From Bacteroidia bacterium (lineage in GTDB: Bacteria; Bacteroidota; Bacteroidia; Chitinophagales; UBA2359), in assembly GCA_030427245.1 (NCBI GenBank), contig JAUHXA010000005.1, positions 62,001 through 126,000 of the forward strand: DNA of 64,000 nt, in the 5' to 3' direction. Below the pieces are notes generated by a model, which was not told where the DNA came from, did not search any database, and saw only the letters and a list, made by a program, of their open reading frames with translations. Numbering within the stretch: position 1 is the first letter of the stretch; each line of letters opens with the position of its first letter. Below, one piece after another: positions 1-64,000 of this stretch. The translations under genes and the position numbers were made by a program.

Positions 1-2
1 GT

Positions 3-794
3 TGCCCTTCTAAAGAGGAATATGGTATTTTGAGAAAAATGTTCGATGAACAAAGACATCTTATTTCGCAAGAAGACCGAAATCGATTTTTGAAATATTT
101 GATGAGTCTATCTTCTATTTTGAATCTTAAATCAGGGGAAAAGGACTATTTTTTGGAACAAATTTACGATTTGTATCATATAAGCTTTTCAGAACAAGTT
201 TTTATGCAGAACAATTACCTAAATGCTACATTATTTATTAATTATGTTGTTATAAGCATTGATTACCGACAGTTTTTACAGTTCAAAAAAGACAACGAGA
301 AATTAGAAGAATTACCCAATTTACATGAAATTGTCAATAACAGCTTTGATAAATTGTATCATGAGGATAGAGAGCTTACCGAAAGGTTGGCTACTGCCTA
401 TCTTTTTTATTATAAACCTCAATATAAGAGGGCTTTAAAAGAAATTGATGCCTATATGCAGTGCAATACTTACAGAACTGCAGCCGATAAACTTCACATC
501 CGTACATTAAGGTTGCGTATCTATTTTGAAGAAGGTCATGTTGATAAAGTTTTGACATGGGGCAAGGCTTTTTTGAAATTTTTGAAAGACAATCGCTCCG
601 GGTTCTCTCATAACCAAGTAAAATCGCATGAAAATTTTGTTTATATTGCAAAAGATCTCATCAATAAAAAACTCTCAAAAAAAGCAGCATTGAAGAAAAT
701 TAATCAAACAAAGTTGTTGACTTGCCGCAATTGGCTCAAAATTCAGGCTACTCAATTGGATGATGGTGAAACAGAAGCAATGGGCGGTTCTTGA
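3..794 (+). CDS. Hypothetical protein, 5' end outside the window
   Basis: The reading frame is open from the first bases of the window, so the true start lies upstream. A TTG at 30 and an ATG at 39 are in frame but there is no reason to prefer them. The visible 263 or so residues are highly charged and look all-helical, with many Lys, Glu, Tyr and Leu residues. There is no signal peptide or membrane segment in the visible part and no motif that I recognise. The spacing of helices around residues 120-190 resembles a TPR-like or other alpha-solenoid repeat, which is only an impression. It points toward the small secreted gene at 886-1263 and ends 91 bases from it. Function unknown. Confidence 0.6.
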   Translation, partial: CPSKEEYGILRKMFDEQRHLISQEDRNRFLKYLMSLSSILNLKSGEKDYFLEQIYDLYHISFSEQVFMQNNYLNATLFINYVVISIDYRQFLQFKKDNEKLEELPNLHEIVNNSFDKLYHEDRELTERLATAYLFYYKPQYKRALKEIDAYMQCNTYRTAADKLHIRTLRLRIYFEEGHVDKVLTWGKAFLKFLKDNRSGFSHNQVKSHENFVYIAKDLINKKLSKKAALKKINQTKLLTCRNWLKIQATQLDDGETEAMGGS

Positions 795-803
795 TTTTGA
801 TAA

Positions 804-848
804 AAAGAGGAGAAGGAAACGCTAAGACTTTAGAGTGACCTCTCCTCT
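804..848 (-). terminator. Possible terminator between convergent genes
   Basis: AGAGGAGA at 806-813 pairs with TCTCCTCT at 841-848. On the minus strand the stem is followed by a short T run, which would suit the gene ending at 886. The 27-base loop is long, so this is a weak call. Confidence 0.3.
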
Positions 849-885
849 GTACTGTATCAACGAAATATTTTACCCAATTGTCGCT

Positions 886-1263
886 TTAATGAATATGCAG
901 TTGAAAACTTTCTACATCGGTAGTTGTCTGTACTTGTAAAACGTAGTAGCCGCTTGATAACCCGCTAATATCTAAGGTCATAGAGTTGGCTGCATTGGAT
1001 AATCTTTCCGAAAGAACGACTTGCTGATTACTGTCGTACAAATCTGCTGCTAAAATAATGTCATCTTCTTCTACAGATTCAATGAGGATTTCAAGACCTG
1101 TTACAGTCATTATAATATCGTTTTCGGACTCAATAGGTATAACAGTCGTTACAGCTACATTCATAAGCGTAAGCGGTTTTTCTGCTTGAATAGATTTGTT
1201 ACCAAAAAGACACAAGCATACAAGACATACTAAAGGTATGTGTTTAATCATTGAGTTAAACAT
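886..1263 (-). CDS. Small secreted protein with a T9SS-like C-terminal beta domain
   Basis: The start at 1263 is preferred because it follows an AT-rich leader typical of Bacteroidota; a longer in-frame start at 1308 and a shorter one at 1251 are possible. The first 27 or so residues form a signal peptide (hydrophobic IPLVCLVCLCLFG core, then a likely cleavage after IQA). The mature part is only about 95 residues. Its end, LDISGLSSGYYVLQVQT followed by FQLHIH, has the pattern of the last strands of a type A T9SS sorting domain, but the usual PNP motif at the domain start is missing. It could therefore be a stand-alone beta-sandwich or a reduced sorting domain. A two-part promoter-like box 130-165 bases upstream is shared with the metalloprotease gene at 6160-7578. 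Confidence 0.7.
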   Translation of the reverse strand: MFNSMIKHIPLVCLVCLCLFGNKSIQAEKPLTLMNVAVTTVIPIESENDIIMTVTGLEILIESVEEDDIILAADLYDSNQQVVLSERLSNAANSMTLDISGLSSGYYVLQVQTTTDVESFQLHIH

Positions 1264-1393
1264 AATTTTAATTAATTTAATGTTAATGAAATGGATATTT
1301 GGTATCAATACTACTCGCGAGGCGTATTAAATAATTGTTATTGTGATGGTTGAAGTGAGCATTAGAAGTAGAAGTATATTGCCCACAATATAC

Positions 1394-1427
1394 ACTACAC
1401 ATTTTAGTGATTTCGTTACCTTTTTTG
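1394..1427 (-). promoter_or_regulatory. Candidate ECF-type promoter, copy 1
   Basis: Read on the minus strand, CAAAAAAGGTAACG is followed 9 bases later by AAATG and then AGT. The same two blocks with identical spacing occur upstream of the metalloprotease gene (7634-7669). GGTAACG has the look of a -35 element for an ECF sigma factor. Assignment to the sigma factor at 5505-6110 is inference. Confidence 0.4.
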
Positions 1428-1535
1428 CAGAAGAAATTTTGAGTAGTTTTTCGAAAGAGGTTTAAAACAAACAATCACAACATAGAGTTACTATAACAAC
1501 CGCCCTTACTTACTTTACCTTAAAAATGACAAAAT

Positions 1536-4500
1536 ATGAACGAAGAAAATGCTTTAAAAGCGGCAAAAAAATATCTAAAACAAGCGGATAAATTACACTA
1601 TAAGGCAAAATATAAAAAGGAAATATCCTTCCTCAATCAAGCTTTGGCTATCTATGAAAAATTTGAAAAATGGGAAAAATATGCAGATGTATTGAATAGG
1701 TTAGCGAGACACTATATTGTATTGGAAAAAATCCCGAAAGCAGAGAATTATTTAGGTGAAATTTTGAAAATATATAGTACTTATTCATCTCTCAAAGTCT
1801 CTATTTTAGCAACTGCTTATTATCACTACAGTTATATACATGGATATATAGGAGAGAACGATGAAGCCTTGAACTATTTGGATAAGGCGATGGAAATATG
1901 GAATGAATTTCCCGATGATTATATAGTAGAAAGGAGTGCTGCTTTTAATAGAAAGGCTATGATAGCTATAGAAGATAGTGATTTCCAATTAGCAATTGAA
2001 GTAATTCAAAAAAATCAAGAAATGCTAAAAAAGGCGGATTTAGAAAATCACTTTGAAATGGCTATAAGCATAGAATTATATGCGGAAGCAGCAGGCTATG
2101 CACGAATAGAAAATACCTTAACAGTTTTGGAGTCATATCATGAAGCATTGAGAATAAAAGAAGCTATTCTACCTCCTAAACATCCCTCTGTAGCCTTGAC
2201 TCTGTACGGTATTGGTACTTGCTACAATGAGATTCAAGATGTTGAAAACGCTAGAAAGTATTTTTACAATGCACTGTCTATTATAGAAAAAAAAGTTGGA
2301 AAAAAAAGCATATTTTACAATTCGACTTTAAGCGGTATTGCTACTTCTTATTTCAATGAAAGAAATTTTGAACATGCTTTGAAGCTATTCCAACGCGTAT
2401 TAGCAGGCTATGAATCCATGCCTTATCAAAACCCTATTCTCATGGGAAATGTCCACTATCATCTTACCGCCTGCTTAACTAATTTGAGGAAATATGAATA
2501 CCAAGAAGGCATAGAAAGATACCAACTTGCGATAGCTTCCTTGAATGACCCAATACATTTTGCTTTGAGTTATATATATAATGCAGTGGGAGAATGGGAA
2601 AGAGTTCACGAGAACTACCAGAAAGCTTTAGACCATTTTCAAAAAGCAATTGATATTGGAGAGTTGCACATGGGACTTACTGCACCTATTGTTATTCACA
2701 ATTATATTAGTCTTGCAGAAGTATTGTCACTCAACCAAAAATATGACGAGGCATTAGAGATATTTCAACAAACTTTTGGCAGAATCCTTCTCGATTACAA
2801 TAATATGAATATATACGATAATCCAATTGTATATAATCAACTTCATAAAGATATATTATTGAGAGGATTGATGGGAAAGGCTGCTGCTTTTTATGAAAAA
2901 TATTTGCATCAATCAAAAAATGTACGTGATTTGAGAATGGCTTTTGATACTTATGAAACTGCTCACAAACTAATTGATGATTGGAGAAGAAGCTATCAAG
3001 GAACGAGTTTGATGCATCGATTGGCAGAACAATCGCAGCAGGTTTATGAAGCTCTTTTGAGTACTATTTATGCGCTGTGTCAAGAGGAAGAGCAATTGGG
3101 CAGAGAATACATTGAGAATTTAAAACGATTTGCTTTTGAATGTTCTGAAAAAAATCACAATATCTTTCTATTGAGTTCTCTAAAAAAAGAGGATGCCCAA
3201 ATCGCAGCCAATATCAGTGAAGAATTGCTTAGAAAGGAGAAAACATTAAGGTATGAAATGGTATTATTGGAAAAAAAAGTAGAGGACGAACACAAAAAAA
3301 AAGGAGATGGAAAAAATTTGAATGTCGTCTTAGAACTTCAAAATGAGATTTTTGAAAAAAACCAACAATACCAAGAATTGATTAGGGAATTTGAGCAAAA
3401 ATCACCTGATTATTTCCAACTGAAATACGATACTACTACGGCAACTATCGAGCAGATACAGTCTATTTTGGAGGAAAACACCTTGTTGATAGAATATTTT
3501 GTAGGTAACAAAAGCATCTATGCCTTTGTTATCAGCCAAACCGATTACCAGATGGTGTCTTTGGTACAAGATGATGTCAAAATGATGAAAGAATTAGAGG
3601 AGACAATGGATGAATATTTTAAAGGTTTCAACGAGCCTTTTGACTACCAATCCTATTATATTGAAGCCGCCTACGAATTATATTCCAACTTACTCGCTCC
3701 AATTTTAGAAAATTCACAAACTATTTTTGATCTCTCTATTCACCAAAAGGTCATTTTCATTCCAGATGATTTTCTAAACACCATTCCATTTGAAGCCCTC
3801 TTGTATGAGAAAGTTGTGACCGATTCAACCTCGACTTACCAAGATTTGCCTTATTTGCTGCATCAATTTACCAGTAGCTATCATTATTCTGCTACCTTAT
3901 TGTACTATCTTCAACAAAAAGCATTTAATGCCAGTGAAGTGGCTGATACATTTATTGGTTTTGCACCTGTGTATGATAATCGATGGAAAAAAAGTACCCA
4001 TTCACCCTTTCGATCTATGCAGACAGAAGACGTATATATAAGAGGAAAAAAATACCAAGCTCTACCCGATTCAGAAAAAGAAATCAAAGGCATTAAACAG
4101 ATTTTTCAACAAAGAAAATCTCACCAACCCGAAATTTACCTAAGAAGAAAAGCGACACTGAATAGATTCTTGAAGAAACTGCAAGAACCTTTCAAATACA
4201 TACATGTATCTGCTCATACTCATATCAACCAAGACATTCCAGAATTATCAGGCATCGTTTTGTCGCCCGAATCCAATGAGAAGAAAGGAGGTAATTTGAA
4301 GAAGAAAAGGATAAGAAAAAAAAAATATCAAAAAAATCGTGAAAATATACTTCGAATTGCAAATGTGTATAATTTAGATTTAAAAGGAACAGATTTGGTT
4401 GTAGCCAGTTGTTGTGAGACAGGACAAGGTGCTTTTGTTCAAGGAGAAGGTATTATAGCCCTCAATCGGGGTTTTTTGTATGCAGGCGCGAAAAATGTGG

Positions 4501-4700
4501 TTTATACATTGGCAAAAGTTACAGATAGAGCTTCTTGTGATTTGAACATAGAGTTTTACAGCAATTTTCTGAACAGCAAAGAGCATAAGTCTTATGCCAT
4601 TGCACTTCAAAAAGCCAAACAAGCTCTTCTAAACAAATCGGACATTTACGCTGCTCCTGTCTTTTGGGCAGGCTTTGTATTGATTGAAACACCAGTTTAA
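1536..4700 (+). CDS. TPR-CHAT caspase-like protein
   Basis: This 1054-residue cytoplasmic protein has no signal peptide. Residues 1 to about 480 are tetratricopeptide repeats (for example ALNYLDKAMEIWNEF, ALDHFQKAIDIGE). A charged coiled coil lies around 560-640. The C-terminal CHAT domain (caspase HetF associated with TPRs) carries a His-Cys dyad: His894 in HVSAHTH and Cys960 in VVASCCETGQG, followed by the family's GEGIIALNRGFLYAGAKNVV block and a final Asp-containing stretch. CHAT domains are clan CD peptidases related to caspases and separase; TPRs usually sense a partner or ligand. The gene converges, with a 9-base gap, on an anti-sigma-like gene and an ECF sigma factor. That arrangement suggests proteolytic control of the sigma factor, but the substrate is not known from the sequence. 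Confidence 0.92.
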   Translation: MNEENALKAAKKYLKQADKLHYKAKYKKEISFLNQALAIYEKFEKWEKYADVLNRLARHYIVLEKIPKAENYLGEILKIYSTYSSLKVSILATAYYHYSYIHGYIGENDEALNYLDKAMEIWNEFPDDYIVERSAAFNRKAMIAIEDSDFQLAIEVIQKNQEMLKKADLENHFEMAISIELYAEAAGYARIENTLTVLESYHEALRIKEAILPPKHPSVALTLYGIGTCYNEIQDVENARKYFYNALSIIEKKVGKKSIFYNSTLSGIATSYFNERNFEHALKLFQRVLAGYESMPYQNPILMGNVHYHLTACLTNLRKYEYQEGIERYQLAIASLNDPIHFALSYIYNAVGEWERVHENYQKALDHFQKAIDIGELHMGLTAPIVIHNYISLAEVLSLNQKYDEALEIFQQTFGRILLDYNNMNIYDNPIVYNQLHKDILLRGLMGKAAAFYEKYLHQSKNVRDLRMAFDTYETAHKLIDDWRRSYQGTSLMHRLAEQSQQVYEALLSTIYALCQEEEQLGREYIENLKRFAFECSEKNHNIFLLSSLKKEDAQIAANISEELLRKEKTLRYEMVLLEKKVEDEHKKKGDGKNLNVVLELQNEIFEKNQQYQELIREFEQKSPDYFQLKYDTTTATIEQIQSILEENTLLIEYFVGNKSIYAFVISQTDYQMVSLVQDDVKMMKELEETMDEYFKGFNEPFDYQSYYIEAAYELYSNLLAPILENSQTIFDLSIHQKVIFIPDDFLNTIPFEALLYEKVVTDSTSTYQDLPYLLHQFTSSYHYSATLLYYLQQKAFNASEVADTFIGFAPVYDNRWKKSTHSPFRSMQTEDVYIRGKKYQALPDSEKEIKGIKQIFQQRKSHQPEIYLRRKATLNRFLKKLQEPFKYIHVSAHTHINQDIPELSGIVLSPESNEKKGGNLKKKRIRKKKYQKNRENILRIANVYNLDLKGTDLVVASCCETGQGAFVQGEGIIALNRGFLYAGAKNVVYTLAKVTDRASCDLNIEFYSNFLNSKEHKSYAIALQKAKQALLNKSDIYAAPVFWAGFVLIETPV

Positions 4701-4709
4701 CTCTTTGAT

Positions 4710-5336
4710 TTATTCTTCTGCAAAAGGATTCAAGTCTTTTTGAATAAAAAAGAATCCTTTTGCAGCTTTGTATTTGCGTCCGTCTTTTCTATCACTAGGC
4801 TTCAAACTCCAACGATATCGTCCAGGATGTTGAGTGGAAAAAGCTGCAGTTTCAATGTCCAGCGTTATGGTATTGGGTTGAATATGACTGTTTTGATAGA
4901 CTATTTTTTCATAATCAGAAACAATCAATTCTAAAGTACAAGCAATAGCATCGTGTAAGACAAAGGGTACAATGCCTTGGCAATCTGCACCATTTTTAGG
5001 AGACTTTACCACAATTGGCAATTTATCCTCTTTTTCTTCTAAGGAATTTGTAGAGGATTTAGTCCTCCATGCAAGTTTAGGTGCGTAATACATTTCCAAT
5101 TCTGCTCGCTTGTGTTCCATTTTCTCCTGCTTTCTCTTAAAGATATTAACTGCACGCTTGAATTTATCCAGATGATCCAAATGAGTAGCCAACTCTTTCA
5201 TCTTTTTGTATTCTTCAACTTCTCGCTGAAGATTTTTATCAGTCTTCATTTTTTGAAGAAAAATTTGAAGTTCTTTTTTTGATAAATCTTGACTAAAGTA
5301 ACGTTGAATCAATTGAAGTTTAGTTTCTTCTTGCAT
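4710..5336 (-). CDS. Anti-sigma-like cytoplasmic protein with C-terminal Ig-like domain
   Basis: The start at 5336 (MQEETKLQLIQRYF) is chosen over the longer reading from 5438 because it leaves a normal spacing after the sigma gene and begins with the typical helical module. Residues 1 to about 70 (RYFSQDLSKKELQIFLQKMKT... then LQREVEEYKKMKELA) have the length and pattern of the helical head of anti-sigma factors, without zinc ligands. A basic linker follows, then from about 115 a beta domain with PFVLHD, LELIVSDYEKIVY and an HPGRYRWSLKP strand. There is no membrane segment, so it would act in the cytoplasm. It lies directly downstream of the ECF sigma gene on the same strand and probably shares its transcript. 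A protein with the same plan is encoded at 62836-63471. The anti-sigma role is inference from position and helix pattern. Confidence 0.6.
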   Translation of the reverse strand: MQEETKLQLIQRYFSQDLSKKELQIFLQKMKTDKNLQREVEEYKKMKELATHLDHLDKFKRAVNIFKRKQEKMEHKRAELEMYYAPKLAWRTKSSTNSLEEKEDKLPIVVKSPKNGADCQGIVPFVLHDAIACTLELIVSDYEKIVYQNSHIQPNTITLDIETAAFSTQHPGRYRWSLKPSDRKDGRKYKAAKGFFFIQKDLNPFAEE

Positions 5337-5504
5337 TTGCTTATTAATTTGATAAGTTAAAAAAAAATGTATAAACTGTCTTTCGCTTCTTTTATATAAA
5401 ACCTCAAGCCCAACATCTTGCTTAACCCATAACAGCATCTCAATTAAGATACAAAAGAGATATTGAGCTTGGGTTTTTATCTGAATTTACTTTATTACTC
5501 TATA

Positions 5505-6110
5505 TCAAGCACTTGAGGAATATCCCAACCCCCCAAGCCTTCCACGAAGTCTATCTTTTAACCTATTCCATTTTTGCCTTATCGTTCCTGAAGGTTTTCC
5601 CCATAGATTGGCGATTTCTACCCAAGTCCACCCTTCTCCAAAATAAAGGCGGATGAGTTCTTGCTCATCTGGTCTCAAACTGTCCACCAAGTCTATTAAA
5701 TCCTGTTCCTTTTTTTCTCTTGCTTCTATTTCCTCCGTATTATCTTCTGACTCTAGGCGTGAGAATATAGAAGGAGAAGTGTGACTATCCTTATCATTTT
5801 CTCCTTCAACCGGAGGAATAAGATTTGTATCTTTAAAATAAGTATTGTACCGTTTAAACCACAATTTCCTTCCTGTACCAATGATATAAGCAATGGGACT
5901 CCCTTTAGGGATAGAATTGAATATACATTTTTTGTGGAATATGGTAATTGCCTCTTGAACAATATCTTGTGCATCATGATAATTTCCGTCATAGCTACCA
6001 ATAAAGTTTAACAATTTAGGAAAGGTCGTATGATAACAATATTCATAAGCCAAGGCTTTCAATTGTTCATCTTGTGAACTAAAATAGTCAATGATTTCTT
6101 GATTGGACAT
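5505..6110 (-). CDS. ECF-type RNA polymerase sigma factor
   Basis: A 201-residue sigma-70 family protein. Region 2 is visible in DAQDIVQEAITIFHKK and the following basic stretch; region 4 is LRPDEQELIRLYFGEGWTWVEIANLWGKPSG with a helix-turn-helix that continues into a basic TIRQKWNRLKDRLRGR. The linker between them is acidic and longer than usual. It would direct core polymerase to a specific promoter class. Transcribed ahead of the anti-sigma-like gene, with 168 bases between the coding parts, and convergent with the TPR-CHAT gene beyond. A GGTAACG-containing box in front of two secreted-protein genes is a candidate target. Such sigma/CHAT neighbourhoods are known to recur in Bacteroidota, but I cannot name a characterised orthologue. 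Confidence 0.88.
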   Translation of the reverse strand: MSNQEIIDYFSSQDEQLKALAYEYCYHTTFPKLLNFIGSYDGNYHDAQDIVQEAITIFHKKCIFNSIPKGSPIAYIIGTGRKLWFKRYNTYFKDTNLIPPVEGENDKDSHTSPSIFSRLESEDNTEEIEAREKKEQDLIDLVDSLRPDEQELIRLYFGEGWTWVEIANLWGKPSGTIRQKWNRLKDRLRGRLGGLGYSSSA

Positions 6111-6159
6111 ACTCGTGTTTTTTGTGAAATCTTGAAAGTTGAAGAACTACAATGATCTT

Positions 6160-7578
6160 TTAGTACAAAACAATTCTTTCACTGCTCCATTGATTTTCTT
6201 TCAACACCTGTACTAAGTAAGTTCCTTTCTCCAATCCACTCAAATCTACCACTTCTTTCTCTCCTTCAATCGTTTGTTCTAATACCTGCTGTCCTATAAG
6301 ATTATATACTTTCATCGTAGCAAAAGGTAAGGAAAAATTATTTATGTTTTGCAGCCAAATCATGCCATTAGAAGGATTCGGATACACATTGAAGGAAGAA
6401 GTCGCTGCCAATTCATCTTCAATTCCTACGACCATTTCACCTTGCAGCAAACCAGAGCGACTATTTTTCAACATCGTTCTCATCATCCCCACCTGTTCCT
6501 TCGTAAACATCTGTTTACAAGCATCACTCGAATAATCCATATAATTTTCTATCATATCGGGATGGTCGTCTGCATCATTTGAACAACTATTTTTGCCCAC
6601 CTCACAATCAAAAGGTGAAGCTCCATTAGCAGTAGGTGTATCCTCAAACAAATCGTCGGAATCACAACCATCCAATCCCCATATATGCGGCAACCCCAAA
6701 TAATGCCCTACTTCATGAGCTAAAGTTTTTCCTTCGTCTGCTTTTCCTGCAAAAATGGAAGGCATAGAAGGGTTATTCGCCCCACAAACTTTGTAGTTCA
6801 ATACAATACCATCAATCAAGCTTTCAAAAACGCCAGAAGTATCTATTGCCGAAAAATAAGGCGCATCGGCAGGAGGTTTGGCATAACCCAATACATCTCC
6901 AACTTGCCCGAACATTTGCCAAATAAGTCCATCTATAGCGACATCTCCCACCCAAATATTCATGTATCTTTCTGTATCCCAAGGATCAATACCTCCTTCA
7001 TCTGTTTTCTTTATATCATCTGTACCCGCAAAAGGATTGAGTAATACTAATAAAAATTCTGTAAGCCCATCACCACTTAAATCTCCTAAACTTCCTATCA
7101 GTTCTATCAGTGCGAAAATATCCATATCGAACAAATCGTGAGGCAAGAACTGTTCTATATCTGTTTGAGTATAAGTAACACCTGAAGTAGGATTTCCTTC
7201 AGGGTCAATAGGTGCCAATCTAAATTTGATTTTGGGAATAGCTACCCTTGAATGAAATATCTCTCGAATGTCATTTTCACTTACTTCATTGAATGCCTTA
7301 TTCAAGTCTTCAAGCTGTTGTCTTATCTGTGCCTCTGCAATGCGTTCTTCTTCTGAATGCCAAACGACATGAAAAACTACATCGACATACAAAGTTGAAG
7401 TATCTTCATCTTCCGTCAAAACTTTAGCATACTGTTCTGCCCATACTTTTTTTTGCAAGCCAATGTCTGATAGCCAATGTGGTGTGACACATGAATGGAA
7501 GGAAGAGTGTTGAGCAAACAGATTGCTGAAGGTAAAAATGCTTATCAAGCACAGTACGGTAATTAAATTTCGTCTCAT
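6160..7578 (-). CDS. Secreted M43-type (pappalysin-like) zinc metalloprotease with type A T9SS sorting domain
   Basis: A 472-residue secreted protease. Residues 1-22 are a signal peptide ending FAQ. The zinc-binding motif HEVGHYLGLPH has ligands His288, His292 and His298 and the catalytic Glu289; the Met-turn is in ENYMDYSSDACKQMF near residue 347. This extended HExxHxxGxxH plus MDY pattern is that of the M43B metzincins. Residues from about 395 form a type A T9SS sorting domain (VYPNPSNGMIWLQN, MKVYNLIGQQVL, DLSGLEKGTYLVQV). The protein would be exported by Sec, moved across the outer membrane by T9SS and released or anchored after sorting-domain cleavage. It lies behind the sigma gene on the same strand and carries a candidate ECF-type promoter 56-91 bases upstream of its start. 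Confidence 0.93.
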   Translation of the reverse strand: MRRNLITVLCLISIFTFSNLFAQHSSFHSCVTPHWLSDIGLQKKVWAEQYAKVLTEDEDTSTLYVDVVFHVVWHSEEERIAEAQIRQQLEDLNKAFNEVSENDIREIFHSRVAIPKIKFRLAPIDPEGNPTSGVTYTQTDIEQFLPHDLFDMDIFALIELIGSLGDLSGDGLTEFLLVLLNPFAGTDDIKKTDEGGIDPWDTERYMNIWVGDVAIDGLIWQMFGQVGDVLGYAKPPADAPYFSAIDTSGVFESLIDGIVLNYKVCGANNPSMPSIFAGKADEGKTLAHEVGHYLGLPHIWGLDGCDSDDLFEDTPTANGASPFDCEVGKNSCSNDADDHPDMIENYMDYSSDACKQMFTKEQVGMMRTMLKNSRSGLLQGEMVVGIEDELAATSSFNVYPNPSNGMIWLQNINNFSLPFATMKVYNLIGQQVLEQTIEGEKEVVDLSGLEKGTYLVQVLKENQWSSERIVLY

Positions 7579-7633
7579 TGGGAATTGTTTTTATTCGTTG
7601 AAAATAATGGAGTTAATAACTCCTATATTAGCT

Positions 7634-7669
7634 ACTTTCCATTTCTTCGAAAACGTTACCTTTTTTTTG
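7634..7669 (-). promoter_or_regulatory. Candidate ECF-type promoter, copy 2
   Basis: On the minus strand CAAAAAAAAGGTAACG is followed after 9 bases by AAATG and then AGT, matching the box at 1394-1427 in both blocks and in their spacing. It lies in the 226-base gap ahead of the metalloprotease gene. Nothing else was recognised in that gap. Confidence 0.4.
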
Positions 7670-7804
7670 AAAAAAAATAAAACAAAGTAATAAAAAATAA
7701 CAATTTAAATACCTTAAGTCCTTTTATGGAAGGAGTTAGGAGTATGTTAGCTGAAAAATCCTTTAGGCTATTTTTTTACTGTAAACCTTTTTTAGGAAGG
7801 GGAT

Positions 7805-9967
7805 TCACCTAACCAAAACCACATTCCCTTTCTCAAAAACACTCTCCCCACACAAATCACTTCGACCACGACCTTCCCCTTCAAAACGCAGCCACCAAAC
7901 ATACAATCCATTCGGCAAATTTTGAAATTTTGTATTTGTACCCTTCCAAGATTGCTCGACATCATTCGTCTCAAAAACCACTTCCCCCCAACGATTGAAA
8001 ACTTTGAAGGTGAAGCCATTGATAGGTGTATTGACGCAGTTGGTGGCTATCTTCAATTGGTCATTGATGCCATCGCCATTGGGCGAAAAAGCGGAAGGAA
8101 CTTCAAAGCGACAATTACCCGAAGTGGACATTTCGAGTTGTACGTTTTCGATAATCGTTTCGCAGTTGTTGGAGATTTCGACTGAATAATTGCCCGATTC
8201 GGTCACCAAAAAAGTAGGACTCGTTGAGCCATCTTGCCACAGATAGCCCGAAGCCGATTCATCGAAAACATCTAAAACTAAAGGGGCATCAATACAACGG
8301 TCTTCACCCAAAACATTGGAGGTCAAAGGCGGCAGAATACTTACCAAAATACTGTCTTCAAATTCGGCACAGTCGTCTGAAGGAATCAACAATACTTTGA
8401 AGTACCTGCTAACGGTTGGTGAGACTTCAATGGAGAAGGCTTCCATGTTTGTATCTACATCCTTCCAAAAAACGGCTTCAATATTTTCCCTTTCTTCAAT
8501 GCTCAAAGTGATGGATTCGCCTTCACAAACAGCCGAATCCGGCGTTTTGGTGTAGGAAATGGGTTGGGAATCTTTGACAAAAATGGTGAGACTGTCGCTT
8601 GTACTTGGACAAGTGCCGATGCCATCCGCTTGGGCATAAAAAGTCGTGCTTTCGTTGAGCTGCAATGTGCGAATAGGAGGAAGTTCTTCATCGTCCAACC
8701 ACCGAAAACCAGCATCATTATTCACCTCCAAAGACAATTCAACCGTTTGTCCATTGCAGATAGTATCTTCCGAAACCATGATTTCGATATTAGGCGGAGG
8801 ATTCACCACGACCGTCACCAATTCGGGAGCATGTTGGCAGCCATTGAAGTCAATCGGGATGATTTCATAAGTTGTTGTCGTCAATGGAGAGAGTTCAATT
8901 GGATTGGCGTAGATATTTAAATCCTTCCAATAAATGGTTTCCAAGTTGCTGCCATTGACTTCAATATCAACCGATTCACCTTCGCAAATTTTTGGTTCTT
9001 CAATGGGGTCAAGTATCACCTCCAAGCTATTGGGCGGTGCTTCAATCGTATCGGATAGTGTAATCGTGCAGCCTGTGAAAGAGGTCAATTCCACCGAAAT
9101 CACATCACCAACGTTGGCATTTTCGATGGTCGTAATGCGTTCAGTATCGCCATTAGACCATAAATATTCTGCAAATCCCTCTGCAACGGAAAGTGCAGCC
9201 GTTCCTTCACCAATGCAAATACCACTGTCAAATCCGATGTTCAAAGGCAAACAAGAGGCATCAATATAGGCATAGCCCGCATGGTCGCCTTTGCCACAGT
9301 CGGTGGTCAATAATTCTATTGTAATGTCTTGACCTACATATTCCGACAACTCAAAACCCACCGAAGTCCACGGCAAAACTTCCCATCCATTGCAGTTCAC
9401 AAAACCTGGAATATCGGGATTGGCTCGCACTGCATATTCTCCACAAGGCAACAATTCACCTGCTTCATTAAAAACCCGCATTTCAAAACGGGGCTGCAAA
9501 TGGTCTTGATGTCCAGGGTCTTGCAGTACTACCGAATATTGTACCAAGAAATACACATTTTCGGGTGTGACCGTAAAGGTTTTCACTACTCTTTCTGCCC
9601 CACCGCCCGAACTTTTGTTGCCCAATCGTAGCGAATGATTGCCGCCCGCAGCGACTCGATTGATGGTGAGGTCACAGACCGAAGCAACGGGGTCGGGAGA
9701 TAAATTGGTGTGGGTAATAAGATGTTGAAAGGGAGAAATAGCGGGAGTACTGACATCAACTTCGCCTTCGGTTGTAATGTATCCAATGAAACTTTCCCAG
9801 CCTTCTAAAGTTCCCAATTCAAAGTTTTCATTGTTGCAGCCACTGTCTTGAGCGAACATAGAAATGTTTAACAACCAACAACATACAAGTATGAGGATAG
9901 GTTTGTAAAAAAAGCTTTTCTTTCGGATAGCTTGAAGGTGAAAGGGACGGGTTGAATCAAAATTCAT
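7805..9967 (-). CDS. Large secreted adhesin-like protein with type B (gliding-type) T9SS sorting domain
   Basis: A 720-residue exported protein. The signal peptide spans about residues 1-40 (KPILILVCCWLLNISMFAQ), longer than usual because of a basic leader. The next 200 residues form a jelly-roll-like module (CNNENFELGTLEGWESF, YVGQDITIELLTTDCGKGDHAGYAYID) of the kind that opens many T9SS surface proteins. Several Ig/PKD-like repeats follow, each ending in patterns such as TTTYEIIPIDFNGC and VVVNPPP. The last 90 residues are a CHU_C/type B sorting domain: VPSAFSPNGDGINDQLKI, FKVFNRWGEVVFE and a WKGTN...LPNGLYVWWL strand. This predicts transport by T9SS and attachment at the cell surface, probably in adhesion or gliding. 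No catalytic motif was seen. Confidence 0.9.
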   Translation of the reverse strand: MNFDSTRPFHLQAIRKKSFFYKPILILVCCWLLNISMFAQDSGCNNENFELGTLEGWESFIGYITTEGEVDVSTPAISPFQHLITHTNLSPDPVASVCDLTINRVAAGGNHSLRLGNKSSGGGAERVVKTFTVTPENVYFLVQYSVVLQDPGHQDHLQPRFEMRVFNEAGELLPCGEYAVRANPDIPGFVNCNGWEVLPWTSVGFELSEYVGQDITIELLTTDCGKGDHAGYAYIDASCLPLNIGFDSGICIGEGTAALSVAEGFAEYLWSNGDTERITTIENANVGDVISVELTSFTGCTITLSDTIEAPPNSLEVILDPIEEPKICEGESVDIEVNGSNLETIYWKDLNIYANPIELSPLTTTTYEIIPIDFNGCQHAPELVTVVVNPPPNIEIMVSEDTICNGQTVELSLEVNNDAGFRWLDDEELPPIRTLQLNESTTFYAQADGIGTCPSTSDSLTIFVKDSQPISYTKTPDSAVCEGESITLSIEERENIEAVFWKDVDTNMEAFSIEVSPTVSRYFKVLLIPSDDCAEFEDSILVSILPPLTSNVLGEDRCIDAPLVLDVFDESASGYLWQDGSTSPTFLVTESGNYSVEISNNCETIIENVQLEMSTSGNCRFEVPSAFSPNGDGINDQLKIATNCVNTPINGFTFKVFNRWGEVVFETNDVEQSWKGTNTKFQNLPNGLYVWWLRFEGEGRGRSDLCGESVFEKGNVVLVR

Positions 9968-9976
9968 TGTACTTCA

Positions 9977-10013
9977 TTTGTAATTTATCTTTACATGACA
10001 GTCAAATTACAAA
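9977..10013. promoter_or_regulatory. 10-bp inverted repeat in the leader of the type B T9SS gene
   Basis: TTTGTAATTT (9977-9986) and AAATTACAAA (10004-10013) are exact inverted copies 17 bases apart, starting 10 bases before the start codon at 9967. This could be an operator or a leader hairpin. The rest of the 131-base gap shows nothing recognisable. Confidence 0.25.
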
Positions 10014-10098
10014 AAAAGACTCAATTCTGTCGCTTTTTACCACAGATTTTTTGCTGCAAATTTTGCAGGAGGGGAATCAAATTAGTTGAAGTCTAAAG

Positions 10099-10572
10099 CT
10101 ATGGCAATGAGTCGGCTACATAAGCTTCCCCTATTTCTCTGATGCGTTTCCATTTTTGGTTTTTACCAAAATCATCCGAGCTATCAGCATAGTAGGTCAC
10201 TCGAAGTATGTCCTCTGCAATGACTTCAAAATAAACATCATCATAGCTTGTGAGTTTTATATTTCCATCTTTGTCAATACCTTTGGTCAAATCTTCGCCT
10301 GTAAAATAAGTGTCGGTCTTTGGCAGGATATTGCGCCACTTTACGTCGTTTTCTACAAAACCATTTTCTGCCAATTCGCCGCTTGCACGTATGATTTTCC
10401 CTTCAAAATAACCATTGACTTTTTCGACCATTACAACAGTGCCTGCAGCTCGGTCATCGTATCGCTCCCACATACCTATGATTTTCCTTTTGTCTTCTTG
10501 TGTACAAGAAGAAAGGGACAAGAGAAGTACAAGTAGGCACAATAAGGGAATATTCCAATTTTTTATTTGCAT
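10099..10572 (-). CDS. Small lipoprotein, DUF2147-like
   Basis: A 157-residue protein with a lipoprotein signal peptide; the lipobox LSLSSC puts the lipidated cysteine at residue 23, followed by TQED, which would allow outer-membrane placement. The mature part begins IIGMWERYDDRAAGTVVMVEKVNGYFEGKI, which resembles the opening strands of DUF2147 (a lipocalin-like beta-barrel of unknown function), but the resemblance is weak and from memory. It ends with basic and acidic helices. It is transcribed away from miaA and no operon partner is evident. Function unknown. Confidence 0.7.
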   Translation of the reverse strand: MQIKNWNIPLLCLLVLLLSLSSCTQEDKRKIIGMWERYDDRAAGTVVMVEKVNGYFEGKIIRASGELAENGFVENDVKWRNILPKTDTYFTGEDLTKGIDKDGNIKLTSYDDVYFEVIAEDILRVTYYADSSDDFGKNQKWKRIREIGEAYVADSLP

Positions 10573-10805
10573 TTATTAAAAGGCTTGAGTTTGGTTATCT
10601 ATTTACAAGAAGTATGCCTTTGACATCAAGTTTTGATGATTTTACACAATACTGACAAATCAAAGAAAATGAAAAATCTTCAAAGTAGAAAACCTTTGGA
10701 GGTAATTGTAACGTTACTACTATTATTACCCCGCTAAAACAGCATCTATTTTTGAAGTAAGCATTCTCTCTTTCTTAGAATATTCTCATTTGCTCAATCT
10801 AATAT

Positions 10806-11717
10806 ATGCAAAAGCATTTACTTGTTGTTGCAGGTCCTACTGCCGTTGGCAAAACCTGTTTGTCTGTCAAATTGGCAAAACGCCTGAATACTTCCATCCT
10901 TTCTTGTGATAGTCGACAATTCTTTAGGGAAATGAATGTCGGTACTGCAAAACCTTGTTCACACGAACTGTCAACCGTTCCCCATCTATTTATTGACAAT
11001 CTTTCTATCAAAGACAAATATACAGTTGGAGATTATGAAAAAGAAGCTTTGAAGGTGTTGGATAATTTGTTTGAAGAAAAAAAAGTAGTGTTAATGGTAG
11101 GCGGTTCGGGTCTGTATGTCAAAGCGGTCTGTAGTGGATTGGACAATTTTCCTGCAATCGCCAAAGATATTCGAGCCGACATCATCGCTAAATACGAACA
11201 AAACGGATTGACCTTTCTGCAAGAACTTCTCAAACGCCTCGACCCCAAATATTATAAAGAAGTAGATTTAAACAATCCTCAGAGATTGATTCGAGCTTTG
11301 GAAGTCTGTATGGGGACAGGTAAAACCTATTCTTCTTTCCGAAAACGCTCATCGGCTTCTCGTCCCTTCAATATTATCAAAATAGGTTTGAAAATGGAGA
11401 GAACGCAATTGTACGAGCGCATTAATCAACGCGTGGACATCATGATAAAGGAAGGACTGCTCGAAGAAGCAAGAGCACTCTATCCTTACCGTCATCTGAA
11501 TGCGCTACAAACGGTTGGTTACAAAGAGCTTTTTGAACATTTCGATGGGACACACACCCTTGAAAAGGCCATAGAATTGATCAAACGCAATACCCGCCGA
11601 TATGCCAAACGTCAAATGACTTGGTTTCGGAGAGATCCGAACATTTCGTGGTTTCATCCGTTGGATGTGGGCAACATTCTTACCTTTGTGGAAGAACGCA
11701 TTGGTAGAGAAGAGTAA
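10806..11717 (+). CDS. miaA: tRNA dimethylallyltransferase MiaA
   Basis: A 303-residue enzyme that adds a dimethylallyl group to the N6 of A37 in tRNAs reading UNN codons. The P-loop GPTAVGKT is at residues 10-17, followed by the family signature SCDSRQFFREMNVGTAKP with its catalytic Asp and Arg. LMVGGSGLYVKAVCSGL and the later VGYKELFEHFDG and RRYAKRQMTWFRRD blocks complete the fold. Length is normal. The next gene starts 5 bases after the stop codon, so miaA and the MFS gene very likely share a transcript. The 233-base upstream gap contains GTAACGTTAC (palindromic, 10709-10718), whose role is unclear. Confidence 0.97.
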   Translation: MQKHLLVVAGPTAVGKTCLSVKLAKRLNTSILSCDSRQFFREMNVGTAKPCSHELSTVPHLFIDNLSIKDKYTVGDYEKEALKVLDNLFEEKKVVLMVGGSGLYVKAVCSGLDNFPAIAKDIRADIIAKYEQNGLTFLQELLKRLDPKYYKEVDLNNPQRLIRALEVCMGTGKTYSSFRKRSSASRPFNIIKIGLKMERTQLYERINQRVDIMIKEGLLEEARALYPYRHLNALQTVGYKELFEHFDGTHTLEKAIELIKRNTRRYAKRQMTWFRRDPNISWFHPLDVGNILTFVEERIGREE

Positions 11718-11722
11718 AGTAT

Positions 11723-12979
11723 ATGACCCAGTTCCTGAAATCGTATAAAAGAATAGACAACAATATTTTATGGCTTATTGCAGCTGCCTTTTGCCTGCAA
11801 ATGATCAATTCTGCCTTTTTTCTGGTGCTCAACATTTACGCCCAAAAAAGTGGGTATTTGGATTATGAAATTGCCGATTTTATTTCCTATCGTTTCTTGG
11901 CTGTTGCAGGTTTTGCCGTTCCATTTGGCATTTTTATCAAAGGAAAAGCCATTCGCCCTTTCTTTCTCACCGCCGCTATCACCCTACCTTTGGTGTCTTT
12001 ATTCATCATCGAAATCATCGAATACCGATATGATTTTTTGCTGAAAGTAGCCTTGGTCATTTGGGGCGTGTCTTTGAGTTCGCTACACATTCTTTTACTT
12101 CCCTACATCATCCGCAATGCCCATCCCGACACACATACCGAAGCCATATCACTTAATGCTGCTTCATGGAGTGCAAGTATGATTATTGTGGGGTTCTTCA
12201 ATTTTGGATTGGCGCAAGTGATAGGAGATTGGTTTGTAGGAGATCGTTTGTTGGACAAGCGACTGCTACAATTGTATAGTATTTTGGGTTTTGTAGCAGT
12301 CTTTTTTGTGTTGAAAATGAGAAAGAAAGAAAAAATAGTTGACGCAACTCAAACTTTTCACAGTGCTTTACAGAATTATAATTGGAGATTGATCATCAAG
12401 GCAGCTATACCTGTTTTCATGATTGCAGTAGGGGCGGGGTTGACCATCCCTTTCATCAATTTATTTTTTTTCAATGTCTTTGGAATGGACTCCGACCAAT
12501 TTTCGCTATTGGGTGCAGCAACCGCTGTTATGGTTGTGGGAACTACTTTATTAGTGCCTGTCATCAAAAAACGCTTTGGTTACGAAGCCATTACCGTCAC
12601 TCAAACCTTGGCTGTTACGGTATTGCTGCTTTTGGCAATGACCGATTTCATTAGTCATTTGCCCATAGCTATATATCTGGCCATTCTATGTTATTTTGTT
12701 CGCCAACCCTTGATGAACCTCGCCAATCCGATGACCTCCGAAATGACAATGTATTATGTAGGCAAGAAAAATCAAGAGTTGATGAGTGCCATTACTTCTT
12801 CAATATGGTCGGGTAGTTGGTTTTTCAGTTCACAAATTTTTCGCTTTTTGAGAGAAATGGATTTGCGGTATGGTACCATATTCGTAATTACCGCTTTTAT
12901 GTATATGCTGGCGGTAATTACCTACTTTTTTCTGATAAAAGACTATCGGAATAGAGAAAGGAAAGGGCTATTGGAGTAA
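11723..12979 (+). CDS. MFS-like integral membrane protein
   Basis: A 418-residue polytopic membrane protein with about twelve hydrophobic segments arranged as two halves around a charged central loop (KMRKKEKIVD near residue 200). The first helix is LWLIAAAFCLQMINSAFFLVL. The overall layout is that of the major facilitator superfamily. The substrate cannot be read from the sequence: no sugar-transporter or drug-efflux signature is clear. It starts 5 bases after miaA, a tight coupling that suggests co-transcription, though not necessarily a shared role. The C-terminus is a short basic tail. Confidence 0.8.
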   Translation: MTQFLKSYKRIDNNILWLIAAAFCLQMINSAFFLVLNIYAQKSGYLDYEIADFISYRFLAVAGFAVPFGIFIKGKAIRPFFLTAAITLPLVSLFIIEIIEYRYDFLLKVALVIWGVSLSSLHILLLPYIIRNAHPDTHTEAISLNAASWSASMIIVGFFNFGLAQVIGDWFVGDRLLDKRLLQLYSILGFVAVFFVLKMRKKEKIVDATQTFHSALQNYNWRLIIKAAIPVFMIAVGAGLTIPFINLFFFNVFGMDSDQFSLLGAATAVMVVGTTLLVPVIKKRFGYEAITVTQTLAVTVLLLLAMTDFISHLPIAIYLAILCYFVRQPLMNLANPMTSEMTMYYVGKKNQELMSAITSSIWSGSWFFSSQIFRFLREMDLRYGTIFVITAFMYMLAVITYFFLIKDYRNRERKGLLE

Positions 12980-13131
12980 ATTCTCACAGAATAGATTTAG
13001 ATGCGACTGGCGACTGGCAATCTTGGGCGAATACAACGAAATCCTTGAACTTGCCCGAAGGTTGCACCAGATTCGGATTTTGGTGACAAAATCTCCTTTC
13101 AATATCAACTGGTTTGAGTTTGATTTTTTGA

Positions 13132-13404
13132 CTGTTGGAACTTCGATTGTTTCCGAATCCAAGTCATGGTCAAGAGGTGATTTTCTTGCGGGGTGACTTG
13201 CCTTCAAAGGAGGATGTGACGGTTCGGGTGTATAATTTGGTGGGTGAAGTGGTTTTGCAGAAGGACTTGGAAGGGGTTTTGGAATTGCGTGAGGAATTGG
13301 ATTTGAAGGGTTTGGCGAATGGGCAGTATTTGGTGGGTGTGAGGACTTTGGATGGTGTTTGGAGAGGGAAGGTGTTGAAGGTGTTTGGAGGAGGAAGGGA
13401 TTGA
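13132..13404 (+). pseudogene. Orphan remnant of a type A T9SS sorting domain
   Basis: This frame opens immediately after a stop codon (13129-13131) and encodes 90 residues that are a nearly complete type A sorting domain: LRLFPNPSHGQEV at the start, then VTVRVYNLVGEVVLQ and LDLKGLANGQYLVGVRT. No signal peptide and no mature domain precede it in any frame, and there is no good start codon. It is most simply the tail of a lost secreted protein. Base use on this strand is strikingly rich in G and T. The 155 bases between the MFS gene and this remnant contain a short direct repeat (GCGACTGG twice, near 13005) and nothing codable. Confidence 0.6.
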
Positions 13405-13489
13405 AGGTGGAATAATAAATCATTTTACCCTAAAACTTGTTTGAGGTTTGAATTGTTAAAATGTGGTATAGTCACCGAATTACTTTACT

Positions 13490-13933
13490 ATGAAAGTTAC
13501 CTTAGACATTCCCAATCACCAAGTAACGGCTTTTTTGGATTTACTCAAAACATCTACATTTGCAGGGGTTATAGCGAATGTAGATTTCCCCAAAGTGGAT
13601 GATTCTAAATCCAAGGAGAGAGTTATTTCTTTGATTCAAAATTACTTCTTTCAAAAAGAAAGCCTTCCTGTAAGAAGCGTTTTTCTATTTGGCTCTTATG
13701 CAAGAAATGAACAAACGTCTGAAAGTGACGTAGATGTGATGATGGACTTGGAAGAGAATCACGAATTGGATTTGTGGGATTTTATAGGGATTAAGCATGA
13801 TTTGGAGGATATTTTGGAGCTAACCGTGGATTTGGTAACAGTTAAAAACCTCCAAGATTTTGCTAAGGAAACTGCTGAACAGGATAAAATATTGATTTAT
13901 GAGCGAGAATCCAAGAGACAAACAACGACTTGA
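13490..13933 (+). CDS. mntA: MntA-type nucleotidyltransferase antitoxin with N-terminal extension
   Basis: A 147-residue protein. Residues about 58-147 are a minimal nucleotidyltransferase: VFLFGSYARNEQTSESDVDV gives Gly68-Ser69, ten residues, then Asp80-x-Asp82, with the third Asp in LTVDLV near 114. This is the GSX10DXD signature of MntA antitoxins, which AMPylate the partner HEPN toxin on a tyrosine. Residues 1-40 (MKVTLDIPNHQVTAFLDLLK and onward) are an added module unlike the catalytic core, resembling the short strand-helix starts of small antitoxins. The gene overlaps the HEPN gene by 35 bases, supporting translational coupling. Upstream is a T9SS remnant, so this is a small accessory island. 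Confidence 0.88.
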   Translation: MKVTLDIPNHQVTAFLDLLKTSTFAGVIANVDFPKVDDSKSKERVISLIQNYFFQKESLPVRSVFLFGSYARNEQTSESDVDVMMDLEENHELDLWDFIGIKHDLEDILELTVDLVTVKNLQDFAKETAEQDKILIYERESKRQTTT

Positions 13934-14246
13934 GCACATGCTTGAGGCTGCTAACTACATTTTAGATTTTACGGATGGAAAAGATTTTGAAGCGTTTAGG
14001 GCTGATAAAATGCTGCAATTTGCAGTGGTCAAAAACTTTGAAATCATTGGAGAGGCAGCCTATAAACTGATCAAAGATTTTAGGTTGGCAAATCAAGATA
14101 GATTGGAATGGCGTAAAATTATGGCTTTCAGGCATATTTTGGTGCATGATTATTGGAAAATAGATTATGATATTGTTTGGAAATCTGTTGAGACAAAAAT
14201 ACCTGATTTGGTGGATAGTGTGAAGGAGATGTTAGAGGGAATTTGA
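13899..14246 (+). CDS. hepT: HEPN-domain toxin HepT (DUF86 family)
   Basis: A 115-residue all-helical HEPN protein. The RX4HXY ribonuclease motif is intact in FRHILVHDYW: Arg78, His83 and Tyr85, where Tyr85 is the residue AMPylated by MntA in characterised pairs. QFAVVKNFEIIGEAAYKL is the conserved second helix of the DUF86 family. HepT toxins act as tRNA nucleases in known examples. The ATG at 13899 lies inside mntA in another frame; it fits the family's usual N-terminus (RDKQRLEHMLEAANYI). Together the two genes are a type VII toxin-antitoxin module, which could serve plasmid- or island-style maintenance or phage defence. Confidence 0.92.
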   Translation: MSENPRDKQRLEHMLEAANYILDFTDGKDFEAFRADKMLQFAVVKNFEIIGEAAYKLIKDFRLANQDRLEWRKIMAFRHILVHDYWKIDYDIVWKSVETKIPDLVDSVKEMLEGI

Positions 14247-14252
14247 CAGGTA

Positions 14253-14393
14253 TTATAGATTTTCCTCAATATTGAGTTGTTCTACTTCAAGTTTGGCTAC
14301 AAGTTCATCATACCGCAACTGAATACTTTGAGGAATAAGGTTTTGGATTTGATGTAGGATATTTTTTCGGTCATAGTGGTTATTTTGAAATTT
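14253..14393 (-). pseudogene. Possible remnant of a small antitoxin-like protein
   Basis: On the minus strand a 46-codon frame opens after a stop (14394-14396) and has no start codon. It encodes residues such as NILHQIQNLIPQSIQLRYDE and LVAKLEVEQLNIEEN. The pattern resembles the front of a short helical family often found in toxin-antitoxin contexts (a ...RY.EL..K.E...L...E pattern), cut off early. The match is from memory and weak. The remaining bases of this 223-base gap show nothing else. Confidence 0.25.
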
Positions 14394-14469
14394 TCATTGT
14401 CCAATCGGGTCGTATGCCGAACCCTTCTCTTTTTTGTATTCGTGAAAGAAAAAATAAGGATTCTTGGGT

Positions 14470-17352
14470 TCAAAACTCCAATATAAACTTCGCCAAGTTC
14501 GCCCCTTTCTTCAAGCCTATTTTTTTACGCAAACGATAGCGGGCAACCTCTACTCCTCTTATGGAAATTCCCATCAAGCTGGCAATTTCTTTTGTGCTTA
14601 AGTTCAGGCGCAAAAAAGCACAAAGTTTTTGCTCATTGGGAGTGAGGTCATGAAATTCATTGGTTAGTCGGATAGAAAAGTCGCTGTGTACTTGGTCAAA
14701 GTTGTGTTTGAATTGTTTCCAATCATCTTGCAGTCTGAGAGTTGTATCTATCTCTCGCACTATTTTTTCCAAAGCTTGTTTCGTTTCAGGACTCTTTCCT
14801 TTGCGCTTGACCTGCTTCAAGTTCTCCTTAATCCCTTCAATAAATTCATTTTTCACGACCAAATTCATCGTTGAAGCAGCTAACAAACTCTTCACATGAT
14901 TCAACTCATCAGACATTTTCTCTTCTTTCAATTTGTTTAGTTCCTGCTCTTTTTGCTGTTCAATTTCGATTAGTTTTTGTTGTTTCTCCAAGAGTAATCG
15001 TTTTTTGGCTTCTTCAATCTTTCTTTCCTTTTCTTTATAGCGGTTTCTTTGAAACCTAAAAGCCAAAAACAAAGACAAAAGAATGAGTATCAGATACAAT
15101 ACCTTTGCAACTAAACTTCTATGAAACGGTGGGTTTACCTTCAATTCCAATGCTGGACTACTGACTATCTCTCCAAAATAGTTTCGAGTTTGTACTGAAA
15201 GTTTGTATTTCCCTTCATTTAGATTGGTATATTCTTTTGTAGTAGCCGTTGTCCACTCTCCATACTCCTCGTCAAAACCCTCCAAAAAATACCGAAACTG
15301 CTGACTGTTTACATTGAACTGAAAAGATTCCACATAAAACTGCAATACCCTTGCTTGATAAGAATGTATGTTGATAGCAGTTTCTGTAATTTCTGACTCT
15401 GCTTCAAAGGGTTTTCGGGCATATAAAGTGCTGTCGCCAACCACACTAAAAACCCTGCTTACCACAAGCGGCTTCTTCAATGCTGGATAATCTTCCAATT
15501 CGGGTTGGTAATGTATAAAACCTTTATTGGCATTGAAGTAAATGCCATTGTTTACATTTACGGATATATTGAGCAGGTCATTGTTGAATGAATAGCGAAA
15601 TTGAAACAAAGAGGAAGGAACAAAGCTGTAATTATTGGCACTAACTCGCTTGAAAGAACCCACCAAATTTTCAGCAAATAGGTGTATGTTTTTTTGCTTG
15701 TCTTGTGTGATGAGATAAACTGTCTCATTCTCGATGTATTCAGAAAACAATTCTGCCTCCACAATTCTGTCTGTTTCTTGGTCGAGTTTGTACAGCCCTG
15801 CTTTTGTAGCTATATAAATTTCATCATCAATCCGACTTAGAATGATGTGTTCGTCAATTGATAAATCGTAATCATCTGATATTTTCTTTACACTTACCTC
15901 CGTCAATTTTTCTGATAATTGCAGTTGATACAGACCTTTGTAAAACTGCCCAACCCAAATTCTGCCTTGATGGTCTTCTTCAAAAAAACGACTCGATTCA
16001 TTGAAGCCCTTTATTTTTTGAACGCCTTCTAACTCTCTGTTTTCATTCAATTTAAAGAGGTACAATCCATCATAAGTTCCTCCAATCGCGAAGTCAGGAT
16101 GAGAACGTAATTGCTTCACCTGCCACAAACCTTCAGTGTCGACCAAACGTTTTGATTTGCCATTATTTAATAAAAACAAACCCGTATGATGTCCCGCATA
16201 TAAGTTCCCTGCAATTTTTTGCATACCATAAGCAGGGCCTTCCGTACCCTCCAAAAACACACTTTGAGTGGCGTTTTTTGCCAAGAAATAAATGCCATTT
16301 GAAGTGGTAAAATAAGTACCTATATCCGTTTCAAAGGTTTCGTAGCCACTTCCTTCTACACCTACTTTTCCTCCAATGAATTGTGTGGGGGAATTGATAT
16401 CTATAAGTGCCATTCCATTTTGCATTCCCACCCATAAATTCCCCGAATAATCTTGAAAAGTACGCAAGCAGGCATTCGTTTCTAAGCCATCTTCGGTAGT
16501 TATGTTTTCGATAGATTTTGTTTGGAAGTCGTACAAAAATAAACCTGAAGTTTGTGTAGATATAGCTATACGGGTATCAGAAAGTTGCAGTACATGATTG
16601 ACATATTTACCTCTTAAAATTTTGATTAAGTCGTCATAGCTTTCAGTAGCTTCAAAAGCAGCATTGAATTCGATTTGCCCCGAATTATAAAACAACAAAT
16701 GCCCTCCATTCTTTGCTAAGATGCCTGAAATAATCTGACCGCTTTGTTTTTGAGGATAAGTATTGGTGAGTTTGTCTTCTTTGATTTCAAAAAGTTTTCC
16801 TTGTGGATTTTGGGTAAAAATCTTCTTATCAACATAAAATGACCGATTCAATCCTCCGGGGTGATTGATTACTGCAATGGATTCGTTGTCATATATATAT
16901 ATTCCTCGAAAGGTGCAAAAGTAAACTTTGGAGTCTAGAAAGAAAATATCCCACACTTCGTCAAAATCTCTCGAATCTTTAGGTATCATCTCTACCAAAG
17001 AGGTGTACTTCCAGTTGTCTTCAAAAAAACCAAAGTCTCCCTGAGAACCAACATACAATCTATTAATTGTTTCGTCAAATGCCAAAGACCTCTTCTTTTT
17101 GCCATTTTTGGCATCATGTACCTGCCAGTCATTTCCATTGTAAGAAAGAACTCCTAAATTATTGGCTACAAAAATATCCATGTCTCTGTTTTGAGCAAAA
17201 TCTATGTTCTGAATTCCTGCCTTATATCCTGTAGGTGTAAAATTTTGGATAGGGTATTTACCAGAGGAACTGTAAGCTTGATGACCTAAAGAAAGCATAA
17301 GTACCAAACAAAGGAAATACTTGATGATGTAGTCAAAATCAATCATGAGCAA
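14470..17352 (-). CDS. Membrane-spanning one-component regulator (beta-propeller, Y_Y_Y, LuxR-type HTH)
   Basis: A 960-residue single-chain sensor-regulator. An N-terminal signal or anchor (YFLCLVLMLSLGHQAYS) is followed by about 600 residues of Reg_prop-type beta-propeller repeats (for example YSGNLWVGMQNGMALIDI). A Y_Y_Y domain (YFLEGFDEEYGEWTTA, NLNEGKYKLSVQTRN) sits just outside the membrane helix near residues 755-775 (VLYLILILLSLFLAFRF). Inside are a long coiled coil (about 780-860) and a C-terminal LuxR-like helix-turn-helix (LTPNEQKLCAFLRLNLSTKE, then IASLMGISIRGVEVARYRLRKK). No histidine kinase or receiver domain is present. It diverges from the glucan genes across 283 bases, so it most likely senses an oligosaccharide in the periplasm and controls that locus. 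Confidence 0.9.
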   Translation of the reverse strand: MLMIDFDYIIKYFLCLVLMLSLGHQAYSSSGKYPIQNFTPTGYKAGIQNIDFAQNRDMDIFVANNLGVLSYNGNDWQVHDAKNGKKKRSLAFDETINRLYVGSQGDFGFFEDNWKYTSLVEMIPKDSRDFDEVWDIFFLDSKVYFCTFRGIYIYDNESIAVINHPGGLNRSFYVDKKIFTQNPQGKLFEIKEDKLTNTYPQKQSGQIISGILAKNGGHLLFYNSGQIEFNAAFEATESYDDLIKILRGKYVNHVLQLSDTRIAISTQTSGLFLYDFQTKSIENITTEDGLETNACLRTFQDYSGNLWVGMQNGMALIDINSPTQFIGGKVGVEGSGYETFETDIGTYFTTSNGIYFLAKNATQSVFLEGTEGPAYGMQKIAGNLYAGHHTGLFLLNNGKSKRLVDTEGLWQVKQLRSHPDFAIGGTYDGLYLFKLNENRELEGVQKIKGFNESSRFFEEDHQGRIWVGQFYKGLYQLQLSEKLTEVSVKKISDDYDLSIDEHIILSRIDDEIYIATKAGLYKLDQETDRIVEAELFSEYIENETVYLITQDKQKNIHLFAENLVGSFKRVSANNYSFVPSSLFQFRYSFNNDLLNISVNVNNGIYFNANKGFIHYQPELEDYPALKKPLVVSRVFSVVGDSTLYARKPFEAESEITETAINIHSYQARVLQFYVESFQFNVNSQQFRYFLEGFDEEYGEWTTATTKEYTNLNEGKYKLSVQTRNYFGEIVSSPALELKVNPPFHRSLVAKVLYLILILLSLFLAFRFQRNRYKEKERKIEEAKKRLLLEKQQKLIEIEQQKEQELNKLKEEKMSDELNHVKSLLAASTMNLVVKNEFIEGIKENLKQVKRKGKSPETKQALEKIVREIDTTLRLQDDWKQFKHNFDQVHSDFSIRLTNEFHDLTPNEQKLCAFLRLNLSTKEIASLMGISIRGVEVARYRLRKKIGLKKGANLAKFILEF

Positions 17353-17506
17353 GTTTGTGAATAGTGAAAAGGAAAGATTATCAGGGATTTAGTTTGCTGA
17401 AAGTATTGTTTTGTAGTAGTTTATTTAATTGTTGATGAAATAATTGATGAATACCCTATTGTAAGAATGTAGTGGGGTTTTACCAAGATAATCGCAAAAG
17501 TAGGTT

Positions 17507-17514
17507 TATATTTG
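17507..17514 (+). promoter_or_regulatory. Candidate -7 promoter element for the glucan locus
   Basis: TATATTTG fits the Bacteroidota TAnnTTTG element and lies 122 bases before the first glucan gene. A good TTTG -33 element at the usual distance was not found, so the call is tentative. Confidence 0.3.
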
Positions 17515-17554
17515 TGATAATTCCATTAAATTTATGAGTGAAAAAATATTTATT

Positions 17555-17585
17555 TTATGAAACTATAAAACTTACTTTTTCATAA
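17555..17585. promoter_or_regulatory. Inverted repeat in the divergent regulatory gap
   Basis: TTATGAAA (17555-17562) and TTTCATAA (17578-17585) are exact inverted copies 15 bases apart, between the candidate -7 element and the start codon at 17636. A possible binding site for the divergently encoded LuxR-type regulator; this is inference from position. Confidence 0.3.
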
Positions 17586-17635
17586 GTGAAATAGTGTAAA
17601 ACATTCATTCAGATAGCAAACAAACAATTAACAAA

Positions 17636-20600
17636 ATGAAACACTTCTACTTAACACTACTTCTTTCCTTATTTACAAGCTCCATTTTTGGACAAGCCGA
17701 CAAGGTTTCCGTCTCTCAAGAAAAGGATGGAATGAAGCTGGTTGTGAATGGAGAAAACTTCATGGTCAACGGTGTAAACTGGGGTTATGTTCCGATTGGT
17801 ACTAATTACTCCTATAGCCTATGGAAACAATCGGATGATGTCATTAGAGCCGCATTGGATGCCGAAATGTCCTTACTCAAAAACATGGGGGTAAATGCCA
17901 TTCGACAATATACTGGGATTCAGCCACGATGGATTAGATATATTTATGAGAAATACGGTATTTACACGATGCTCAATCACTCCTTTGGTCGTTATGGTTT
18001 GACGCTAAATGGTGTTTGGACACCTGTTACAGACTATAGAGATAAAGCAACACAAGAGTTATTGATGGATGAGGTTACTCAATTGGCTAAAGAATACAAC
18101 AATACTCCAGGTTTGCTACTGTATCTTTTGGGGAATGAGAACAACTATGGTCTATTTTGGGCAGGAGCAGAAACAGAAGATTTTCCTGACGAAGAGGATA
18201 AGAGAGATGCGGTGGGCGAAAAACGAGGTCGCCCGATGTACAAACTCATGAACGATGCAGCCGTAAAAATGAAGTCGATAGATTCTTCTCACCCCGTAGC
18301 TATCTGTAATGGAGATGTTTTGTTTATCGACATTATTGCAGAAGAGTGTAAGGATGTGGATATATATGGCACGAATATGTACCGTGGTGTGTCTTTTGGA
18401 GATGCCTTTAAAACTGTTAAAGAGAAGCTAAATAAGCCCATTCTGTTTACTGAATTTGGGGCAGATGCTTTCAATGCCATAGAAAATCAAGAAGACCAAC
18501 AGTCGCAAGCCTATTACATGGTGGGCAATTGGAAAGAGATATATGAGAATGCTGCTGGTTTGGGAAAAGCTGGCAATTCCATCGGAGGCTTTACATTTCA
18601 ATTCAGTGATGGATGGTGGAAATATGGGCAAACCACAAATCTAAGTGTCCACGACAACAATGCTTCTTGGGCAAATGGTGGCTATCAAAGTGATTTTGTA
18701 GAAGGTGAAAACAACATGAACGAAGAGTGGTTTGGCATCTGTGCCAAAGGAGAAACCAACGAGCGAGGTTTGTATCAACTGTATCCCCGTGCTGCTTATT
18801 ACGCATTGAAGGAAGCACATAAGGTTAGTCCTTACATGGAAGGCATTTCACTCGAAGGGGTTCAAAAACACTTTTCAGACATCAATCTTATGGAAGCGGT
18901 TCTCAAAGCAAGAGGAGACAAAGCATCTTTGGACAGTGAGCAGTCAAAAAAAGTGCGACTCAGTAATCTTAGAGCAGAATTTACAACATTTATTACAGGA
19001 GGTGATTTGACTTCAATACCCGAAAGTGATGATCCTACCACATTGAGCTATCCAAATCAACAGGGTTTTGACCACATGGAATCTTTTTATGTAGGTATTG
19101 AAGCCCAGCCAAGTGCGAGTGTGCGAGCAAATGTATCTTTCAACATTCTTGGAAATGTGGCTGAAAACCCCATCAATGAAGTTTTCTACGAAAACAGAGG
19201 TCATGTGCGTGAAGTGAATACTCCTCAAGGTACTTTGGCAATTCCTTCCCTTAATCGTGTACAGTTGTACCAAGCAGATATTACATGGAACGACAAAAAC
19301 TTCGACCTCAGAGGTTTCTATCGAACAGGTCATTACCATTGGGGCTATGAAGGAGATTTCTTTGGTTTGTATCCAGAAGCCAATTACGGTCCCAACATTG
19401 ACATCTACAATGGGGAAGCTCCTTTCGGTTTCGAGATTGATGGAAAGAAAGGCTTGCAAGGATTGAAGGTAGCTTTTGGTCCCGAACTTTGGTGGGGAGC
19501 AAATCCTGCAGTGTTAGTCAAATACAGTCGTCACATTGCAGGGATGGATGTGACAGGCATTTTCCATGAAGACATTGACGAGCCAGGTGCAGCAGTGAGC
19601 TCCTTTGCGATACCACAACCAAGAACCCGTAGAGCTACTCTTCATTTACAAAAGAAAATGGGTGCTTTGGGTATTGAACTTGGAGGTATTTGGGGAGGTG
19701 ACCCATTGGTGGGCAGAACCTTCCAAGTGATTGACGAAGAAATGGGCGTAGATTCTGAAATCTACCAAGATGTCATTCGACCAGAAGATACATGGGGCGG
19801 AAAAGCGAAAATTACCTTCGCTGCTGGTCCCATCAATTGGTATGCACAAGGTGCGGCAATTGGATTGGTCGCCTTTGGAGGAGCAGATTATACAAAGACT
19901 TATACAGGTTGGAGATTGAAGGACAGTGGTAGTGGAAACCAATACAACTTTTTGAGTGGTTTTACTTATACAATGGGTGATTTCCAAATTGCTCCAAACT
20001 TCTTGTGGCAAAAGCCAATTGTAGGACCGATTCCATTCGGGATAAATGCGCCAGGAAGACCTCGAAACATTGTAGATGACCCTTTTGTGGTAAGAGGAAA
20101 TCGAGAGACAATCGCAGGAGAAATATTGCTAACTTACGATCCAACTCCCGGAACTTGGATGTATGAGTGGGACAACGATATGACAGAAGATGCCAAGTTT
20201 GCAATGAATTTAGGCTTTGTCTATCGTCATTTGCCGACCACACAAGATGCGGCAATCGGTATTTTTGCAGATGGACGTACGACCTTCCCTTTCCCAGGTG
20301 CACCTCCAGCACAAGATTTATGGGAAATGAATTCACGCATTGTATCGAAAATCAATCCAAATTTGGGTTTAATTGCCAACTTATATGCAGGTAATGCACA
20401 AGCGAATGGAAGCGACCCAAGATTGATTGAGCGATTTGGAGGTGACTTGCGAATGATTTACAAAAAATTGATGCTAACAGGTATGGTTAAAGTGGACGAT
20501 TGGGGACCTTACGATTACCACCGTGACTTCAACTTGACCTTTCCACTGCAATTGACGGCGGATTTATCCACTACTATTGCCTCGCAGTCGTGGTTTAACT

Positions 20601-20779
20601 TACCCAGTTCAAAGCTTGGATTGCGTTATACTTGGCGTTCGATGGATCAATATTCGCCACGTTACTGCCCAACACAAATACCAGGCGTAGGCGGCTTGGT
20701 GTGTGACCCAACGGCACTTGGATTTGGTCAAGGCAATGAGTGGGAACTTAGAACATATTTGCATATTAACATCAAGTAA
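17636..20779 (+). CDS. Glycosidase-like TIM barrel fused to an outer-membrane beta-barrel-like domain
   Basis: A 1047-residue exported protein (signal peptide 1-20, ending SSIFGQ). Residues about 30-400 resemble the catalytic barrel of GH2/GH5-type enzymes (clan GH-A): FMVNGVNWG opens it, Glu168 in YLLGNENN fits the acid/base, and Glu273 in ILFTEFGAD fits the nucleophile. From about residue 470 the character changes to some 570 residues of alternating polar/aromatic strands (VRANVSFNILGNV, VQLYQADITWNDKNFDLRGF) ending in ELRTYLHINIK, as in outer-membrane barrels. Four cysteines or fewer occur in that half. A fused hydrolase and barrel would place the active site at the membrane pore. It is the first gene of the glucan locus and SusC/SusD genes are absent from the window. 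The barrel assignment is from strand pattern only. Confidence 0.7.
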   Translation: MKHFYLTLLLSLFTSSIFGQADKVSVSQEKDGMKLVVNGENFMVNGVNWGYVPIGTNYSYSLWKQSDDVIRAALDAEMSLLKNMGVNAIRQYTGIQPRWIRYIYEKYGIYTMLNHSFGRYGLTLNGVWTPVTDYRDKATQELLMDEVTQLAKEYNNTPGLLLYLLGNENNYGLFWAGAETEDFPDEEDKRDAVGEKRGRPMYKLMNDAAVKMKSIDSSHPVAICNGDVLFIDIIAEECKDVDIYGTNMYRGVSFGDAFKTVKEKLNKPILFTEFGADAFNAIENQEDQQSQAYYMVGNWKEIYENAAGLGKAGNSIGGFTFQFSDGWWKYGQTTNLSVHDNNASWANGGYQSDFVEGENNMNEEWFGICAKGETNERGLYQLYPRAAYYALKEAHKVSPYMEGISLEGVQKHFSDINLMEAVLKARGDKASLDSEQSKKVRLSNLRAEFTTFITGGDLTSIPESDDPTTLSYPNQQGFDHMESFYVGIEAQPSASVRANVSFNILGNVAENPINEVFYENRGHVREVNTPQGTLAIPSLNRVQLYQADITWNDKNFDLRGFYRTGHYHWGYEGDFFGLYPEANYGPNIDIYNGEAPFGFEIDGKKGLQGLKVAFGPELWWGANPAVLVKYSRHIAGMDVTGIFHEDIDEPGAAVSSFAIPQPRTRRATLHLQKKMGALGIELGGIWGGDPLVGRTFQVIDEEMGVDSEIYQDVIRPEDTWGGKAKITFAAGPINWYAQGAAIGLVAFGGADYTKTYTGWRLKDSGSGNQYNFLSGFTYTMGDFQIAPNFLWQKPIVGPIPFGINAPGRPRNIVDDPFVVRGNRETIAGEILLTYDPTPGTWMYEWDNDMTEDAKFAMNLGFVYRHLPTTQDAAIGIFADGRTTFPFPGAPPAQDLWEMNSRIVSKINPNLGLIANLYAGNAQANGSDPRLIERFGGDLRMIYKKLMLTGMVKVDDWGPYDYHRDFNLTFPLQLTADLSTTIASQSWFNLPSSKLGLRYTWRSMDQYSPRYCPTQIPGVGGLVCDPTALGFGQGNEWELRTYLHINIK

Positions 20780-20787
20780 TTCTGTAT

Positions 20788-20825
20788 AAGTATCGGATAC
20801 CTTAAAGGTATCCGATACTTTAATT
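20788..20825 (+). terminator. Strong hairpin after the enzyme-barrel gene
   Basis: AAGTATCGGATACCTT (20788-20803) is followed after one base by its exact inverted copy ending at 20820, then TTAATTT. The T run is short, so termination may be partial. Confidence 0.65.
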
Positions 20826-20856
20826 TCGCAACGATATTTTGATTTGAAAATTATCG

Positions 20857-20902
20857 TTTTTTATCGCAGGATAGGGTTTAAACTCTATCCTGCGATAAAA
20901 AA
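20857..20902. repeat. 46-bp near-perfect palindrome in the leader of the glycan-binding lipoprotein gene
   Basis: Starting with six T and ending with six A, TTTTTTATCGCAGGATAG is mirrored exactly by CTATCCTGCGATAAAAAA around a GTTTAAAC-containing centre; only one base pair is unmatched. It is bidirectional in form and ends 31 bases before the ATG at 20934, so it could be a terminator or attenuator, or a stabilising leader hairpin. Confidence 0.6.
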
Positions 20903-20933
20903 CCAACCTACGAAAAATAAAATAACAAACAAA

Positions 20934-23762
20934 ATGAAAAATATAAACTTCAAAAATAGCTTAACGGCATTACTATCCATTTTACTCCTAATCAACTTTG
21001 GCTGCGCCAGAGACATTGACGAACTGGAACTCGCCACCTTTCCAACGGATGGAGATGTTTATCTTGACGGTTTCAGTGGAGGCTTGAACTATGCCGCCTT
21101 TGGTGGCTCAAAAGTCACGGCTTTTGATGTAGATACCGAAGTTAAGTATCAAGGAACATCTTCTATGAAGTTTGCCGTTCCCGATGCGGGCGATTCAGAA
21201 GGCGCTTATGCTGGAGGAGCTTATTATACCGCAACTGGACGTGACCTAAGTGGTTACGATGCGCTGACCTTTTGGGCTAAAGCCTCCAAAGCTGCAACGA
21301 TTGACGTAGTGGGTTTTGGGCTTGACTTAGAAGAATCCAGATATGAAACATCCATTAGCGGTTTGGCGGTTAATACCAACTGGAAAAAATACTACATACC
21401 GATTCCCGACCCTTCAAAATTGACTGAAGAAAGAGGCATGTTCTACTACTCCGAAGGACCAGAAGATGGAAAAGGCTATACTTTTTGGATTGATGAAGTA
21501 CAGTTTGAAAAATTGGGAACAATTGCCCATGCAGAACCTGCAATATTGGAGGGACAAGATCAAACTATTGCTGCCGAAGCAGGGGACGAATTGCCGATTG
21601 GAGGGACTTATTCTATTTTCAATCTTCCTACAGGGGTCAATCAAAGAGTGGAAGTAGCGCCTTCTTATTTTGATTTTACCTCCTCCAATACGAGCATCGC
21701 AACGGTAAGTTCGTACGGGGTGGTATCGGTGATTGACAGTGGAAGTGTGGTAATCAATGCCAAATTAGCGGGTATAGATGCGGTAGGTTCTTTGACGGTT
21801 GGTTCAAGAGGAGAGGCGATTCAACCTCTCGCTCCTGCACCTACTCCAACGCAAAGTCCAGATAGTGTGATTTCTTTGTTTAGCAATGCTTATACAAATG
21901 TAACCGTAGATACTTGGAATCCATTTTGGGAATTTTCAACAGCACTGAACTTTGACCTTCAAATAAATGGAGACGATGTAAAACAATACAAACAGCTCAA
22001 TTTTGTGGGGATTGAATTTGTCTCTCAGCAGATAGACGCAAGTGAAATGACACACTTTCACATAGATTTATGGACACCCGACCCAACTGATTTGCCCGCC
22101 GCCTTCAAAATTTTATTAGTGGATTTTGGAGCAGATGGAAATTTTGACGGAGGAGACGACAGTTCTCACGAACTTTCTTTTACCAGTCCGACCTTGAAGA
22201 CACAAGAATGGGTGAGTTTGGATATTCCATTATCGAATTTTGCGGGTTTGACCAATAGAAAAAACTTGGCGCAATTGGTGCTTTCTGGAGATATTGCCAA
22301 TGTCTATATTGACAATGTGTATTTCTACAAATCAGGAGAAACAGTAGTGACTCCAACGGGACCTACGACCGCAGCTCCAACCCCAAATCGTGATGCCTCT
22401 AAAGTCATTTCTATCTTTAGTGATGCTTATTCCAATCAAGCAAGCAATTTGAATCCAGATTGGGGACAAGCAACTTCGGTTTCAGAGGAGTCCATTGCAG
22501 GAAACAATACTCTGGTGTATAGAGGTTTGAATTACCAAGGACTTGAATTGGGAAGCAGTTTGGATGTTTCAAGCATGACCCATTTACACCTTGATTATTG
22601 GACTGCAAATTCTACCACTTTGAATACCTTCTTAATCAGTGATGGTCCTGTCGAAACGCCTTACACTATGCCTGTTCCTACCAGTGGGTGGAGCAGTATA
22701 GACATTCCTTTGAACAATTTTTCACCCGTAGATTTGGCAGATTTGATTCAGTTCAAGTTTGAAGGAAACGGAGACATTTACTTAGACAATATTTACTTCT
22801 ACAATGACGAAGGCGGAACAGGTGGAGGCGACAAGCCAACTACTGCTGCTCCAACTCCTACTCGTGATGCTGCAAATGTTGCTTCCGTATTTAGCGATGC
22901 TTATACCAATCTACCGATAGAAGATTACAATCCAAATTGGGGGCAAGCCACTGTGGTCACCGAAGAAATGATTGGAGGAAACAACACCTTGGTTTATACA
23001 GGTTTGAATTATCAAGGTCTGCAATTGAATGGTAGCCAAGATGTATCCTCCATGACCAATTTGCACCTCGACTATTGGACAAAGAACTCTACAGCTTTGG
23101 ATGTATTTTTAATCAGCAATGGACCGGTAGAAACACCTTATACACTGCCTGTTCCGACAAGTGGATGGAACAGCATAGACATTCCTTTGAGCAATTTCTC
23201 ACCCGTTGATTTGGCAGATTTGATTCAATTCAAATTTGAAGGAAACGGAGACATTTACTTAGACAACATCTATTTCTACAAAGATGGTGGTGGAACTGGC
23301 GGAGGCGATGCGCCAACCGTAGGTGCGCCAGAACCGACTCATGCTGCGGGCGATGTAATTGCCATATTCAGTGAGGCTTATGACATTGTTCCGATAGAAG
23401 ACTACAATCCAAATTGGGGACAAACTACCGTGGTTTCAGAACAAGCCATTGGAGGAAACAATACATTGGTTTATAAAGGCTTGAACTATCAAGGGCTGCA
23501 ATTGAATGGCAGTCAAGATGTATCTGGAATGGGCTTCTTGCACCTTGATTTTTGGACAGCCAATTCTTCTGCCCTCAATGTATTCCTTATCAGCCATGGT
23601 CCTGTCGAAACACCGTACGCTTTATCTGTTCCTACGAGTGGTTGGAGGAGCGTAGATATTCCATTATCCGAATTTTCTCCTGTTGATTTGACAGATTTGA
23701 TTCAATTCAAATTTGAAGGCAACGGAGATATTTATTTGGATAACATTTACTTTCATAAATAA
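20934..23762 (+). CDS. Repeat-rich surface glycan-binding lipoprotein
   Basis: The ATG at 20934 is preferred to the longer frame from 20844, since it follows the palindromic leader and starts a proper signal peptide (LLSILLLINFGC, lipidated Cys at 24). The 942-residue product begins with a jelly-roll-like CBM domain (YLDGFSGGLNYAAFGG, YTFWIDEVQFEKL), then a bacterial Ig-like BIG_2 domain (near 220-295, with VEVAPSYFDFTSSNTSIATV). Four homologous modules of about 145-180 residues follow, each with NPDWGQ- or NPNWGQ-like, NNTLVYKGLNYQGLQL and GDIYLDNIYFY blocks; the first is the most diverged. No catalytic residues are evident. It probably binds beta-glucan at the cell surface, taking the role of a SusD/E-type binding protein. 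The next gene carries four copies of the same module. Confidence 0.82.
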   Translation: MKNINFKNSLTALLSILLLINFGCARDIDELELATFPTDGDVYLDGFSGGLNYAAFGGSKVTAFDVDTEVKYQGTSSMKFAVPDAGDSEGAYAGGAYYTATGRDLSGYDALTFWAKASKAATIDVVGFGLDLEESRYETSISGLAVNTNWKKYYIPIPDPSKLTEERGMFYYSEGPEDGKGYTFWIDEVQFEKLGTIAHAEPAILEGQDQTIAAEAGDELPIGGTYSIFNLPTGVNQRVEVAPSYFDFTSSNTSIATVSSYGVVSVIDSGSVVINAKLAGIDAVGSLTVGSRGEAIQPLAPAPTPTQSPDSVISLFSNAYTNVTVDTWNPFWEFSTALNFDLQINGDDVKQYKQLNFVGIEFVSQQIDASEMTHFHIDLWTPDPTDLPAAFKILLVDFGADGNFDGGDDSSHELSFTSPTLKTQEWVSLDIPLSNFAGLTNRKNLAQLVLSGDIANVYIDNVYFYKSGETVVTPTGPTTAAPTPNRDASKVISIFSDAYSNQASNLNPDWGQATSVSEESIAGNNTLVYRGLNYQGLELGSSLDVSSMTHLHLDYWTANSTTLNTFLISDGPVETPYTMPVPTSGWSSIDIPLNNFSPVDLADLIQFKFEGNGDIYLDNIYFYNDEGGTGGGDKPTTAAPTPTRDAANVASVFSDAYTNLPIEDYNPNWGQATVVTEEMIGGNNTLVYTGLNYQGLQLNGSQDVSSMTNLHLDYWTKNSTALDVFLISNGPVETPYTLPVPTSGWNSIDIPLSNFSPVDLADLIQFKFEGNGDIYLDNIYFYKDGGGTGGGDAPTVGAPEPTHAAGDVIAIFSEAYDIVPIEDYNPNWGQTTVVSEQAIGGNNTLVYKGLNYQGLQLNGSQDVSGMGFLHLDFWTANSSALNVFLISHGPVETPYALSVPTSGWRSVDIPLSEFSPVDLTDLIQFKFEGNGDIYLDNIYFHK
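22374..23759 (+). repeat. Three close copies of the glycan-binding module in the lipoprotein gene
   Basis: Units begin at about 22374, 22848 and 23325 (period 474-477 bases); a diverged unit begins near 21831. Each unit encodes a proline/threonine linker (APTPT-like) and one beta-sandwich. Confidence 0.8.
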
Positions 23763-23794
23763 ACAAATTTATTTCTTTTATATAAAACAACAAA

Positions 23795-26524
23795 ATGAAA
23801 AACATAACTTTATTACTACTTATTTTAAACGTACATTTTGCCTTTTCGCAAAATTCACCTATTGACTTTGAGCCAGATGGCTTTGGAGCTTCTTGGACTT
23901 GGGCAACTTTTGAAGCCCCTGAAGGAGAAGAAAATCCTACTTTTAGTGTAGTCGCCAATCCTTCAATTGATGAAGTAAACGGTTCGGCTACCGTTGCAAA
24001 AGTGGATACACGATATGCTACTGATGCAAATTGGGGCAGTTCTGGATGTGAATCTATGCACGGCTCTGACATTGGAACTTTTACCATTACGCAAGCAAAC
24101 AAGGTTGTCAAAATGATGATTTACCAAGAAGGTTTTGCTGCTCCTGTTGCGCTCAAATTTGCGTCGCCAAGTGGTTTTGCCTTAGGTGAAATCGTTACAC
24201 AAAATACAGTTGCAGATGCATGGGTTGAGGTAGAATTCAATATGTCTGGATGGATAGGAGCACCCGAAACTCCCGACCAAATCATCTTTTTCCCAAGTTA
24301 TGCTCCAAGGTCAACGGGACACGTTGTTTATTTTGACAATGTTACCTTCAATGAAACTGGTTCGGGAACAGGTAGTGGTGATGGACCAATGGTTGCCGCA
24401 CCAACACCTACCCGTGATGCTGCCGATGTAAGGTCAGTATTCAGTGATACCTATGACAATGTACCTGTAGAAAACTTAAATCCTAACTGGGGACAAACCA
24501 CCATAGTTACTCAAGAAGTTATTGAAGGCAACAATACATTGGTATATAGTGGTTTGGATTACCAAGGTCTTCAATTGAATGGCACTTTGGATATATCAGG
24601 AATGACGCATTTACACTTAGATTATTGGACCGCCAATTCTACTGCTTTGGATGTATTCATTATCAGTCCAGGCCCTGTAGAAACACCTTCCGCACTTGCA
24701 GTTCCTACCTCTGGTTGGGCAAGCGTAGATATTCCATTGACTGCCTTTTCACCAGTGGATTTGGCAAATTTGATTCAGTTCAAATTTGTTGGCAATGGCG
24801 ATATTTACTTAGACAATATCTACTTCTACAAAGGTGAAGGCGGAACAGGTGGCGGTGATGCTCCGACTGTTGGCGCACCAGTACCTACTCGTGCTGCTGC
24901 CGATGTAATTTCGGTATTCAGTGATACTTATGACAATGCGCCAGTAGAAAACTTGAATCCAGATTGGGGACAGGCTACCGTAGTGACTGAGGAATCTATT
25001 GGAGGAAACAATACATTGGTCTATAAAGGTTTGGATTACCAAGGGCTTCAATTGGATGGTACTTTAGATGTATCAGGAATGACGCATTTACACTTGGATT
25101 ACTGGACGGCTAATTCTACTGCTTTGAATGTGTTCCTAATCAGCGACGGCCCTGTAGAAACACCTTCAGCACTTGCAGTTCCTACCTCTGGTTGGGCAAG
25201 CGTAGATATTCCATTGACTGCTTTTTCACCAGTTGATTTAGCCGCTTTGATTCAGTTCAAATTTGATGGTACTGGCGATATTTACTTAGACAATATCTAT
25301 TTCTACAAAGGTGAAGGAACTGGTGGTGACGATGTTCCAACTGTTGGTGCGCCAGTACCTACTCGTGCTGCTGCCGATGTAATTTCAGTATTCAGTGATA
25401 CTTATGACAATGTAGCAGTAGAAAATTTGAACCCAGATTGGGGGCAAACTACCGTAGTTACAGAAGAATCTATTGGCGGAAACAACACATTGGTTTATAA
25501 AGGCTTGGACTATCAAGGTCTTCAATTGGATGGTACTTTGGATGTATCAGGAATGACACATTTGCACTTGGATTATTGGACCGCCAATTCTACCGCTTTG
25601 AATGTGTACTTAATCAGCGATGGCCCTGTAGAAACACCTTCCGCACTTGCAGTTCCTACCTCTGGTTGGGCAAGCGTAGATATTCCATTGACCGCCTTTT
25701 CACCAGTTGATTTAGCCGCTTTGATTCAATTCAAATTTGATGGAACTGGCGATATTTACTTAGACAATATCTATTTCTACAAAGGTGAAGGAACTGGTGG
25801 TGACGATGTTCCAACTGTTGGTGCACCTGCACCTATTCACGCTTCTTCAGATGTTCTTTCAGTATTCAGTGATACTTATGACAATGTGCCAGTAGAAAAC
25901 TTGAATCCAGATTGGGGGCAAACTACTGTAGTAACAGAAGAAGCTATTGGAGGTGACAATGCATTGGTTTATAAAGGCTTGAACTATCAAGGGCTTCAAT
26001 TAGATGGTACTTTGGATGTATCAGGAATGACGCATTTACACTTGGATTACTGGACCGCCAATTCTACCGCTTTGAATGTGTACTTAATCAGCGATGGCCC
26101 TGTAGAAACACCTTCCGCACTTGCAGTTCCTACCTCTGGTTGGGCAAGCGTAGATATTCCATTGACCGCCTTTTCACCAGTTGATTTAGCCGCTTTGATT
26201 CAATTCAAATTTGATGGCAATGGCAACATTTACTTAGACAATATCTACTTCCATAGAAATGTGGTGGGTATCAACGATATTCCATTGGAGTCAATCGGTA
26301 CATTGTATCCTAACCCAACGCAAAGCATTTGGACAGTAAAAACCCAAAATGCAAAAATGTCAAAGATAGAAGTGTTTGATATGGCGGGTAGAAGTGTATT
26401 GTCAATGGCTACCGACGATGTTATTGAAGCGCAAATTGATGGTCGTAATTTGAACACAGGTTTGTACTTTGCTCAAATCACCACATCGGAAGGTGTAGTT
26501 AGCACGAAGCTGATTAAAGAGTAA
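23795..26524 (+). CDS. Repeat-rich glycan-binding protein with type A T9SS sorting domain
   Basis: A 909-residue protein starting 32 bases after the lipoprotein gene, very likely on the same transcript. The signal peptide (MKNITLLLLILNVHFAFSQ) has no lipobox. Residues about 20-190 are a jelly-roll domain distinct from the repeats (FEPDGFGASWTWATFE, VVYFDNVTFNE). Four modules of 158-159 residues follow, near-identical in their second half (PVETPSALAVPTSGWASVDI). The last 80 residues are a type A sorting domain (LYPNPTQSIWTVKT, IEVFDMAGRSVLSMA, NLNTGLYFAQITT). It would reach the surface through T9SS while its neighbour is anchored as a lipoprotein, so the same binding module is displayed by two routes. 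The carbohydrate specificity is inferred from the neighbouring beta-glucanases. Confidence 0.85.
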   Translation: MKNITLLLLILNVHFAFSQNSPIDFEPDGFGASWTWATFEAPEGEENPTFSVVANPSIDEVNGSATVAKVDTRYATDANWGSSGCESMHGSDIGTFTITQANKVVKMMIYQEGFAAPVALKFASPSGFALGEIVTQNTVADAWVEVEFNMSGWIGAPETPDQIIFFPSYAPRSTGHVVYFDNVTFNETGSGTGSGDGPMVAAPTPTRDAADVRSVFSDTYDNVPVENLNPNWGQTTIVTQEVIEGNNTLVYSGLDYQGLQLNGTLDISGMTHLHLDYWTANSTALDVFIISPGPVETPSALAVPTSGWASVDIPLTAFSPVDLANLIQFKFVGNGDIYLDNIYFYKGEGGTGGGDAPTVGAPVPTRAAADVISVFSDTYDNAPVENLNPDWGQATVVTEESIGGNNTLVYKGLDYQGLQLDGTLDVSGMTHLHLDYWTANSTALNVFLISDGPVETPSALAVPTSGWASVDIPLTAFSPVDLAALIQFKFDGTGDIYLDNIYFYKGEGTGGDDVPTVGAPVPTRAAADVISVFSDTYDNVAVENLNPDWGQTTVVTEESIGGNNTLVYKGLDYQGLQLDGTLDVSGMTHLHLDYWTANSTALNVYLISDGPVETPSALAVPTSGWASVDIPLTAFSPVDLAALIQFKFDGTGDIYLDNIYFYKGEGTGGDDVPTVGAPAPIHASSDVLSVFSDTYDNVPVENLNPDWGQTTVVTEEAIGGDNALVYKGLNYQGLQLDGTLDVSGMTHLHLDYWTANSTALNVYLISDGPVETPSALAVPTSGWASVDIPLTAFSPVDLAALIQFKFDGNGNIYLDNIYFHRNVVGINDIPLESIGTLYPNPTQSIWTVKTQNAKMSKIEVFDMAGRSVLSMATDDVIEAQIDGRNLNTGLYFAQITTSEGVVSTKLIKE
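24398..26258 (+). repeat. Four tandem glycan-binding module repeats
   Basis: Units start at 24398, 24875, 25349 and 25823 (periods 477, 474 and 474 bases). The last three share very long identical DNA stretches, pointing to recent tandem duplication or ongoing gene conversion. Confidence 0.9.
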
Positions 26525-26555
26525 AATGGTAAATTAAATCAGTAATCATACCCAT

Positions 26556-26606
26556 ACAAATGAGGTAGGAGAAACCCTATCATTCACCTACCTTATTTGT
26601 TTTTTT
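26556..26606 (+). terminator. Intrinsic terminator after the T9SS glycan-binding gene
   Basis: ACAAATGAGGTAGG pairs with CCTACCTTATTTGT (one G-T wobble) across a 17-base loop and runs into TTTTTTT. Confidence 0.75.
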
Positions 26607-26631
26607 ACCTATTACAAAACAAACATTCAAC

Positions 26632-27453
26632 ATGAAAAATACAAATTACATTCTATCAAAAACTGCATTGTTTTCCATTATTCTCTTCGGATTCTATGGA
26701 TGCACTGAAGACGCAGAAAACATAAATCGAAACTACCAACTGGTTTGGGAAGACGATTTCAATGGCGCAGCAGGAGAACTGCCAGATGCTTCAAAATGGG
26801 TGTTTGACATTGGCACCGATTGGGGCAATCAACAATTGGAGTACGATACAGACCGTGCCGAAAATGTTTCAACGGACGGAAACGGCAATTTAGCCATTGT
26901 AGCCAAACAAGAAAATTTTGGAGGACAACCTTTTACGTCTGGTCGCATCAAAACTCAAGGACTTTTTCAACAAACTTATGGACGCTTTGAAGCCCGCATG
27001 AAATTGCCGTGGGGACCTGGTATATGGCCCGCATTTTGGCTATTGGGTGCAAATTGTGAAACCGTAACTTGGCCTCAATGCGGTGAAATTGACATCATGG
27101 AATACCGTGGACAGCAGCCAACTTTAGCACATGGTTCAGTACACGGACCGGGTTATTCTGCTGGCGGAGCCATAACCAAATCCTATGCGCTTCAAAATGA
27201 CCGTTACGATTTGTCTTTCCATGTTTTCGCTATTGAGTGGGGAACAGATTACATTGACTATTATGTAGATGACAATTTATACCAGAGAATTACCCCTGCC
27301 GATGTTCCAGGAGAATGGGTCTATGACCATGATTTTTTCATTTTTTTAAACCTTGCAGTAGGTGGGAGTTATGTTGGATTCCCAACAGATGATACGAGAT
27401 TCCCACAAACATTGTTGGTCGACTATGTGCGGGTTTATAAAGAAGTGAATTAA
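26632..27453 (+). CDS. GH16 endo-beta-1,3-glucanase (laminarinase-like) lipoprotein
   Basis: A 273-residue enzyme with a lipoprotein signal (FSIILFGFYGC, Cys24). The catalytic motif GEIDIMEYRG has nucleophile Glu152 and acid/base Glu157 with the extra Met between them that marks laminarinase-type GH16 rather than lichenase. Substrate-cleft aromatics are in GPGIWPAFWLLGAN. The domain is of normal length, from YQLVWEDDFNG to VDYVRVYKE, with no extra binding modules; binding may be supplied by the two upstream repeat proteins. It would cut internal beta-1,3 bonds of laminarin-like glucans at the cell surface. A terminator separates it from the preceding gene, so it may have its own promoter. Confidence 0.94.
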   Translation: MKNTNYILSKTALFSIILFGFYGCTEDAENINRNYQLVWEDDFNGAAGELPDASKWVFDIGTDWGNQQLEYDTDRAENVSTDGNGNLAIVAKQENFGGQPFTSGRIKTQGLFQQTYGRFEARMKLPWGPGIWPAFWLLGANCETVTWPQCGEIDIMEYRGQQPTLAHGSVHGPGYSAGGAITKSYALQNDRYDLSFHVFAIEWGTDYIDYYVDDNLYQRITPADVPGEWVYDHDFFIFLNLAVGGSYVGFPTDDTRFPQTLLVDYVRVYKEVN

Positions 27454-27556
27454 GAAATATTATTTTTTTCTCCTATTCCACCTTAGGTTAAAAATAATCA
27501 GAAAACCAATATATTGAAGGTTCATTCCTTGATTTGTAAATAGAAGAATATAAATA

Positions 27557-30500
27557 ATGGAAGTGTTAGAGTCAGAAAAAAATACAGTGGATAGTTCGCA
27601 AGTTTCAATGAATCAGGTAATTATAGAAAACGAAAGCTACTACAAAATCTCGAACAACGATGAGATGGAGCCGTTTTTCATGAGTATAGTAAGCGACTCC
27701 AATCACTGGATGTTCATATCCAGTAATGGAGGATTGAGCGCAGGTAGAAAGGATTCAGAAAATGCTTTATTCCCTTATTATACCCACGATAAAATCACAG
27801 AATCTGCCGAAATTACGGGCAGCAAAAGTATTTTTTGGATAGACAAAGAGGACAAATCTCACCTTTGGGAACCCATTTCGGACAGGTACGACGGAATGTA
27901 TGCTGTCACTCGAAATCTATACAAGAGCGTGTACGGAAACAAAGTAATTTTTGAAGAAGTCAATCACGACCTTCAATTGACCTTTCGCTATCAGTGGAGT
28001 TCCAGTAATTTGTATGGTTTTGTGCGGAAAACAACGCTCATGAATCATGCTGAAAGTGAGGTCAAAATTTCGGTATTGGATGGCATTCAAAACATTGTGC
28101 CTTATGGCGTTCCGAGCTATACACAAAGCAACCTTAGCAATTTGGTGGATGCTTACAAAAGGAGTGAATTGCACAAAGCATCTGGTTTGGGAATTTATGC
28201 CCTTAGTGCGATTATTGTCGACAGAGCAGAACCGAGCGAAGCCCTCAAAGCCAATACAGTTTGGTCAATGGGTTTGGAAAATCCAAAATACCTCGTTTCT
28301 TCCCTTCAATTGAAGAACTTCCGCAAAGGAAAAACCATTCACGAAGAAACGGATGTCAAGGCAGAAAAAGGGGCATACTTCCTACATACAAAACTTTCCC
28401 TTCCCTCCAATACGGAAAAATCGTGGAGCATTGTCGCCAATATCAACCAAAATCACGCAGGAGTTGCCCAGCTTATCCAAACCATTCAGAAAGAGAAAAA
28501 TTTGGCTCAATTGGTGGAAGAAGACATCAATCTCGGAACGGAAAAGTTGATTCAACTAACTGCCGCTTCCGATGGGCTGCAATTGACAGCAGACGAGCAG
28601 AGAGATTCCCGACATTTCTCCAATACACTTTTCAACATCATGCGAGGGGGAATTTTCGACAACAACTATGAAATCGAAAAGTGGGATTTCACGAATTACC
28701 TTCAAAAGGCAAACAAAGAATCCTATGCAGCGCACGAAGAAACATTGCAGAAACTAAGCGATGTTTTCACTTTATCCCAACTAAAAGAGCTTGCCGACCA
28801 AAGTACAGACCCACACTTCAAACGCTTGTGTTTGGAGTACATGCCCTTGAAATTCAGCCGACGACATGGCGACCCGAGCCGACCGTGGAACAAATTTTCC
28901 ATCAATACCCGTAGCGAAGTTGATGGCTCAAAAATTTTGGACTATCAAGGAAATTGGAGAGATATTTTTCAAAATTGGGAAGCATTGGCTCATTCCTATC
29001 CCGATTTCATCGAGAGCATGATTCACAAATTTTTGAATGCCACTACTTTCGATGGCTACAATCCTTACAGAGTCACCAAAGACGGATTTGATTGGGAAGC
29101 CATCGAACCCGACGACCCGTGGTCCTATATTGGGTATTGGGGCGACCACCAAATCATCTATTTATTGAAGTTTTTGGAGTTTGTGGAGGAGTACAATCCG
29201 AGCAAACTGGAAAGCTATTTCAACCAAGATTTGTTTGTCTATGCCAACGTTCCCTACAAAATCAAGACTTACCAAGACATTCTAAAAAACTCCAAAGATA
29301 CCATTGATTTTGACGAGCATTTGGACACTGCAATACGAGAAAGACGGGAGGAAAAAGGAGCAGATGGTGCATTGCTGCAAAATAAAAGTGGAGCGATTTA
29401 CACCGTCAATTTTGTAGAAAAAATACTGGCAACCGTATTGGCGAAACTCTCCAATTTCATTCCCGAAGGCGGTATTTGGATGAATACCCAACGCCCCGAA
29501 TGGAACGATGCCAACAATGCCTTGGTCGGCAATGGTGTATCAATGGTGACGCTTTACTATTTGAGGCGGTTTTTGCATTTCTTCAAAAGCGTATTTGCGG
29601 CTTCAAAATTGGAGGAAGTGGAAATTTCCAAAGAATTGGCGATCTTCTTCCATAAAATTGTCGAGACCTTCAATACCCATAAAAGTTTGTTGTCAGCTTC
29701 AATCAATGACAGTCAACGCAAGGAAGTGTTGGATGGATTGGGAGAAGCAGGGAGTGATTTTAGATGGCAAATTTATGAAAATGCTTTTTCGGGTGAAAAG
29801 GAAACCCTTACTTTGGGCGATTTGAAGCACTTCGTGGAGATTTCCCTTCAATACTTGGAACATTCGATTGAAGCAAATCGAAGAAGCGATGATTTGTACC
29901 ATGCCTATAATTTGGTGACAATTGAAAGCGAAACAGAGGCTTCTATTTCTTATTTGAGCGAAATGTTGGAAGGGCAAGTAGCCGTATTGAGTGCGGGTTA
30001 TTTATCCTCCGAAGAAGCAGTAAAGGTGTTGGACGGATTGAAAAACAGCGCATTGTTTCGAGCAGACCAATACAGTTACATTCTTTACCCCAACAAAGAT
30101 TTGCCTGGGTTTATTGAAAAAAATACCATTCCAGAAAAATCTGTTCTTCAATCTGAACTCTTGCAGAACTTGGTTTTGGAAGGCAATGTTCAAGTCGTCG
30201 AAAAAGACATCAATGGTGCTTATCACTTCAATGGCAGCTTCAAAAATGCCGATGATTTGAACCTTGCTTTGGAGCAGCTTGCAGAAAATGGTCATGCTGA
30301 TTTGGTCGAAAAAGACAAAGATTTGGTGCTTCAAATTTTTGAAGAAGTCTTCAATCACAAAGCTTTTACAGGGAGGTCGGGTACTTTCTTTGGCTACGAA
30401 GGATTGGGTTCTATCTATTGGCACATGGTTTCTAAGCTGCAATTGGCGGTGTTGGAATGTTGTCTAAAAGCGGTGGAGGAAAAGGCAAGTGACGAGATAG

Positions 30501-31018
30501 TCGGTAGATTACTGGAGCATTACTACGAAATCAATGAAGGTATTGGTGTTCACAAATCGCCCGAACTCTACGGCGCATTTCCTACCGACCCTTATTCGCA
30601 TACACCTGCGGGTAGGGGCGCACAACAGCCTGGCATGACGGGACAAGTGAAGGAAGATATTTTGAGCCGATTTGGAGAGTTGGGAGTTTTTATCAAAAAG
30701 GGAAAACTTTGCTTCAATCCTTGTTTACTGAGGAAAGACGAATTTTTAACCGACAGCAAAGTGTTTGAATATGTGGATGTTCATTCATCGCACAAGCAAT
30801 TGCAGGTAGGTGCCGATTCGCTTTGTTTTACTTTTTGTCAAGTGCCGATAGTGTATCAGTTGGCGGAATCAAACGGATTGAAGGTGATTTGTAAAGATGA
30901 TACAGTAAAGAAATTTGAATCATTGAGTTTGGATGTGGCAACGAGTAAGGAAGTGTTTGAAAGAACGGGGGAGGTTGTTCGGGTTGTTGTTGGAGTGAAA
31001 GAAAATGATTTGAGGTAA
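27557..31018 (+). CDS. Cytosolic beta-glucan phosphorylase, GH149-like
   Basis: A 1153-residue protein without a signal peptide. Its size, its (alpha/alpha)6-type central region and the block RPEWNDANNALVGNG, with Asp651 where GH94-like phosphorylases carry the general acid, fit the GH94/GH149/GH161 group. The C-terminal THTPAG-like block (SHTPAGRGAQQPGMTGQVKE) also has the look of a phosphate-site loop region of that group. GH149 enzymes phosphorolyse beta-1,3-gluco-oligosaccharides to glucose 1-phosphate, which would fit the GH16/GH17/GH30 neighbours and save ATP. I assign GH149 from length and context; GH161 is the alternative. The next feature downstream is a repeat-flanked transposase gene. 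Confidence 0.65.
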   Translation: MEVLESEKNTVDSSQVSMNQVIIENESYYKISNNDEMEPFFMSIVSDSNHWMFISSNGGLSAGRKDSENALFPYYTHDKITESAEITGSKSIFWIDKEDKSHLWEPISDRYDGMYAVTRNLYKSVYGNKVIFEEVNHDLQLTFRYQWSSSNLYGFVRKTTLMNHAESEVKISVLDGIQNIVPYGVPSYTQSNLSNLVDAYKRSELHKASGLGIYALSAIIVDRAEPSEALKANTVWSMGLENPKYLVSSLQLKNFRKGKTIHEETDVKAEKGAYFLHTKLSLPSNTEKSWSIVANINQNHAGVAQLIQTIQKEKNLAQLVEEDINLGTEKLIQLTAASDGLQLTADEQRDSRHFSNTLFNIMRGGIFDNNYEIEKWDFTNYLQKANKESYAAHEETLQKLSDVFTLSQLKELADQSTDPHFKRLCLEYMPLKFSRRHGDPSRPWNKFSINTRSEVDGSKILDYQGNWRDIFQNWEALAHSYPDFIESMIHKFLNATTFDGYNPYRVTKDGFDWEAIEPDDPWSYIGYWGDHQIIYLLKFLEFVEEYNPSKLESYFNQDLFVYANVPYKIKTYQDILKNSKDTIDFDEHLDTAIRERREEKGADGALLQNKSGAIYTVNFVEKILATVLAKLSNFIPEGGIWMNTQRPEWNDANNALVGNGVSMVTLYYLRRFLHFFKSVFAASKLEEVEISKELAIFFHKIVETFNTHKSLLSASINDSQRKEVLDGLGEAGSDFRWQIYENAFSGEKETLTLGDLKHFVEISLQYLEHSIEANRRSDDLYHAYNLVTIESETEASISYLSEMLEGQVAVLSAGYLSSEEAVKVLDGLKNSALFRADQYSYILYPNKDLPGFIEKNTIPEKSVLQSELLQNLVLEGNVQVVEKDINGAYHFNGSFKNADDLNLALEQLAENGHADLVEKDKDLVLQIFEEVFNHKAFTGRSGTFFGYEGLGSIYWHMVSKLQLAVLECCLKAVEEKASDEIVGRLLEHYYEINEGIGVHKSPELYGAFPTDPYSHTPAGRGAQQPGMTGQVKEDILSRFGELGVFIKKGKLCFNPCLLRKDEFLTDSKVFEYVDVHSSHKQLQVGADSLCFTFCQVPIVYQLAESNGLKVICKDDTVKKFESLSLDVATSKEVFERTGEVVRVVVGVKENDLR

Positions 31019-31028
31019 GGAGATAAAA

Positions 31029-31378
31029 AGGTGACATCTCCGAAAGAATGTAAGAGGTGTCATCTTTTTATCGTGCTTGGTCATGGGAAAATCGGCTTCG
31101 GGATTAGACCTTCTGCGCTTCGCTTCGAAGATGTCACCTCAAAACCTTGCGAAAAGAGCGAATATAAGGAAGTGTCATCTTTTTACTGTGCTTGGTCATG
31201 GAGTCGGCTTCGAGATTTACACCTTCTGCGCTTCGCTGCGAAGATGTCACCTCGAAACCTTGCAAAAAGAGCGAATATAAGGAGGTGTCATCTTTTTACC
31301 GTGCTTGGTCATGGGAAAATCGGCTTCGGGATTAGACCTTCTGCGCTTCGCTTCGAAGATGTCACCTCAAAACCTTGC
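31029..31378. repeat. Cluster of three REP-like palindromic units upstream of the transposase
   Basis: GTGTCATC-headed units begin at 31057, 31172 and 31285 (periods 115 and 113 bases). Each holds a CTTCG...CGAAG hairpin and ends in GATGTCACCTC. The cluster starts with GGTGACATCTCCGAAAG (31030), which is close to an inverted copy of the unit ends (CTTCGAAGATGTCACC). The open frame that runs through the units into the transposase gene is not coding. Confidence 0.85.
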
Positions 31379-31381
31379 TTA

Positions 31382-32071
31382 ATGACACTTGGAAATCGTA
31401 ATGAAATGAATAAATATCTTGCAGAATTACATGCTGATGAATGTTATCATGTTTACAATAGAACGAATAATAAAGAGTTGCTTTTCAAAGATGATGAAGA
31501 TAGAAAATTATTTTTAACAAAGTACGCAGAATATTTATTGCCTTATGTGGAAACACTTGTTTATTGTCTGCTAGGAAATCATTTTCATTTCATGGTGAAA
31601 GTAAAAAGTATTGAACAAATTATAAAGGCGGTAGAGGAAGAAAAAGAGCAGAACAGAACTGTTCCTCAAAGAAGATTATTAGATGCAGAACTTGATTGTA
31701 GGTCAGCACATATAGTTTTGAAAAGTCAATTCACAAGATTGTTTACGTCTTATGCCATGAGGTTCAATAAAAAGTACAAACGAGAGGGAAACTTATTTAA
31801 TCGCCCTTTTAAGCGAGTTAAGGTTGAAAAAGAAAACCATTATAGTTATTTGATTTACTATATTCATGCGAATACCAAAAGGCATGGGATTAAAAGTGAT
31901 TTTAAAAACTATAAGTGGAATTCTTATAGGGCTATGTTGACTTCTAAAGCAACTAATGTTAATAGAGAAGTGGTCATTGATTGGTTTGGAGGTAAGTCAG
32001 CATTTGTAGAGTTTCACAATCAATTGGATGTTACTTTATCTGAAATTGACTATTTAATTATTGAAGATTAA
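31382..32071 (+). CDS. REP-associated tyrosine transposase (RAYT, Y1/HUH family)
   Basis: A 229-residue HUH single-strand transposase. ECYHVYNRTNNKELLF is the typical start of the IS200-like REP family; the HUH motif is NHFHFMV (His67 and His69) and the likely nucleophile is Tyr124 in LFTSYAMRFNKKYKREGNLF. An in-frame ATG at 31406 is an equally good start. The longer frame from 31031 is rejected because it translates the repeats. RAYT proteins bind and process REP hairpins; here three related units lie upstream and one downstream, so enzyme and substrate are together. It sits inside the glucan locus between the phosphorylase and GH17 genes. Confidence 0.9.
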   Translation: MTLGNRNEMNKYLAELHADECYHVYNRTNNKELLFKDDEDRKLFLTKYAEYLLPYVETLVYCLLGNHFHFMVKVKSIEQIIKAVEEEKEQNRTVPQRRLLDAELDCRSAHIVLKSQFTRLFTSYAMRFNKKYKREGNLFNRPFKRVKVEKENHYSYLIYYIHANTKRHGIKSDFKNYKWNSYRAMLTSKATNVNREVVIDWFGGKSAFVEFHNQLDVTLSEIDYLIIED

Positions 32072-32073
32072 AA

Positions 32074-32205
32074 AGGTGACATCTCCGAAAGCATGAAGGA
32101 TAGCTTGTTCTGATTACTCGGCATGTAATCTTTTTATCAGGCTTGGTCATGGAGTCGGCTTCGAGATTACACCTTCTGCGCTTCGCTGCGAAGATGTCAC
32201 CTCGA
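32074..32205. repeat. Complete REP-like element downstream of the transposase
   Basis: Begins with AGGTGACATCTCCGAAAG and ends with GCGAAGATGTCACCTCG, which are inverted copies of each other. The interior shares the CTTGGTCATGGAGTCGGC block with the upstream units but carries an extra stretch (near 32095-32140). Confidence 0.85.
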
Positions 32206-32246
32206 AACCTTGCGAAAGTTGAAGAAAAAATTAAAATGAGACCGCT

Positions 32247-33530
32247 ATGAGTAGAATACTAATCATCCTATTTTTAATAATTGGTTTTTCCTGCAATCAA
32301 GAGCAGTCGACAAATACAGGAGAAATGACCCAAACAAAAACGAAAAAAGAAGTGACAGCGAAAGATATTTTAGGAAATCCAGCCTATCGAGCAATTTCGT
32401 ATGGTGGATACCGTGAGAGAAGCCGTGATAAACAACCTACTGTTGAGCAATTGAAGGAGGATATGAAAATTCTTCATGCAATGGGAATCAGGGTATTGCG
32501 GACTTACAACACAAAGTTGAAACACGCTACCAATGTACTGGAAGCGATTCACCAATTGAAGGGCGAAAACCCAGATTTTGAAATGTATGTGATGGTGGGT
32601 GCGTGGATTGATTGTGTCAACGCATGGACGGATCAAGCTCCCAATCACGAGGAGGAAAGTCTCGAAGCCAATACTGCTGAGATTCAAAGAGCAGTGGATA
32701 TGGCAAACAAATATCCCGATATCGTAAAGGTAATCGCTGTAGGAAATGAGGCGATGGTCAAGTGGGCAACAAGCTATTTTGTGCAGCCCTCGGTGATTTT
32801 GAAGTGGGTGAACCATTTACAGGAATTGAAGAAAACGGACAAATTGCCCAAAGACCTTTGGATTACGAGTTCGGATAATTTTGCTTCTTGGGGCGGTGGT
32901 GATTCGGTTTATCATGTACCTGATTTAGAGGCGTTGATAAAAGCCGTAGATTACATTTCGTTGCATACTTATCCGATGCACGACACGCATTACAACCCCG
33001 ATTTTTGGGGTACTATGGAGAATGAGGTTTTGCTATCGGATGAAGAAAAGATAGAAAAAGCGATGCTTCGTGCCAAAGAATATGCGATGTCTCAGTACCA
33101 AAGTACGGTGGATTATATGAAAAGCTTGGGCATTGATAAGCCCGTTCATATAGGCGAAACGGGCTGGGCGAGTTCCTCCAATGGTCATTATGGCAATGAA
33201 GGTTCGATGGCGACGGACGAATACAAAGAAGGATTGTATCACCAATATATGCGGGAATGGACAGACAAGGAAGATATTTCTTGTTTCTATTTTGAGGCAT
33301 TTGATGAGATTTGGAAGGATGCGGCAAATCCAGGCGGTTCAGAAAATCATTTTGGATTGTTTACCATTGACGGACAAGCAAAATATGCTTTGTGGGATTT
33401 GGTGGATAAGGGCGTTTTTGAAGGGCTGACAAGAGGAGGGAAGCCTATCGGGAAAACTTATAATGGTGATAAGGAGGCATTGATGAAAGAGGTGAAGAAT
33501 CCTCCGATTAAGGTGGGGGTTTTGGAGTAG
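32247..33530 (+). CDS. GH17 beta-1,3-glucanase lipoprotein
   Basis: A 427-residue lipoprotein (FLIIGFSC, Cys16). GH17 catalytic residues are visible: acid/base Glu168 in IAVGNEAMVKW and nucleophile Glu304 in HIGETGWAS. A long Thr/Lys-rich linker (residues 20-38) precedes the TIM barrel, which starts at RAISYGGYRE. The enzyme would hydrolyse beta-1,3-glucan chains at the cell surface or in the periplasm. It is the first gene after the transposase insertion and probably starts the GH17-GH30-transporter transcript; gaps of 69 and 44 bases separate the next genes. The C-terminal 25 residues (GKTYNGDKEALMKEV) lie past the barrel and are unassigned. Confidence 0.92.
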   Translation: MSRILIILFLIIGFSCNQEQSTNTGEMTQTKTKKEVTAKDILGNPAYRAISYGGYRERSRDKQPTVEQLKEDMKILHAMGIRVLRTYNTKLKHATNVLEAIHQLKGENPDFEMYVMVGAWIDCVNAWTDQAPNHEEESLEANTAEIQRAVDMANKYPDIVKVIAVGNEAMVKWATSYFVQPSVILKWVNHLQELKKTDKLPKDLWITSSDNFASWGGGDSVYHVPDLEALIKAVDYISLHTYPMHDTHYNPDFWGTMENEVLLSDEEKIEKAMLRAKEYAMSQYQSTVDYMKSLGIDKPVHIGETGWASSSNGHYGNEGSMATDEYKEGLYHQYMREWTDKEDISCFYFEAFDEIWKDAANPGGSENHFGLFTIDGQAKYALWDLVDKGVFEGLTRGGKPIGKTYNGDKEALMKEVKNPPIKVGVLE

Positions 33531-33599
33531 TGCTTAGAACATAGCCTGTCCCGAAATCTCGGGTAATCGAATACAGAAAGTAAAATAAACTTCAAAAAA

Positions 33600-35102
33600 A
33601 TGAATGTATTGAAAAAATCTACTATCCTATTATCCTTGATTATGTTATTGAGTGCTTGCAACGAAAAGGTAGAACCATTGAAGGTAGAGGTCTATGAGAC
33701 TTCTGCAAGTGGCAATCAATTGAAGAAATTGACGGAGTTTTCTACAGGAGACAAAGCCGAAACCATCAAATTGTTGCCCAACGAAAAGTTTCAAACGATT
33801 ACAGGTTTTGGAGGTTCTTTTACAGAATCATCTGCCTATTTGCTCAACAAACTGAGCAAAGAAAACCGCGACAAAATATTGGAGGCGTATTTTGGAGAAA
33901 GTGGAGCGAAGTATTCTTTGACCCGTACCCACATCAATTCCAGTGATTTTTCCTTGAGCAATTATTCTTATGCGCCCGTTGAAGGGGACAAAGAATTGAA
34001 GAGCTTTTCAATAGATGAGGATAAAGACGACATTATTCCGATGATTAAGGATGCGATGGCTGTTTCCAAAGAGGGCTTCAAAATCATTTCTTCCCCGTGG
34101 ACAGCTCCGCCGTGGATGAAAGACAACAAAAAATGGGTAGGAGGGAAGTTGCTGCCTGAATATTACGATACTTGGTCTTTGTTTTTCTCCAAATACATTG
34201 ATGCGTACAAAGCAGAAGGAATTGATATATGGGGAATAACAGTTGAAAACGAACCTTTGGGAAATGGCAACAATTGGGAAAGTATGCACTATACTGCAGA
34301 GGAAATGACCAATTTTGTGCAGCATCATTTGGGACCTCAATTGGAGAAAGACGGTAAAAGTGATGTCGTTTTGTTGGGCTATGATCAAAATCGAGATCAT
34401 TTGAAGGATTGGGTAGATGATATGTACCAAAATGAGGAAACTTCAAAATATTTTGACGGAACTGCCATTCACTGGTATGCAAGTACTTACGACGTATTTC
34501 CCGATACGCTGCAATATGCACACGAAAAAGCTCCTTCTAAATACTTGATTCAAACCGAGGCTTGTGTGGATTCAGAAATCCCCAAATGGCAAGATGACAA
34601 ATGGTATTGGTCAAAAGAAGCTACGGATTGGGGCTGGGATTGGGCACCTGAAAAAGATAAGTATTTGCATCCTAAGTATGTACCTGTTTACCGCTATGCC
34701 CGTGACATCATTGGCTGCCTCAACAATTGGGTAGATGGTTGGGTGGATTGGAACATGGTCTTGGACACGCAAGGTGGCCCTAACTGGTTCAAAAATTGGT
34801 GCGTTGCGCCTGTTATTGTCGACCCCGAAAAAGACGAGGTATATTTTACCCCGATTTATTACACCTTGGCACATTTTAGCAAATACATTCGACCGGGTGC
34901 GGTGAGAATCGGACTTGAACTTGAAAATAGTGGGGACAAGGATTTTATGGCTACGGCTGCTCAAAATCCCGATGGTTCTATTGCAGTAGTGCTTTTCAAT
35001 CAGGGAGAAAGTCCAAAGGATTTGACGCTTACTTTGGGTGAGAAATCAACGCCTATTTCTATTGATGCACAAGCGATTCAGACGGTTGTGATTCCGAAAT
35101 AA
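33600..35102 (+). CDS. GH30 beta-glucosidase/beta-1,6-glucanase lipoprotein
   Basis: A 500-residue lipoprotein (LIMLLSAC, Cys20). The GH30 layout is complete: GFGGSFTESSAYLL at the barrel entry, acid/base Glu218 in TVENEPLG and nucleophile Glu320 in LIQTEACVD, then the C-terminal beta side domain ending IDAQAIQTVVIPK. Length and motifs suit subfamilies 1 or 3; these include glucosylceramidase-like beta-glucosidases and endo-beta-1,6-glucanases. Removal of beta-1,6 branches would complement the GH16 and GH17 enzymes on laminarin. The exact linkage cannot be told from the sequence. The following transporter gene starts 44 bases later. Confidence 0.92.
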   Translation: MNVLKKSTILLSLIMLLSACNEKVEPLKVEVYETSASGNQLKKLTEFSTGDKAETIKLLPNEKFQTITGFGGSFTESSAYLLNKLSKENRDKILEAYFGESGAKYSLTRTHINSSDFSLSNYSYAPVEGDKELKSFSIDEDKDDIIPMIKDAMAVSKEGFKIISSPWTAPPWMKDNKKWVGGKLLPEYYDTWSLFFSKYIDAYKAEGIDIWGITVENEPLGNGNNWESMHYTAEEMTNFVQHHLGPQLEKDGKSDVVLLGYDQNRDHLKDWVDDMYQNEETSKYFDGTAIHWYASTYDVFPDTLQYAHEKAPSKYLIQTEACVDSEIPKWQDDKWYWSKEATDWGWDWAPEKDKYLHPKYVPVYRYARDIIGCLNNWVDGWVDWNMVLDTQGGPNWFKNWCVAPVIVDPEKDEVYFTPIYYTLAHFSKYIRPGAVRIGLELENSGDKDFMATAAQNPDGSIAVVLFNQGESPKDLTLTLGEKSTPISIDAQAIQTVVIPK

Positions 35103-35146
35103 ATCAAAACATTCCACCTTTTTTTTACTTAGTCTAAACAATAATC

Positions 35147-36577
35147 ATGACAAAACCTACTACAAGTGCAAGACATAAGGTTCCTTTTGTGCAGAAAGCA
35201 GCCTTTGGCGCAGGGCACTTAGTTCTAAACTTATTACCAGGAGCTTTAGGAATTTTTATGTTCTTTTTGCTTACTGCTTTTGGAATGGATCCATTTTTAG
35301 CAGGTTTGTTAGGTGGTTTACCTAGGATATTTGATGCGATTACAGACCCTATTATGGGTTTTATTTCAGATAACACAAAATCGAAATGGGGGCGTAGAAG
35401 ACCTTACATTTTTATAGGAGCTATTTTGAGTGGATTGTTGTTTGCTCTACTCTGGCAACTCAATCCGGAGAATTCGCAGGCTTACAATTTTTGGTATTTT
35501 CTTATCTTTTCCATGATTTTTTTAATTGGCAATACGATGTATGCTACGCCATTAATTGGTTTGGGGTATGAAATGACTTCTGATTATAATGAGCGTACCC
35601 GCTTAATGGCATCGTCACAAATAGTAGGTCAAATTGCTTGGATGATAGTTCCTTGGTTTTGGGTTCTAATTGCTAACCCAAATCTATTCGAAACACAAGC
35701 TATTGGCGTTCGACAATTGTCCATTATTGTAGGTATCATTTGTATGGTATTAGGAATTTTACCCGCCATATTTTGTAGGGGTATTGATGCTTCAAATATG
35801 GAAAACAGAAAAGAAATTACATTTAAAACTATGTTTTCTAATGTAAAAGATTTGATTAATAGCATAGTTCAAGTTTCTAAGAATAAGCCATTCATGAAAC
35901 TCTGTGCAGCCACATTTTTAGTATTTAATGGTTTTCAATTGGTAGCTTCTTTTAGCTATTTTATTATTGTTTATTATATGTTTAATGGTGATTTCGCATT
36001 AACTGGCAACTGGCCCGCATGGTTTTCTACGGTCACTGCTTTTGCAACTGCATTTTTAGTTATTCCAATAGTTTCTTGGATGGCCAATACATGGGGCAAA
36101 CGAAATGCTTTTGTCATTTCAACGGCACTTTCTATTGTGGGTTATATCCTCAAATGGTGGGGTTTTAGCCCAGGGAATCCTTGGTTGATATTTATGCCAA
36201 TTCCGTTCATGGCATTTGGTCTTGGTGGCTTATTCACCCTAATGATGAGTATGACTGCGGATGTATGTGACTTAGACGAATTAGAAAATGGTATGCCTCG
36301 AAAAGAAGGAACTTTTGGAGCTATCTATTGGTGGATGGTTAAGTTGGGACAAGCTTTGGCACTCGTTTTAGGAGGTTTGGTTTTAAAATTGGTAGGATTT
36401 GACCAAAACGCTGCTGTCCAAACAGCAGAGACAATGACCAATTTACGTATTGCGGATATTGCTATTCCTGTTACAACAGCAGCATTGGCAATTGGGGTGA
36501 TGTGGACTTATACGCTTTCAGAAGAAAGGGCTGAAGAAATTCAGGCAATACTCGTGGATCGGAGAGGAGAATTATAA
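35147..36577 (+). CDS. GPH-family sugar transporter 1
   Basis: A 476-residue inner-membrane protein with about twelve transmembrane helices. The first block (KAAFGAGHLVLNLLPGALGI) and FDAITDPIMGFISDNTKSKWGRRRPYIFIG are hallmarks of glycoside-pentoside-hexuronide cation symporters. TADVCDLDELENGMPRKEGTFGAIYWWMVKLGQ is the second conserved block. It would import glucose or short gluco-oligosaccharides with Na+ or H+. It follows GH30 and precedes a cytosolic GH17, which suggests that oligosaccharides rather than monosaccharides are carried. A paralogue lies at 37647-39086. Confidence 0.9.
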   Translation: MTKPTTSARHKVPFVQKAAFGAGHLVLNLLPGALGIFMFFLLTAFGMDPFLAGLLGGLPRIFDAITDPIMGFISDNTKSKWGRRRPYIFIGAILSGLLFALLWQLNPENSQAYNFWYFLIFSMIFLIGNTMYATPLIGLGYEMTSDYNERTRLMASSQIVGQIAWMIVPWFWVLIANPNLFETQAIGVRQLSIIVGIICMVLGILPAIFCRGIDASNMENRKEITFKTMFSNVKDLINSIVQVSKNKPFMKLCAATFLVFNGFQLVASFSYFIIVYYMFNGDFALTGNWPAWFSTVTAFATAFLVIPIVSWMANTWGKRNAFVISTALSIVGYILKWWGFSPGNPWLIFMPIPFMAFGLGGLFTLMMSMTADVCDLDELENGMPRKEGTFGAIYWWMVKLGQALALVLGGLVLKLVGFDQNAAVQTAETMTNLRIADIAIPVTTAALAIGVMWTYTLSEERAEEIQAILVDRRGEL

Positions 36578-36615
36578 ATAAGAATACTATAACACTTTGT
36601 ATAAAAAATAAATAT

Positions 36616-37503
36616 ATGTCTTATAGAATAGAAAAACAGTTTTCCCTAAGAGGAATTGATTACAGTGGAAAAACCGACAAAGAGCTTAGTGACTTGTTCC
36701 ACAAAGTATTAGAAAGTGGAATGCATGGCTTATGCTATAGTGCTTATGAAGAAGGTCAAAAACCAGGCGATATTTTGACGGAGGCTCAAGTCAAAAAACG
36801 TATGAAAATCATTGCACCCTATACAAAATGGATTCGTTCTTTTTCTTGTATTGAAGGGAATGAGTTAATCCCTAAAATTGCTAAGGAATACGGTTTAAAG
36901 ACGCTTGTTGGTGCATGGCTGGGTAAAGATGAATCATTAAATGAGAAAGAAATAGAAGGGTTGATAGACTTGGCTAATCAAGGCTATGTTGATATTGCAG
37001 CAGTAGGCAATGAAGTGTTGTATAGAAACGATTTGAAGGAAGAAGAACTTTTAGGGTTTATTCATCGAGTGAAAAAAGCAATTCCCAAAAATATTCAGGT
37101 AGGTTATGTAGATGCCTATTATGAATTTACTGAGCATCCAAGAATTACGGAAGCCTGCGATGTTATCTTGGCCAATTGTTATCCATTTTGGGAAGGTTGT
37201 GACCTTGACTATTCGCTGTTGTATATGAAACAAATGTTTAATCAAGCACTTAACGCTGCGAATGGTAAAAAAGTTATTGTGACAGAAACAGGCTGGCCTA
37301 GTGAGGGAAGTAACCTTCAAGCCGCACATCCATCCAAAGAAAATGCCATTAAATATTTCATCAATAGTCAAAAGTGGTCAAAAGAAGATGATATAGATAT
37401 GTTTTACTTTACATCTTTCGATGAATCTTGGAAGATAGGGGATGAAGGAGATGTAGGTGCTCATTGGGGATTGTGGAATAAAGAAGAAAATATCAAATAT
37501 TGA
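36616..37503 (+). CDS. Cytosolic GH17-type glucosidase/glucanase
   Basis: A 295-residue protein without a signal peptide or lipobox. GH17 residues are present: Glu133 in AAVGNEVLYR and Glu224 in VTETGWPSEG. The barrel starts at LRGIDYSGK and the protein ends shortly after AHWGLWNKEENIKY, so there is little beyond the catalytic domain. A cytoplasmic place, between two GPH transporters, implies that it trims imported beta-1,3-gluco-oligosaccharides, alongside the phosphorylase. It starts 38 bases after the first transporter and ends before a strong terminator, so it closes that transcript. Confidence 0.9.
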   Translation: MSYRIEKQFSLRGIDYSGKTDKELSDLFHKVLESGMHGLCYSAYEEGQKPGDILTEAQVKKRMKIIAPYTKWIRSFSCIEGNELIPKIAKEYGLKTLVGAWLGKDESLNEKEIEGLIDLANQGYVDIAAVGNEVLYRNDLKEEELLGFIHRVKKAIPKNIQVGYVDAYYEFTEHPRITEACDVILANCYPFWEGCDLDYSLLYMKQMFNQALNAANGKKVIVTETGWPSEGSNLQAAHPSKENAIKYFINSQKWSKEDDIDMFYFTSFDESWKIGDEGDVGAHWGLWNKEENIKY

Positions 37504-37574
37504 AATGAAATTACTAATACTTTAATATTTGTAAGTATATAAAAAAATATAGTTTTAACTTTGACGATACCTAT

Positions 37575-37606
37575 AAAAGCAGGAATCAACATTCCTGCTT
37601 TTTTTT
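37575..37606 (+). terminator. Intrinsic terminator after the cytosolic GH17 gene
   Basis: AAAAGCAGGAAT pairs perfectly with ATTCCTGCTTTT around a CAAC loop and leads into a T run. Confidence 0.88.
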
Positions 37607-37646
37607 AACCATTACTTCAATTCATCATTGACTTAAACAATAAAAA

Positions 37647-39086
37647 ATGACACAAAGTACAACCACAGCAAGCATAGTACCCTTTGGACAAAAGGTAGCT
37701 TTTGGATTGGGAATGTTAGCCAATCAGATGTTTCCAGCTGCACTTGGAATTTTTATGGTTGTTTTGGTACAAGACCTAGGTTTTCCTCCCTATCTGTGGG
37801 GTATTTTGTTTTTCCTTCCCCGCATTTTTGACTCAATTACCGACCCCATTATGGGATTCATTTCTGACAATACCCGTTCGAAATGGGGAAGGCGAAGACA
37901 CTATGTGTTTTTGGGCGCACTTATTATGGGATTATCCTATTTTTTCATGTGGCAGTTATATCCAGAAAACGGTGTGACATACAACTTTATCTATTTTTTG
38001 TTGTGGTCGTTTGTCTTCTATTTGGGTATAACTATATTCAGTGTACCTTATGTAGCAATGGGTTACGAGATGAGTTCGGACTTTCACGAAAGAACCAACA
38101 TCATGGCAGTTGCTCAGTGGATTGGTCAATGGGCTTGGGTGATAGCACCGTGGTTTTGGGTAATATTGTACGACCCAACTTGGTTTGAAAATGCTGCAGC
38201 AGGATGTAGAGAATTGGCAATTTGGGTAGCTATTGTATGTACGATTTTAGCTATGGTTCCCGCTATTTTTATAAAAAGTGAATCTACATTGCAGGATACG
38301 AGTCTTGAGCCTCTCAATATGGACAACATAAAAGGTAGCTTAAAGGAAATATTCAGAGGCTTCAAAGAGGCTTTCTATAATATTCCTTTTAGAAAATTGT
38401 GTATTGCTACTTTTTTGGTTTTTAATTCCTTCAATACAATTGCTGCATTTTCATTTTTCATCATAGTGCATTATATGTTTAGCGGTGATGCGGGTGCAGC
38501 AGGTATATGGCCTACACTTCACGGTTGTTTAGGTGCGTTGGCGACTACGTTTATAGTCATTCCAATCGTTACCAAACTTTCTAAAATATTAGGAAAAAAG
38601 AAAACTTTCCTCATCTCTCAAGGTATTTCCATCATTGGTTATGCGATGTTTTGGTTTTTGTTTATTCCTGGAAAACCCTACATGTTTATTTTTGCACTCC
38701 CTTTCTTTGCTTTTGGAATTGGAGGACTTTTTACCCTGATGATGTCTATGACTGCGGATGTGTGTGATTTGGACGAATTGAATACGGGCAAAAGGAGAGA
38801 AGGTATTTTTGGAGCGATTTATTGGTGGATGGTGAAGTTTGGATTGGCGGTTGCAGGATTGTTGAGTGGATTGATTATGTCGTTGGTAGGTTTTTCTCCA
38901 GATTTAGCGGTACAGCCCGATGGTGCTATCACAGGTTTACGGATCTTTTACTCTGGCTTTCCTGTAGTAGGAACATTGATTGCTATGTGGGTCATGAGAA
39001 ATTATAATTTAAATGAAGAAAGGGCAAATGAAATTAGGCAAGCATTGGAGAAAAAGAAAGTTTTGGTTCCTATTGACAACATATAA
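37647..39086 (+). CDS. GPH-family sugar transporter 2
   Basis: A 479-residue paralogue of the transporter at 35147-36577, with the same blocks: FDSITDPIMGFISDNTRSKWGRRRHYVFLG, and TADVCDLDELNTGKRREGIF near the end. The two proteins align over their full length but differ throughout, so the duplication is not recent. It is separated from the preceding operon by a terminator and has its own short leader. It likely carries a different oligosaccharide length or linkage, which is inference. It is the last clear gene of the glucan locus; the 272-base gap that follows shows no gene. Confidence 0.9.
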   Translation: MTQSTTTASIVPFGQKVAFGLGMLANQMFPAALGIFMVVLVQDLGFPPYLWGILFFLPRIFDSITDPIMGFISDNTRSKWGRRRHYVFLGALIMGLSYFFMWQLYPENGVTYNFIYFLLWSFVFYLGITIFSVPYVAMGYEMSSDFHERTNIMAVAQWIGQWAWVIAPWFWVILYDPTWFENAAAGCRELAIWVAIVCTILAMVPAIFIKSESTLQDTSLEPLNMDNIKGSLKEIFRGFKEAFYNIPFRKLCIATFLVFNSFNTIAAFSFFIIVHYMFSGDAGAAGIWPTLHGCLGALATTFIVIPIVTKLSKILGKKKTFLISQGISIIGYAMFWFLFIPGKPYMFIFALPFFAFGIGGLFTLMMSMTADVCDLDELNTGKRREGIFGAIYWWMVKFGLAVAGLLSGLIMSLVGFSPDLAVQPDGAITGLRIFYSGFPVVGTLIAMWVMRNYNLNEERANEIRQALEKKKVLVPIDNI

Positions 39087-39358
39087 AGGTTGTTCTTTGA
39101 ACATTTAATTGGCCAAAGAAAAAAAACTCTTGAAAGCCTGTCCCGAGAATTTGGGGTTTGGAGTTAAAGAATTGAAGGGCTTGAAAGATAAGTTCTTACC
39201 TTTCAAAATGAAATATTTCGAAAGTCTAAAACTTATCTTTTCTTCAAAAAACCATAAATGTTTATGTTTTTTTGGTGAAAAGATAGGGGGATTGATTTTG
39301 TCGTGCATCTTACTAGTGAAAACAGCTATTTGTCTTGGCTTATAAACACAATTTAACT

Positions 39359-40045
39359 ATGAATGCACAAGCAGGATTTCTCTCTCAAACAAGTATGTAT
39401 AATTTTAAGGATTTATTAGCAGGTTCCTTTAGTGGCGCACATGCACCCTCTATTCAAAAAGTAACAAAAGGCTCATTTATTTATTTACCCAATAAGCTCA
39501 GTACGAGCTTATACATCGTCAAATCTGGTCGTGTAAAAATCGGAGCGTTCAGTGATGGCGGTAAAGAATTCATCAAATTGGTTTTGAGTGATGGTGAATT
39601 GTTTGGCGAATTGGCACTTTCGGGAACAGATCACCGAAATGAATACGCCCAAGCAATGGAAGACACCTATCTTTATGTGATTCCAATTCGATATGTCAAG
39701 GATAAAATGCGCTCTAACTGGGAAATTAATATGCAATTGACCCAACTTATGGCAGACCGTTTGATACTGATGCAGCAACGATTGGAACGACAAGTATTCA
39801 AAGACACCAAAACCAGAGTGATCGCCTTTATGTTGGATTTAATCGAAAAACGAGGTAAAAGAGTGGGTTTTGAATGGTTGGTATATAAATTTTTCACCCA
39901 CCAAGAAATTGCTTGCATGACAGGTACTTCTCGTCAAACGGTGACTTCTATCATAAACGAACTCAAAAGTGATAATTTGATTTACTGCAATAAAAGACGA
40001 TTGTTGGTGCGTGACAAGGAAAAGTTGAATGAGATGATTGCCTAA
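39359..40045 (+). CDS. Crp/Fnr-family transcription regulator
   Basis: The ATG at 39359 is used; the frame extends upstream only through a TTG. Residues about 25-130 form a cyclic-nucleotide-binding-like beta roll (SLYIVKSGRVKIGAFSDGGK, LSDGELFGELALSG). A dimerisation helix follows, then a winged helix with recognition region FFTHQEIACMTGTSRQTVTS (about 180-200). No Fnr-type cysteine cluster is present, so it is not an iron-sulphur oxygen sensor. It may regulate the adjacent glucan genes, or others such as the YeeE/YedE pair, which carries a perfect CRP-like palindrome at 53503; neither link is proven. A terminator follows at 40088. Confidence 0.92.
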   Translation: MNAQAGFLSQTSMYNFKDLLAGSFSGAHAPSIQKVTKGSFIYLPNKLSTSLYIVKSGRVKIGAFSDGGKEFIKLVLSDGELFGELALSGTDHRNEYAQAMEDTYLYVIPIRYVKDKMRSNWEINMQLTQLMADRLILMQQRLERQVFKDTKTRVIAFMLDLIEKRGKRVGFEWLVYKFFTHQEIACMTGTSRQTVTSIINELKSDNLIYCNKRRLLVRDKEKLNEMIA

Positions 40046-40087
40046 TTGAGACTGTCAGAAGTGAGATGAAAGAATAAATTATTGAAG

Positions 40088-40124
40088 GTGCGATGGACTA
40101 AAAATGTCTATCGCACTTTTTTTT
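40088..40124 (+). terminator. Intrinsic terminator after the Crp/Fnr gene
   Basis: GTGCGATGGAC pairs with GTCTATCGCAC (one G-T wobble) and is followed by eight T. The rest of the 254-base gap to gldN has nothing recognisable. Confidence 0.88.
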
Positions 40125-40299
40125 GGGGCAACTCAGTGATTTGAAGCAACGTTTAGTGATTTGTTCATCCTTTTAAATGGGATTATTCAGTAAGCCTTTT
40201 ACTCCACTCCTTACTATTTGCCTGCAAGTCTTGAGACTTGCTACATAAATTTTGTTCTATTGTGGACACTCGAACAGACAAGCATTTCAAATATCTGAG

Positions 40300-41265
40300 T
40301 CAATACGACCACAAATTATGCTCCTTCTCAAACAATTCTTGGTGAATACGTTGCGACTCCATCAAAGCATCTTTGCCCACTGCATAATCCTTGATTCTAC
40401 GGTCAAAAATATTGGATTCTTTGACGATGTGACTCGCAAACATTCGAGCCTCTAAAATATCGTCCCAAGTTAGACGCACTCCATCGTTTTGGCGATTGAA
40501 GGTTTCGACGTTGACTAAGTATTTGCGGAAGCTGGGGTAATAAGCCCAAAACAATGCCCTTTGTCCTCGATTATTTCCATCATCATCCACCACATTCAGA
40601 ATTGGTGCAATGCCCAAAATTCGGACATGCATTCGGGAAGTATTTTCATCAAAAATCCAATCTTCTTTGAAACGGAAAGTCTCAATATTTTGCCAATTAA
40701 ACTCGTTTGTTACAATCTCTGTGTATTCTTGGTAAGTTTTGGGGTCAATGACTATAATCGTATCGGTCAAACCCAGTGATTTTTTGACTTCCAATATATG
40801 AATAGGGTTTTTGAAGCTCTCGTCTGAGAAAATGAGGGCATCTACTTTTTGGGCTGCAATATCCATCAAGACATTCACAAAAGGGTCGTGAGGATGTACA
40901 AAAGTATGATTCATTTTTTGGCGAATATCTACTTCTCGCCAGATACGTTTCTGCCAAAAAACATCGGCTTCCCGAATATTTGGATAGGGTAGAGGCTTTC
41001 TATTCAGTGCAATGTGGCGTTTGTAAGAACCATCAATAGGCTGATTATAGAGCAAAGGGATTTCAGGATTTGAAGGTTTTTTTTCGTAGGATTCCTTTTG
41101 TTTAGGCTTGGTATCTGATACTTTTTGAAGAGCTTCAAGCTCAATCAAACCTGTTGAATATTCGGATTCGGTGGATGACATCAAATCTGAATCATTGGGA
41201 ATTTGCGCCAAAATAATAGATGAACCAAACCATAGATAGGTCAATAGCCACAATGAATTTTTCAT
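40300..41265 (-). CDS. gldN: Gliding motility/T9SS protein GldN (PorN)
   Basis: A 321-residue exported protein (signal peptide ending IILAQ). Conserved GldN blocks are present: DVFWQKRIWREVDIRQKMNH, DIAAQKVDALIFSDESF, and near the end LTWDDILEARMFASHIVKES with YAVGKDALMESQRI. GldN forms, with the lipoprotein GldK, a ring-like periplasmic complex of the type IX secretion system. It normally follows gldK, gldL and gldM; here none of those is in the window, and neighbours are a Crp gene and a desaturase. It may be an extra or relocated copy. Its presence agrees with the T9SS substrates found in this window. Confidence 0.93.
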   Translation of the reverse strand: MKNSLWLLTYLWFGSSIILAQIPNDSDLMSSTESEYSTGLIELEALQKVSDTKPKQKESYEKKPSNPEIPLLYNQPIDGSYKRHIALNRKPLPYPNIREADVFWQKRIWREVDIRQKMNHTFVHPHDPFVNVLMDIAAQKVDALIFSDESFKNPIHILEVKKSLGLTDTIIVIDPKTYQEYTEIVTNEFNWQNIETFRFKEDWIFDENTSRMHVRILGIAPILNVVDDDGNNRGQRALFWAYYPSFRKYLVNVETFNRQNDGVRLTWDDILEARMFASHIVKESNIFDRRIKDYAVGKDALMESQRIHQELFEKEHNLWSY

Positions 41266-41585
41266 GTTTACTTTAGATTTTGGGTGAATAAAAGTTTTTT
41301 AGGAAGAGGGAATAGAGGTGTGAGAATAGAGAGGTGTAAAGTTTATTGCTCGTCTCTTACGTCCCGCTTCTTTTATCTAAAAAGTAACTATTGCTGTCAT
41401 AAGCCTTGAAGGAGAATTTTTGAAATTAAATGGGGTTTTGATTATCTTGCATAGAGAAAACAAAGCCTTGGTATGTAATCTCAAACTCGATACTAAGATG
41501 TCACTTTTTTTGCTTCTCTCTAAAAATTACACCTTAGCATCTCATAATCACCCTTTACAAACGCCTTCAAAATCTTCTTTATTGT
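41266..41585. other. 320-bp gap between divergent gldN and desaturase genes
   Basis: No coding frame with a sensible composition, no hairpin and no convincing promoter pair was found. It must contain the promoters of both flanking genes. A T-rich stretch near 41507 is the only notable feature. Confidence 0.5.
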
Positions 41586-42551
41586 ATGGAAAAATTGTCA
41601 GCAAGTGCTTATTTGACCAGAGAAGAGCGAAAAATGTTGATGCAAAAAAATGATTTTCGGGCTGCCATTGAAGTAGCAACGAACTGGCTGTGGATTTTTG
41701 CAGCGTTTGCTATGGTCTATTTTTTTCCAAACATATTGACCATTATTGCAGCCTTGTTCATCTTGGGCGGCAAACAATTGGCGTGTGCGATATTGATGCA
41801 CGATGCTTCTCACCATGCCGTTTTTTCGAGTGCAAAAGTCAATGATTTTGTAGGTAAATGGTTGGGTGCTTATCCTGTTTTTCAGGATATGATAAAATAC
41901 CGTCCTTATCACTACCGACATCACGTCACGACAGGTACTGAAGACGATCCCGATTTGCTGCTTACAAGAGGTTATCCGACAAGTCGAGCGAGTATGTTTC
42001 GCAAGTTTGCCAGAGATTTAACAGGTATAACGGGCATCAAAACCCACATTGGTTTGCTAATGCTTCACTTAGAGTACCTGCAATACGACAAAGATGGAAA
42101 GCTGCAAAGGGTTTCGCAGAAAAACCGAAAGTGGGGCAAATTTCTGCAAACTGCCCTTCAAAATTTGGGTGGAGCAGTGATAAGTAATGCGATTTTGTTC
42201 GGGATTTGTTGGGCGATCGGTGCGCCTTATTTGTACTTGCTTTGGATAGGAGCGATGTTGACCACTTTTCAGTTCAGCTTGCGGGTTCGGTCGATGGCAG
42301 AACATTCGATGGTCGAAAACACCGAAGACCCGATTCGCAATACCCGCACGACTTATGCCAATTGGTTGGAGCGGATTTTGTTTGCGCCCTATCATGTCAA
42401 TTTTCACCTCGAACACCACATGCTCATGGCAGTTCCTCCCTACAATTTGCCGAAAATGCACCAATTATTGAAGCAAAGAGGTTTTTACGAAAAGGGCTTG
42501 TTAGAGAAAGGGTATTGGAGAATCTTGACAATGGCAGTAAAACAGAATTGA
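41586..42551 (+). CDS. Membrane fatty acid desaturase
   Basis: A 321-residue integral membrane di-iron enzyme. The three histidine boxes are His72-DASHH-77, His109-YRHH-113 and His274-LEHH-278, the pattern of the FA_desaturase family. Hydrophobic segments flank them (LWIFAAFAMVYFFPNILTI; GAVISNAILFGICWAIGAPY). The reaction is O2-dependent introduction of a double bond in an acyl chain or a related hydroxylation; the substrate cannot be told. The gene converges with def, leaving a 9-base gap. It shows no operon partner. Confidence 0.9.
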   Translation: MEKLSASAYLTREERKMLMQKNDFRAAIEVATNWLWIFAAFAMVYFFPNILTIIAALFILGGKQLACAILMHDASHHAVFSSAKVNDFVGKWLGAYPVFQDMIKYRPYHYRHHVTTGTEDDPDLLLTRGYPTSRASMFRKFARDLTGITGIKTHIGLLMLHLEYLQYDKDGKLQRVSQKNRKWGKFLQTALQNLGGAVISNAILFGICWAIGAPYLYLLWIGAMLTTFQFSLRVRSMAEHSMVENTEDPIRNTRTTYANWLERILFAPYHVNFHLEHHMLMAVPPYNLPKMHQLLKQRGFYEKGLLEKGYWRILTMAVKQN

Positions 42552-42560
42552 CATTCGCCT

Positions 42561-43160
42561 CTACTTCCGCCTCATTCCTTTCTTCTTCACAATCGGAAAT
42601 TTCATGCGGTAACTCACTTCTACATCACCTCTCGAAATTTTCTCTAATTTGCGCTTCATCATTCGCTGCTTCAATGGAGAAATGTGATCCGTAAACAAGA
42701 TTCCTTCAATGTGATCGTATTCGTGTTGGATAACTCGCGCCGAAAAACCTGTGTAAACTTCATCGTAAAAATTGAAGTCTTCGTCGTAGTATTGAATCCG
42801 AACTTTTTCCTCACGGGTTACACTTTCGTTGATATTTGGAATACTCAAACATCCTTCATCGTAAGCCCATTCCTCACCACTTTCTTCAATGATTTCGGCA
42901 TTGATAAATGCCTTTTTGATGCCTTCTTCCCCTGCAAAATCATTGTCTTCAGGAATATCCTGCAATATCTGAATGGTATCGGCTACAAAAATTCGCAGAG
43001 ACAAACCCACTTGCGGCCCTGCCAAACCGACTCCTTTGGCATTGTACATGGTCTCAAACATATTGGCAACCAACTCTTTCAAATTGGGGTAATCTTTTGG
43101 AATGTCGTCTGCTATTTTCCTCAAAACAGGATTGCCGTATGCAATAATTGGAAGTATCAT
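42561..43160 (-). CDS. def: Peptide deformylase
   Basis: A 199-residue enzyme that removes the N-formyl group from new polypeptides. The three motifs are intact: GVGLAGPQVG (residues 43-52), EGCLSIP with metal ligand Cys104, and QHEYDH with ligands His146 and His150 and catalytic Glu147. Compared with the E. coli protein it has an acidic insert (ILQDIPEDNDFAGEEG) and a basic tail rich in Lys and Arg. It is followed upstream on the same strand by ruvX, 40 bases away, a gene order common in Bacteroidota. Confidence 0.97.
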   Translation of the reverse strand: MILPIIAYGNPVLRKIADDIPKDYPNLKELVANMFETMYNAKGVGLAGPQVGLSLRIFVADTIQILQDIPEDNDFAGEEGIKKAFINAEIIEESGEEWAYDEGCLSIPNINESVTREEKVRIQYYDEDFNFYDEVYTGFSARVIQHEYDHIEGILFTDHISPLKQRMMKRKLEKISRGDVEVSYRMKFPIVKKKGMRRK

Positions 43161-43200
43161 GAATTGTATAAAATTAAAATATAAAAAATTGTAGTGATAT

Positions 43201-43611
43201 TTACCGATGTCCTAAATATCCCTGCAAAATCAACACCGCACTTACCTCATCCAACAATTTTTTGTTTTGTCGTTTTTTCTTCCTCACACCACTTTGCACA
43301 AGTGATTGAGCAGCCATTTTAGAGGTAAAGCGTTCGTCTTCTCTGTCTACAGGAATCGTAGGATGATTTTTTTGCAGGTCTTCAATGAATTTGTCAACCG
43401 CCAAAGACATCGGTGATTCATTCGAATCTAAATGAATCGGATAGCCCACCACAAACTGCTCCACTTCTTCGGTCTTCAAATAGTCCTTCAAAAAATCGAA
43501 TATGTTTTTGGTATCCACTGCTGTCAATCCCGTAGCAATAATTTGAAGCGGATCCGTTACTGCAATGCCTGTCCGTTTCATACCATAATCAATTGCCATT
43601 ATTCTTGCCAC
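43201..43611 (-). CDS. ruvX: RuvX/YqgF family RNase H-like nuclease
   Basis: A 136-residue RNase H-fold protein. The first strand MAIDYGMKRTGIAVTD holds the conserved Asp8; VVGYPIHLDSNES, DERFTSKMA and the C-terminal LLDEVSAVLILQGYL complete the YqgF signature, with the second and third acidic residues. In E. coli the homologue takes part in pre-16S rRNA 5' processing, and it was earlier called a putative Holliday junction resolvase. It precedes def on the same strand. A TATCTTTG -7-like element on the minus strand at 43673-43680 lies 62 bases upstream. Confidence 0.95.
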   Translation of the reverse strand: MARIMAIDYGMKRTGIAVTDPLQIIATGLTAVDTKNIFDFLKDYLKTEEVEQFVVGYPIHLDSNESPMSLAVDKFIEDLQKNHPTIPVDREDERFTSKMAAQSLVQSGVRKKKRQNKKLLDEVSAVLILQGYLGHR

Positions 43612-43762
43612 AGTCTTTCAGTTAATGATGAGTATTTTGTTGTCTATTTTCGTGCTTTGTTGCCCTGCCCCGCAAAGATAGCAAACTTAGTCATGGCTTA
43701 CAGCTTTCCTGAATACAAAAAGAAACAGGTCAGCAAATGAAGCGAGAGAATTGCAGCAGAAT

Positions 43763-44392
43763 TCAAAAAGGAATGTCATCATCCATATTCCCATCTTCTT
43801 CTGTCCAATTAGAGGGACTATCGTACTCCATTCTTTTTTGTAAGTATTCCATCTCGGATAATTGCCGTACAAAAAGCTCATTTTGAGGCACAATGGGCGG
43901 TTTGATGGTTTGTTTAAACTCCTCTTTTTCTGCCTCCTCCAAAAAATCGATACAAGTACAATATGCGACTCCCCACGGACATTGTTTCCACTCGTAGTCA
44001 CAAAATTCAATGGTAATCATCCCAAAATCCATCATCATGACCTCTTTTTCCAACACGTTTACAAATGTTTGGTAAGCCATCACAACGGGGATTACATCGG
44101 GTAGAGCGGCTCGAAGATGAAAAGAAAACATCAGCCTATCCATAGCATTTGAGATTTGATTCATTTGTTCAAAACTCAATCTTTCGGGGGGTGGAAATTG
44201 AATTTTTGACAAACCACAATGCTCACCAAAATGAACCTCCCCTTCACCAGAAACATATCGCTCAATCTCCTCAAATTCAGCTTCCATATCCATATCATCG
44301 TCGTCTGATTGCTTAGAGGGTTGCTTTTGGGCGGTTTGCCATTTTATGATTTCTTCAATATCTTCGATAAGTTGGTCTACATATCTTTGCAT
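43763..44392 (-). CDS. Acidic hypothetical protein
   Basis: The ATG at 44392 (MQRYVDQLIEDIEEIIKWQT) is chosen; the longer frame begins with a TTG. The 209-residue product is soluble and acidic, with an Asp run (SDDDDMDME) after the first helix and an acidic C-terminus (NWTEEDGNMDDDIPF). The centre has several aromatic and cysteine residues (ITIEFCDYEWKQCPWGVAYCTCIDF) and helices such as FEQMNQISNAMDRLMFSFHL. I recognise no family. The tail pattern DDDIPF is seen on SSB proteins, where it recruits DNA repair partners; the resemblance may be chance. Function unknown. Confidence 0.75.
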   Translation of the reverse strand: MQRYVDQLIEDIEEIIKWQTAQKQPSKQSDDDDMDMEAEFEEIERYVSGEGEVHFGEHCGLSKIQFPPPERLSFEQMNQISNAMDRLMFSFHLRAALPDVIPVVMAYQTFVNVLEKEVMMMDFGMITIEFCDYEWKQCPWGVAYCTCIDFLEEAEKEEFKQTIKPPIVPQNELFVRQLSEMEYLQKRMEYDSPSNWTEEDGNMDDDIPF

Positions 44393-44507
44393 GGTAGTTG
44401 GTTTTAGGACTTCCAAAATTCATCCTTCAAAGATAAAAGATTAAGATTGTTATCAAGCTCTTTCAAAAGTGAAATTTCAGAAACATCTGCTCTCACTCCT
44501 AAGGTTT

Positions 44508-45311
44508 TTACCAATCAACCCTCCACTGCATTCCCGTTGCATCCACAAAACTGACAATTCCATATTCTTTGTTGTAGTAGATTTTGGTGTAGAATCCCTT
44601 CAAATCTTCTTCGTGTGTATAGACTTCAAAAAAGGTTTTGTCGAGGATTTCGATTTCGGGGAGGTATTGGTATTCGTAAGGAAAAGGTTTGGTGAGGTTT
44701 ATCCAATCTGCAGGAAATCTATAACTCCTATTTTCGATATTATTATGAGGAATATCTAAAGGAGAGGATATTTCGGTTCGCTCTAAATAATTATAGATAT
44801 CCATCCTTGAACCCAATTTTGGCGTATCTGATAATATATCTTCAAAAGAGGGCCAAATATTCAAAACGATAGATTGTTCTGATAAAGAAGATTTTAGGTA
44901 AACTCTTGCCATCTCAAAATAGTGGTAATAAGTTGTTTTTTTATCAGGTTGATTTTCACATGGAATACTCGTTGGAGCTTTCATTAAAACTGGACTTCTA
45001 TTCTCTATAGAAAGAAATATCCTCTCTCCAAGTTCATTTACATAAGGAAATTCCTTGTTCTCCTCACAACAATAGTTAGAAATCCACTCACAGGCTTTGT
45101 CAGATAATGGAAAATGCGTTTCTGCGAAAATTTTACCACAATACAGGTTTGTATCAAAGTTGGAATCATCATGTTCCATTGTAAAATTACCAGGAACAGT
45201 TCCATTAAAACATTTTCCTAATTCAAAAACAACTCTTTGAGGATTTTCTTCTTCTTTTTTACAAGAAACCAAAACCAACAAAAAAAGTGTAGAAAGCAGC
45301 AAGTATTTCAT
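44508..45311 (-). CDS. Hypothetical lipoprotein
   Basis: A 267-residue protein with a lipoprotein signal (FLLVLVSC, Cys17, followed by KKEEE). The mature part has several cysteines (YCGKIFAE, ACEWISNYCCEENK) and many aromatic residues, and ends with a beta-rich segment (FYTKIYYNKEYGIVSFVDATGMQWRVDW). It resembles lipoproteins of unknown role that are common in Bacteroidota. No catalytic motif was seen and its neighbours give no clue. It is divergent from purL. Confidence 0.8.
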   Translation of the reverse strand: MKYLLLSTLFLLVLVSCKKEEENPQRVVFELGKCFNGTVPGNFTMEHDDSNFDTNLYCGKIFAETHFPLSDKACEWISNYCCEENKEFPYVNELGERIFLSIENRSPVLMKAPTSIPCENQPDKKTTYYHYFEMARVYLKSSLSEQSIVLNIWPSFEDILSDTPKLGSRMDIYNYLERTEISSPLDIPHNNIENRSYRFPADWINLTKPFPYEYQYLPEIEILDKTFFEVYTHEEDLKGFYTKIYYNKEYGIVSFVDATGMQWRVDW

Positions 45312-45427
45312 AGATGTGTGTTTAAGGAAAAATCATAAGCTTCAAAAATACTTTAATTAATCCATAACACAAAACAAAAATATACAAATCGCCTCAAAAA
45401 TATTCCTTCAAAACCAAACACTTAACT

Positions 45428-45483
45428 TTTGCAGCTTCAATTCCAAAAACAAACTCCTATCTTTGCGGCTTCAATTCCGAAAA
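45428..45483 (+). promoter_or_regulatory. Direct repeats with a -7-like element upstream of purL
   Basis: TTTGCAGCTTCAATTCCAAAA (45428) and TTTGCGGCTTCAATTCCGAAA (45462) are 34 bases apart and differ at two positions. The second is entered through TATCTTTG (45458-45465), a good Bacteroidota -7 element. This could be the purL promoter with a duplicated operator, or a duplicated promoter. Confidence 0.4.
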
Positions 45484-45488
45484 GCATA

Positions 45489-45605
45489 AAATTACTGAGA
45501 GGGTAAGGTGTAATCTTCGGAAGAATGGAGAAGGTGACATCTTACACTCGGATTAGAGATTACACCTTTTCGATTCCTCAAAGACTTGTTCCGTAGGAAT
45601 CTCAC
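45489..45605. repeat. REP-like palindromic element related to those around the transposase
   Basis: AGGTGTAATCTTCGGAAGAATG resembles the left end of the transposase-linked repeats (AGGTGACATCTCCGAAAGAATG). Within it GGTGTAATC and GATTACACC are inverted copies, and GGTGACATC also occurs. It lies in the purL leader. Confidence 0.6.
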
Positions 45606-45642
45606 CTCTAATCCTTATCGAACTCCAAAACCAAGCAACATA

Positions 45643-48600
45643 ATGAGCTATCAATTTATACAACTCACCCTTCAATCCCACATACGAGACACCAAAGGCG
45701 AACACGTCCAAAAAAATGCCGAAGACTTTTTGGGCATAGATACAGGGACGGTCAAAAGCAGCAAAGTCTTTGCAGTGGATTATCCAATGGATGCACAGGC
45801 ATTGCAGGATTTTGCAGAAAAGTGTCTGACCGATGAAATCATGAACGAAACCTACATTCAGCAATTGTGGAATGGAGAAGGATTTCAGTCCTATATTGCA
45901 GTCGCCAAATTGCCAGGCGTAACCGACGATGAAGGTACTTCTGCCCAAAAAGCCTTGGTCGACTTCCGCAATTTGGATTTGGATGTCAACACCCAACACA
46001 TTTACAGTCAAGATATTTACTACTTCAAAAAAGCCCTTTCCCTTGAAGAACTGCAAACCATTGCAGCCGATTTTTTGGGCAACAAACTCATCAATCATTT
46101 CCAATACGGCAGTCTTGCAGCAGGGCAAGGTTTTTTGCAGCCCAAAGATTTGTACGTTCCCAAAGTACAGATTGCAGTCGATTCTACCACGAATACCATT
46201 GACTTGGATTTGTCAGACGATGAGTTGGTAGATTTGTCCAAGCGCATGGTTTTGGCTTTGAATTTGGAAGAAATGAAAGCCATTCAAGACCACTACAATG
46301 TACCCAAAACACAAGCGATTCGCAAAGAATTGGGCTTACCGATGCAGCCAACGGATTGTGAATTGGAAGTATTGGCACAAACGTGGAGCGAGCACTGTAA
46401 ACACAAGGAATTCAATGCCGTAATCGAATACACCAACCACGAAACTGGCGAAACGAAAACCATCAAATCCCTCTTCAAAACCTTCATCAAAGGCGCAACC
46501 GACAAAGTAGCCGAAAGTTTGGCAGCGAACAACAACGATTGGTTGGTCAAGGTTTTTACGGACAATGCAGGAGTCGTAAAAGTCAATGAAGATACCCATT
46601 TTGTCTTTAAAGTCGAAACCCACAATTCACCTTCTGCGCTCGACCCTTATGGTGGGGCGATTACAGGAATTTTGGGCAATAACCGTGACCCATTGGGTAC
46701 AGGTGTTGGAGGCGCAAAATTGCTGTTTAATACCAATGTTTTGTGTTTTGGTTCTCCCAATTTTGATGGCAAATTATTGACGGGACAATTGCATCCCAAA
46801 CGCATTTTTGCAGGCGTGCGAAACGGCATTGAAGATGGCGGCAACAAATCGGGCGTGCCTACGGTCAATGGTTCAATTGTTTTTGACGACCGCTATCGAG
46901 GCAAACCTTTGGTCTATTGTGGAACGGGCGCATTGATGCCACCTCAATACAATGGCAAAAACAGTTGGGAAAAACCGATTGACGCAGGAGATAGAATTTT
47001 GGTCATTGGAGGTCGAGTCGGCAAAGACGGGATTCACGGAGCGACTTTTTCGTCCGTAGAAATTGACGAACATTCACCCATGTCAGCCGTCCAAATTGGC
47101 AGTCCGATTACCCAAAAACTGGCTTCCGACTTTTTGGAACGAGCTTGTCAAGCGGGTTTGGTGAAATGCTCAACAGACAATGGCGCAGGCGGATTGTCTT
47201 CTTCGGTTGGTGAAATGGCAGACCTTTGTGGAGGTGCAGTTGTGGAGCTGGACAAAGTACCATTGAAGTATTCGGGTTTGAAGCCCTGGGAGATTTTTGT
47301 GTCTGAGTCTCAGGAGCGTATGAGTTTGGTGGTTGAGCCAAAAGATTTGGAGGCGATACACCAAATGGCGCAGGAAATGGAAGTCGAAATGACCGACATC
47401 GGTTATTTTACCAAAGATGGCTATCTCGAAGTGCGCTACAAGGACGAAAAAGTTGCCTATCTCAATATGGAATTTTTGCATGATGGTGTGCCAATCAAAC
47501 AGTTGAAGGCAGAATGGAAAAAGCCCGATTTGTACGAGCCTTCAATCGCCATGAACATGATGGTTTCGAGTCCTTCAATGCCTCTCTACAACGATGTTTT
47601 GTTGGGATTGATGGGCAGCCTCAACATTTGCTCCCGTGAAAACGTGATTCGACAATACGACCACGAAGTAAAAGGCAAAACGGTTATCAAACCTTTGATG
47701 GGACGAAAGGGCAAAGCTCCGCAAGATGCGGCAGTGATGCGAATTGGTTTTGAGACTTTTGAAGGGGTGGCAGTCTCCAATGGGATTTTGCCGAGATATG
47801 GTGACATTGATGCCTACGAAATGTCGGCAGGTGCTTTTGACGAGGCGGTGCGACAAATCATTTCGGTGGGCGGTCAATTGCCGAACATGGGCGAAAACGA
47901 TGGCGTTTTTTGGTCAATTAACGATAATTTCTGTGTGCCTGATTCGGTCTATCACCCTGAAACCAACCCCGACGGCAAGGAAAAACTCGCCAAATTGGTG
48001 CAAATGTGTGAGGCATTGTATGATATGGCAACTTATTTCGACATTCCGCTGACTTCGGGCAAGGACAGCATGAAAAACGACTACAAAGGCGATGGCGTGA
48101 AAATCTCCATTCCTCCAACCATCCTATATTCGATGTCTGCAAAGGTGAACGACATCCGCAAAACGGTGACTTCGGACTTCAAACAAGCGGGCGATTTAGT
48201 CTATCAACTCGGCAAAACCTACAATGAACTGGGTGCGTCGGAGTTCTACAATTTATTTGACGAGTTGGGCGCAAACGTGCCGAAAGTGCGTAAAGAAGAT
48301 GCCAAACGTTTGTATGTGAAGGTGATGGAAGCGAATTACAAAGGCTTGATTGCGAGTAGTCACGATTTGTCGGACGGTGGTTTGGCAGTGGCTGTGGTGG
48401 AGTCTGCGTTTGGTGGGGATTTGGGGGTTCATTTAGAATTAGACGCTTTGAAGGACAATGATTTGGACTTGAATGCGATTTTGTTTTCGGAGTCTCATTC
48501 TCGTTTTGTGGTGTCGGTTGCGCCTGAACATCAAGCTGCTTTTGAAGGGATTTTTGGGACGGATGCTGCTTTGATTGGTGAGGTAAAAGCGGATAAACAG

Positions 48601-48690
48601 GTGGTGTTTGATTTTGGAGGAGAAAGATTGGTGAATTTGCCTGTGGAGGCTTTGGAGGAGGCTTGGAGTGGGGGATTGGTGGAGGTTTAG
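45643..48690 (+). CDS. purL: Phosphoribosylformylglycinamidine synthase, PurS-PurL fusion without glutaminase domain
   Basis: The ATG at 45643 (MSYQFIQLTLQSHIRDTKGE) is chosen; the longer frame reads through a repeat. The 1015-residue enzyme makes FGAM in purine synthesis step 4. Residues 1 to about 190 are PurS-like, then the PurL linker and catalytic halves: LAQTWSEHCKHKEF, VETHNSPSALDPYGGAITG, GGRVGKDGIHGATFSS, and the second half from MNMMVSSP with SSHDLSDGGLAVAV. It stops at the end of the second AIRS_C domain, so the PurQ-type glutaminase found at the end of long single-chain PurL is absent and must be encoded elsewhere. The 142 bases after the gene do not encode it. Confidence 0.95.
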   Translation: MSYQFIQLTLQSHIRDTKGEHVQKNAEDFLGIDTGTVKSSKVFAVDYPMDAQALQDFAEKCLTDEIMNETYIQQLWNGEGFQSYIAVAKLPGVTDDEGTSAQKALVDFRNLDLDVNTQHIYSQDIYYFKKALSLEELQTIAADFLGNKLINHFQYGSLAAGQGFLQPKDLYVPKVQIAVDSTTNTIDLDLSDDELVDLSKRMVLALNLEEMKAIQDHYNVPKTQAIRKELGLPMQPTDCELEVLAQTWSEHCKHKEFNAVIEYTNHETGETKTIKSLFKTFIKGATDKVAESLAANNNDWLVKVFTDNAGVVKVNEDTHFVFKVETHNSPSALDPYGGAITGILGNNRDPLGTGVGGAKLLFNTNVLCFGSPNFDGKLLTGQLHPKRIFAGVRNGIEDGGNKSGVPTVNGSIVFDDRYRGKPLVYCGTGALMPPQYNGKNSWEKPIDAGDRILVIGGRVGKDGIHGATFSSVEIDEHSPMSAVQIGSPITQKLASDFLERACQAGLVKCSTDNGAGGLSSSVGEMADLCGGAVVELDKVPLKYSGLKPWEIFVSESQERMSLVVEPKDLEAIHQMAQEMEVEMTDIGYFTKDGYLEVRYKDEKVAYLNMEFLHDGVPIKQLKAEWKKPDLYEPSIAMNMMVSSPSMPLYNDVLLGLMGSLNICSRENVIRQYDHEVKGKTVIKPLMGRKGKAPQDAAVMRIGFETFEGVAVSNGILPRYGDIDAYEMSAGAFDEAVRQIISVGGQLPNMGENDGVFWSINDNFCVPDSVYHPETNPDGKEKLAKLVQMCEALYDMATYFDIPLTSGKDSMKNDYKGDGVKISIPPTILYSMSAKVNDIRKTVTSDFKQAGDLVYQLGKTYNELGASEFYNLFDELGANVPKVRKEDAKRLYVKVMEANYKGLIASSHDLSDGGLAVAVVESAFGGDLGVHLELDALKDNDLDLNAILFSESHSRFVVSVAPEHQAAFEGIFGTDAALIGEVKADKQVVFDFGGERLVNLPVEALEEAWSGGLVEV

Positions 48691-48714
48691 TTTCGTCACC
48701 GCTTCAAACGAAGG

Positions 48715-48800
48715 AAACTTTGTCAACGGTCGGAGACCTTGACAACAGTTGAATGGATTGAGAGGACAACCGTTGCCAAAGTTTTCAACTGTTGGCAAGG
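48715..48800. repeat. Interleaved inverted repeats after purL
   Basis: Segment A (48715-48730, AAACTTTGTCAACGGT) pairs with A' (48769-48784) at 15 of 16 positions; segment B (48737-48753, CCTTGACAACAGTTGAA) pairs with B' (48784-48800) at 16 of 17. The order is A-B-A'-B', so both stems cannot form as simple nested hairpins. Confidence 0.75.
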
Positions 48801-48832
48801 CTTTAAAAAACACCAAAAAACACAAATAAAAA

Positions 48833-49285
48833 ATGACCTACCACCTAGCACAAATCAACATCGCAGAAGCACTTGCACCCTTAGACAGCGAAGTGATGTC
48901 GGGTTTTGTGAATGGCTTAGACCGCATCAACTCTTTGGCAGAAGCAAGTGAAGGATTTGTTTGGCGATTGAAGGAAGATTCGGGCAATGCAACAGATATA
49001 CAGGCTTTTGACAATCCTTTGATTATTGTCAATCTATCGCTTTGGGAAGATTTGGAGAGTTTGAAAGCATTTACCTTTCAATCCGCACACGTTGAGTTTT
49101 TGAGAAATCGCAGACAGTGGTTCAAAAAAATGGACACACCTCCTTATGTCCTTTGGTGGATTCCTGCAGGTACTGTTCCGAGTGTGGAGGATGGTAAAAA
49201 TGCATTGCAGCAATTGGCAGAAAATGGGGCTACGGAAATGGCTTTTGATTTTAAGAAGTGGTTTGATATGCCGAGTAAAAATTAG
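48833..49285 (+). CDS. DUF3291 protein
   Basis: A 150-residue soluble protein of the DUF3291 family, with a dimeric alpha-beta barrel-like fold. The family pattern is clear: YHLAQINIAEALAPLDSE at the start, GFVWRLKED, ... LIIVNLSLWEDLESLKAF and HVEFLRNRRQWFKKM, then PPYVLWWIPAGTVPSVEDG. Related proteins include antibiotic monooxygenase-like members, but no cofactor or catalytic residue has been assigned that I know of. It follows purL at 142 bases, with an unusual repeat between, so co-transcription is uncertain. Function unknown. Confidence 0.85.
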   Translation: MTYHLAQINIAEALAPLDSEVMSGFVNGLDRINSLAEASEGFVWRLKEDSGNATDIQAFDNPLIIVNLSLWEDLESLKAFTFQSAHVEFLRNRRQWFKKMDTPPYVLWWIPAGTVPSVEDGKNALQQLAENGATEMAFDFKKWFDMPSKN

Positions 49286-49362
49286 TGTCTACCAATAAAT
49301 AAAAATGCCCTATCGTTAGAAAAACGCAACGACATTTAAGAGATATTTGAAAGTAAAGACTC

Positions 49363-50484
49363 CTAACTTTTTTTGTTACTGTTCTTAGGCTTCGCAGATG
49401 CAACAGGAAGTTGTGTCCAATCCAATAATATCAAATAGTGAGCATCGTATTTTTCTCCTTCATCTGTCTGAACCATGTGTGCGCCTGAACTGTGATACAA
49501 GCCGAAAAAATGTTCACCATGAAAGGCGACAGAGTATCGGCTGCCATCAAAATCTTCGGGAACTCTTGCTGCCCAAGTATCACCATATCGCTCAATGAAT
49601 TTCTCTACATCGCTCTCTTTAAAACCTTTTTGTTTGAGGTAGCGATTCAATACATCTCTTACAGCATCTCCATGACAAGAACAGGCGACTACATCGGTCT
49701 TCATAAAAGTGCCATCTTCAGCTTTGTAAGGAAGTGAAATAACAAGAGAATCGCTTTTGGATTTGACATTCTCCAAATTTTCCTTGGACTCCAGTTCCAA
49801 TGTTTGGTCTTTTTGGAGTTGGGTAAAAGAAGAGAACAACAATTCCAATTCAGCCAGTTGACTTTTAGGGGCATATTGCCCTGCAACGGGTTTAAATTTT
49901 CTATTTTTTATGTTTGTTTTGTATCTATTGGAAGTTGTATCCACATAGTGTAAAATCTCATCAATGGGTAGGGCTACATTTCCGCTTCCTCCAAAACCTA
50001 TATCCTTCACGAGGTTTTGTACAGAAGCTATGTTGGTGTAAAAATAATCACCTGCAAAAACGCCGATAATCTCCCCAAATGATTCATCTCCGATTTTGTA
50101 GTCATTAATTGGGGTCAGATAGGTTAGTTTGGCTTTCTCAGTAAAGGGGGCAATGCTGATGGTTGATTCCCCTACTGCTTTGCCATCTTTCATGCGCTTT
50201 ATTTTCTTCTTTTTGTATTTGGTAACATCTATATTGGACTCTTTGCTTATTTGAACATTTCGAAACAACCTCATCAACTGCTCATTTTCCCTTACTTCCT
50301 TTCCTATCAGTTCGTAGTCTTTAGGGTAATTATCGTAGTTGGGTAGTTCATACAGTTTTTTGGCGATTTCGTTTTGTTCAGGTGTATTTCTTTCTGTATT
50401 GAAGTATTGAAAAAGGGTTCCAACTCCAATTGTTAGTATCAAAATGCCTGCAATGAGAGGAGTTCTAATTTGTTCGTATTTCAT
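49363..50484 (-). CDS. Membrane-anchored hypothetical protein
   Basis: The ATG at 50484 (MKYEQIRTPLIAGILIL) is preferred; the frame also has a start at 50511. One N-terminal transmembrane segment (LIAGILILTIGVGTLFQYF, about residues 9-27) anchors a 345-residue soluble part, probably periplasmic. That part has a Lys-rich stretch (TKYKKKKIKRMKDGK), then a mixed domain with DVVACSCHGDAVRDVLNRYL and FHGEHFFGLYHSSGAHMV near the end. Those Cys/His residues might bind metal or form a disulphide. I recognise no family. It ends 78 bases from the convergent DUF3291 gene. Function unknown. Confidence 0.75.
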   Translation of the reverse strand: MKYEQIRTPLIAGILILTIGVGTLFQYFNTERNTPEQNEIAKKLYELPNYDNYPKDYELIGKEVRENEQLMRLFRNVQISKESNIDVTKYKKKKIKRMKDGKAVGESTISIAPFTEKAKLTYLTPINDYKIGDESFGEIIGVFAGDYFYTNIASVQNLVKDIGFGGSGNVALPIDEILHYVDTTSNRYKTNIKNRKFKPVAGQYAPKSQLAELELLFSSFTQLQKDQTLELESKENLENVKSKSDSLVISLPYKAEDGTFMKTDVVACSCHGDAVRDVLNRYLKQKGFKESDVEKFIERYGDTWAARVPEDFDGSRYSVAFHGEHFFGLYHSSGAHMVQTDEGEKYDAHYLILLDWTQLPVASAKPKNSNKKS

Positions 50485-50646
50485 AGAGGTGAAGTAGCTT
50501 TTAAAAGTCAAAGAATTGTTTTCACGCTCCCAAATTGCAGTAATTCGTCCTCTAATGCAATGATGTAAAATGGTATAACTGGTGATTTTACTCAGTTTTC
50601 TTTATTTTGAAAATGGAAAAAAGCACTGCTGCAATTAGTTCCCGTA

Positions 50647-52221
50647 TCACTTCACCTTCTTCGCCTTTCCATTCCTCAATCGCACAGTGATAACTTTACT
50701 TTCACTACTTTCGCTGTGTTGCCGATTCACCGCAGTCACCATATACGTATAAGTTCGGTTATCATAAGTGGTCAAGTCCTCAAACAGCATTTTTTTGTGC
50801 GTCTTGCCAAAGGGAGTCAAAGCCAAGATGTGTTTGCCGTCCTTGGAGTTGGGTTTGCGTTTGCCGTCCACCCGATAAACCACAAAATAATAGGGGAGAG
50901 GCTCTTTCTTTTTCACCTTGTATTTCCACGACAATTCCACCGAATTTTGACCACTGCCTTTGATTTTTTTCAAGTTGGGCTGTTTGGGTTGTCGAATGTT
51001 GAGGTAAGCCATTTCGGGAATGAGGGTTGGGTGATTGTAGTAGTAGCGACTCAAAGAATCTGCCACCCCCAAAGGATTGTTCAACAGAGGTTTGGAGCTG
51101 AAGTGAATACTGCCTTTGCTCATGACGGATTGACGGCTTAGACGAATTTGTTTGGGGATTTGATTTGCCTCCATCCAGTTGGTGTCAAAATTATCGTTCA
51201 CCTTGTAGACCCCATGACCGATGTACAAATGTCGGCTGTGGGTTCTGAATCGCCACCAGTTCAAGAGTTTTTCATAATCAGCAGGCGCATATCCAATACT
51301 CCAATACAATTGGGGTGCAACATAATCAATCCAACCCTTTTCCAGCCAACCCAAAATATCTGCATACAAATCATCGTAGCTCGTATGTCCTGCTCTTGTA
51401 TCCGAGCCTGCGGGGTCCACATCTTTGTTGCGCCAGACTCCAAATGGACTGATACCAAATTTGACATGTGGTTTGAGGGCTTTAATTTGTTTGGATAATT
51501 GGGCAATCAACAAATCCACATTGTTGCGTCGCCAATCGGCTATATCAGGGAATTTCGATCCAAAACGGTCGTATTCCCTTTGGTCCGGAAAATCTATACC
51601 ATCTTGTTTGTAGGGGTAAAAATAATCGTCAAAGTGAATGGCATCTACATCATAGTTTTTCACTACTTCGCCTACTACAGCCCCAATGTGTTGTCGAACC
51701 TGCGCCAATGCAGGATTGAGGTAGTAGCGTCCGCCATATTCGACACACCAATCTGGATGTTGCTTCAAAATATGATTTGAAGCCAATTGACTCTTATCCA
51801 AATTCATAGACAAACGGTAAGGGTTCATCCAAGCGTGGAATTCCATATTGCGTTTGTGTGCTTCTTCGATCATGAACTTCAAAGGGTCGTAGTTGGGGTA
51901 AGGAGGTTTCCCCTGTTTGCCCGTCAAATATTCCGACCAAGGAACTAATTTGGAGGGGTAAAAAGCGTCTCCCGTAGGGCGAATTTGAACAATCACCGCA
52001 TTCAAGCCCATTCGCTGATGTTGATCCAAAAGCGAAATCCATTCTGCTTTTTGGTAAGCAGTACTCATGCCCTTCCTTGAAGGAAAATCAATATTCGTGA
52101 CAGTCGCTACCCACACCGCTCTAAATTCTCGCTTTGGAGCAGTTTGATTGGTTTGAGCTTGAAGAGAAAGAGAACAAACAACAAGAAAAAATAAAATCTG
52201 TATATACCTTTGAGCTTTCAT
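50647..52221 (-). CDS. GHL10-type glycoside hydrolase-like protein
   Basis: The ATG at 52221 begins a good signal peptide (IQILFFLVVCSLSLQAQ); the frame extends further but overlaps the next gene. The 524-residue product opens with REFRAVWVATVTNIDFPSRKG, the signature of GHL10 (formerly DUF187), and has NAVIVQIRPTGDAFYPSKL and VDAIHFDDYFYPY, which belong to the TIM barrel of that group. A fibronectin type III-like domain follows from about residue 410 (VELSWKYKVKKKEPLPYYFVVY). Some relatives act on peptidoglycan or other glycans in the periplasm; the substrate here is unknown. Confidence 0.9.
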   Translation of the reverse strand: MKAQRYIQILFFLVVCSLSLQAQTNQTAPKREFRAVWVATVTNIDFPSRKGMSTAYQKAEWISLLDQHQRMGLNAVIVQIRPTGDAFYPSKLVPWSEYLTGKQGKPPYPNYDPLKFMIEEAHKRNMEFHAWMNPYRLSMNLDKSQLASNHILKQHPDWCVEYGGRYYLNPALAQVRQHIGAVVGEVVKNYDVDAIHFDDYFYPYKQDGIDFPDQREYDRFGSKFPDIADWRRNNVDLLIAQLSKQIKALKPHVKFGISPFGVWRNKDVDPAGSDTRAGHTSYDDLYADILGWLEKGWIDYVAPQLYWSIGYAPADYEKLLNWWRFRTHSRHLYIGHGVYKVNDNFDTNWMEANQIPKQIRLSRQSVMSKGSIHFSSKPLLNNPLGVADSLSRYYYNHPTLIPEMAYLNIRQPKQPNLKKIKGSGQNSVELSWKYKVKKKEPLPYYFVVYRVDGKRKPNSKDGKHILALTPFGKTHKKMLFEDLTTYDNRTYTYMVTAVNRQHSESSESKVITVRLRNGKAKKVK

Positions 52222-52249
52222 AGCCGAAAGATAATGATTTTTTTTTACC

Positions 52250-52762
52250 CTATGATAAAGGTGCATATTGCAGTGTCTGACACAAAATGCCACCCATCAA
52301 TGCCAAACTAATAGCCCAATATCCAACGTGTATCAAAACATATTTCCACCCTCTTCTTTCAAACAGGGCATTGATGGAGATAATCGGCAAGATGAAGAAA
52401 ACAGTAGTGATAACTCCGTGAACTGCTCCATGACTAAAAGTTCTGAATTTGTTGCCATAAGTACTCATCAATTCATTGAAGGTTGTTTGAGCAGCACTTC
52501 CTGAATCCATGATTTCGGGAATCATGAGTGAAAAAACCTGTCCTTGGTGAATCACCATACTTGTCAAGAAAAAACCCAGAATGAAACTGAATAGATAAGC
52601 CAATCCAAAAATCAAAGGCATATTGGCACCTTGAAGACTTTCTTCCGTAAAGCCATTCGCTTTCATCCAAGCACCACCAACAGTTTTGGGGTGATAGTAA
52701 ACGGCTCCAACTATCAAGGGAATCAATGCCACGATAAAATACATGTAAAAATTAGTAGGCAT
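52250..52762 (-). CDS. DUF1761 membrane protein
   Basis: A 170-residue inner-membrane protein with four hydrophobic segments: FYMYFIVALIPLIVGAVYY, IFGLAYLFSFILGFFLTSM, GVITTVFFILPIISINALF and VLIHVGYWAISLALMGGIL. The motif VYYHPKTVGGAWMKANGFTEE between the first two is typical of DUF1761, a family of unknown function. It lies 28 bases before the GHL10 gene on the same strand and may be co-transcribed with it. Between it and the next gene upstream is a heptamer tandem repeat. Confidence 0.85.
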   Translation of the reverse strand: MPTNFYMYFIVALIPLIVGAVYYHPKTVGGAWMKANGFTEESLQGANMPLIFGLAYLFSFILGFFLTSMVIHQGQVFSLMIPEIMDSGSAAQTTFNELMSTYGNKFRTFSHGAVHGVITTVFFILPIISINALFERRGWKYVLIHVGYWAISLALMGGILCQTLQYAPLS

Positions 52763-52858
52763 AGCAGTGTGTTTTTTAGTTAGAAAATAGTGAGTAAATT
52801 TAGCAAAAATATTTGTTTTTTAGTATCCAAAACTAAAAAGACTCTTTATTTTTTTGTT

Positions 52859-52913
52859 AGGAAGCAGGAAGCAGGAAGCAGGAAGCAGGAAGCAGGAAGC
52901 AGGAAGCAGGAAG
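52859..52913. repeat. Heptanucleotide tandem repeat
   Basis: AGGAAGC repeated almost eight times without error (seven full GAAGCAG units at 52861-52909 plus partial ends). It is noncoding and lies between two genes; its copy number is likely to vary by slippage. Confidence 0.95.
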
Positions 52914-52920
52914 TGCTATA

Positions 52921-52962
52921 AAAAAAAGCGAGTAGTAACATATTGTACTGCTCGCTTTTTTT
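52921..52962. terminator. Bidirectional intrinsic terminator
   Basis: AAAAAAAGCGAGTAGTA pairs with TACTGCTCGCTTTTTTT (one mismatch) with an A run on one side and a T run on the other. It would stop the ArsC-like gene (minus strand) and also transcripts coming from the other side. Confidence 0.85.
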
Positions 52963-52981
52963 ACACCTACATTCTTGTGGG

Positions 52982-53338
52982 TTACAACTGATAAATATCG
53001 GTTGGGTTGTCACAAAGTACGGCCTTATCGCCTTTGATGACAATCGGAGCTTTGATGAGATCGGGGTTGTTCATCAAAATATTGATCCAACTGTCTCGGT
53101 TGAAATCCCTTCCTCTGATGTTGTCTTGATAATAAGGATCGGCTCGATTCATCAAATCCTTGGGACGGAGTTCCAGTTTGTCCAATATTTGCCGCCAAAT
53201 AACTTGGGTAAAACGCGTGTTTTTGTAGGCAATTTCTCTTACATTTGGTGCAACACTGTGAGCAAAAGCGACGACTTGTTTATCGCGATTGGAGGCAGGA
53301 TTGTAATACACTAAAATCTCGTTGTCTTGAGCTTTCAT
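52982..53338 (-). CDS. ArsC/Spx-family thioredoxin-fold protein lacking the active cysteine
   Basis: A 118-residue protein with the ArsC/Spx fold: EILVYYNPASNRDKQVVAFA, then VIWRQILDKLELRPKDLMNR, and MNNPDLIKAPIVIKGDKAVL, which is the conserved cis-Pro strand region. In ArsC the first strand carries a catalytic cysteine after Asn-Pro-x; here the position reads Ser (NPAS). Without it the protein cannot act as a glutaredoxin-linked arsenate reductase, so it is more likely a regulatory or binding relative, as Spx is. It is divergent from the YeeE/YedE pair. A hairpin with a 12-base stem lies between the two genes (53383-53441). Confidence 0.8.
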   Translation of the reverse strand: MKAQDNEILVYYNPASNRDKQVVAFAHSVAPNVREIAYKNTRFTQVIWRQILDKLELRPKDLMNRADPYYQDNIRGRDFNRDSWINILMNNPDLIKAPIVIKGDKAVLCDNPTDIYQL

Positions 53339-53502
53339 AGGGAAATAGGATTTAATGAATTAAGGGATAAAAGAATAAAACAAAGGCAATCAGAGAAGCT
53401 TGTTATTGATGCTGTCAATTTGCAAATTATCTGATTGCCTTATTGGGAATACATTGTCTTAATGTAATAAAAAAAAACGGAATGTCAAAATCATTTTCTT
53501 CT

Positions 53503-53518
53503 TGTGACCAAAATCACA
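53503..53518. promoter_or_regulatory. CRP-like palindrome upstream of the YeeE/YedE pair
   Basis: TGTGACCAAAATCACA matches the TGTGA-N6-TCACA consensus of Crp-family regulators at every fixed position. It is centred about 77 bases before the start codon and about 40 bases upstream of a TAACTTTG -7-like element at 53551-53558. Confidence 0.6.
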
Positions 53519-53587
53519 GGATAAAAGTGCAGACAAAGTTAATTTTACCTTAACTTTGGTTTCAAAATTAAATAGACCCATCGTATT

Positions 53588-54151
53588 ATGATAGAATGGA
53601 TATCACAACCTTGGGCTTGGTATGTTTCAGGCCCTATGATTGCTTTTGTAATGATTTTACTGCTTTGGTTTGGACAAAGTTTTGGCGTATCTTCTACTAT
53701 GCGGACGACTTGTTCGATGTTGGGAGCGGGCAAAAATGTGCCTTTTTTTGATTTTGATTGGAAAGGTCAATTGTGGAATATTGCTTTCGTATTGGGAGCG
53801 ATTATTGGCGGGTTTATTGCCCACACTTATTTGCAAAGCCCTGAAATAATTGGCATATCTGAGCAGACGATTAAAGATATTCAACAACTGGGAGTTCCTT
53901 TTGATGGGAAATTGGCTCCCGATGCGCTGTTCAGTTGGGAACAGTTTTTCACCTTGCGTGGAATGGTTACGATTATTGGAGGCGGATTTTTGATAGGTTT
54001 TGGCACTCGATATGCAGGTGGCTGTACTTCGGGTCATGCCATAAGCGGTTTATCCAACCTTCAATTGCCTTCCTTGATTGCTGTTATTGGTTTTTTTGTA
54101 GGCGGTTTGATCATGACACATTTACTATTACCCTTTATAATGGCGCTTTAA
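53588..54151 (+). CDS. YeeE/YedE-family sulphur-compound transporter, first half
   Basis: A 187-residue membrane protein of the YeeE/YedE (DUF395) family with about five hydrophobic helices. The signature GFGTRYAGGCTSGHAISGLS, including the conserved Cys, sits in the last third; TTCSMLGAG near residue 40 carries a second conserved Cys. Relatives move thiosulphate or a sulphane-sulphur species across the membrane through cysteine relays. In Bacteroidota the transporter is often split in two genes, and the second half starts 9 bases after this stop codon. A CRP-like site upstream suggests control by a Crp/Fnr protein. Confidence 0.9.
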   Translation: MIEWISQPWAWYVSGPMIAFVMILLLWFGQSFGVSSTMRTTCSMLGAGKNVPFFDFDWKGQLWNIAFVLGAIIGGFIAHTYLQSPEIIGISEQTIKDIQQLGVPFDGKLAPDALFSWEQFFTLRGMVTIIGGGFLIGFGTRYAGGCTSGHAISGLSNLQLPSLIAVIGFFVGGLIMTHLLLPFIMAL

Positions 54152-54160
54152 AATAAACAG

Positions 54161-54574
54161 ATGAAATTAGTAAAATTCTTATTGGTGGGTATTTTGTTTG
54201 GTATTATTATGACCAAATCAGAGGCGATATCTTGGTATCGGATTCAAGAAATGTTCCGTTTTCAGGCATTTCACATGTACGGAATCATGGGAAGTGCATT
54301 GGCTGTTGGAGTATTTTGTGTGGCTTTGATTAAAAAATTTCACCTTAAATCTATTGAAGGGCTAGACATTAGCTTTAAGGATAAAGACAAAAGCTTTGTT
54401 CGTTATTTTGTTGGAGGTAGTATTTTTGGACTGGGATGGGCTTTGGCGGGAGCTTGCCCTGGACCTATTTTCACCTTGATTGGCAATGGTTATACGACCT
54501 TCATTGTATTGTTTGTGAGTGCGGTATTGGGAACTTATACTTACGGAGTTCTGCGGAGTAAATTACCGCATTAG
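54161..54574 (+). CDS. YeeE/YedE-like transporter, second half (DUF6691 type)
   Basis: A 137-residue membrane protein with four hydrophobic segments. The motif GLGWALAGACPGPIFTLIGN carries the conserved Cys of the family's second repeat, complementing the GGCTSGH motif of the preceding gene. The two products probably form one transporter for thiosulphate or related sulphur compounds. The gene follows at 9 bases, so they are co-transcribed. No rhodanese or persulphide dioxygenase, common partners of such pairs, is present in the window. Confidence 0.88.
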   Translation: MKLVKFLLVGILFGIIMTKSEAISWYRIQEMFRFQAFHMYGIMGSALAVGVFCVALIKKFHLKSIEGLDISFKDKDKSFVRYFVGGSIFGLGWALAGACPGPIFTLIGNGYTTFIVLFVSAVLGTYTYGVLRSKLPH

Positions 54575-54682
54575 CAAAACTCTAATTTTTAAAACAATCC
54601 ATCCTCTTTTGTAGTTGATACAAAAATGAATGATTCATTTTTATCTCAATTTATTATTTTACCATAAATAACCTATTTGGCT

Positions 54683-55309
54683 ATGTTAAAAGACATCATT
54701 GAAGTAGTAAAAACAAAAGCTTCGGAATTTTACAAAAAAGATACCGATGTTCCGAATGACAAGGCAGAAGAAACCGCAGAAGCTACGGGGGAATCTATTT
54801 TTGAAGCCCTGAAGACCAATATTTTGGAAGGAGACTTCAAAGGAGTAAAAGATGTTCTTTCGGGAGTGAAAAAAGAGGATTTGAAGGATTTGCCGATTGT
54901 CAAAAAAATTATTGAGCGTACAAGTAAGAAAATGCAAGATAAGGGAGTGGACAAAGAAACGGCAGACAAAGCTGCTGAAGGTGCAGTCCCTGAAGCTTTG
55001 GAACAAGTGTCCGAAAAATATGCTTCTGAAAAGGAAGAAGATGCTCATTTTAGTCTCAAAGGCTTGATTGAGAAGGTATCTCAAGAAGAAGGACGTACAG
55101 AACTTTTATCTGCTGCAAAAGAAAAATTGGGCGGTTTGGGTGTTCAACTTGGTGATTTTGGAGACAAAGTGGGGGATCAATTCGAAGATTTGAGTGAGAA
55201 GGTGAGTGAACAGTTTGGTGATGTGGGCGAGAAGTTGGAGGACATTGGCGGAAAAATTGGTGGTGCTTTGGGTGGACTTTTTGGTAAGAAGAAGAAAGAG
55301 GAGGAATAA
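54683..55309 (+). CDS. Acidic/basic amphipathic helical protein
   Basis: The ATG at 54683 (MLKDIIEVVKTKASEFYKKD) is used; a TTG two codons upstream is unlikely. The 208-residue soluble protein is rich in Lys, Glu and Asp and has almost no aromatic or Cys residues. Short amphipathic heptads recur near the C-terminus (LGDFGDKVGDQFEDLSEKVS then EQFGDVGEKLEDIGGKIG), ending in GGALGGLFGKKKKEEE. This resembles LEA-like or apolipoprotein-like amphipathic helices. It might stabilise membranes or proteins; this is only a guess. A terminator follows at 55396. Confidence 0.75.
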   Translation: MLKDIIEVVKTKASEFYKKDTDVPNDKAEETAEATGESIFEALKTNILEGDFKGVKDVLSGVKKEDLKDLPIVKKIIERTSKKMQDKGVDKETADKAAEGAVPEALEQVSEKYASEKEEDAHFSLKGLIEKVSQEEGRTELLSAAKEKLGGLGVQLGDFGDKVGDQFEDLSEKVSEQFGDVGEKLEDIGGKIGGALGGLFGKKKKEEE

Positions 55310-55395
55310 AATTCAAAGTGCGAAATGTGTCCCGTATTTTAATTGAGGTTCAAACAGATGTGCCTCTATTTTTTCTATTTAATGAATGAATTACT

Positions 55396-55428
55396 GCCTA
55401 CTTTATTTTTGATAAAGTAGGCTTTTTT
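55396..55428 (+). terminator. Intrinsic terminator before the VIT1/CCC1 gene
   Basis: GCCTACTTTAT pairs perfectly with ATAAAGTAGGC around TTTTG and is followed by six T. Confidence 0.9.
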
Positions 55429-55449
55429 ATATACTTCAAGACAAAAAGT

Positions 55450-56196
55450 ATGCAGCATACAGACCAACACAATGAAGATAACATACATGGTAGCCATCCT
55501 TTTTTTGACCGATTTCAAACCTATTTGGGAGAGTTTGTTTATGGAGGAATAGATGGAAGTGTGACAACGTTTGCAGTGGTAGCAGGTGCGGTTGGAGCAG
55601 GATTGGATTCTGCTATTATCATTATTTTGGGCTTTGCCAATTTGCTGGCAGATGGTTTTGCGATGTCGATTGGTAGCTATCTTTCCAATAAGTCAGAAAT
55701 AGACAATTATCAGAAACACAAAAATATAGAGTATTGGGAAGTGGAAAACTTGCCTGATGTAGAAAGGGAAGAAATTAGAGAAATTTATCGGGCAAAAGGT
55801 TTTGAAGGTGAGCTATTGGAGCAAGTGGTGGCTGTCATTACATCTGATAAAGACAGGTGGGTAGATGCGATGATGAAAGAAGAGCTCGAAATGATTCCCA
55901 CAGATAAATCACCTTTCATGATGGGTTTGGTAACGTATATTTCTTTTTTGGTCATCGGACTGATTCCATTGACGGTTTATGTGTGGGACTATGTGTTTGG
56001 TTTTGGCTTCAATCTGTTCCTTACTTCCAGTATTCTCACCTCCCTTGGATTTATCATCATTGGTTTTTTGAAAACTTATGTGACGGAAACGAGTATTTGG
56101 AAGGGGATATTGGAAACCTTGATATTGGGAGTTATTGCAGCAACAGTAGCTTACTTTGTTGGCGATGTATTGGAAGGAATCGTTTTACCAAAATAG
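55450..56196 (+). CDS. VIT1/CCC1-family iron or manganese transporter
   Basis: A 248-residue membrane protein of the vacuolar iron transporter family. [30 protein letters not shown] and [24 protein letters not shown] are the conserved first two helices with the metal-site Asp, Gly and Met residues. The cytoplasmic metal-binding loop (about 85-150) is rich in Glu ([28 protein letters not shown]). Three more helices follow. It would export Fe2+ or Mn2+ from the cytoplasm by proton exchange. It starts just after a terminator and has no obvious partner gene. Confidence 0.93.
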
Positions 56197-56212
56197 AATT
56201 AAACTTTTGAAT

Positions 56213-56220
56213 TATCTTTG
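56213..56220 (+). promoter_or_regulatory. Candidate -7 element for the pseudaminic acid genes
   Basis: TATCTTTG matches TAnnTTTG and lies 77 bases before the pseC start codon. The -33 region (near 56183) contains GTTTTACC, only a partial match to TTTG. Confidence 0.4.
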
Positions 56221-56297
56221 AACGTGAAAGGTAGGTTGCGTTTATCAATAAGCATACTTTGGTAGAGATTTATCGTTAACAAATTAAAACACAACTG

Positions 56298-57470
56298 ATG
56301 TCGAATACAACAACTGCAATTCAAAAATACATTCCTTATGGACGGCAAGAGATTACAGAGGCAGATTTGAAAGCTGTCGCAGAAGCCCTTCAATCGGATT
56401 ACCTCACTCAAGGACCTCGAATCCAAGAATTTGAAGAAGCATTGGCTGCAAAGATGGGTGCGAAATATGCCGTTGTCTTCAATTCTGCCACATCTGCGCT
56501 ACATGGCGGATGTTTTGCATTGGGTTTGGGTGAAGGAGATGAGGTCATTACCACGCCTAACACCTTTGTGGCTACTTCCAATGCTGCCTTGTATGTAGGT
56601 GCAACCCCTGTTTTTGCAGACATAGAACCCGATACGGGGAATATAGATGCAGCCAAAATTGAAGCCTTGATTACTCCTAAAACCAAACTCATCATTCCTG
56701 TGCATTATGCAGGACATTCAGTTGACTTAGAAGCGATTCGTGAACTTGCAGATAAGTATGATTTGTCGGTAATGGAAGATGCTTGTCATGCTCCGGGGGC
56801 GACTTATAAGGATTCAAAGATTGGAGATTGCACTTATTCTGATATGGTTTCGTTGAGTTTTCACCCAGTCAAACACATTGCAGCAGGGGAAGGAGGGGCA
56901 ATTCTCACCAATCGAGCTGACTTGTACGAAAAACTATTGGTATTCCGAACGCATGGCATAACCAAGAAAAATATGCAACATGAAAATGTGGGAGATTGGT
57001 ATTTTGAAATGCAAGTTTTGGGCTTCAATTACCGACTGACCGATATGCAAGCCGCTTTGGGTTTGTCGCAATTGAAGCGATTGGAAGAGTCTGTTGAGAA
57101 AAGGCGAAAGATTGCAGATTACTATTTTGAAGCCTTTGCAGGCAATCCTTATTTTGATTTGCCCCCAGAGCGTGCTTATACCCAAAATTCGTATCACCTC
57201 TTTCCCATTCGACTGAAAAACCCTTTGCAGAAACAGAAAAGAGAGATATTTGCCGCATTGAGGGACAACGGAATTGGTGTCCAAACACACTATATTCCAG
57301 TTTATACTCACCCCTACTATCAAGATTTGGGTTATCCAATGGGATTGTGTCCTCTATGCGAAGATTTTTACCAACGTGAAATTAGTATCCCTATGTATCC
57401 TTCTTTGACGGAACAAGATTTGGCCTTTGTCGTGGAAAGGATCTTCAAAACCTTTCGTTCATTTAATTGA
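56298..57470 (+). CDS. pseC: PseC, UDP-4-keto-sugar aminotransferase of the pseudaminic acid pathway
   Basis: A 390-residue DegT/DnrJ/EryC1-type PLP enzyme. The PLP lysine is Lys192 in SFHPVKHIAAGEGGAI; EDACHAPGATYK carries the pyridine-nitrogen Asp and YRLTDMQAALGLSQL is the family's dimer block. The HPVKH(I)AAGEGG form and the N-terminus IPYGRQEITEADL resemble PseC, which aminates UDP-4-keto-6-deoxy-L-AltNAc. It starts a three-gene run; the next starts 60 bases later. The pathway decorates surface glycans or glycoproteins with nonulosonic acid. The early enzyme PseB and PseH/PseI are not in the window. Confidence 0.9.
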   Translation: MSNTTTAIQKYIPYGRQEITEADLKAVAEALQSDYLTQGPRIQEFEEALAAKMGAKYAVVFNSATSALHGGCFALGLGEGDEVITTPNTFVATSNAALYVGATPVFADIEPDTGNIDAAKIEALITPKTKLIIPVHYAGHSVDLEAIRELADKYDLSVMEDACHAPGATYKDSKIGDCTYSDMVSLSFHPVKHIAAGEGGAILTNRADLYEKLLVFRTHGITKKNMQHENVGDWYFEMQVLGFNYRLTDMQAALGLSQLKRLEESVEKRRKIADYYFEAFAGNPYFDLPPERAYTQNSYHLFPIRLKNPLQKQKREIFAALRDNGIGVQTHYIPVYTHPYYQDLGYPMGLCPLCEDFYQREISIPMYPSLTEQDLAFVVERIFKTFRSFN

Positions 57471-57530
57471 TTTTTAGCACAGATTTGTTAATTTTAAGCT
57501 CTAAAACTTTTTTAACCCCATTCATACAAA

Positions 57531-58364
57531 ATGAAAATTACGGCAATCATACAAGCGAGAAGCACTTCGAGCCGTCTTCCAAATAAAGTATTACTCCCCC
57601 TTCCTTTTGGCGGGAAAACGACTGTTTTGGAGCAGGTAGTGCGCCGAGTGAAACGTGCCAAAAGGATAGACCAAGTAATCATTGCTACGACCACCAATGA
57701 AAGTGATGATGCAATTGTTCAACTGTGTGATAACAATGCAATTACGTGTTTTAGAGGCAGTGAAGAAAATGTATTGGAGCGTTATTATTTGGCTGCCAAA
57801 GCTGCAAAGACGGATTACATTGTTCGGATTACGAGTGATTGTCCTTGTATAGATGCAGCAGTTATTGATAAGGTCATAGACAATCATTTTGAAAATCAAG
57901 CGGATTTTACCTCCAATGCTACACAACGCACTTTTCCGTATGGTATAGATTTAAGTATTTTTAGCTTCAATCTATTGGAAGAAGCCTATCAAAACGCACA
58001 CCACACTTACGAGAAAGAACATGTAACAACCTATTTTTATAAAACTCACCCCAATAAGTTTCGATTAAATGTAGTCACTGCTCCCAAAACCATGTATGCT
58101 CCTGATATTAGAGTTACGTTGGATACGATAGAAGACTATACTTTACTTTGTGCAGTATATGATTTTTTATATACAAGAAATGAACTTTTTGATATCTTTG
58201 ACATTGTTAATTTATTTGAAGAGAAAACTTGGCTCAAAAATATTAACAAGAATGTACGTCAAAAAAAGGTACACAATAGTTTAGAAAGCGAATTGGAAGA
58301 AGTAAAGACCTATTGTGAATTACAGGATTTGGAAAGAGCCTTAGATTATCTACTTGAACGATGA
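57531..58364 (+). CDS. Cytidylyltransferase of the PseF/SpsF type
   Basis: A 277-residue nucleotidyltransferase. ITAIIQARSTSSRLPNKVLLPL is the CTP-binding start of the CMP-NeuAc synthetase-like family, and IVRITSDCPCIDAAVIDKV supplies the metal-binding Asp. DIRVTLDTIEDYTLL is typical of SpsF-like members. It would activate the nonulosonic acid as the CMP-sugar (PseF role), as its place between pseC and pseG suggests. The C-terminal 50 residues are a charged helical tail (VHNSLESELEEVKTYCELQD) not found in every relative. Confidence 0.75.
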   Translation: MKITAIIQARSTSSRLPNKVLLPLPFGGKTTVLEQVVRRVKRAKRIDQVIIATTTNESDDAIVQLCDNNAITCFRGSEENVLERYYLAAKAAKTDYIVRITSDCPCIDAAVIDKVIDNHFENQADFTSNATQRTFPYGIDLSIFSFNLLEEAYQNAHHTYEKEHVTTYFYKTHPNKFRLNVVTAPKTMYAPDIRVTLDTIEDYTLLCAVYDFLYTRNELFDIFDIVNLFEEKTWLKNINKNVRQKKVHNSLESELEEVKTYCELQDLERALDYLLER

Positions 58365-58425
58365 CATACCCCTTAGAAATAAACCTTACAAAAAAACCTT
58401 ATTTTAATTTTTTAAGTTTAACCAA

Positions 58426-59502
58426 ATGAATAATCACCTAGTTAATGTTTTTTTTCGTGTAGATGCCAATCGTCAGATTGGAACAGGGCATTTGGTTCGA
58501 TGTCAAATTTTGGCAAGTAAACTCCAACAAATAGGAATGAAATGCACCTTCTTGCTGCATAAGACCCCTACTTTTTATGAAGATCAGTTGAAGCAAAAAG
58601 GGTTTGAGGTAATCTATCTTTCTGTTCTTACCATGAAATATGCAGAGAATTTATCTCAATTGATTCACAATCACAGCCGCTACCCACACAACCTCTTATT
58701 GATAGATAGTGATGAAGAGTTTTATTATACAGCAGAGTTTCAAGAAAAAATTAGATTTGCACGCATCAAACTGATGATGATTACCTTCAAGTATCGCAAT
58801 CCATTTTATGCAGATATTGTTCATAATCAGAATCTCTTAGCATTAGAACACGACTATAAAGTAGCTCCTTACACTCAAACTTTGTTTGGAACAGAGTATG
58901 TTATTTTGAAAGAAGTTTACAAAACCATGAGCTTAACAGCTAGGAAAAAAATTAATAAATCTATTAAAACGATATTGATAAATTTTGGGGGAGCAGATAG
59001 AAGCAATCAAACTTACAAAACTTTAGACGCGGTATATGAATCAGGCATAGATTTAGAGCGCATTGTTGTTGTTGTTGGAAGCTTGTATATTTCTGTAGAG
59101 CAACTTCGTGAATTGATAAGAAAACACGAAGGGAAAAATACGAGTTTGCACATCAATACCACCCGAATGCCTCAATTTCAGCTGATGGCTGACTTAGCAA
59201 TTACTTCAGGAGGCTTGACTGCATGGGAATTGGCTTGTTTAAAATCACCCAACTTTGTTATCCCTACTTCTACAAGAGAAGTCAAATCTGGAGAACTGAT
59301 GCACAAAAAAAAGTTGGTTTATTATATTGGAAAGGGATATGATGTGACCAAAGAACAAATTGCCCACGAACTTAATTTTATTGTGGAAGACCATGCAAAT
59401 CGCGCTTTGATGGCACATCGTTTTTATGAATTAGTTGCGGCTGACGGTTGCGATAGAGTAGCAGAAGCCATTGCTAAATTGTTTGTTGCAAGGTATGTCT
59501 AA
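58426..59502 (+). CDS. pseG: PseG-type UDP-sugar hydrolase
   Basis: A 358-residue GT-B-like protein of the PseG/SpsG family, which removes UDP from UDP-2,4-diacetamido-2,4,6-trideoxy-L-altropyranose. FFRVDANRQIGTGHLVRCQI contains the Gly-rich segment with the conserved GTGHLVRC, whose His is the catalytic residue in PseG. ILINFGGADRSNQTYKTLDA and the later LAITSGGLTAWELACL form the UDP-binding C-terminal half. It is the last gene of the run and converges on the MoxR gene with a 15-base gap. The product would pass to PseI, which is not present here. Confidence 0.88.
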   Translation: MNNHLVNVFFRVDANRQIGTGHLVRCQILASKLQQIGMKCTFLLHKTPTFYEDQLKQKGFEVIYLSVLTMKYAENLSQLIHNHSRYPHNLLLIDSDEEFYYTAEFQEKIRFARIKLMMITFKYRNPFYADIVHNQNLLALEHDYKVAPYTQTLFGTEYVILKEVYKTMSLTARKKINKSIKTILINFGGADRSNQTYKTLDAVYESGIDLERIVVVVGSLYISVEQLRELIRKHEGKNTSLHINTTRMPQFQLMADLAITSGGLTAWELACLKSPNFVIPTSTREVKSGELMHKKKLVYYIGKGYDVTKEQIAHELNFIVEDHANRALMAHRFYELVAADGCDRVAEAIAKLFVARYV

Positions 59503-59517
59503 ACAATTGATAGTTAA

Positions 59518-60393
59518 TTAATTCAATCTGCTTTTTATCTTTTCCATATCTGCCTTGGTTTTCACCAATACTCCAATACCCTCTTTGGATTCCAATTTTG
59601 CCATGGCTTCGTCATGCTCAAAAGTGCCCAAATATTTAAGCCAATTCAGCAACTCCCTCGTTGAAGGAGAACGTTCCAAACCCAAATGTCGAAACTGATA
59701 AAAAAGTTGTATGGCTCTGTTTTTTAGTGTGGTATCTATATTAGGGAAATGCTTCAAGACGATTTCCTGCATCAGTTCAGGAGTGGGAAATGAAATATAG
59801 TGGTAAATACATCGTCCTTTAAATGCTGTTGGCAATTCCTGCTCTCTGTTACTTGTAATAACGATGGCAGGCATATCTTCTTCACTCACTTCAATGACTC
59901 GCCCCGATTCGGGTAAGACAAATTTTCGATGGCTCAAAGCATACAACAAGTCATTTGGAAATTCCCGAGGTGCTTTGTCTATTTCATCAATCAACAAGAC
60001 CGAATTGTGATGCGTATAAGCCATTGCAGCAGGTCCCATCAGAACGTAATCATCCAAGTTTTCAGTACTTCTACCCCCAGTACTGAGTTTTTTATCTAAA
60101 CCCTTTTCTTCTCTTTGGGCATTCAATACTTCAATCTGGGAATCACGTAAGTATTTTACATGATCAAATTTGGCAACAAACTGCTCAACCGTACTTTTGG
60201 AACCCACAGGATAGACAAACAAGTCCAAATTCAGGCTTTTGGCAAACTGCAAAGGAAGCTCTGTTTTTCCGGTTCCAGGTTCTCCTTCAATGAGTAAAGG
60301 CATTCCCAAAACACGAGCAATGTGAAAAGCCTGTGCCAACTCTGTGTCGCACAAATAAAGGTCAGAACCCGTCCAAATCGTAGTATTTGCCAT
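59518..60393 (-). CDS. MoxR-type AAA+ ATPase
   Basis: A 291-residue AAA+ protein of the MoxR/CbbQ group. Walker A is GEPGTGKT (37-44) and Walker B is LLIDEIDK with Asp136 and Glu137; sensor 1 is in IVITSNREQELPTAFKGRCI with the arginine finger nearby. The insert VEQFVAKFDHVKYLRDSQIE is unusual in length. MoxR proteins usually work with a VWA-domain protein as a metal or cofactor-loading chaperone. No VWA gene is next to it: downstream is pseG on the opposite strand, and upstream is an unknown protein separated by a terminator. It is therefore an orphan in this window. Confidence 0.92.
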   Translation of the reverse strand: MANTTIWTGSDLYLCDTELAQAFHIARVLGMPLLIEGEPGTGKTELPLQFAKSLNLDLFVYPVGSKSTVEQFVAKFDHVKYLRDSQIEVLNAQREEKGLDKKLSTGGRSTENLDDYVLMGPAAMAYTHHNSVLLIDEIDKAPREFPNDLLYALSHRKFVLPESGRVIEVSEEDMPAIVITSNREQELPTAFKGRCIYHYISFPTPELMQEIVLKHFPNIDTTLKNRAIQLFYQFRHLGLERSPSTRELLNWLKYLGTFEHDEAMAKLESKEGIGVLVKTKADMEKIKSRLN

Positions 60394-60425
60394 AAAATCA
60401 AAACAAAATGATGAAACAAATCAAT

Positions 60426-60465
60426 AAAAAAGCCTTGAAAATCAATGATTGAGATTTTCAAGGCT
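60426..60465 (-). terminator. Intrinsic terminator of the gene at 60493-61191
   Basis: AGCCTTGAAAATC pairs perfectly with GATTTTCAAGGCT; on the minus strand it is followed by TTTTTTATT. It separates the unknown gene from the MoxR gene. Confidence 0.92.
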
Positions 60466-60492
60466 GCAAAAATAGCTAAAAAATAGATTTGA

Positions 60493-61191
60493 TTAGGATT
60501 TCTGTACTAAAATTTGACTGCTTAATCGTTGAACAGGAAAAAAATGCTTCAAAAGTTCTTCCACAATCCCATGTTCAGTATTAGATTTGCCGATTTGACC
60601 AAACCAACCTGCAATGCCTGATTTGCGGATGATGTATTCTCCAGATTTGTTTTTTCGAGCAATCACCTGCACAGTTCCTTTTTGGTGAGTTACTTCAAAT
60701 GCCTTTGCCATAGCACCCGTATTGAGTTGGATAAATCCTTTTTGACAAGCTGCTTTCAAGTCTTGGTAAGGCTCATGAAAATGCTGCATTAATAGTTTTT
60801 TGTCCCACTCAGCCTTATCATCACAAATGCGGATATACTCAAAAGGAAGACGATCTATCAAAGGATAGATTTTGTTATTAGAAGCATTGTAAAGGTCATT
60901 TTCTGAAGCACAGCTAATCATTCCTACCGTACCATTGAAGGGAATGGCATTTTCACAAATTTCCAACAACACAAAATAGCCATCGTACAAAGTATTTTGG
61001 TTATGTGCATTTTGCAGCCAATTCAATTCAGATTGAATCATTAGACGTTGCTTATCCGACCAATCCAAATTGCGAAGCTCTTGGTGAGAATGGACAACCG
61101 TAAACCCTGCTTCGTTCAGTATTTGGTTTCTTTTCATACCATCATTCAAAGCGAGGACGATTTGAGAAAAACTTTCAGTAGTTTGGGTCAT
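60493..61191 (-). CDS. Hypothetical protein
   Basis: A 232-residue soluble protein without a signal peptide or membrane segment. It has a helical start (FSQIVLALNDGMKRNQILNE), a mixed middle with two cysteines (MISCASENDLYNASNNKIYP), and a beta-rich C-terminal half (GTVQVIARKNKSGEYIIRKS, GIAGWFGQIGKSNTEHGIVE). I recognise no family. It lies upstream of a MoxR ATPase gene but a strong terminator separates them, so they are not clearly one operon. Function unknown. Confidence 0.75.
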   Translation of the reverse strand: MTQTTESFSQIVLALNDGMKRNQILNEAGFTVVHSHQELRNLDWSDKQRLMIQSELNWLQNAHNQNTLYDGYFVLLEICENAIPFNGTVGMISCASENDLYNASNNKIYPLIDRLPFEYIRICDDKAEWDKKLLMQHFHEPYQDLKAACQKGFIQLNTGAMAKAFEVTHQKGTVQVIARKNKSGEYIIRKSGIAGWFGQIGKSNTEHGIVEELLKHFFPVQRLSSQILVQKS

Positions 61192-61347
61192 AGGTGCATG
61201 GGTTAATTTTTTTTTAAAGGATTTGACTTACTTTTGCCGAGTGTAGTAGGAATAGGCTTCAAAATATAAAACCGTTTTCAGCATCAAAAAAAATGAAAGC
61301 TTGCCTAATTTAACCATTTTTTCTTAGAATACAAAATATTAAACGTA

Positions 61348-62280
61348 ATGAAGTTAGGACGTATTGTTCCGCTGAATAAGCTGCAAAAAATCATCGAGGT
61401 AGACATAATTGAAGGAGAAGCAGATAGCATAGACGGTATCAACGAAATACATAAGGTTTCGGAAGGAGATGTAACTTTTGTTGATCATCCAAAATATTAT
61501 CAAAAAGCTTTAAACTCAGCAGCTACGGTTGTCATTATTGACAAAGCAGATGTACCGAATCCGCTCAATCGCACCTTGTTATTGTCGAAAGATCCTTTCA
61601 GCGACTATGTGAAATTGGTGCAATATTTTCGCCCATTCACGCCAATGACAGCCAATGTCAGTGCAACTGCAACAATTGGAGAAGGAACTATTTTGCAGCC
61701 AAATGTTATTGTTGGGAATCATGTCAGCATTGGTAAAAACTGTGTGATTCACCCGAATGTTGTGATTTATGACCATGCCATTATTGGGGATCATGTAGTA
61801 ATTCATGCCAACACCACGATTGGAGCAGATGCTTTTTACTACAAAAATCGAGGTACACATTTTGAGCGCATGGTTTCTTGCGGTCGGGTGATTATTGAAG
61901 ACTTTGTAGAAATCGGGGCAAATTGTACGATTGACAAAGGTGTTTCGGGAGACACAATCATTGGCGCACATACCAAAATTGACAATTTAGGACACATCGC
62001 CCACGGTGTCGTGATAGGAAAAAGGTGTTTGATTGCCGCTCAGGTAGGTATTGCAGGGAAAACAACCATCGAGGATGAGGTGACGATTTGGGGACAAGCG
62101 GGTATTTCTAAGGATTTAACCATTGGTAAAAAAGCGATAATTTCGGCCAAGTCGGGTGTATCGAAGTCTTTAGAAGGAGGTAAATGGTATTTTGGGATTC
62201 CTGCAAGAGAAGGCAAAAAAGCTCACCGAGAATTGGCAGCCTTACGAATGTTACCCGATTTTTTGAAGCAAAGAAAATAA
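61348..62280 (+). CDS. lpxD: LpxD-type UDP-3-O-acylglucosamine N-acyltransferase
   Basis: A 310-residue acyltransferase of lipid A synthesis (third step, N-acylation of UDP-3-O-acyl-glucosamine). An N-terminal uridine-binding domain (residues 20-100, with [20 protein letters not shown]) is followed by a left-handed beta-helix of hexapeptides ([40 protein letters not shown]). The catalytic His is probably in [12 protein letters not shown], and the family's helical C-terminus is short ([16 protein letters not shown]). The length is less than that of E. coli LpxD (341). Bacteroidota carry two LpxD-like proteins, so this may be the second paralogue. Confidence 0.87.
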
Positions 62281-62295
62281 GTAATGTTATCTTTG
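62261..62295 (+). promoter_or_regulatory. Candidate promoter of slyD
   Basis: TTTTG at 62261-62265 and TATCTTTG at 62288-62295, with a 22-base spacer, fit the Bacteroidota -33/-7 consensus. The -33 element lies inside the end of lpxD. CGGCC follows the -7 element, as at the purL leader. Confidence 0.55.
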
Positions 62296-62338
62296 CGGCC
62301 TTTTTAATTTTCAGACGAATAAAAATAACAACAACCGC

Positions 62339-62839
62339 ATGATTATCATGAAAAACAAAGCAGTTACCATTTCTTACGTTTTGAGAGATAGTGCTGGAAC
62401 CTTAATCGAACAAACGACTCCCGACAATCCATTGGCCTTTCTATTTGGAGTTGGTGGAATGTTGCCCGATTTTGAAGCCAATTTATTGGGCATGCAACAA
62501 AAGGAAACCTTTGACTTCCATATCAAAAGCGACCGAGCGTATGGAGAAGTCGACAAAAGTGCCGTCGTGGATTTACCCATCCAAACCTTTGTTTTTGATG
62601 ATAAATTAGCAACAGAAATGTTGGTAGTCGGCAAAATGATTCCGATGCGAAACGACCAAAATCAACTGATTCACGGCAAGATCGTTGAGGTGAAAAAAGA
62701 CACTGTAAAGATGGACTTCAATCATCCCTTAGCGGGAATAGATTTGCATTTTACAGGTGAAGTCTTGGAAGTACGAAATGCCACAGAAGACGAGCTCGCT
62801 CACGGTCATGTACATGGTCCTGGCGGACATCATCACTAG
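62339..62839 (+). CDS. slyD: SlyD-type FKBP peptidyl-prolyl isomerase
   Basis: A 166-residue FKBP-like protein. An in-frame ATG at 62348 (MKNKAVTISYVLRD) is an equally good start. FLFGVGGMLPDFEANLLGMQ, then FDFHIKSDRAYGEVDKSAV, are the SlyD signatures, and the 'insert-in-flap' chaperone domain spans about residues 75-125 (FVFDDKLATEMLVVGKMIPM). The C-terminus is His-rich (AHGHVHGPGGHHH), suiting the metal-binding tail that supplies nickel in E. coli. Its stop codon overlaps that of the convergent gene in a shared CTAG. Predicted function is cytoplasmic protein folding. Confidence 0.93.
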   Translation: MIIMKNKAVTISYVLRDSAGTLIEQTTPDNPLAFLFGVGGMLPDFEANLLGMQQKETFDFHIKSDRAYGEVDKSAVVDLPIQTFVFDDKLATEMLVVGKMIPMRNDQNQLIHGKIVEVKKDTVKMDFNHPLAGIDLHFTGEVLEVRNATEDELAHGHVHGPGGHHH

Positions 62840-63471
62840 GAATTGTAGATATATATCTTTCCGATAATCGGTTTGCCACCCCTCAAAGCCAATTTCCAAT
62901 AGTACAAACCCGAAGGGAAATTGTCTTTGGGGCGCAAATCTACTCGCAAGGAAGTCGTTCCAGCAGAGAGGCGTTCTTTTATCAGGCGTTTTTGATGGTT
63001 CTCCAAAGTGAAAATCAAGTCTTTATTGCTGCTTGTCTCCCATTCAAAATCAATATAGTCTTTTAGTATCAACTCATCTGCAATGGGTTTTCTGACCTTT
63101 AAAGGTGTAAAAGCTGCTGCCGAACTTCGATAAGCAAACTGTTCCTCAATCGCCTTTTCATACGTTGGATTCAAGATGGCCTCTGCCTTCAATTGAGCCA
63201 AAATTCGGTCAATATCGTCAAAACCCGCACCTATTGAATTATCGCTTAAATCGAAAAAAGGATGAGGGCCGTTGGTCTCATATTCCTCCTCCGCTATCAA
63301 GGTGTATAAGTCAATGATTTCTGCGCTTGCCCAAGGTGATTGTAGAACATGATTATAGATGTCGTCTGGCAATTCGTCCAACCTATTTAGGTGAATTGCC
63401 TCGGCATACAACATTCGCCCCAAGGTATTTAGCTCGCCGTATTCATCGAAATATGTTTGATTTGTTGTCAT
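62836..63471 (-). CDS. Anti-sigma-like protein with C-terminal Ig-like domain, second family member
   Basis: A 211-residue cytoplasmic protein. Residues about 1-70 are helical; LDELPDDIYNHVLQSPWASAEIIDLYTLIA resembles the head of anti-sigma factors without zinc ligands. The rest is beta-rich and ends LRPKDNFPSGLYYWKLALRGGKPIIGKIYI, which aligns with the end of the protein at 4710-5336 (TQHPGRYRWSLKP). Both have 'P-G-x-Y-x-W-x-L' and a preceding V-x-F strand. No sigma factor is next to it in the window, so its partner, if any, is outside it or absent. The stop overlaps that of slyD by the CTAG palindrome. Confidence 0.7.
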   Translation of the reverse strand: MTTNQTYFDEYGELNTLGRMLYAEAIHLNRLDELPDDIYNHVLQSPWASAEIIDLYTLIAEEEYETNGPHPFFDLSDNSIGAGFDDIDRILAQLKAEAILNPTYEKAIEEQFAYRSSAAAFTPLKVRKPIADELILKDYIDFEWETSSNKDLIFTLENHQKRLIKERLSAGTTSLRVDLRPKDNFPSGLYYWKLALRGGKPIIGKIYIYNS

Positions 63472-63598
63472 TTGTGAGTAGAATTTACGAATTCATAATA
63501 ATCGCTATGATTGAGGTTTTAAGAAAAATTAATTTCCGTCTTCTTACTGATGGTTTACTACTTTAGACGAAAACAACAAAGGTTTTCCGACAACTATT

Positions 63599-64000
63599 TT
63601 AAGATTTTAATTTATTTTCCAAATCTTTCATAATTGTTTCGGCGTGAATACGAGAATTTTCAATAAACCATTTGTTCGTTTTGTAGCCTCCACATACAAC
63701 CCCTGCTAGATAAACGCCCTCCACATTCGATTCTTGTGTTTGCTCGTTGTAAAATGGAGTTTTGTATTCATCTTCTTGAAATTCAACCCCCAACATTTCT
63801 AAAAAAGCAAAATTGGGTTTGTAACCTGTCATTGCCAACACAAAATCGTTTTCGAGTGTTATGGTGTCCTCAGGAGTTTTTACTTCAATGTGTTGAGGAT
63901 AAATTGCTGTTATCTGTGAATTGAAGTAAGCCTTAATTGTGCCTTCTTTGATGCGATTTTCGATATCGGGACGCACCCAATATTTCACCGTTGGTAAAAT
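63599..64000 (-). CDS. ypdA: YpdA-type disulphide reductase, 3' part only
   Basis: The frame is open to the window edge, so the gene starts beyond 64000; the GTG at 63988 is not its start. The visible 133 residues are the C-terminal part of a flavin-dependent pyridine nucleotide-disulphide reductase: VKYWVRPDIENRIKEGTIKA, DFVLAMTGYKPNFAFLEMLG and VEGVYLAGVVCGGYKTNKWF, the last being the FAD-binding GD/GG block near the C-terminus. The pattern fits YpdA, the bacillithiol disulphide reductase. Many Bacteroidota make bacillithiol, which agrees. The 127-base gap before the preceding gene shows nothing. Confidence 0.85.
   Translation of the reverse strand: MLPTVKYWVRPDIENRIKEGTIKAYFNSQITAIYPQHIEVKTPEDTITLENDFVLAMTGYKPNFAFLEMLGVEFQEDEYKTPFYNEQTQESNVEGVYLAGVVCGGYKTNKWFIENSRIHAETIMKDLENKLKS

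Follow-up and report, generated by a model that had tools for sequence, protein, structure and literature searches.

Two adjacent ORFs of a Bacteroidia bacterium contain tandem copies of one module type (positions 21831-26258 of the 64,000-nucleotide stretch of DNA analysed here, hereafter the window), in one case as part of a lipoprotein and in the other as part of a T9SS cargo protein. We predict that the two module arrays probably provide an SGBP-B-like, multivalent capture of laminarin at the cell surface. An earlier note on this DNA had proposed that a lipoprotein and a T9SS cargo protein share one module, and the analysis supports this.

Two proteins with one module type

The SGBP-B-like module lipoprotein is encoded at 20934-23762 on the forward strand, as are the domains, modules and glucan-locus genes given with coordinates below unless stated otherwise. 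The ATG at 20934 was taken as its start, in place of the TTG at 20844 of the ORF list, because the lipobox signal begins there. The lipobox, GC-ARDIDEL, was read as a motif straight from the sequence, with the Cys codon at 21003-21005; among the 67 relatives with a readable lipobox, 53 have R at +2 after the cysteine and 43 have D or E at +3. The motif is that of a surface lipoprotein, from which we infer the location of the protein. Its CBM_11-like N-terminal domain (21054-21428; Pfam PF03425, 28.3 bits against a cut-off of 27) is followed by a weak Big_2 match and the modules LP1 (21831-22331), LP2 (22374-22847), LP3 (22848-23324) and LP4 (23325-23759). LP2 to LP4 are typical copies, whereas LP1 is an ancient, diverged type, which shares only 35-37% of its amino acids with the other modules and does not contain the NPDWGQ and NNTLVYKG blocks. 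Of the eight modules with shared blocks described previously, the count of four per protein holds, but these two blocks are present in seven modules only, and LP1 rules out that all eight are alike.

The T9SS cargo protein (23795-26524) begins with a signal-like start and consists of an N-domain (23849-24364), the modules T1 (24398-24874), T2 (24875-25348), T3 (25349-25822) and T4 (25823-26258), and a T9SS type A sorting tail (26303-26515), which is also recognised by Pfam Por_Secre_tail. TIGR04183 matches the C-terminus, residues 837-909 of 909, with 53.5 bits against a cut-off of 23, and this assigns the protein to T9SS type A. Judged by these signals, it is likely that the module takes two surface routes, as a lipoprotein and as a T9SS cargo, although the latter could instead be released; T9SS type A tails are found on both anchored and released proteins. 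A Pfam search with the N-domain gave no match. Its relatives are found at the start of further module proteins of the T9SS type and at the end of some lipoproteins; in the N-domain tree, the window's copy forms a long branch, with 47% identity to a lipoprotein domain of locus L035, and the tree is compatible both with an existing T9SS gene that was re-armed and with a newly assembled one.

A conserved beta-1,3-glucan locus

The lipoprotein gene is part of a locus for beta-1,3-glucan that recurs in related genomes. Upstream lie a sensor-regulator with Reg_prop, Y_Y_Y and a LuxR-like C-terminus (14470-17352, reverse strand) and a gene for a GH158/GH157-like TIM barrel fused to a predicted outer-membrane beta-barrel (17636-20779, hereafter the GH-barrel gene). 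The T9SS gene is followed by genes for a GH16 glucanase with a visible lipobox (26632-27453; Pfam PF00722), a GH149 beta-1,3-oligoglucan phosphorylase (27557-31018), a GH17 (32247-33530), a GH30 (33600-35102), an MFS sugar transporter (35147-36577), a second GH17-type protein (36616-37503) and another MFS protein. The GH149 product matches the solved beta-1,3-oligosaccharide phosphorylase 6hq6 with 1735.7 bits over 5-1153. The beta-1,3-glucan setting implied earlier is supported by GH149, GH16, GH17 and GH30 nearby and by fusions of the module to GH81 and GH16, and the bacterium probably eats laminarin, an algal storage sugar.

The best matches elsewhere come mostly from Saprospiraceae MAGs. 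Among the best 80 of 433 related loci, the same lipoprotein type is present in 74, the GH-barrel gene lies directly upstream of it in all 66 testable loci, and GH16 lies downstream in 70 of 71; the 74 lipoprotein loci, some on short contigs, contain GH149 (62), MFS (58), GH30 (50) and GH17 (49). MFS ORFs of 760-790 residues were also seen and may be transporter-GH17 fusions such as that reported in PMC6246565. Among 247 genomes of the phylum, the module is found in 44 and GH149 in 45, with both in 29 against 8 expected (Fisher 9.5e-16, phylogeny ignored). The two lie within 12 kb of each other in 26 of 28 genomes with both, the window's own left out, and 15 of the 44 module genomes have no GH149. 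Matches to the GH-barrel query were obtained in 31 of the 247 genomes, 27 of which have the module and 30 GH149 (phylogeny again ignored). By reading, 26 of the 31 matches are full-length, and 25 of these 26 genomes have the module; shorter matches covering the enzyme half alone are seen in G141, G160 and G279.

Judging from its model, we take the product of the GH-barrel gene to combine a hydrolase and an outer-membrane barrel in one chain. Conservation extends along the whole protein (60-72% identity between the window's protein and 23 others aligned), with the TIM barrel at about residues 20-415 and 22 long amphipathic strands at 441-1046, whose side-to-side alternation in hydrophobicity exceeds that of all of 2000 shuffles. 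The model is of moderate quality (mean pLDDT 71.5, pTM 0.50), the barrel half being modelled only within the whole protein. The TIM barrel matches GH158 and GH157 laminarinases with Z 27.2 and 27.1, with GH2 and GH5 enzymes also at 25-27, and among the Foldseek matches listed for the model one TonB-receptor chain stands at rank 50. In the open-access literature, we found no matching paper on the hydrolase-barrel fusion or on laminarin-binding CBMs; work on new laminarin-binding CBMs exists.

No match to the SusC/SusD of contig C84 of the same genome was found in the 64-kb window, which does contain the GH16, GH17 and GH30 of a laminarin PUL. Since no SusC/SusD was found beside the lipoprotein in this search, we refer to it as SGBP-like and not as a canonical SGBP. 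On C84 itself (66000-84000; locus L012), a lipoprotein with three modules is encoded after SusC-SusD and before GH16, and this third module protein of the genome occupies the usual place of an SGBP.

Origin of the T9SS array

In a tree of 70 modules, T1-T4 and LP2-LP4 of the window form a group of seven (support 99/86) deep within the lipoprotein modules, and the T9SS modules of loci L119-L122 are placed in the other half of the tree with the first-module type (100/98). Forcing the T9SS modules of the window and of L119-L122 into one common lineage was rejected (AU p 5.46e-12). The nesting of T1-T4 with LP2-LP4 and this rejection together indicate that, in this lineage, the array of the T9SS gene derives from the neighbouring lipoprotein gene or is converted by it. 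Within the flanks covered, six of the 80 best-matching loci (of 433) encode a T9SS-tailed module protein. In L119, L120 and L121, such a protein is encoded at the far end of the operon, and L122 is cut by the contig end; L121 matches L067, one of the six loci, in length and coordinates.

The T9SS array could instead act like an adhesin or, once released, as a scavenger, attaching to algal particles or cell walls, with the lipoprotein alone serving uptake. We regard this as possible but doubtful. The use of type A tails by anchored as well as released proteins would allow it, and both a T9SS-tailed module protein on a contig other than that of the laminarin locus (G012 C109) and the joining of the wide module family to a subtilase are in its favour. 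However, the T9SS gene of the window is part of the laminarin operon and carries modules derived from those of the lipoprotein, and L119, L120 and L121 also have their T9SS-tailed module protein in the operon. We prefer laminarin capture by both arrays.

Copy number and divergence of the modules

The 68 complete lipoproteins have one (4), two (25), three (29), four (6), five (3) or six (1) modules, some of the single-module proteins appearing frameshifted or split; the window's own number was read from a 7.58-Mb draft genome of 187 contigs. A FastTree phylogeny built from 258 modules places 77 lipoprotein first modules in one clade (support 0.975), which indicates that the plan of one first module plus a variable number of later ones is old. 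The later modules form a clade of their own in 15 of the 54 proteins with two or more of them, which is a sign of lineage-specific expansion or homogenisation, and modules 2 and 3 of many Saprospiraceae loci each follow their own orthologous line. Copy number, which had been suggested to be still changing, thus varies between species, but the only recent event seen is a single 167-bp tract, described below.

Tandem Repeats Finder assigned a score of 2853, above chance, to 24398-26251. The typical modules (LP2-LP4 and T1-T4) are 69-98% identical at the protein level. Based on Nei-Gojobori counts, pairs among T1-T4, which are 83-93% identical in DNA, have a dS of 0.28-0.57 and a dN of 0.011-0.113 (dN/dS about 0.03-0.2), whereas dS is 1.25-1.42 for pairs among LP2-LP4, 0.91-1.89 for typical pairs across the two proteins and 1.7-4.3, near saturation, for pairs involving LP1. 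Equal synonymous divergence of all copies, named beforehand as evidence against recent duplication, is not what we see: 0.28-0.57 for the T pairs stands against 0.9-1.9 for the other typical pairs. The T9SS array is the youngest, young beside the lipoprotein array, yet not freshly made. The last three copies, T2-T4, had been described as nearly identical in DNA over hundreds of bases, which does not hold, as their identities are 92.6, 90.5 and 88.1%. T2 and T3 differ by 31 synonymous and 4 non-synonymous changes (dS 0.35, dN 0.011), so that most of the divergence is old and selected against at the protein level. With dN far below dS, the copies are kept functional, each under purifying selection.

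One could argue that the arrays are stalks: a single binding site would be carried outward by copies that mostly act as spacers, and the number of repeats would adjust length and not valency. A copy number of 1-6 without loss of the locus and an old, different first module would agree with this, but it is improbable, as conserved aromatic and polar residues are retained alike in the typical copies, which have a low dN.

The sole long identical tract in the T9SS array is a 167-bp run shared by T3 (25577-25743) and T4 (26051-26217), which was reached in 0 of 100,000 permutations that preserve codon position; it marks a duplication or conversion event that was both local and recent. The longest identical runs of T1-T3 and T1-T4 are 71 bp (T1-T3, p 0.0005), to which local constraint could contribute, and those of T2-T3 and T2-T4 are 50 bp and not significant (p 0.33 and 0.086). 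That strong codon and protein constraint accounts for the repeat identity, with no recent duplication or conversion, is hardly likely: 31 of the 35 T2-T3 changes are synonymous and some stretches are conserved across all T copies, but the 167-bp tract exceeds all permutations and the T copies form one clade.

Fold of the module and comparison with known systems

The repeat module has no family of its own in Pfam or NCBIfam, both of which were scanned. T2 gave no Pfam family at all, and it is only the lipoprotein N-domain that passes CBM_11. A weak similarity to Pfam SGBP_B_XBD was seen, with 26.2 bits, just under the cut-off of 26.4, for the L012 protein and a single match at E 0.01 or lower among 20 modules. 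Searches of PDB sequences with narrow and wide module profiles gave no clear relative, the best being CBM11 at a marginal E of 0.017-0.019; neither the solved SGBPs nor 8qx6 were matched in sequence.

The AlphaFold2 model of T2, built from 11 sequences, is well folded (mean pLDDT 86.9) and nearly all beta. Foldseek placed a CBM11 of mixed-linkage glucan first (6r3m, E 1.6e-6), followed by CBM8, CBM30 and CBM29. With VIA-align, a xanthanase domain (Z 12.4) and CBM11 6r31 (Z 12.1, rmsd 2.9 over 132) scored highest, CBM30 and an ExoP domain both reached Z 11.7, and the laminarin-binding CBM 8qx6 was weaker (Z 9.8, rmsd 2.8 over 123). As modelled, the module is a CBM11-like beta-sandwich of about 145 residues, and, with T2 as the modelled copy, the lipoprotein reads as a string of beta-sandwich CBM-like domains. 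Since many CBM families score close together, the fold provides the superfamily and not the ligand; the comparison was made with one modelled module, and families absent from the second-look fold lists may still match.

Among 13 module proteins scanned, GH81 is present in one (L130), GH16 in one (L147), CBM4_9 in three, PKD-type domains in three and in the GH16-fused one, a subtilase in one (L129) and starch-type CBM48/CBM20 matches in one (L138). The fusions to a subtilase and to starch-type CBMs argue against a single ligand throughout the wide family. L130, L131 and L135 each encode a protein of about 1350 amino acids that contains three modules and ends in a T9SS-like sequence; GH81 was found in L130, which the other two resemble. 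A member of the wide module family is joined to the subtilase in L129:2-3826, and L128:1286-7714 codes for a 2143-residue protein with a repeated T9SS N-domain and two clear modules.

The module proteins are a many-armed variant of the SGBP kind and not a new kind. As a predicted outer-membrane lipoprotein with a string of beta-sandwich domains in a beta-glucan locus, the module lipoprotein resembles the SGBP-B of beta-glucan PULs, for instance BfSGBP-B of Bacteroides fluxus, described as a laminarin SGBP-B (PMC11345257), and the mixed-linkage glucan SGBP of Bacteroides ovatus (PMC8612152). It differs in the variable array of near-copies, the T9SS sibling and the GH-barrel gene upstream in place of SusC/SusD. 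In fold and description, it is also similar to CHU_1279 of Cytophaga hutchinsonii, an SGBP-B-like protein whose CBM11-like domain is closest to 6R3M and may, according to its authors, represent a new CBM family; CHU_1279 differs in having two domains and cellulose as its ligand (PMC12016534). CBM11 of Lic26A-Cel5E, the closest fold and the marginal profile match, shares only 16-19% identity with the module, and CBM X584 (PDB 8qx6), a laminarin binder by its title, is likewise a beta-sandwich, though at Z 9.8 and without a sequence match. GH16, GH17, GH30, GH149, MFS, a LuxR-type regulator and a 'GH2' gene upstream also occur, taken together, in the laminarin PULs of Muricauda and Formosa and in the variant B of such PULs (PMC6298971, PMC13188888, PMC6246565). 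Unlike these, the window has no SusC/SusD match, and the 'GH2-like' gene is here a GH158/157-like domain plus barrel, set beside the Muricauda GH2 by description. The GH-barrel gene is possibly what laminarin-PUL annotation labels 'GH2'.

A model for laminarin capture

We propose that the module, strung as one plus three copies on an outer-membrane lipoprotein and as four copies on the T9SS cargo, would catch laminarin, a beta-1,3-glucan, at the surface for the GH16 and GH17 enzymes and the GH158-like barrel protein. GH30 and GH149 would complete the breakdown, and the MFS carriers would import the products. Several weak tandem sites might provide avidity for a soluble polymer. The copies would expand and contract by tandem duplication, and conversion would homogenise them in part, acting inside single genes and, in the window's lineage, also between the two adjacent genes. 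More tentatively, we speculate that the lipoprotein is the dedicated partner of the GH-barrel protein in a novel outer-membrane unit, in which laminarin would be cut and held and its fragments moved through the outer membrane with no SusC/SusD involved; the array would be a tunable capture arm and the T9SS copy would derive from a transfer of modules between the genes. Repeats, rates, trees, synteny and co-occurrence are observations and the fold is a model, while surface display, ligand, avidity, division of labour and cooperation with the barrel enzyme are predicted from them.

Laminarin is a major marine carbon store. The widespread, unnamed module with its natural arrays of 1-6 copies offers a ready series for relating valency to the capture of soluble polymers, and its strict link to a fused hydrolase and barrel suggests a route across the outer membrane, which annotation labels such as 'GH2' may hide.

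Some minor observations were made alongside. A search of plasmids gave two distant records. Between GH149 and GH17 lies a transposase-like ORF (31031-32071), possibly of the REP-associated type, and on its 5' side are 2.9 copies of a 113-bp palindromic unit (31046-31378), whose 23-base core occurs at 13 genome sites with up to 2 mismatches, compared with 0 for the control. A perfect (AGGAAGC)x7.9 repeat is found at 52859-52913.
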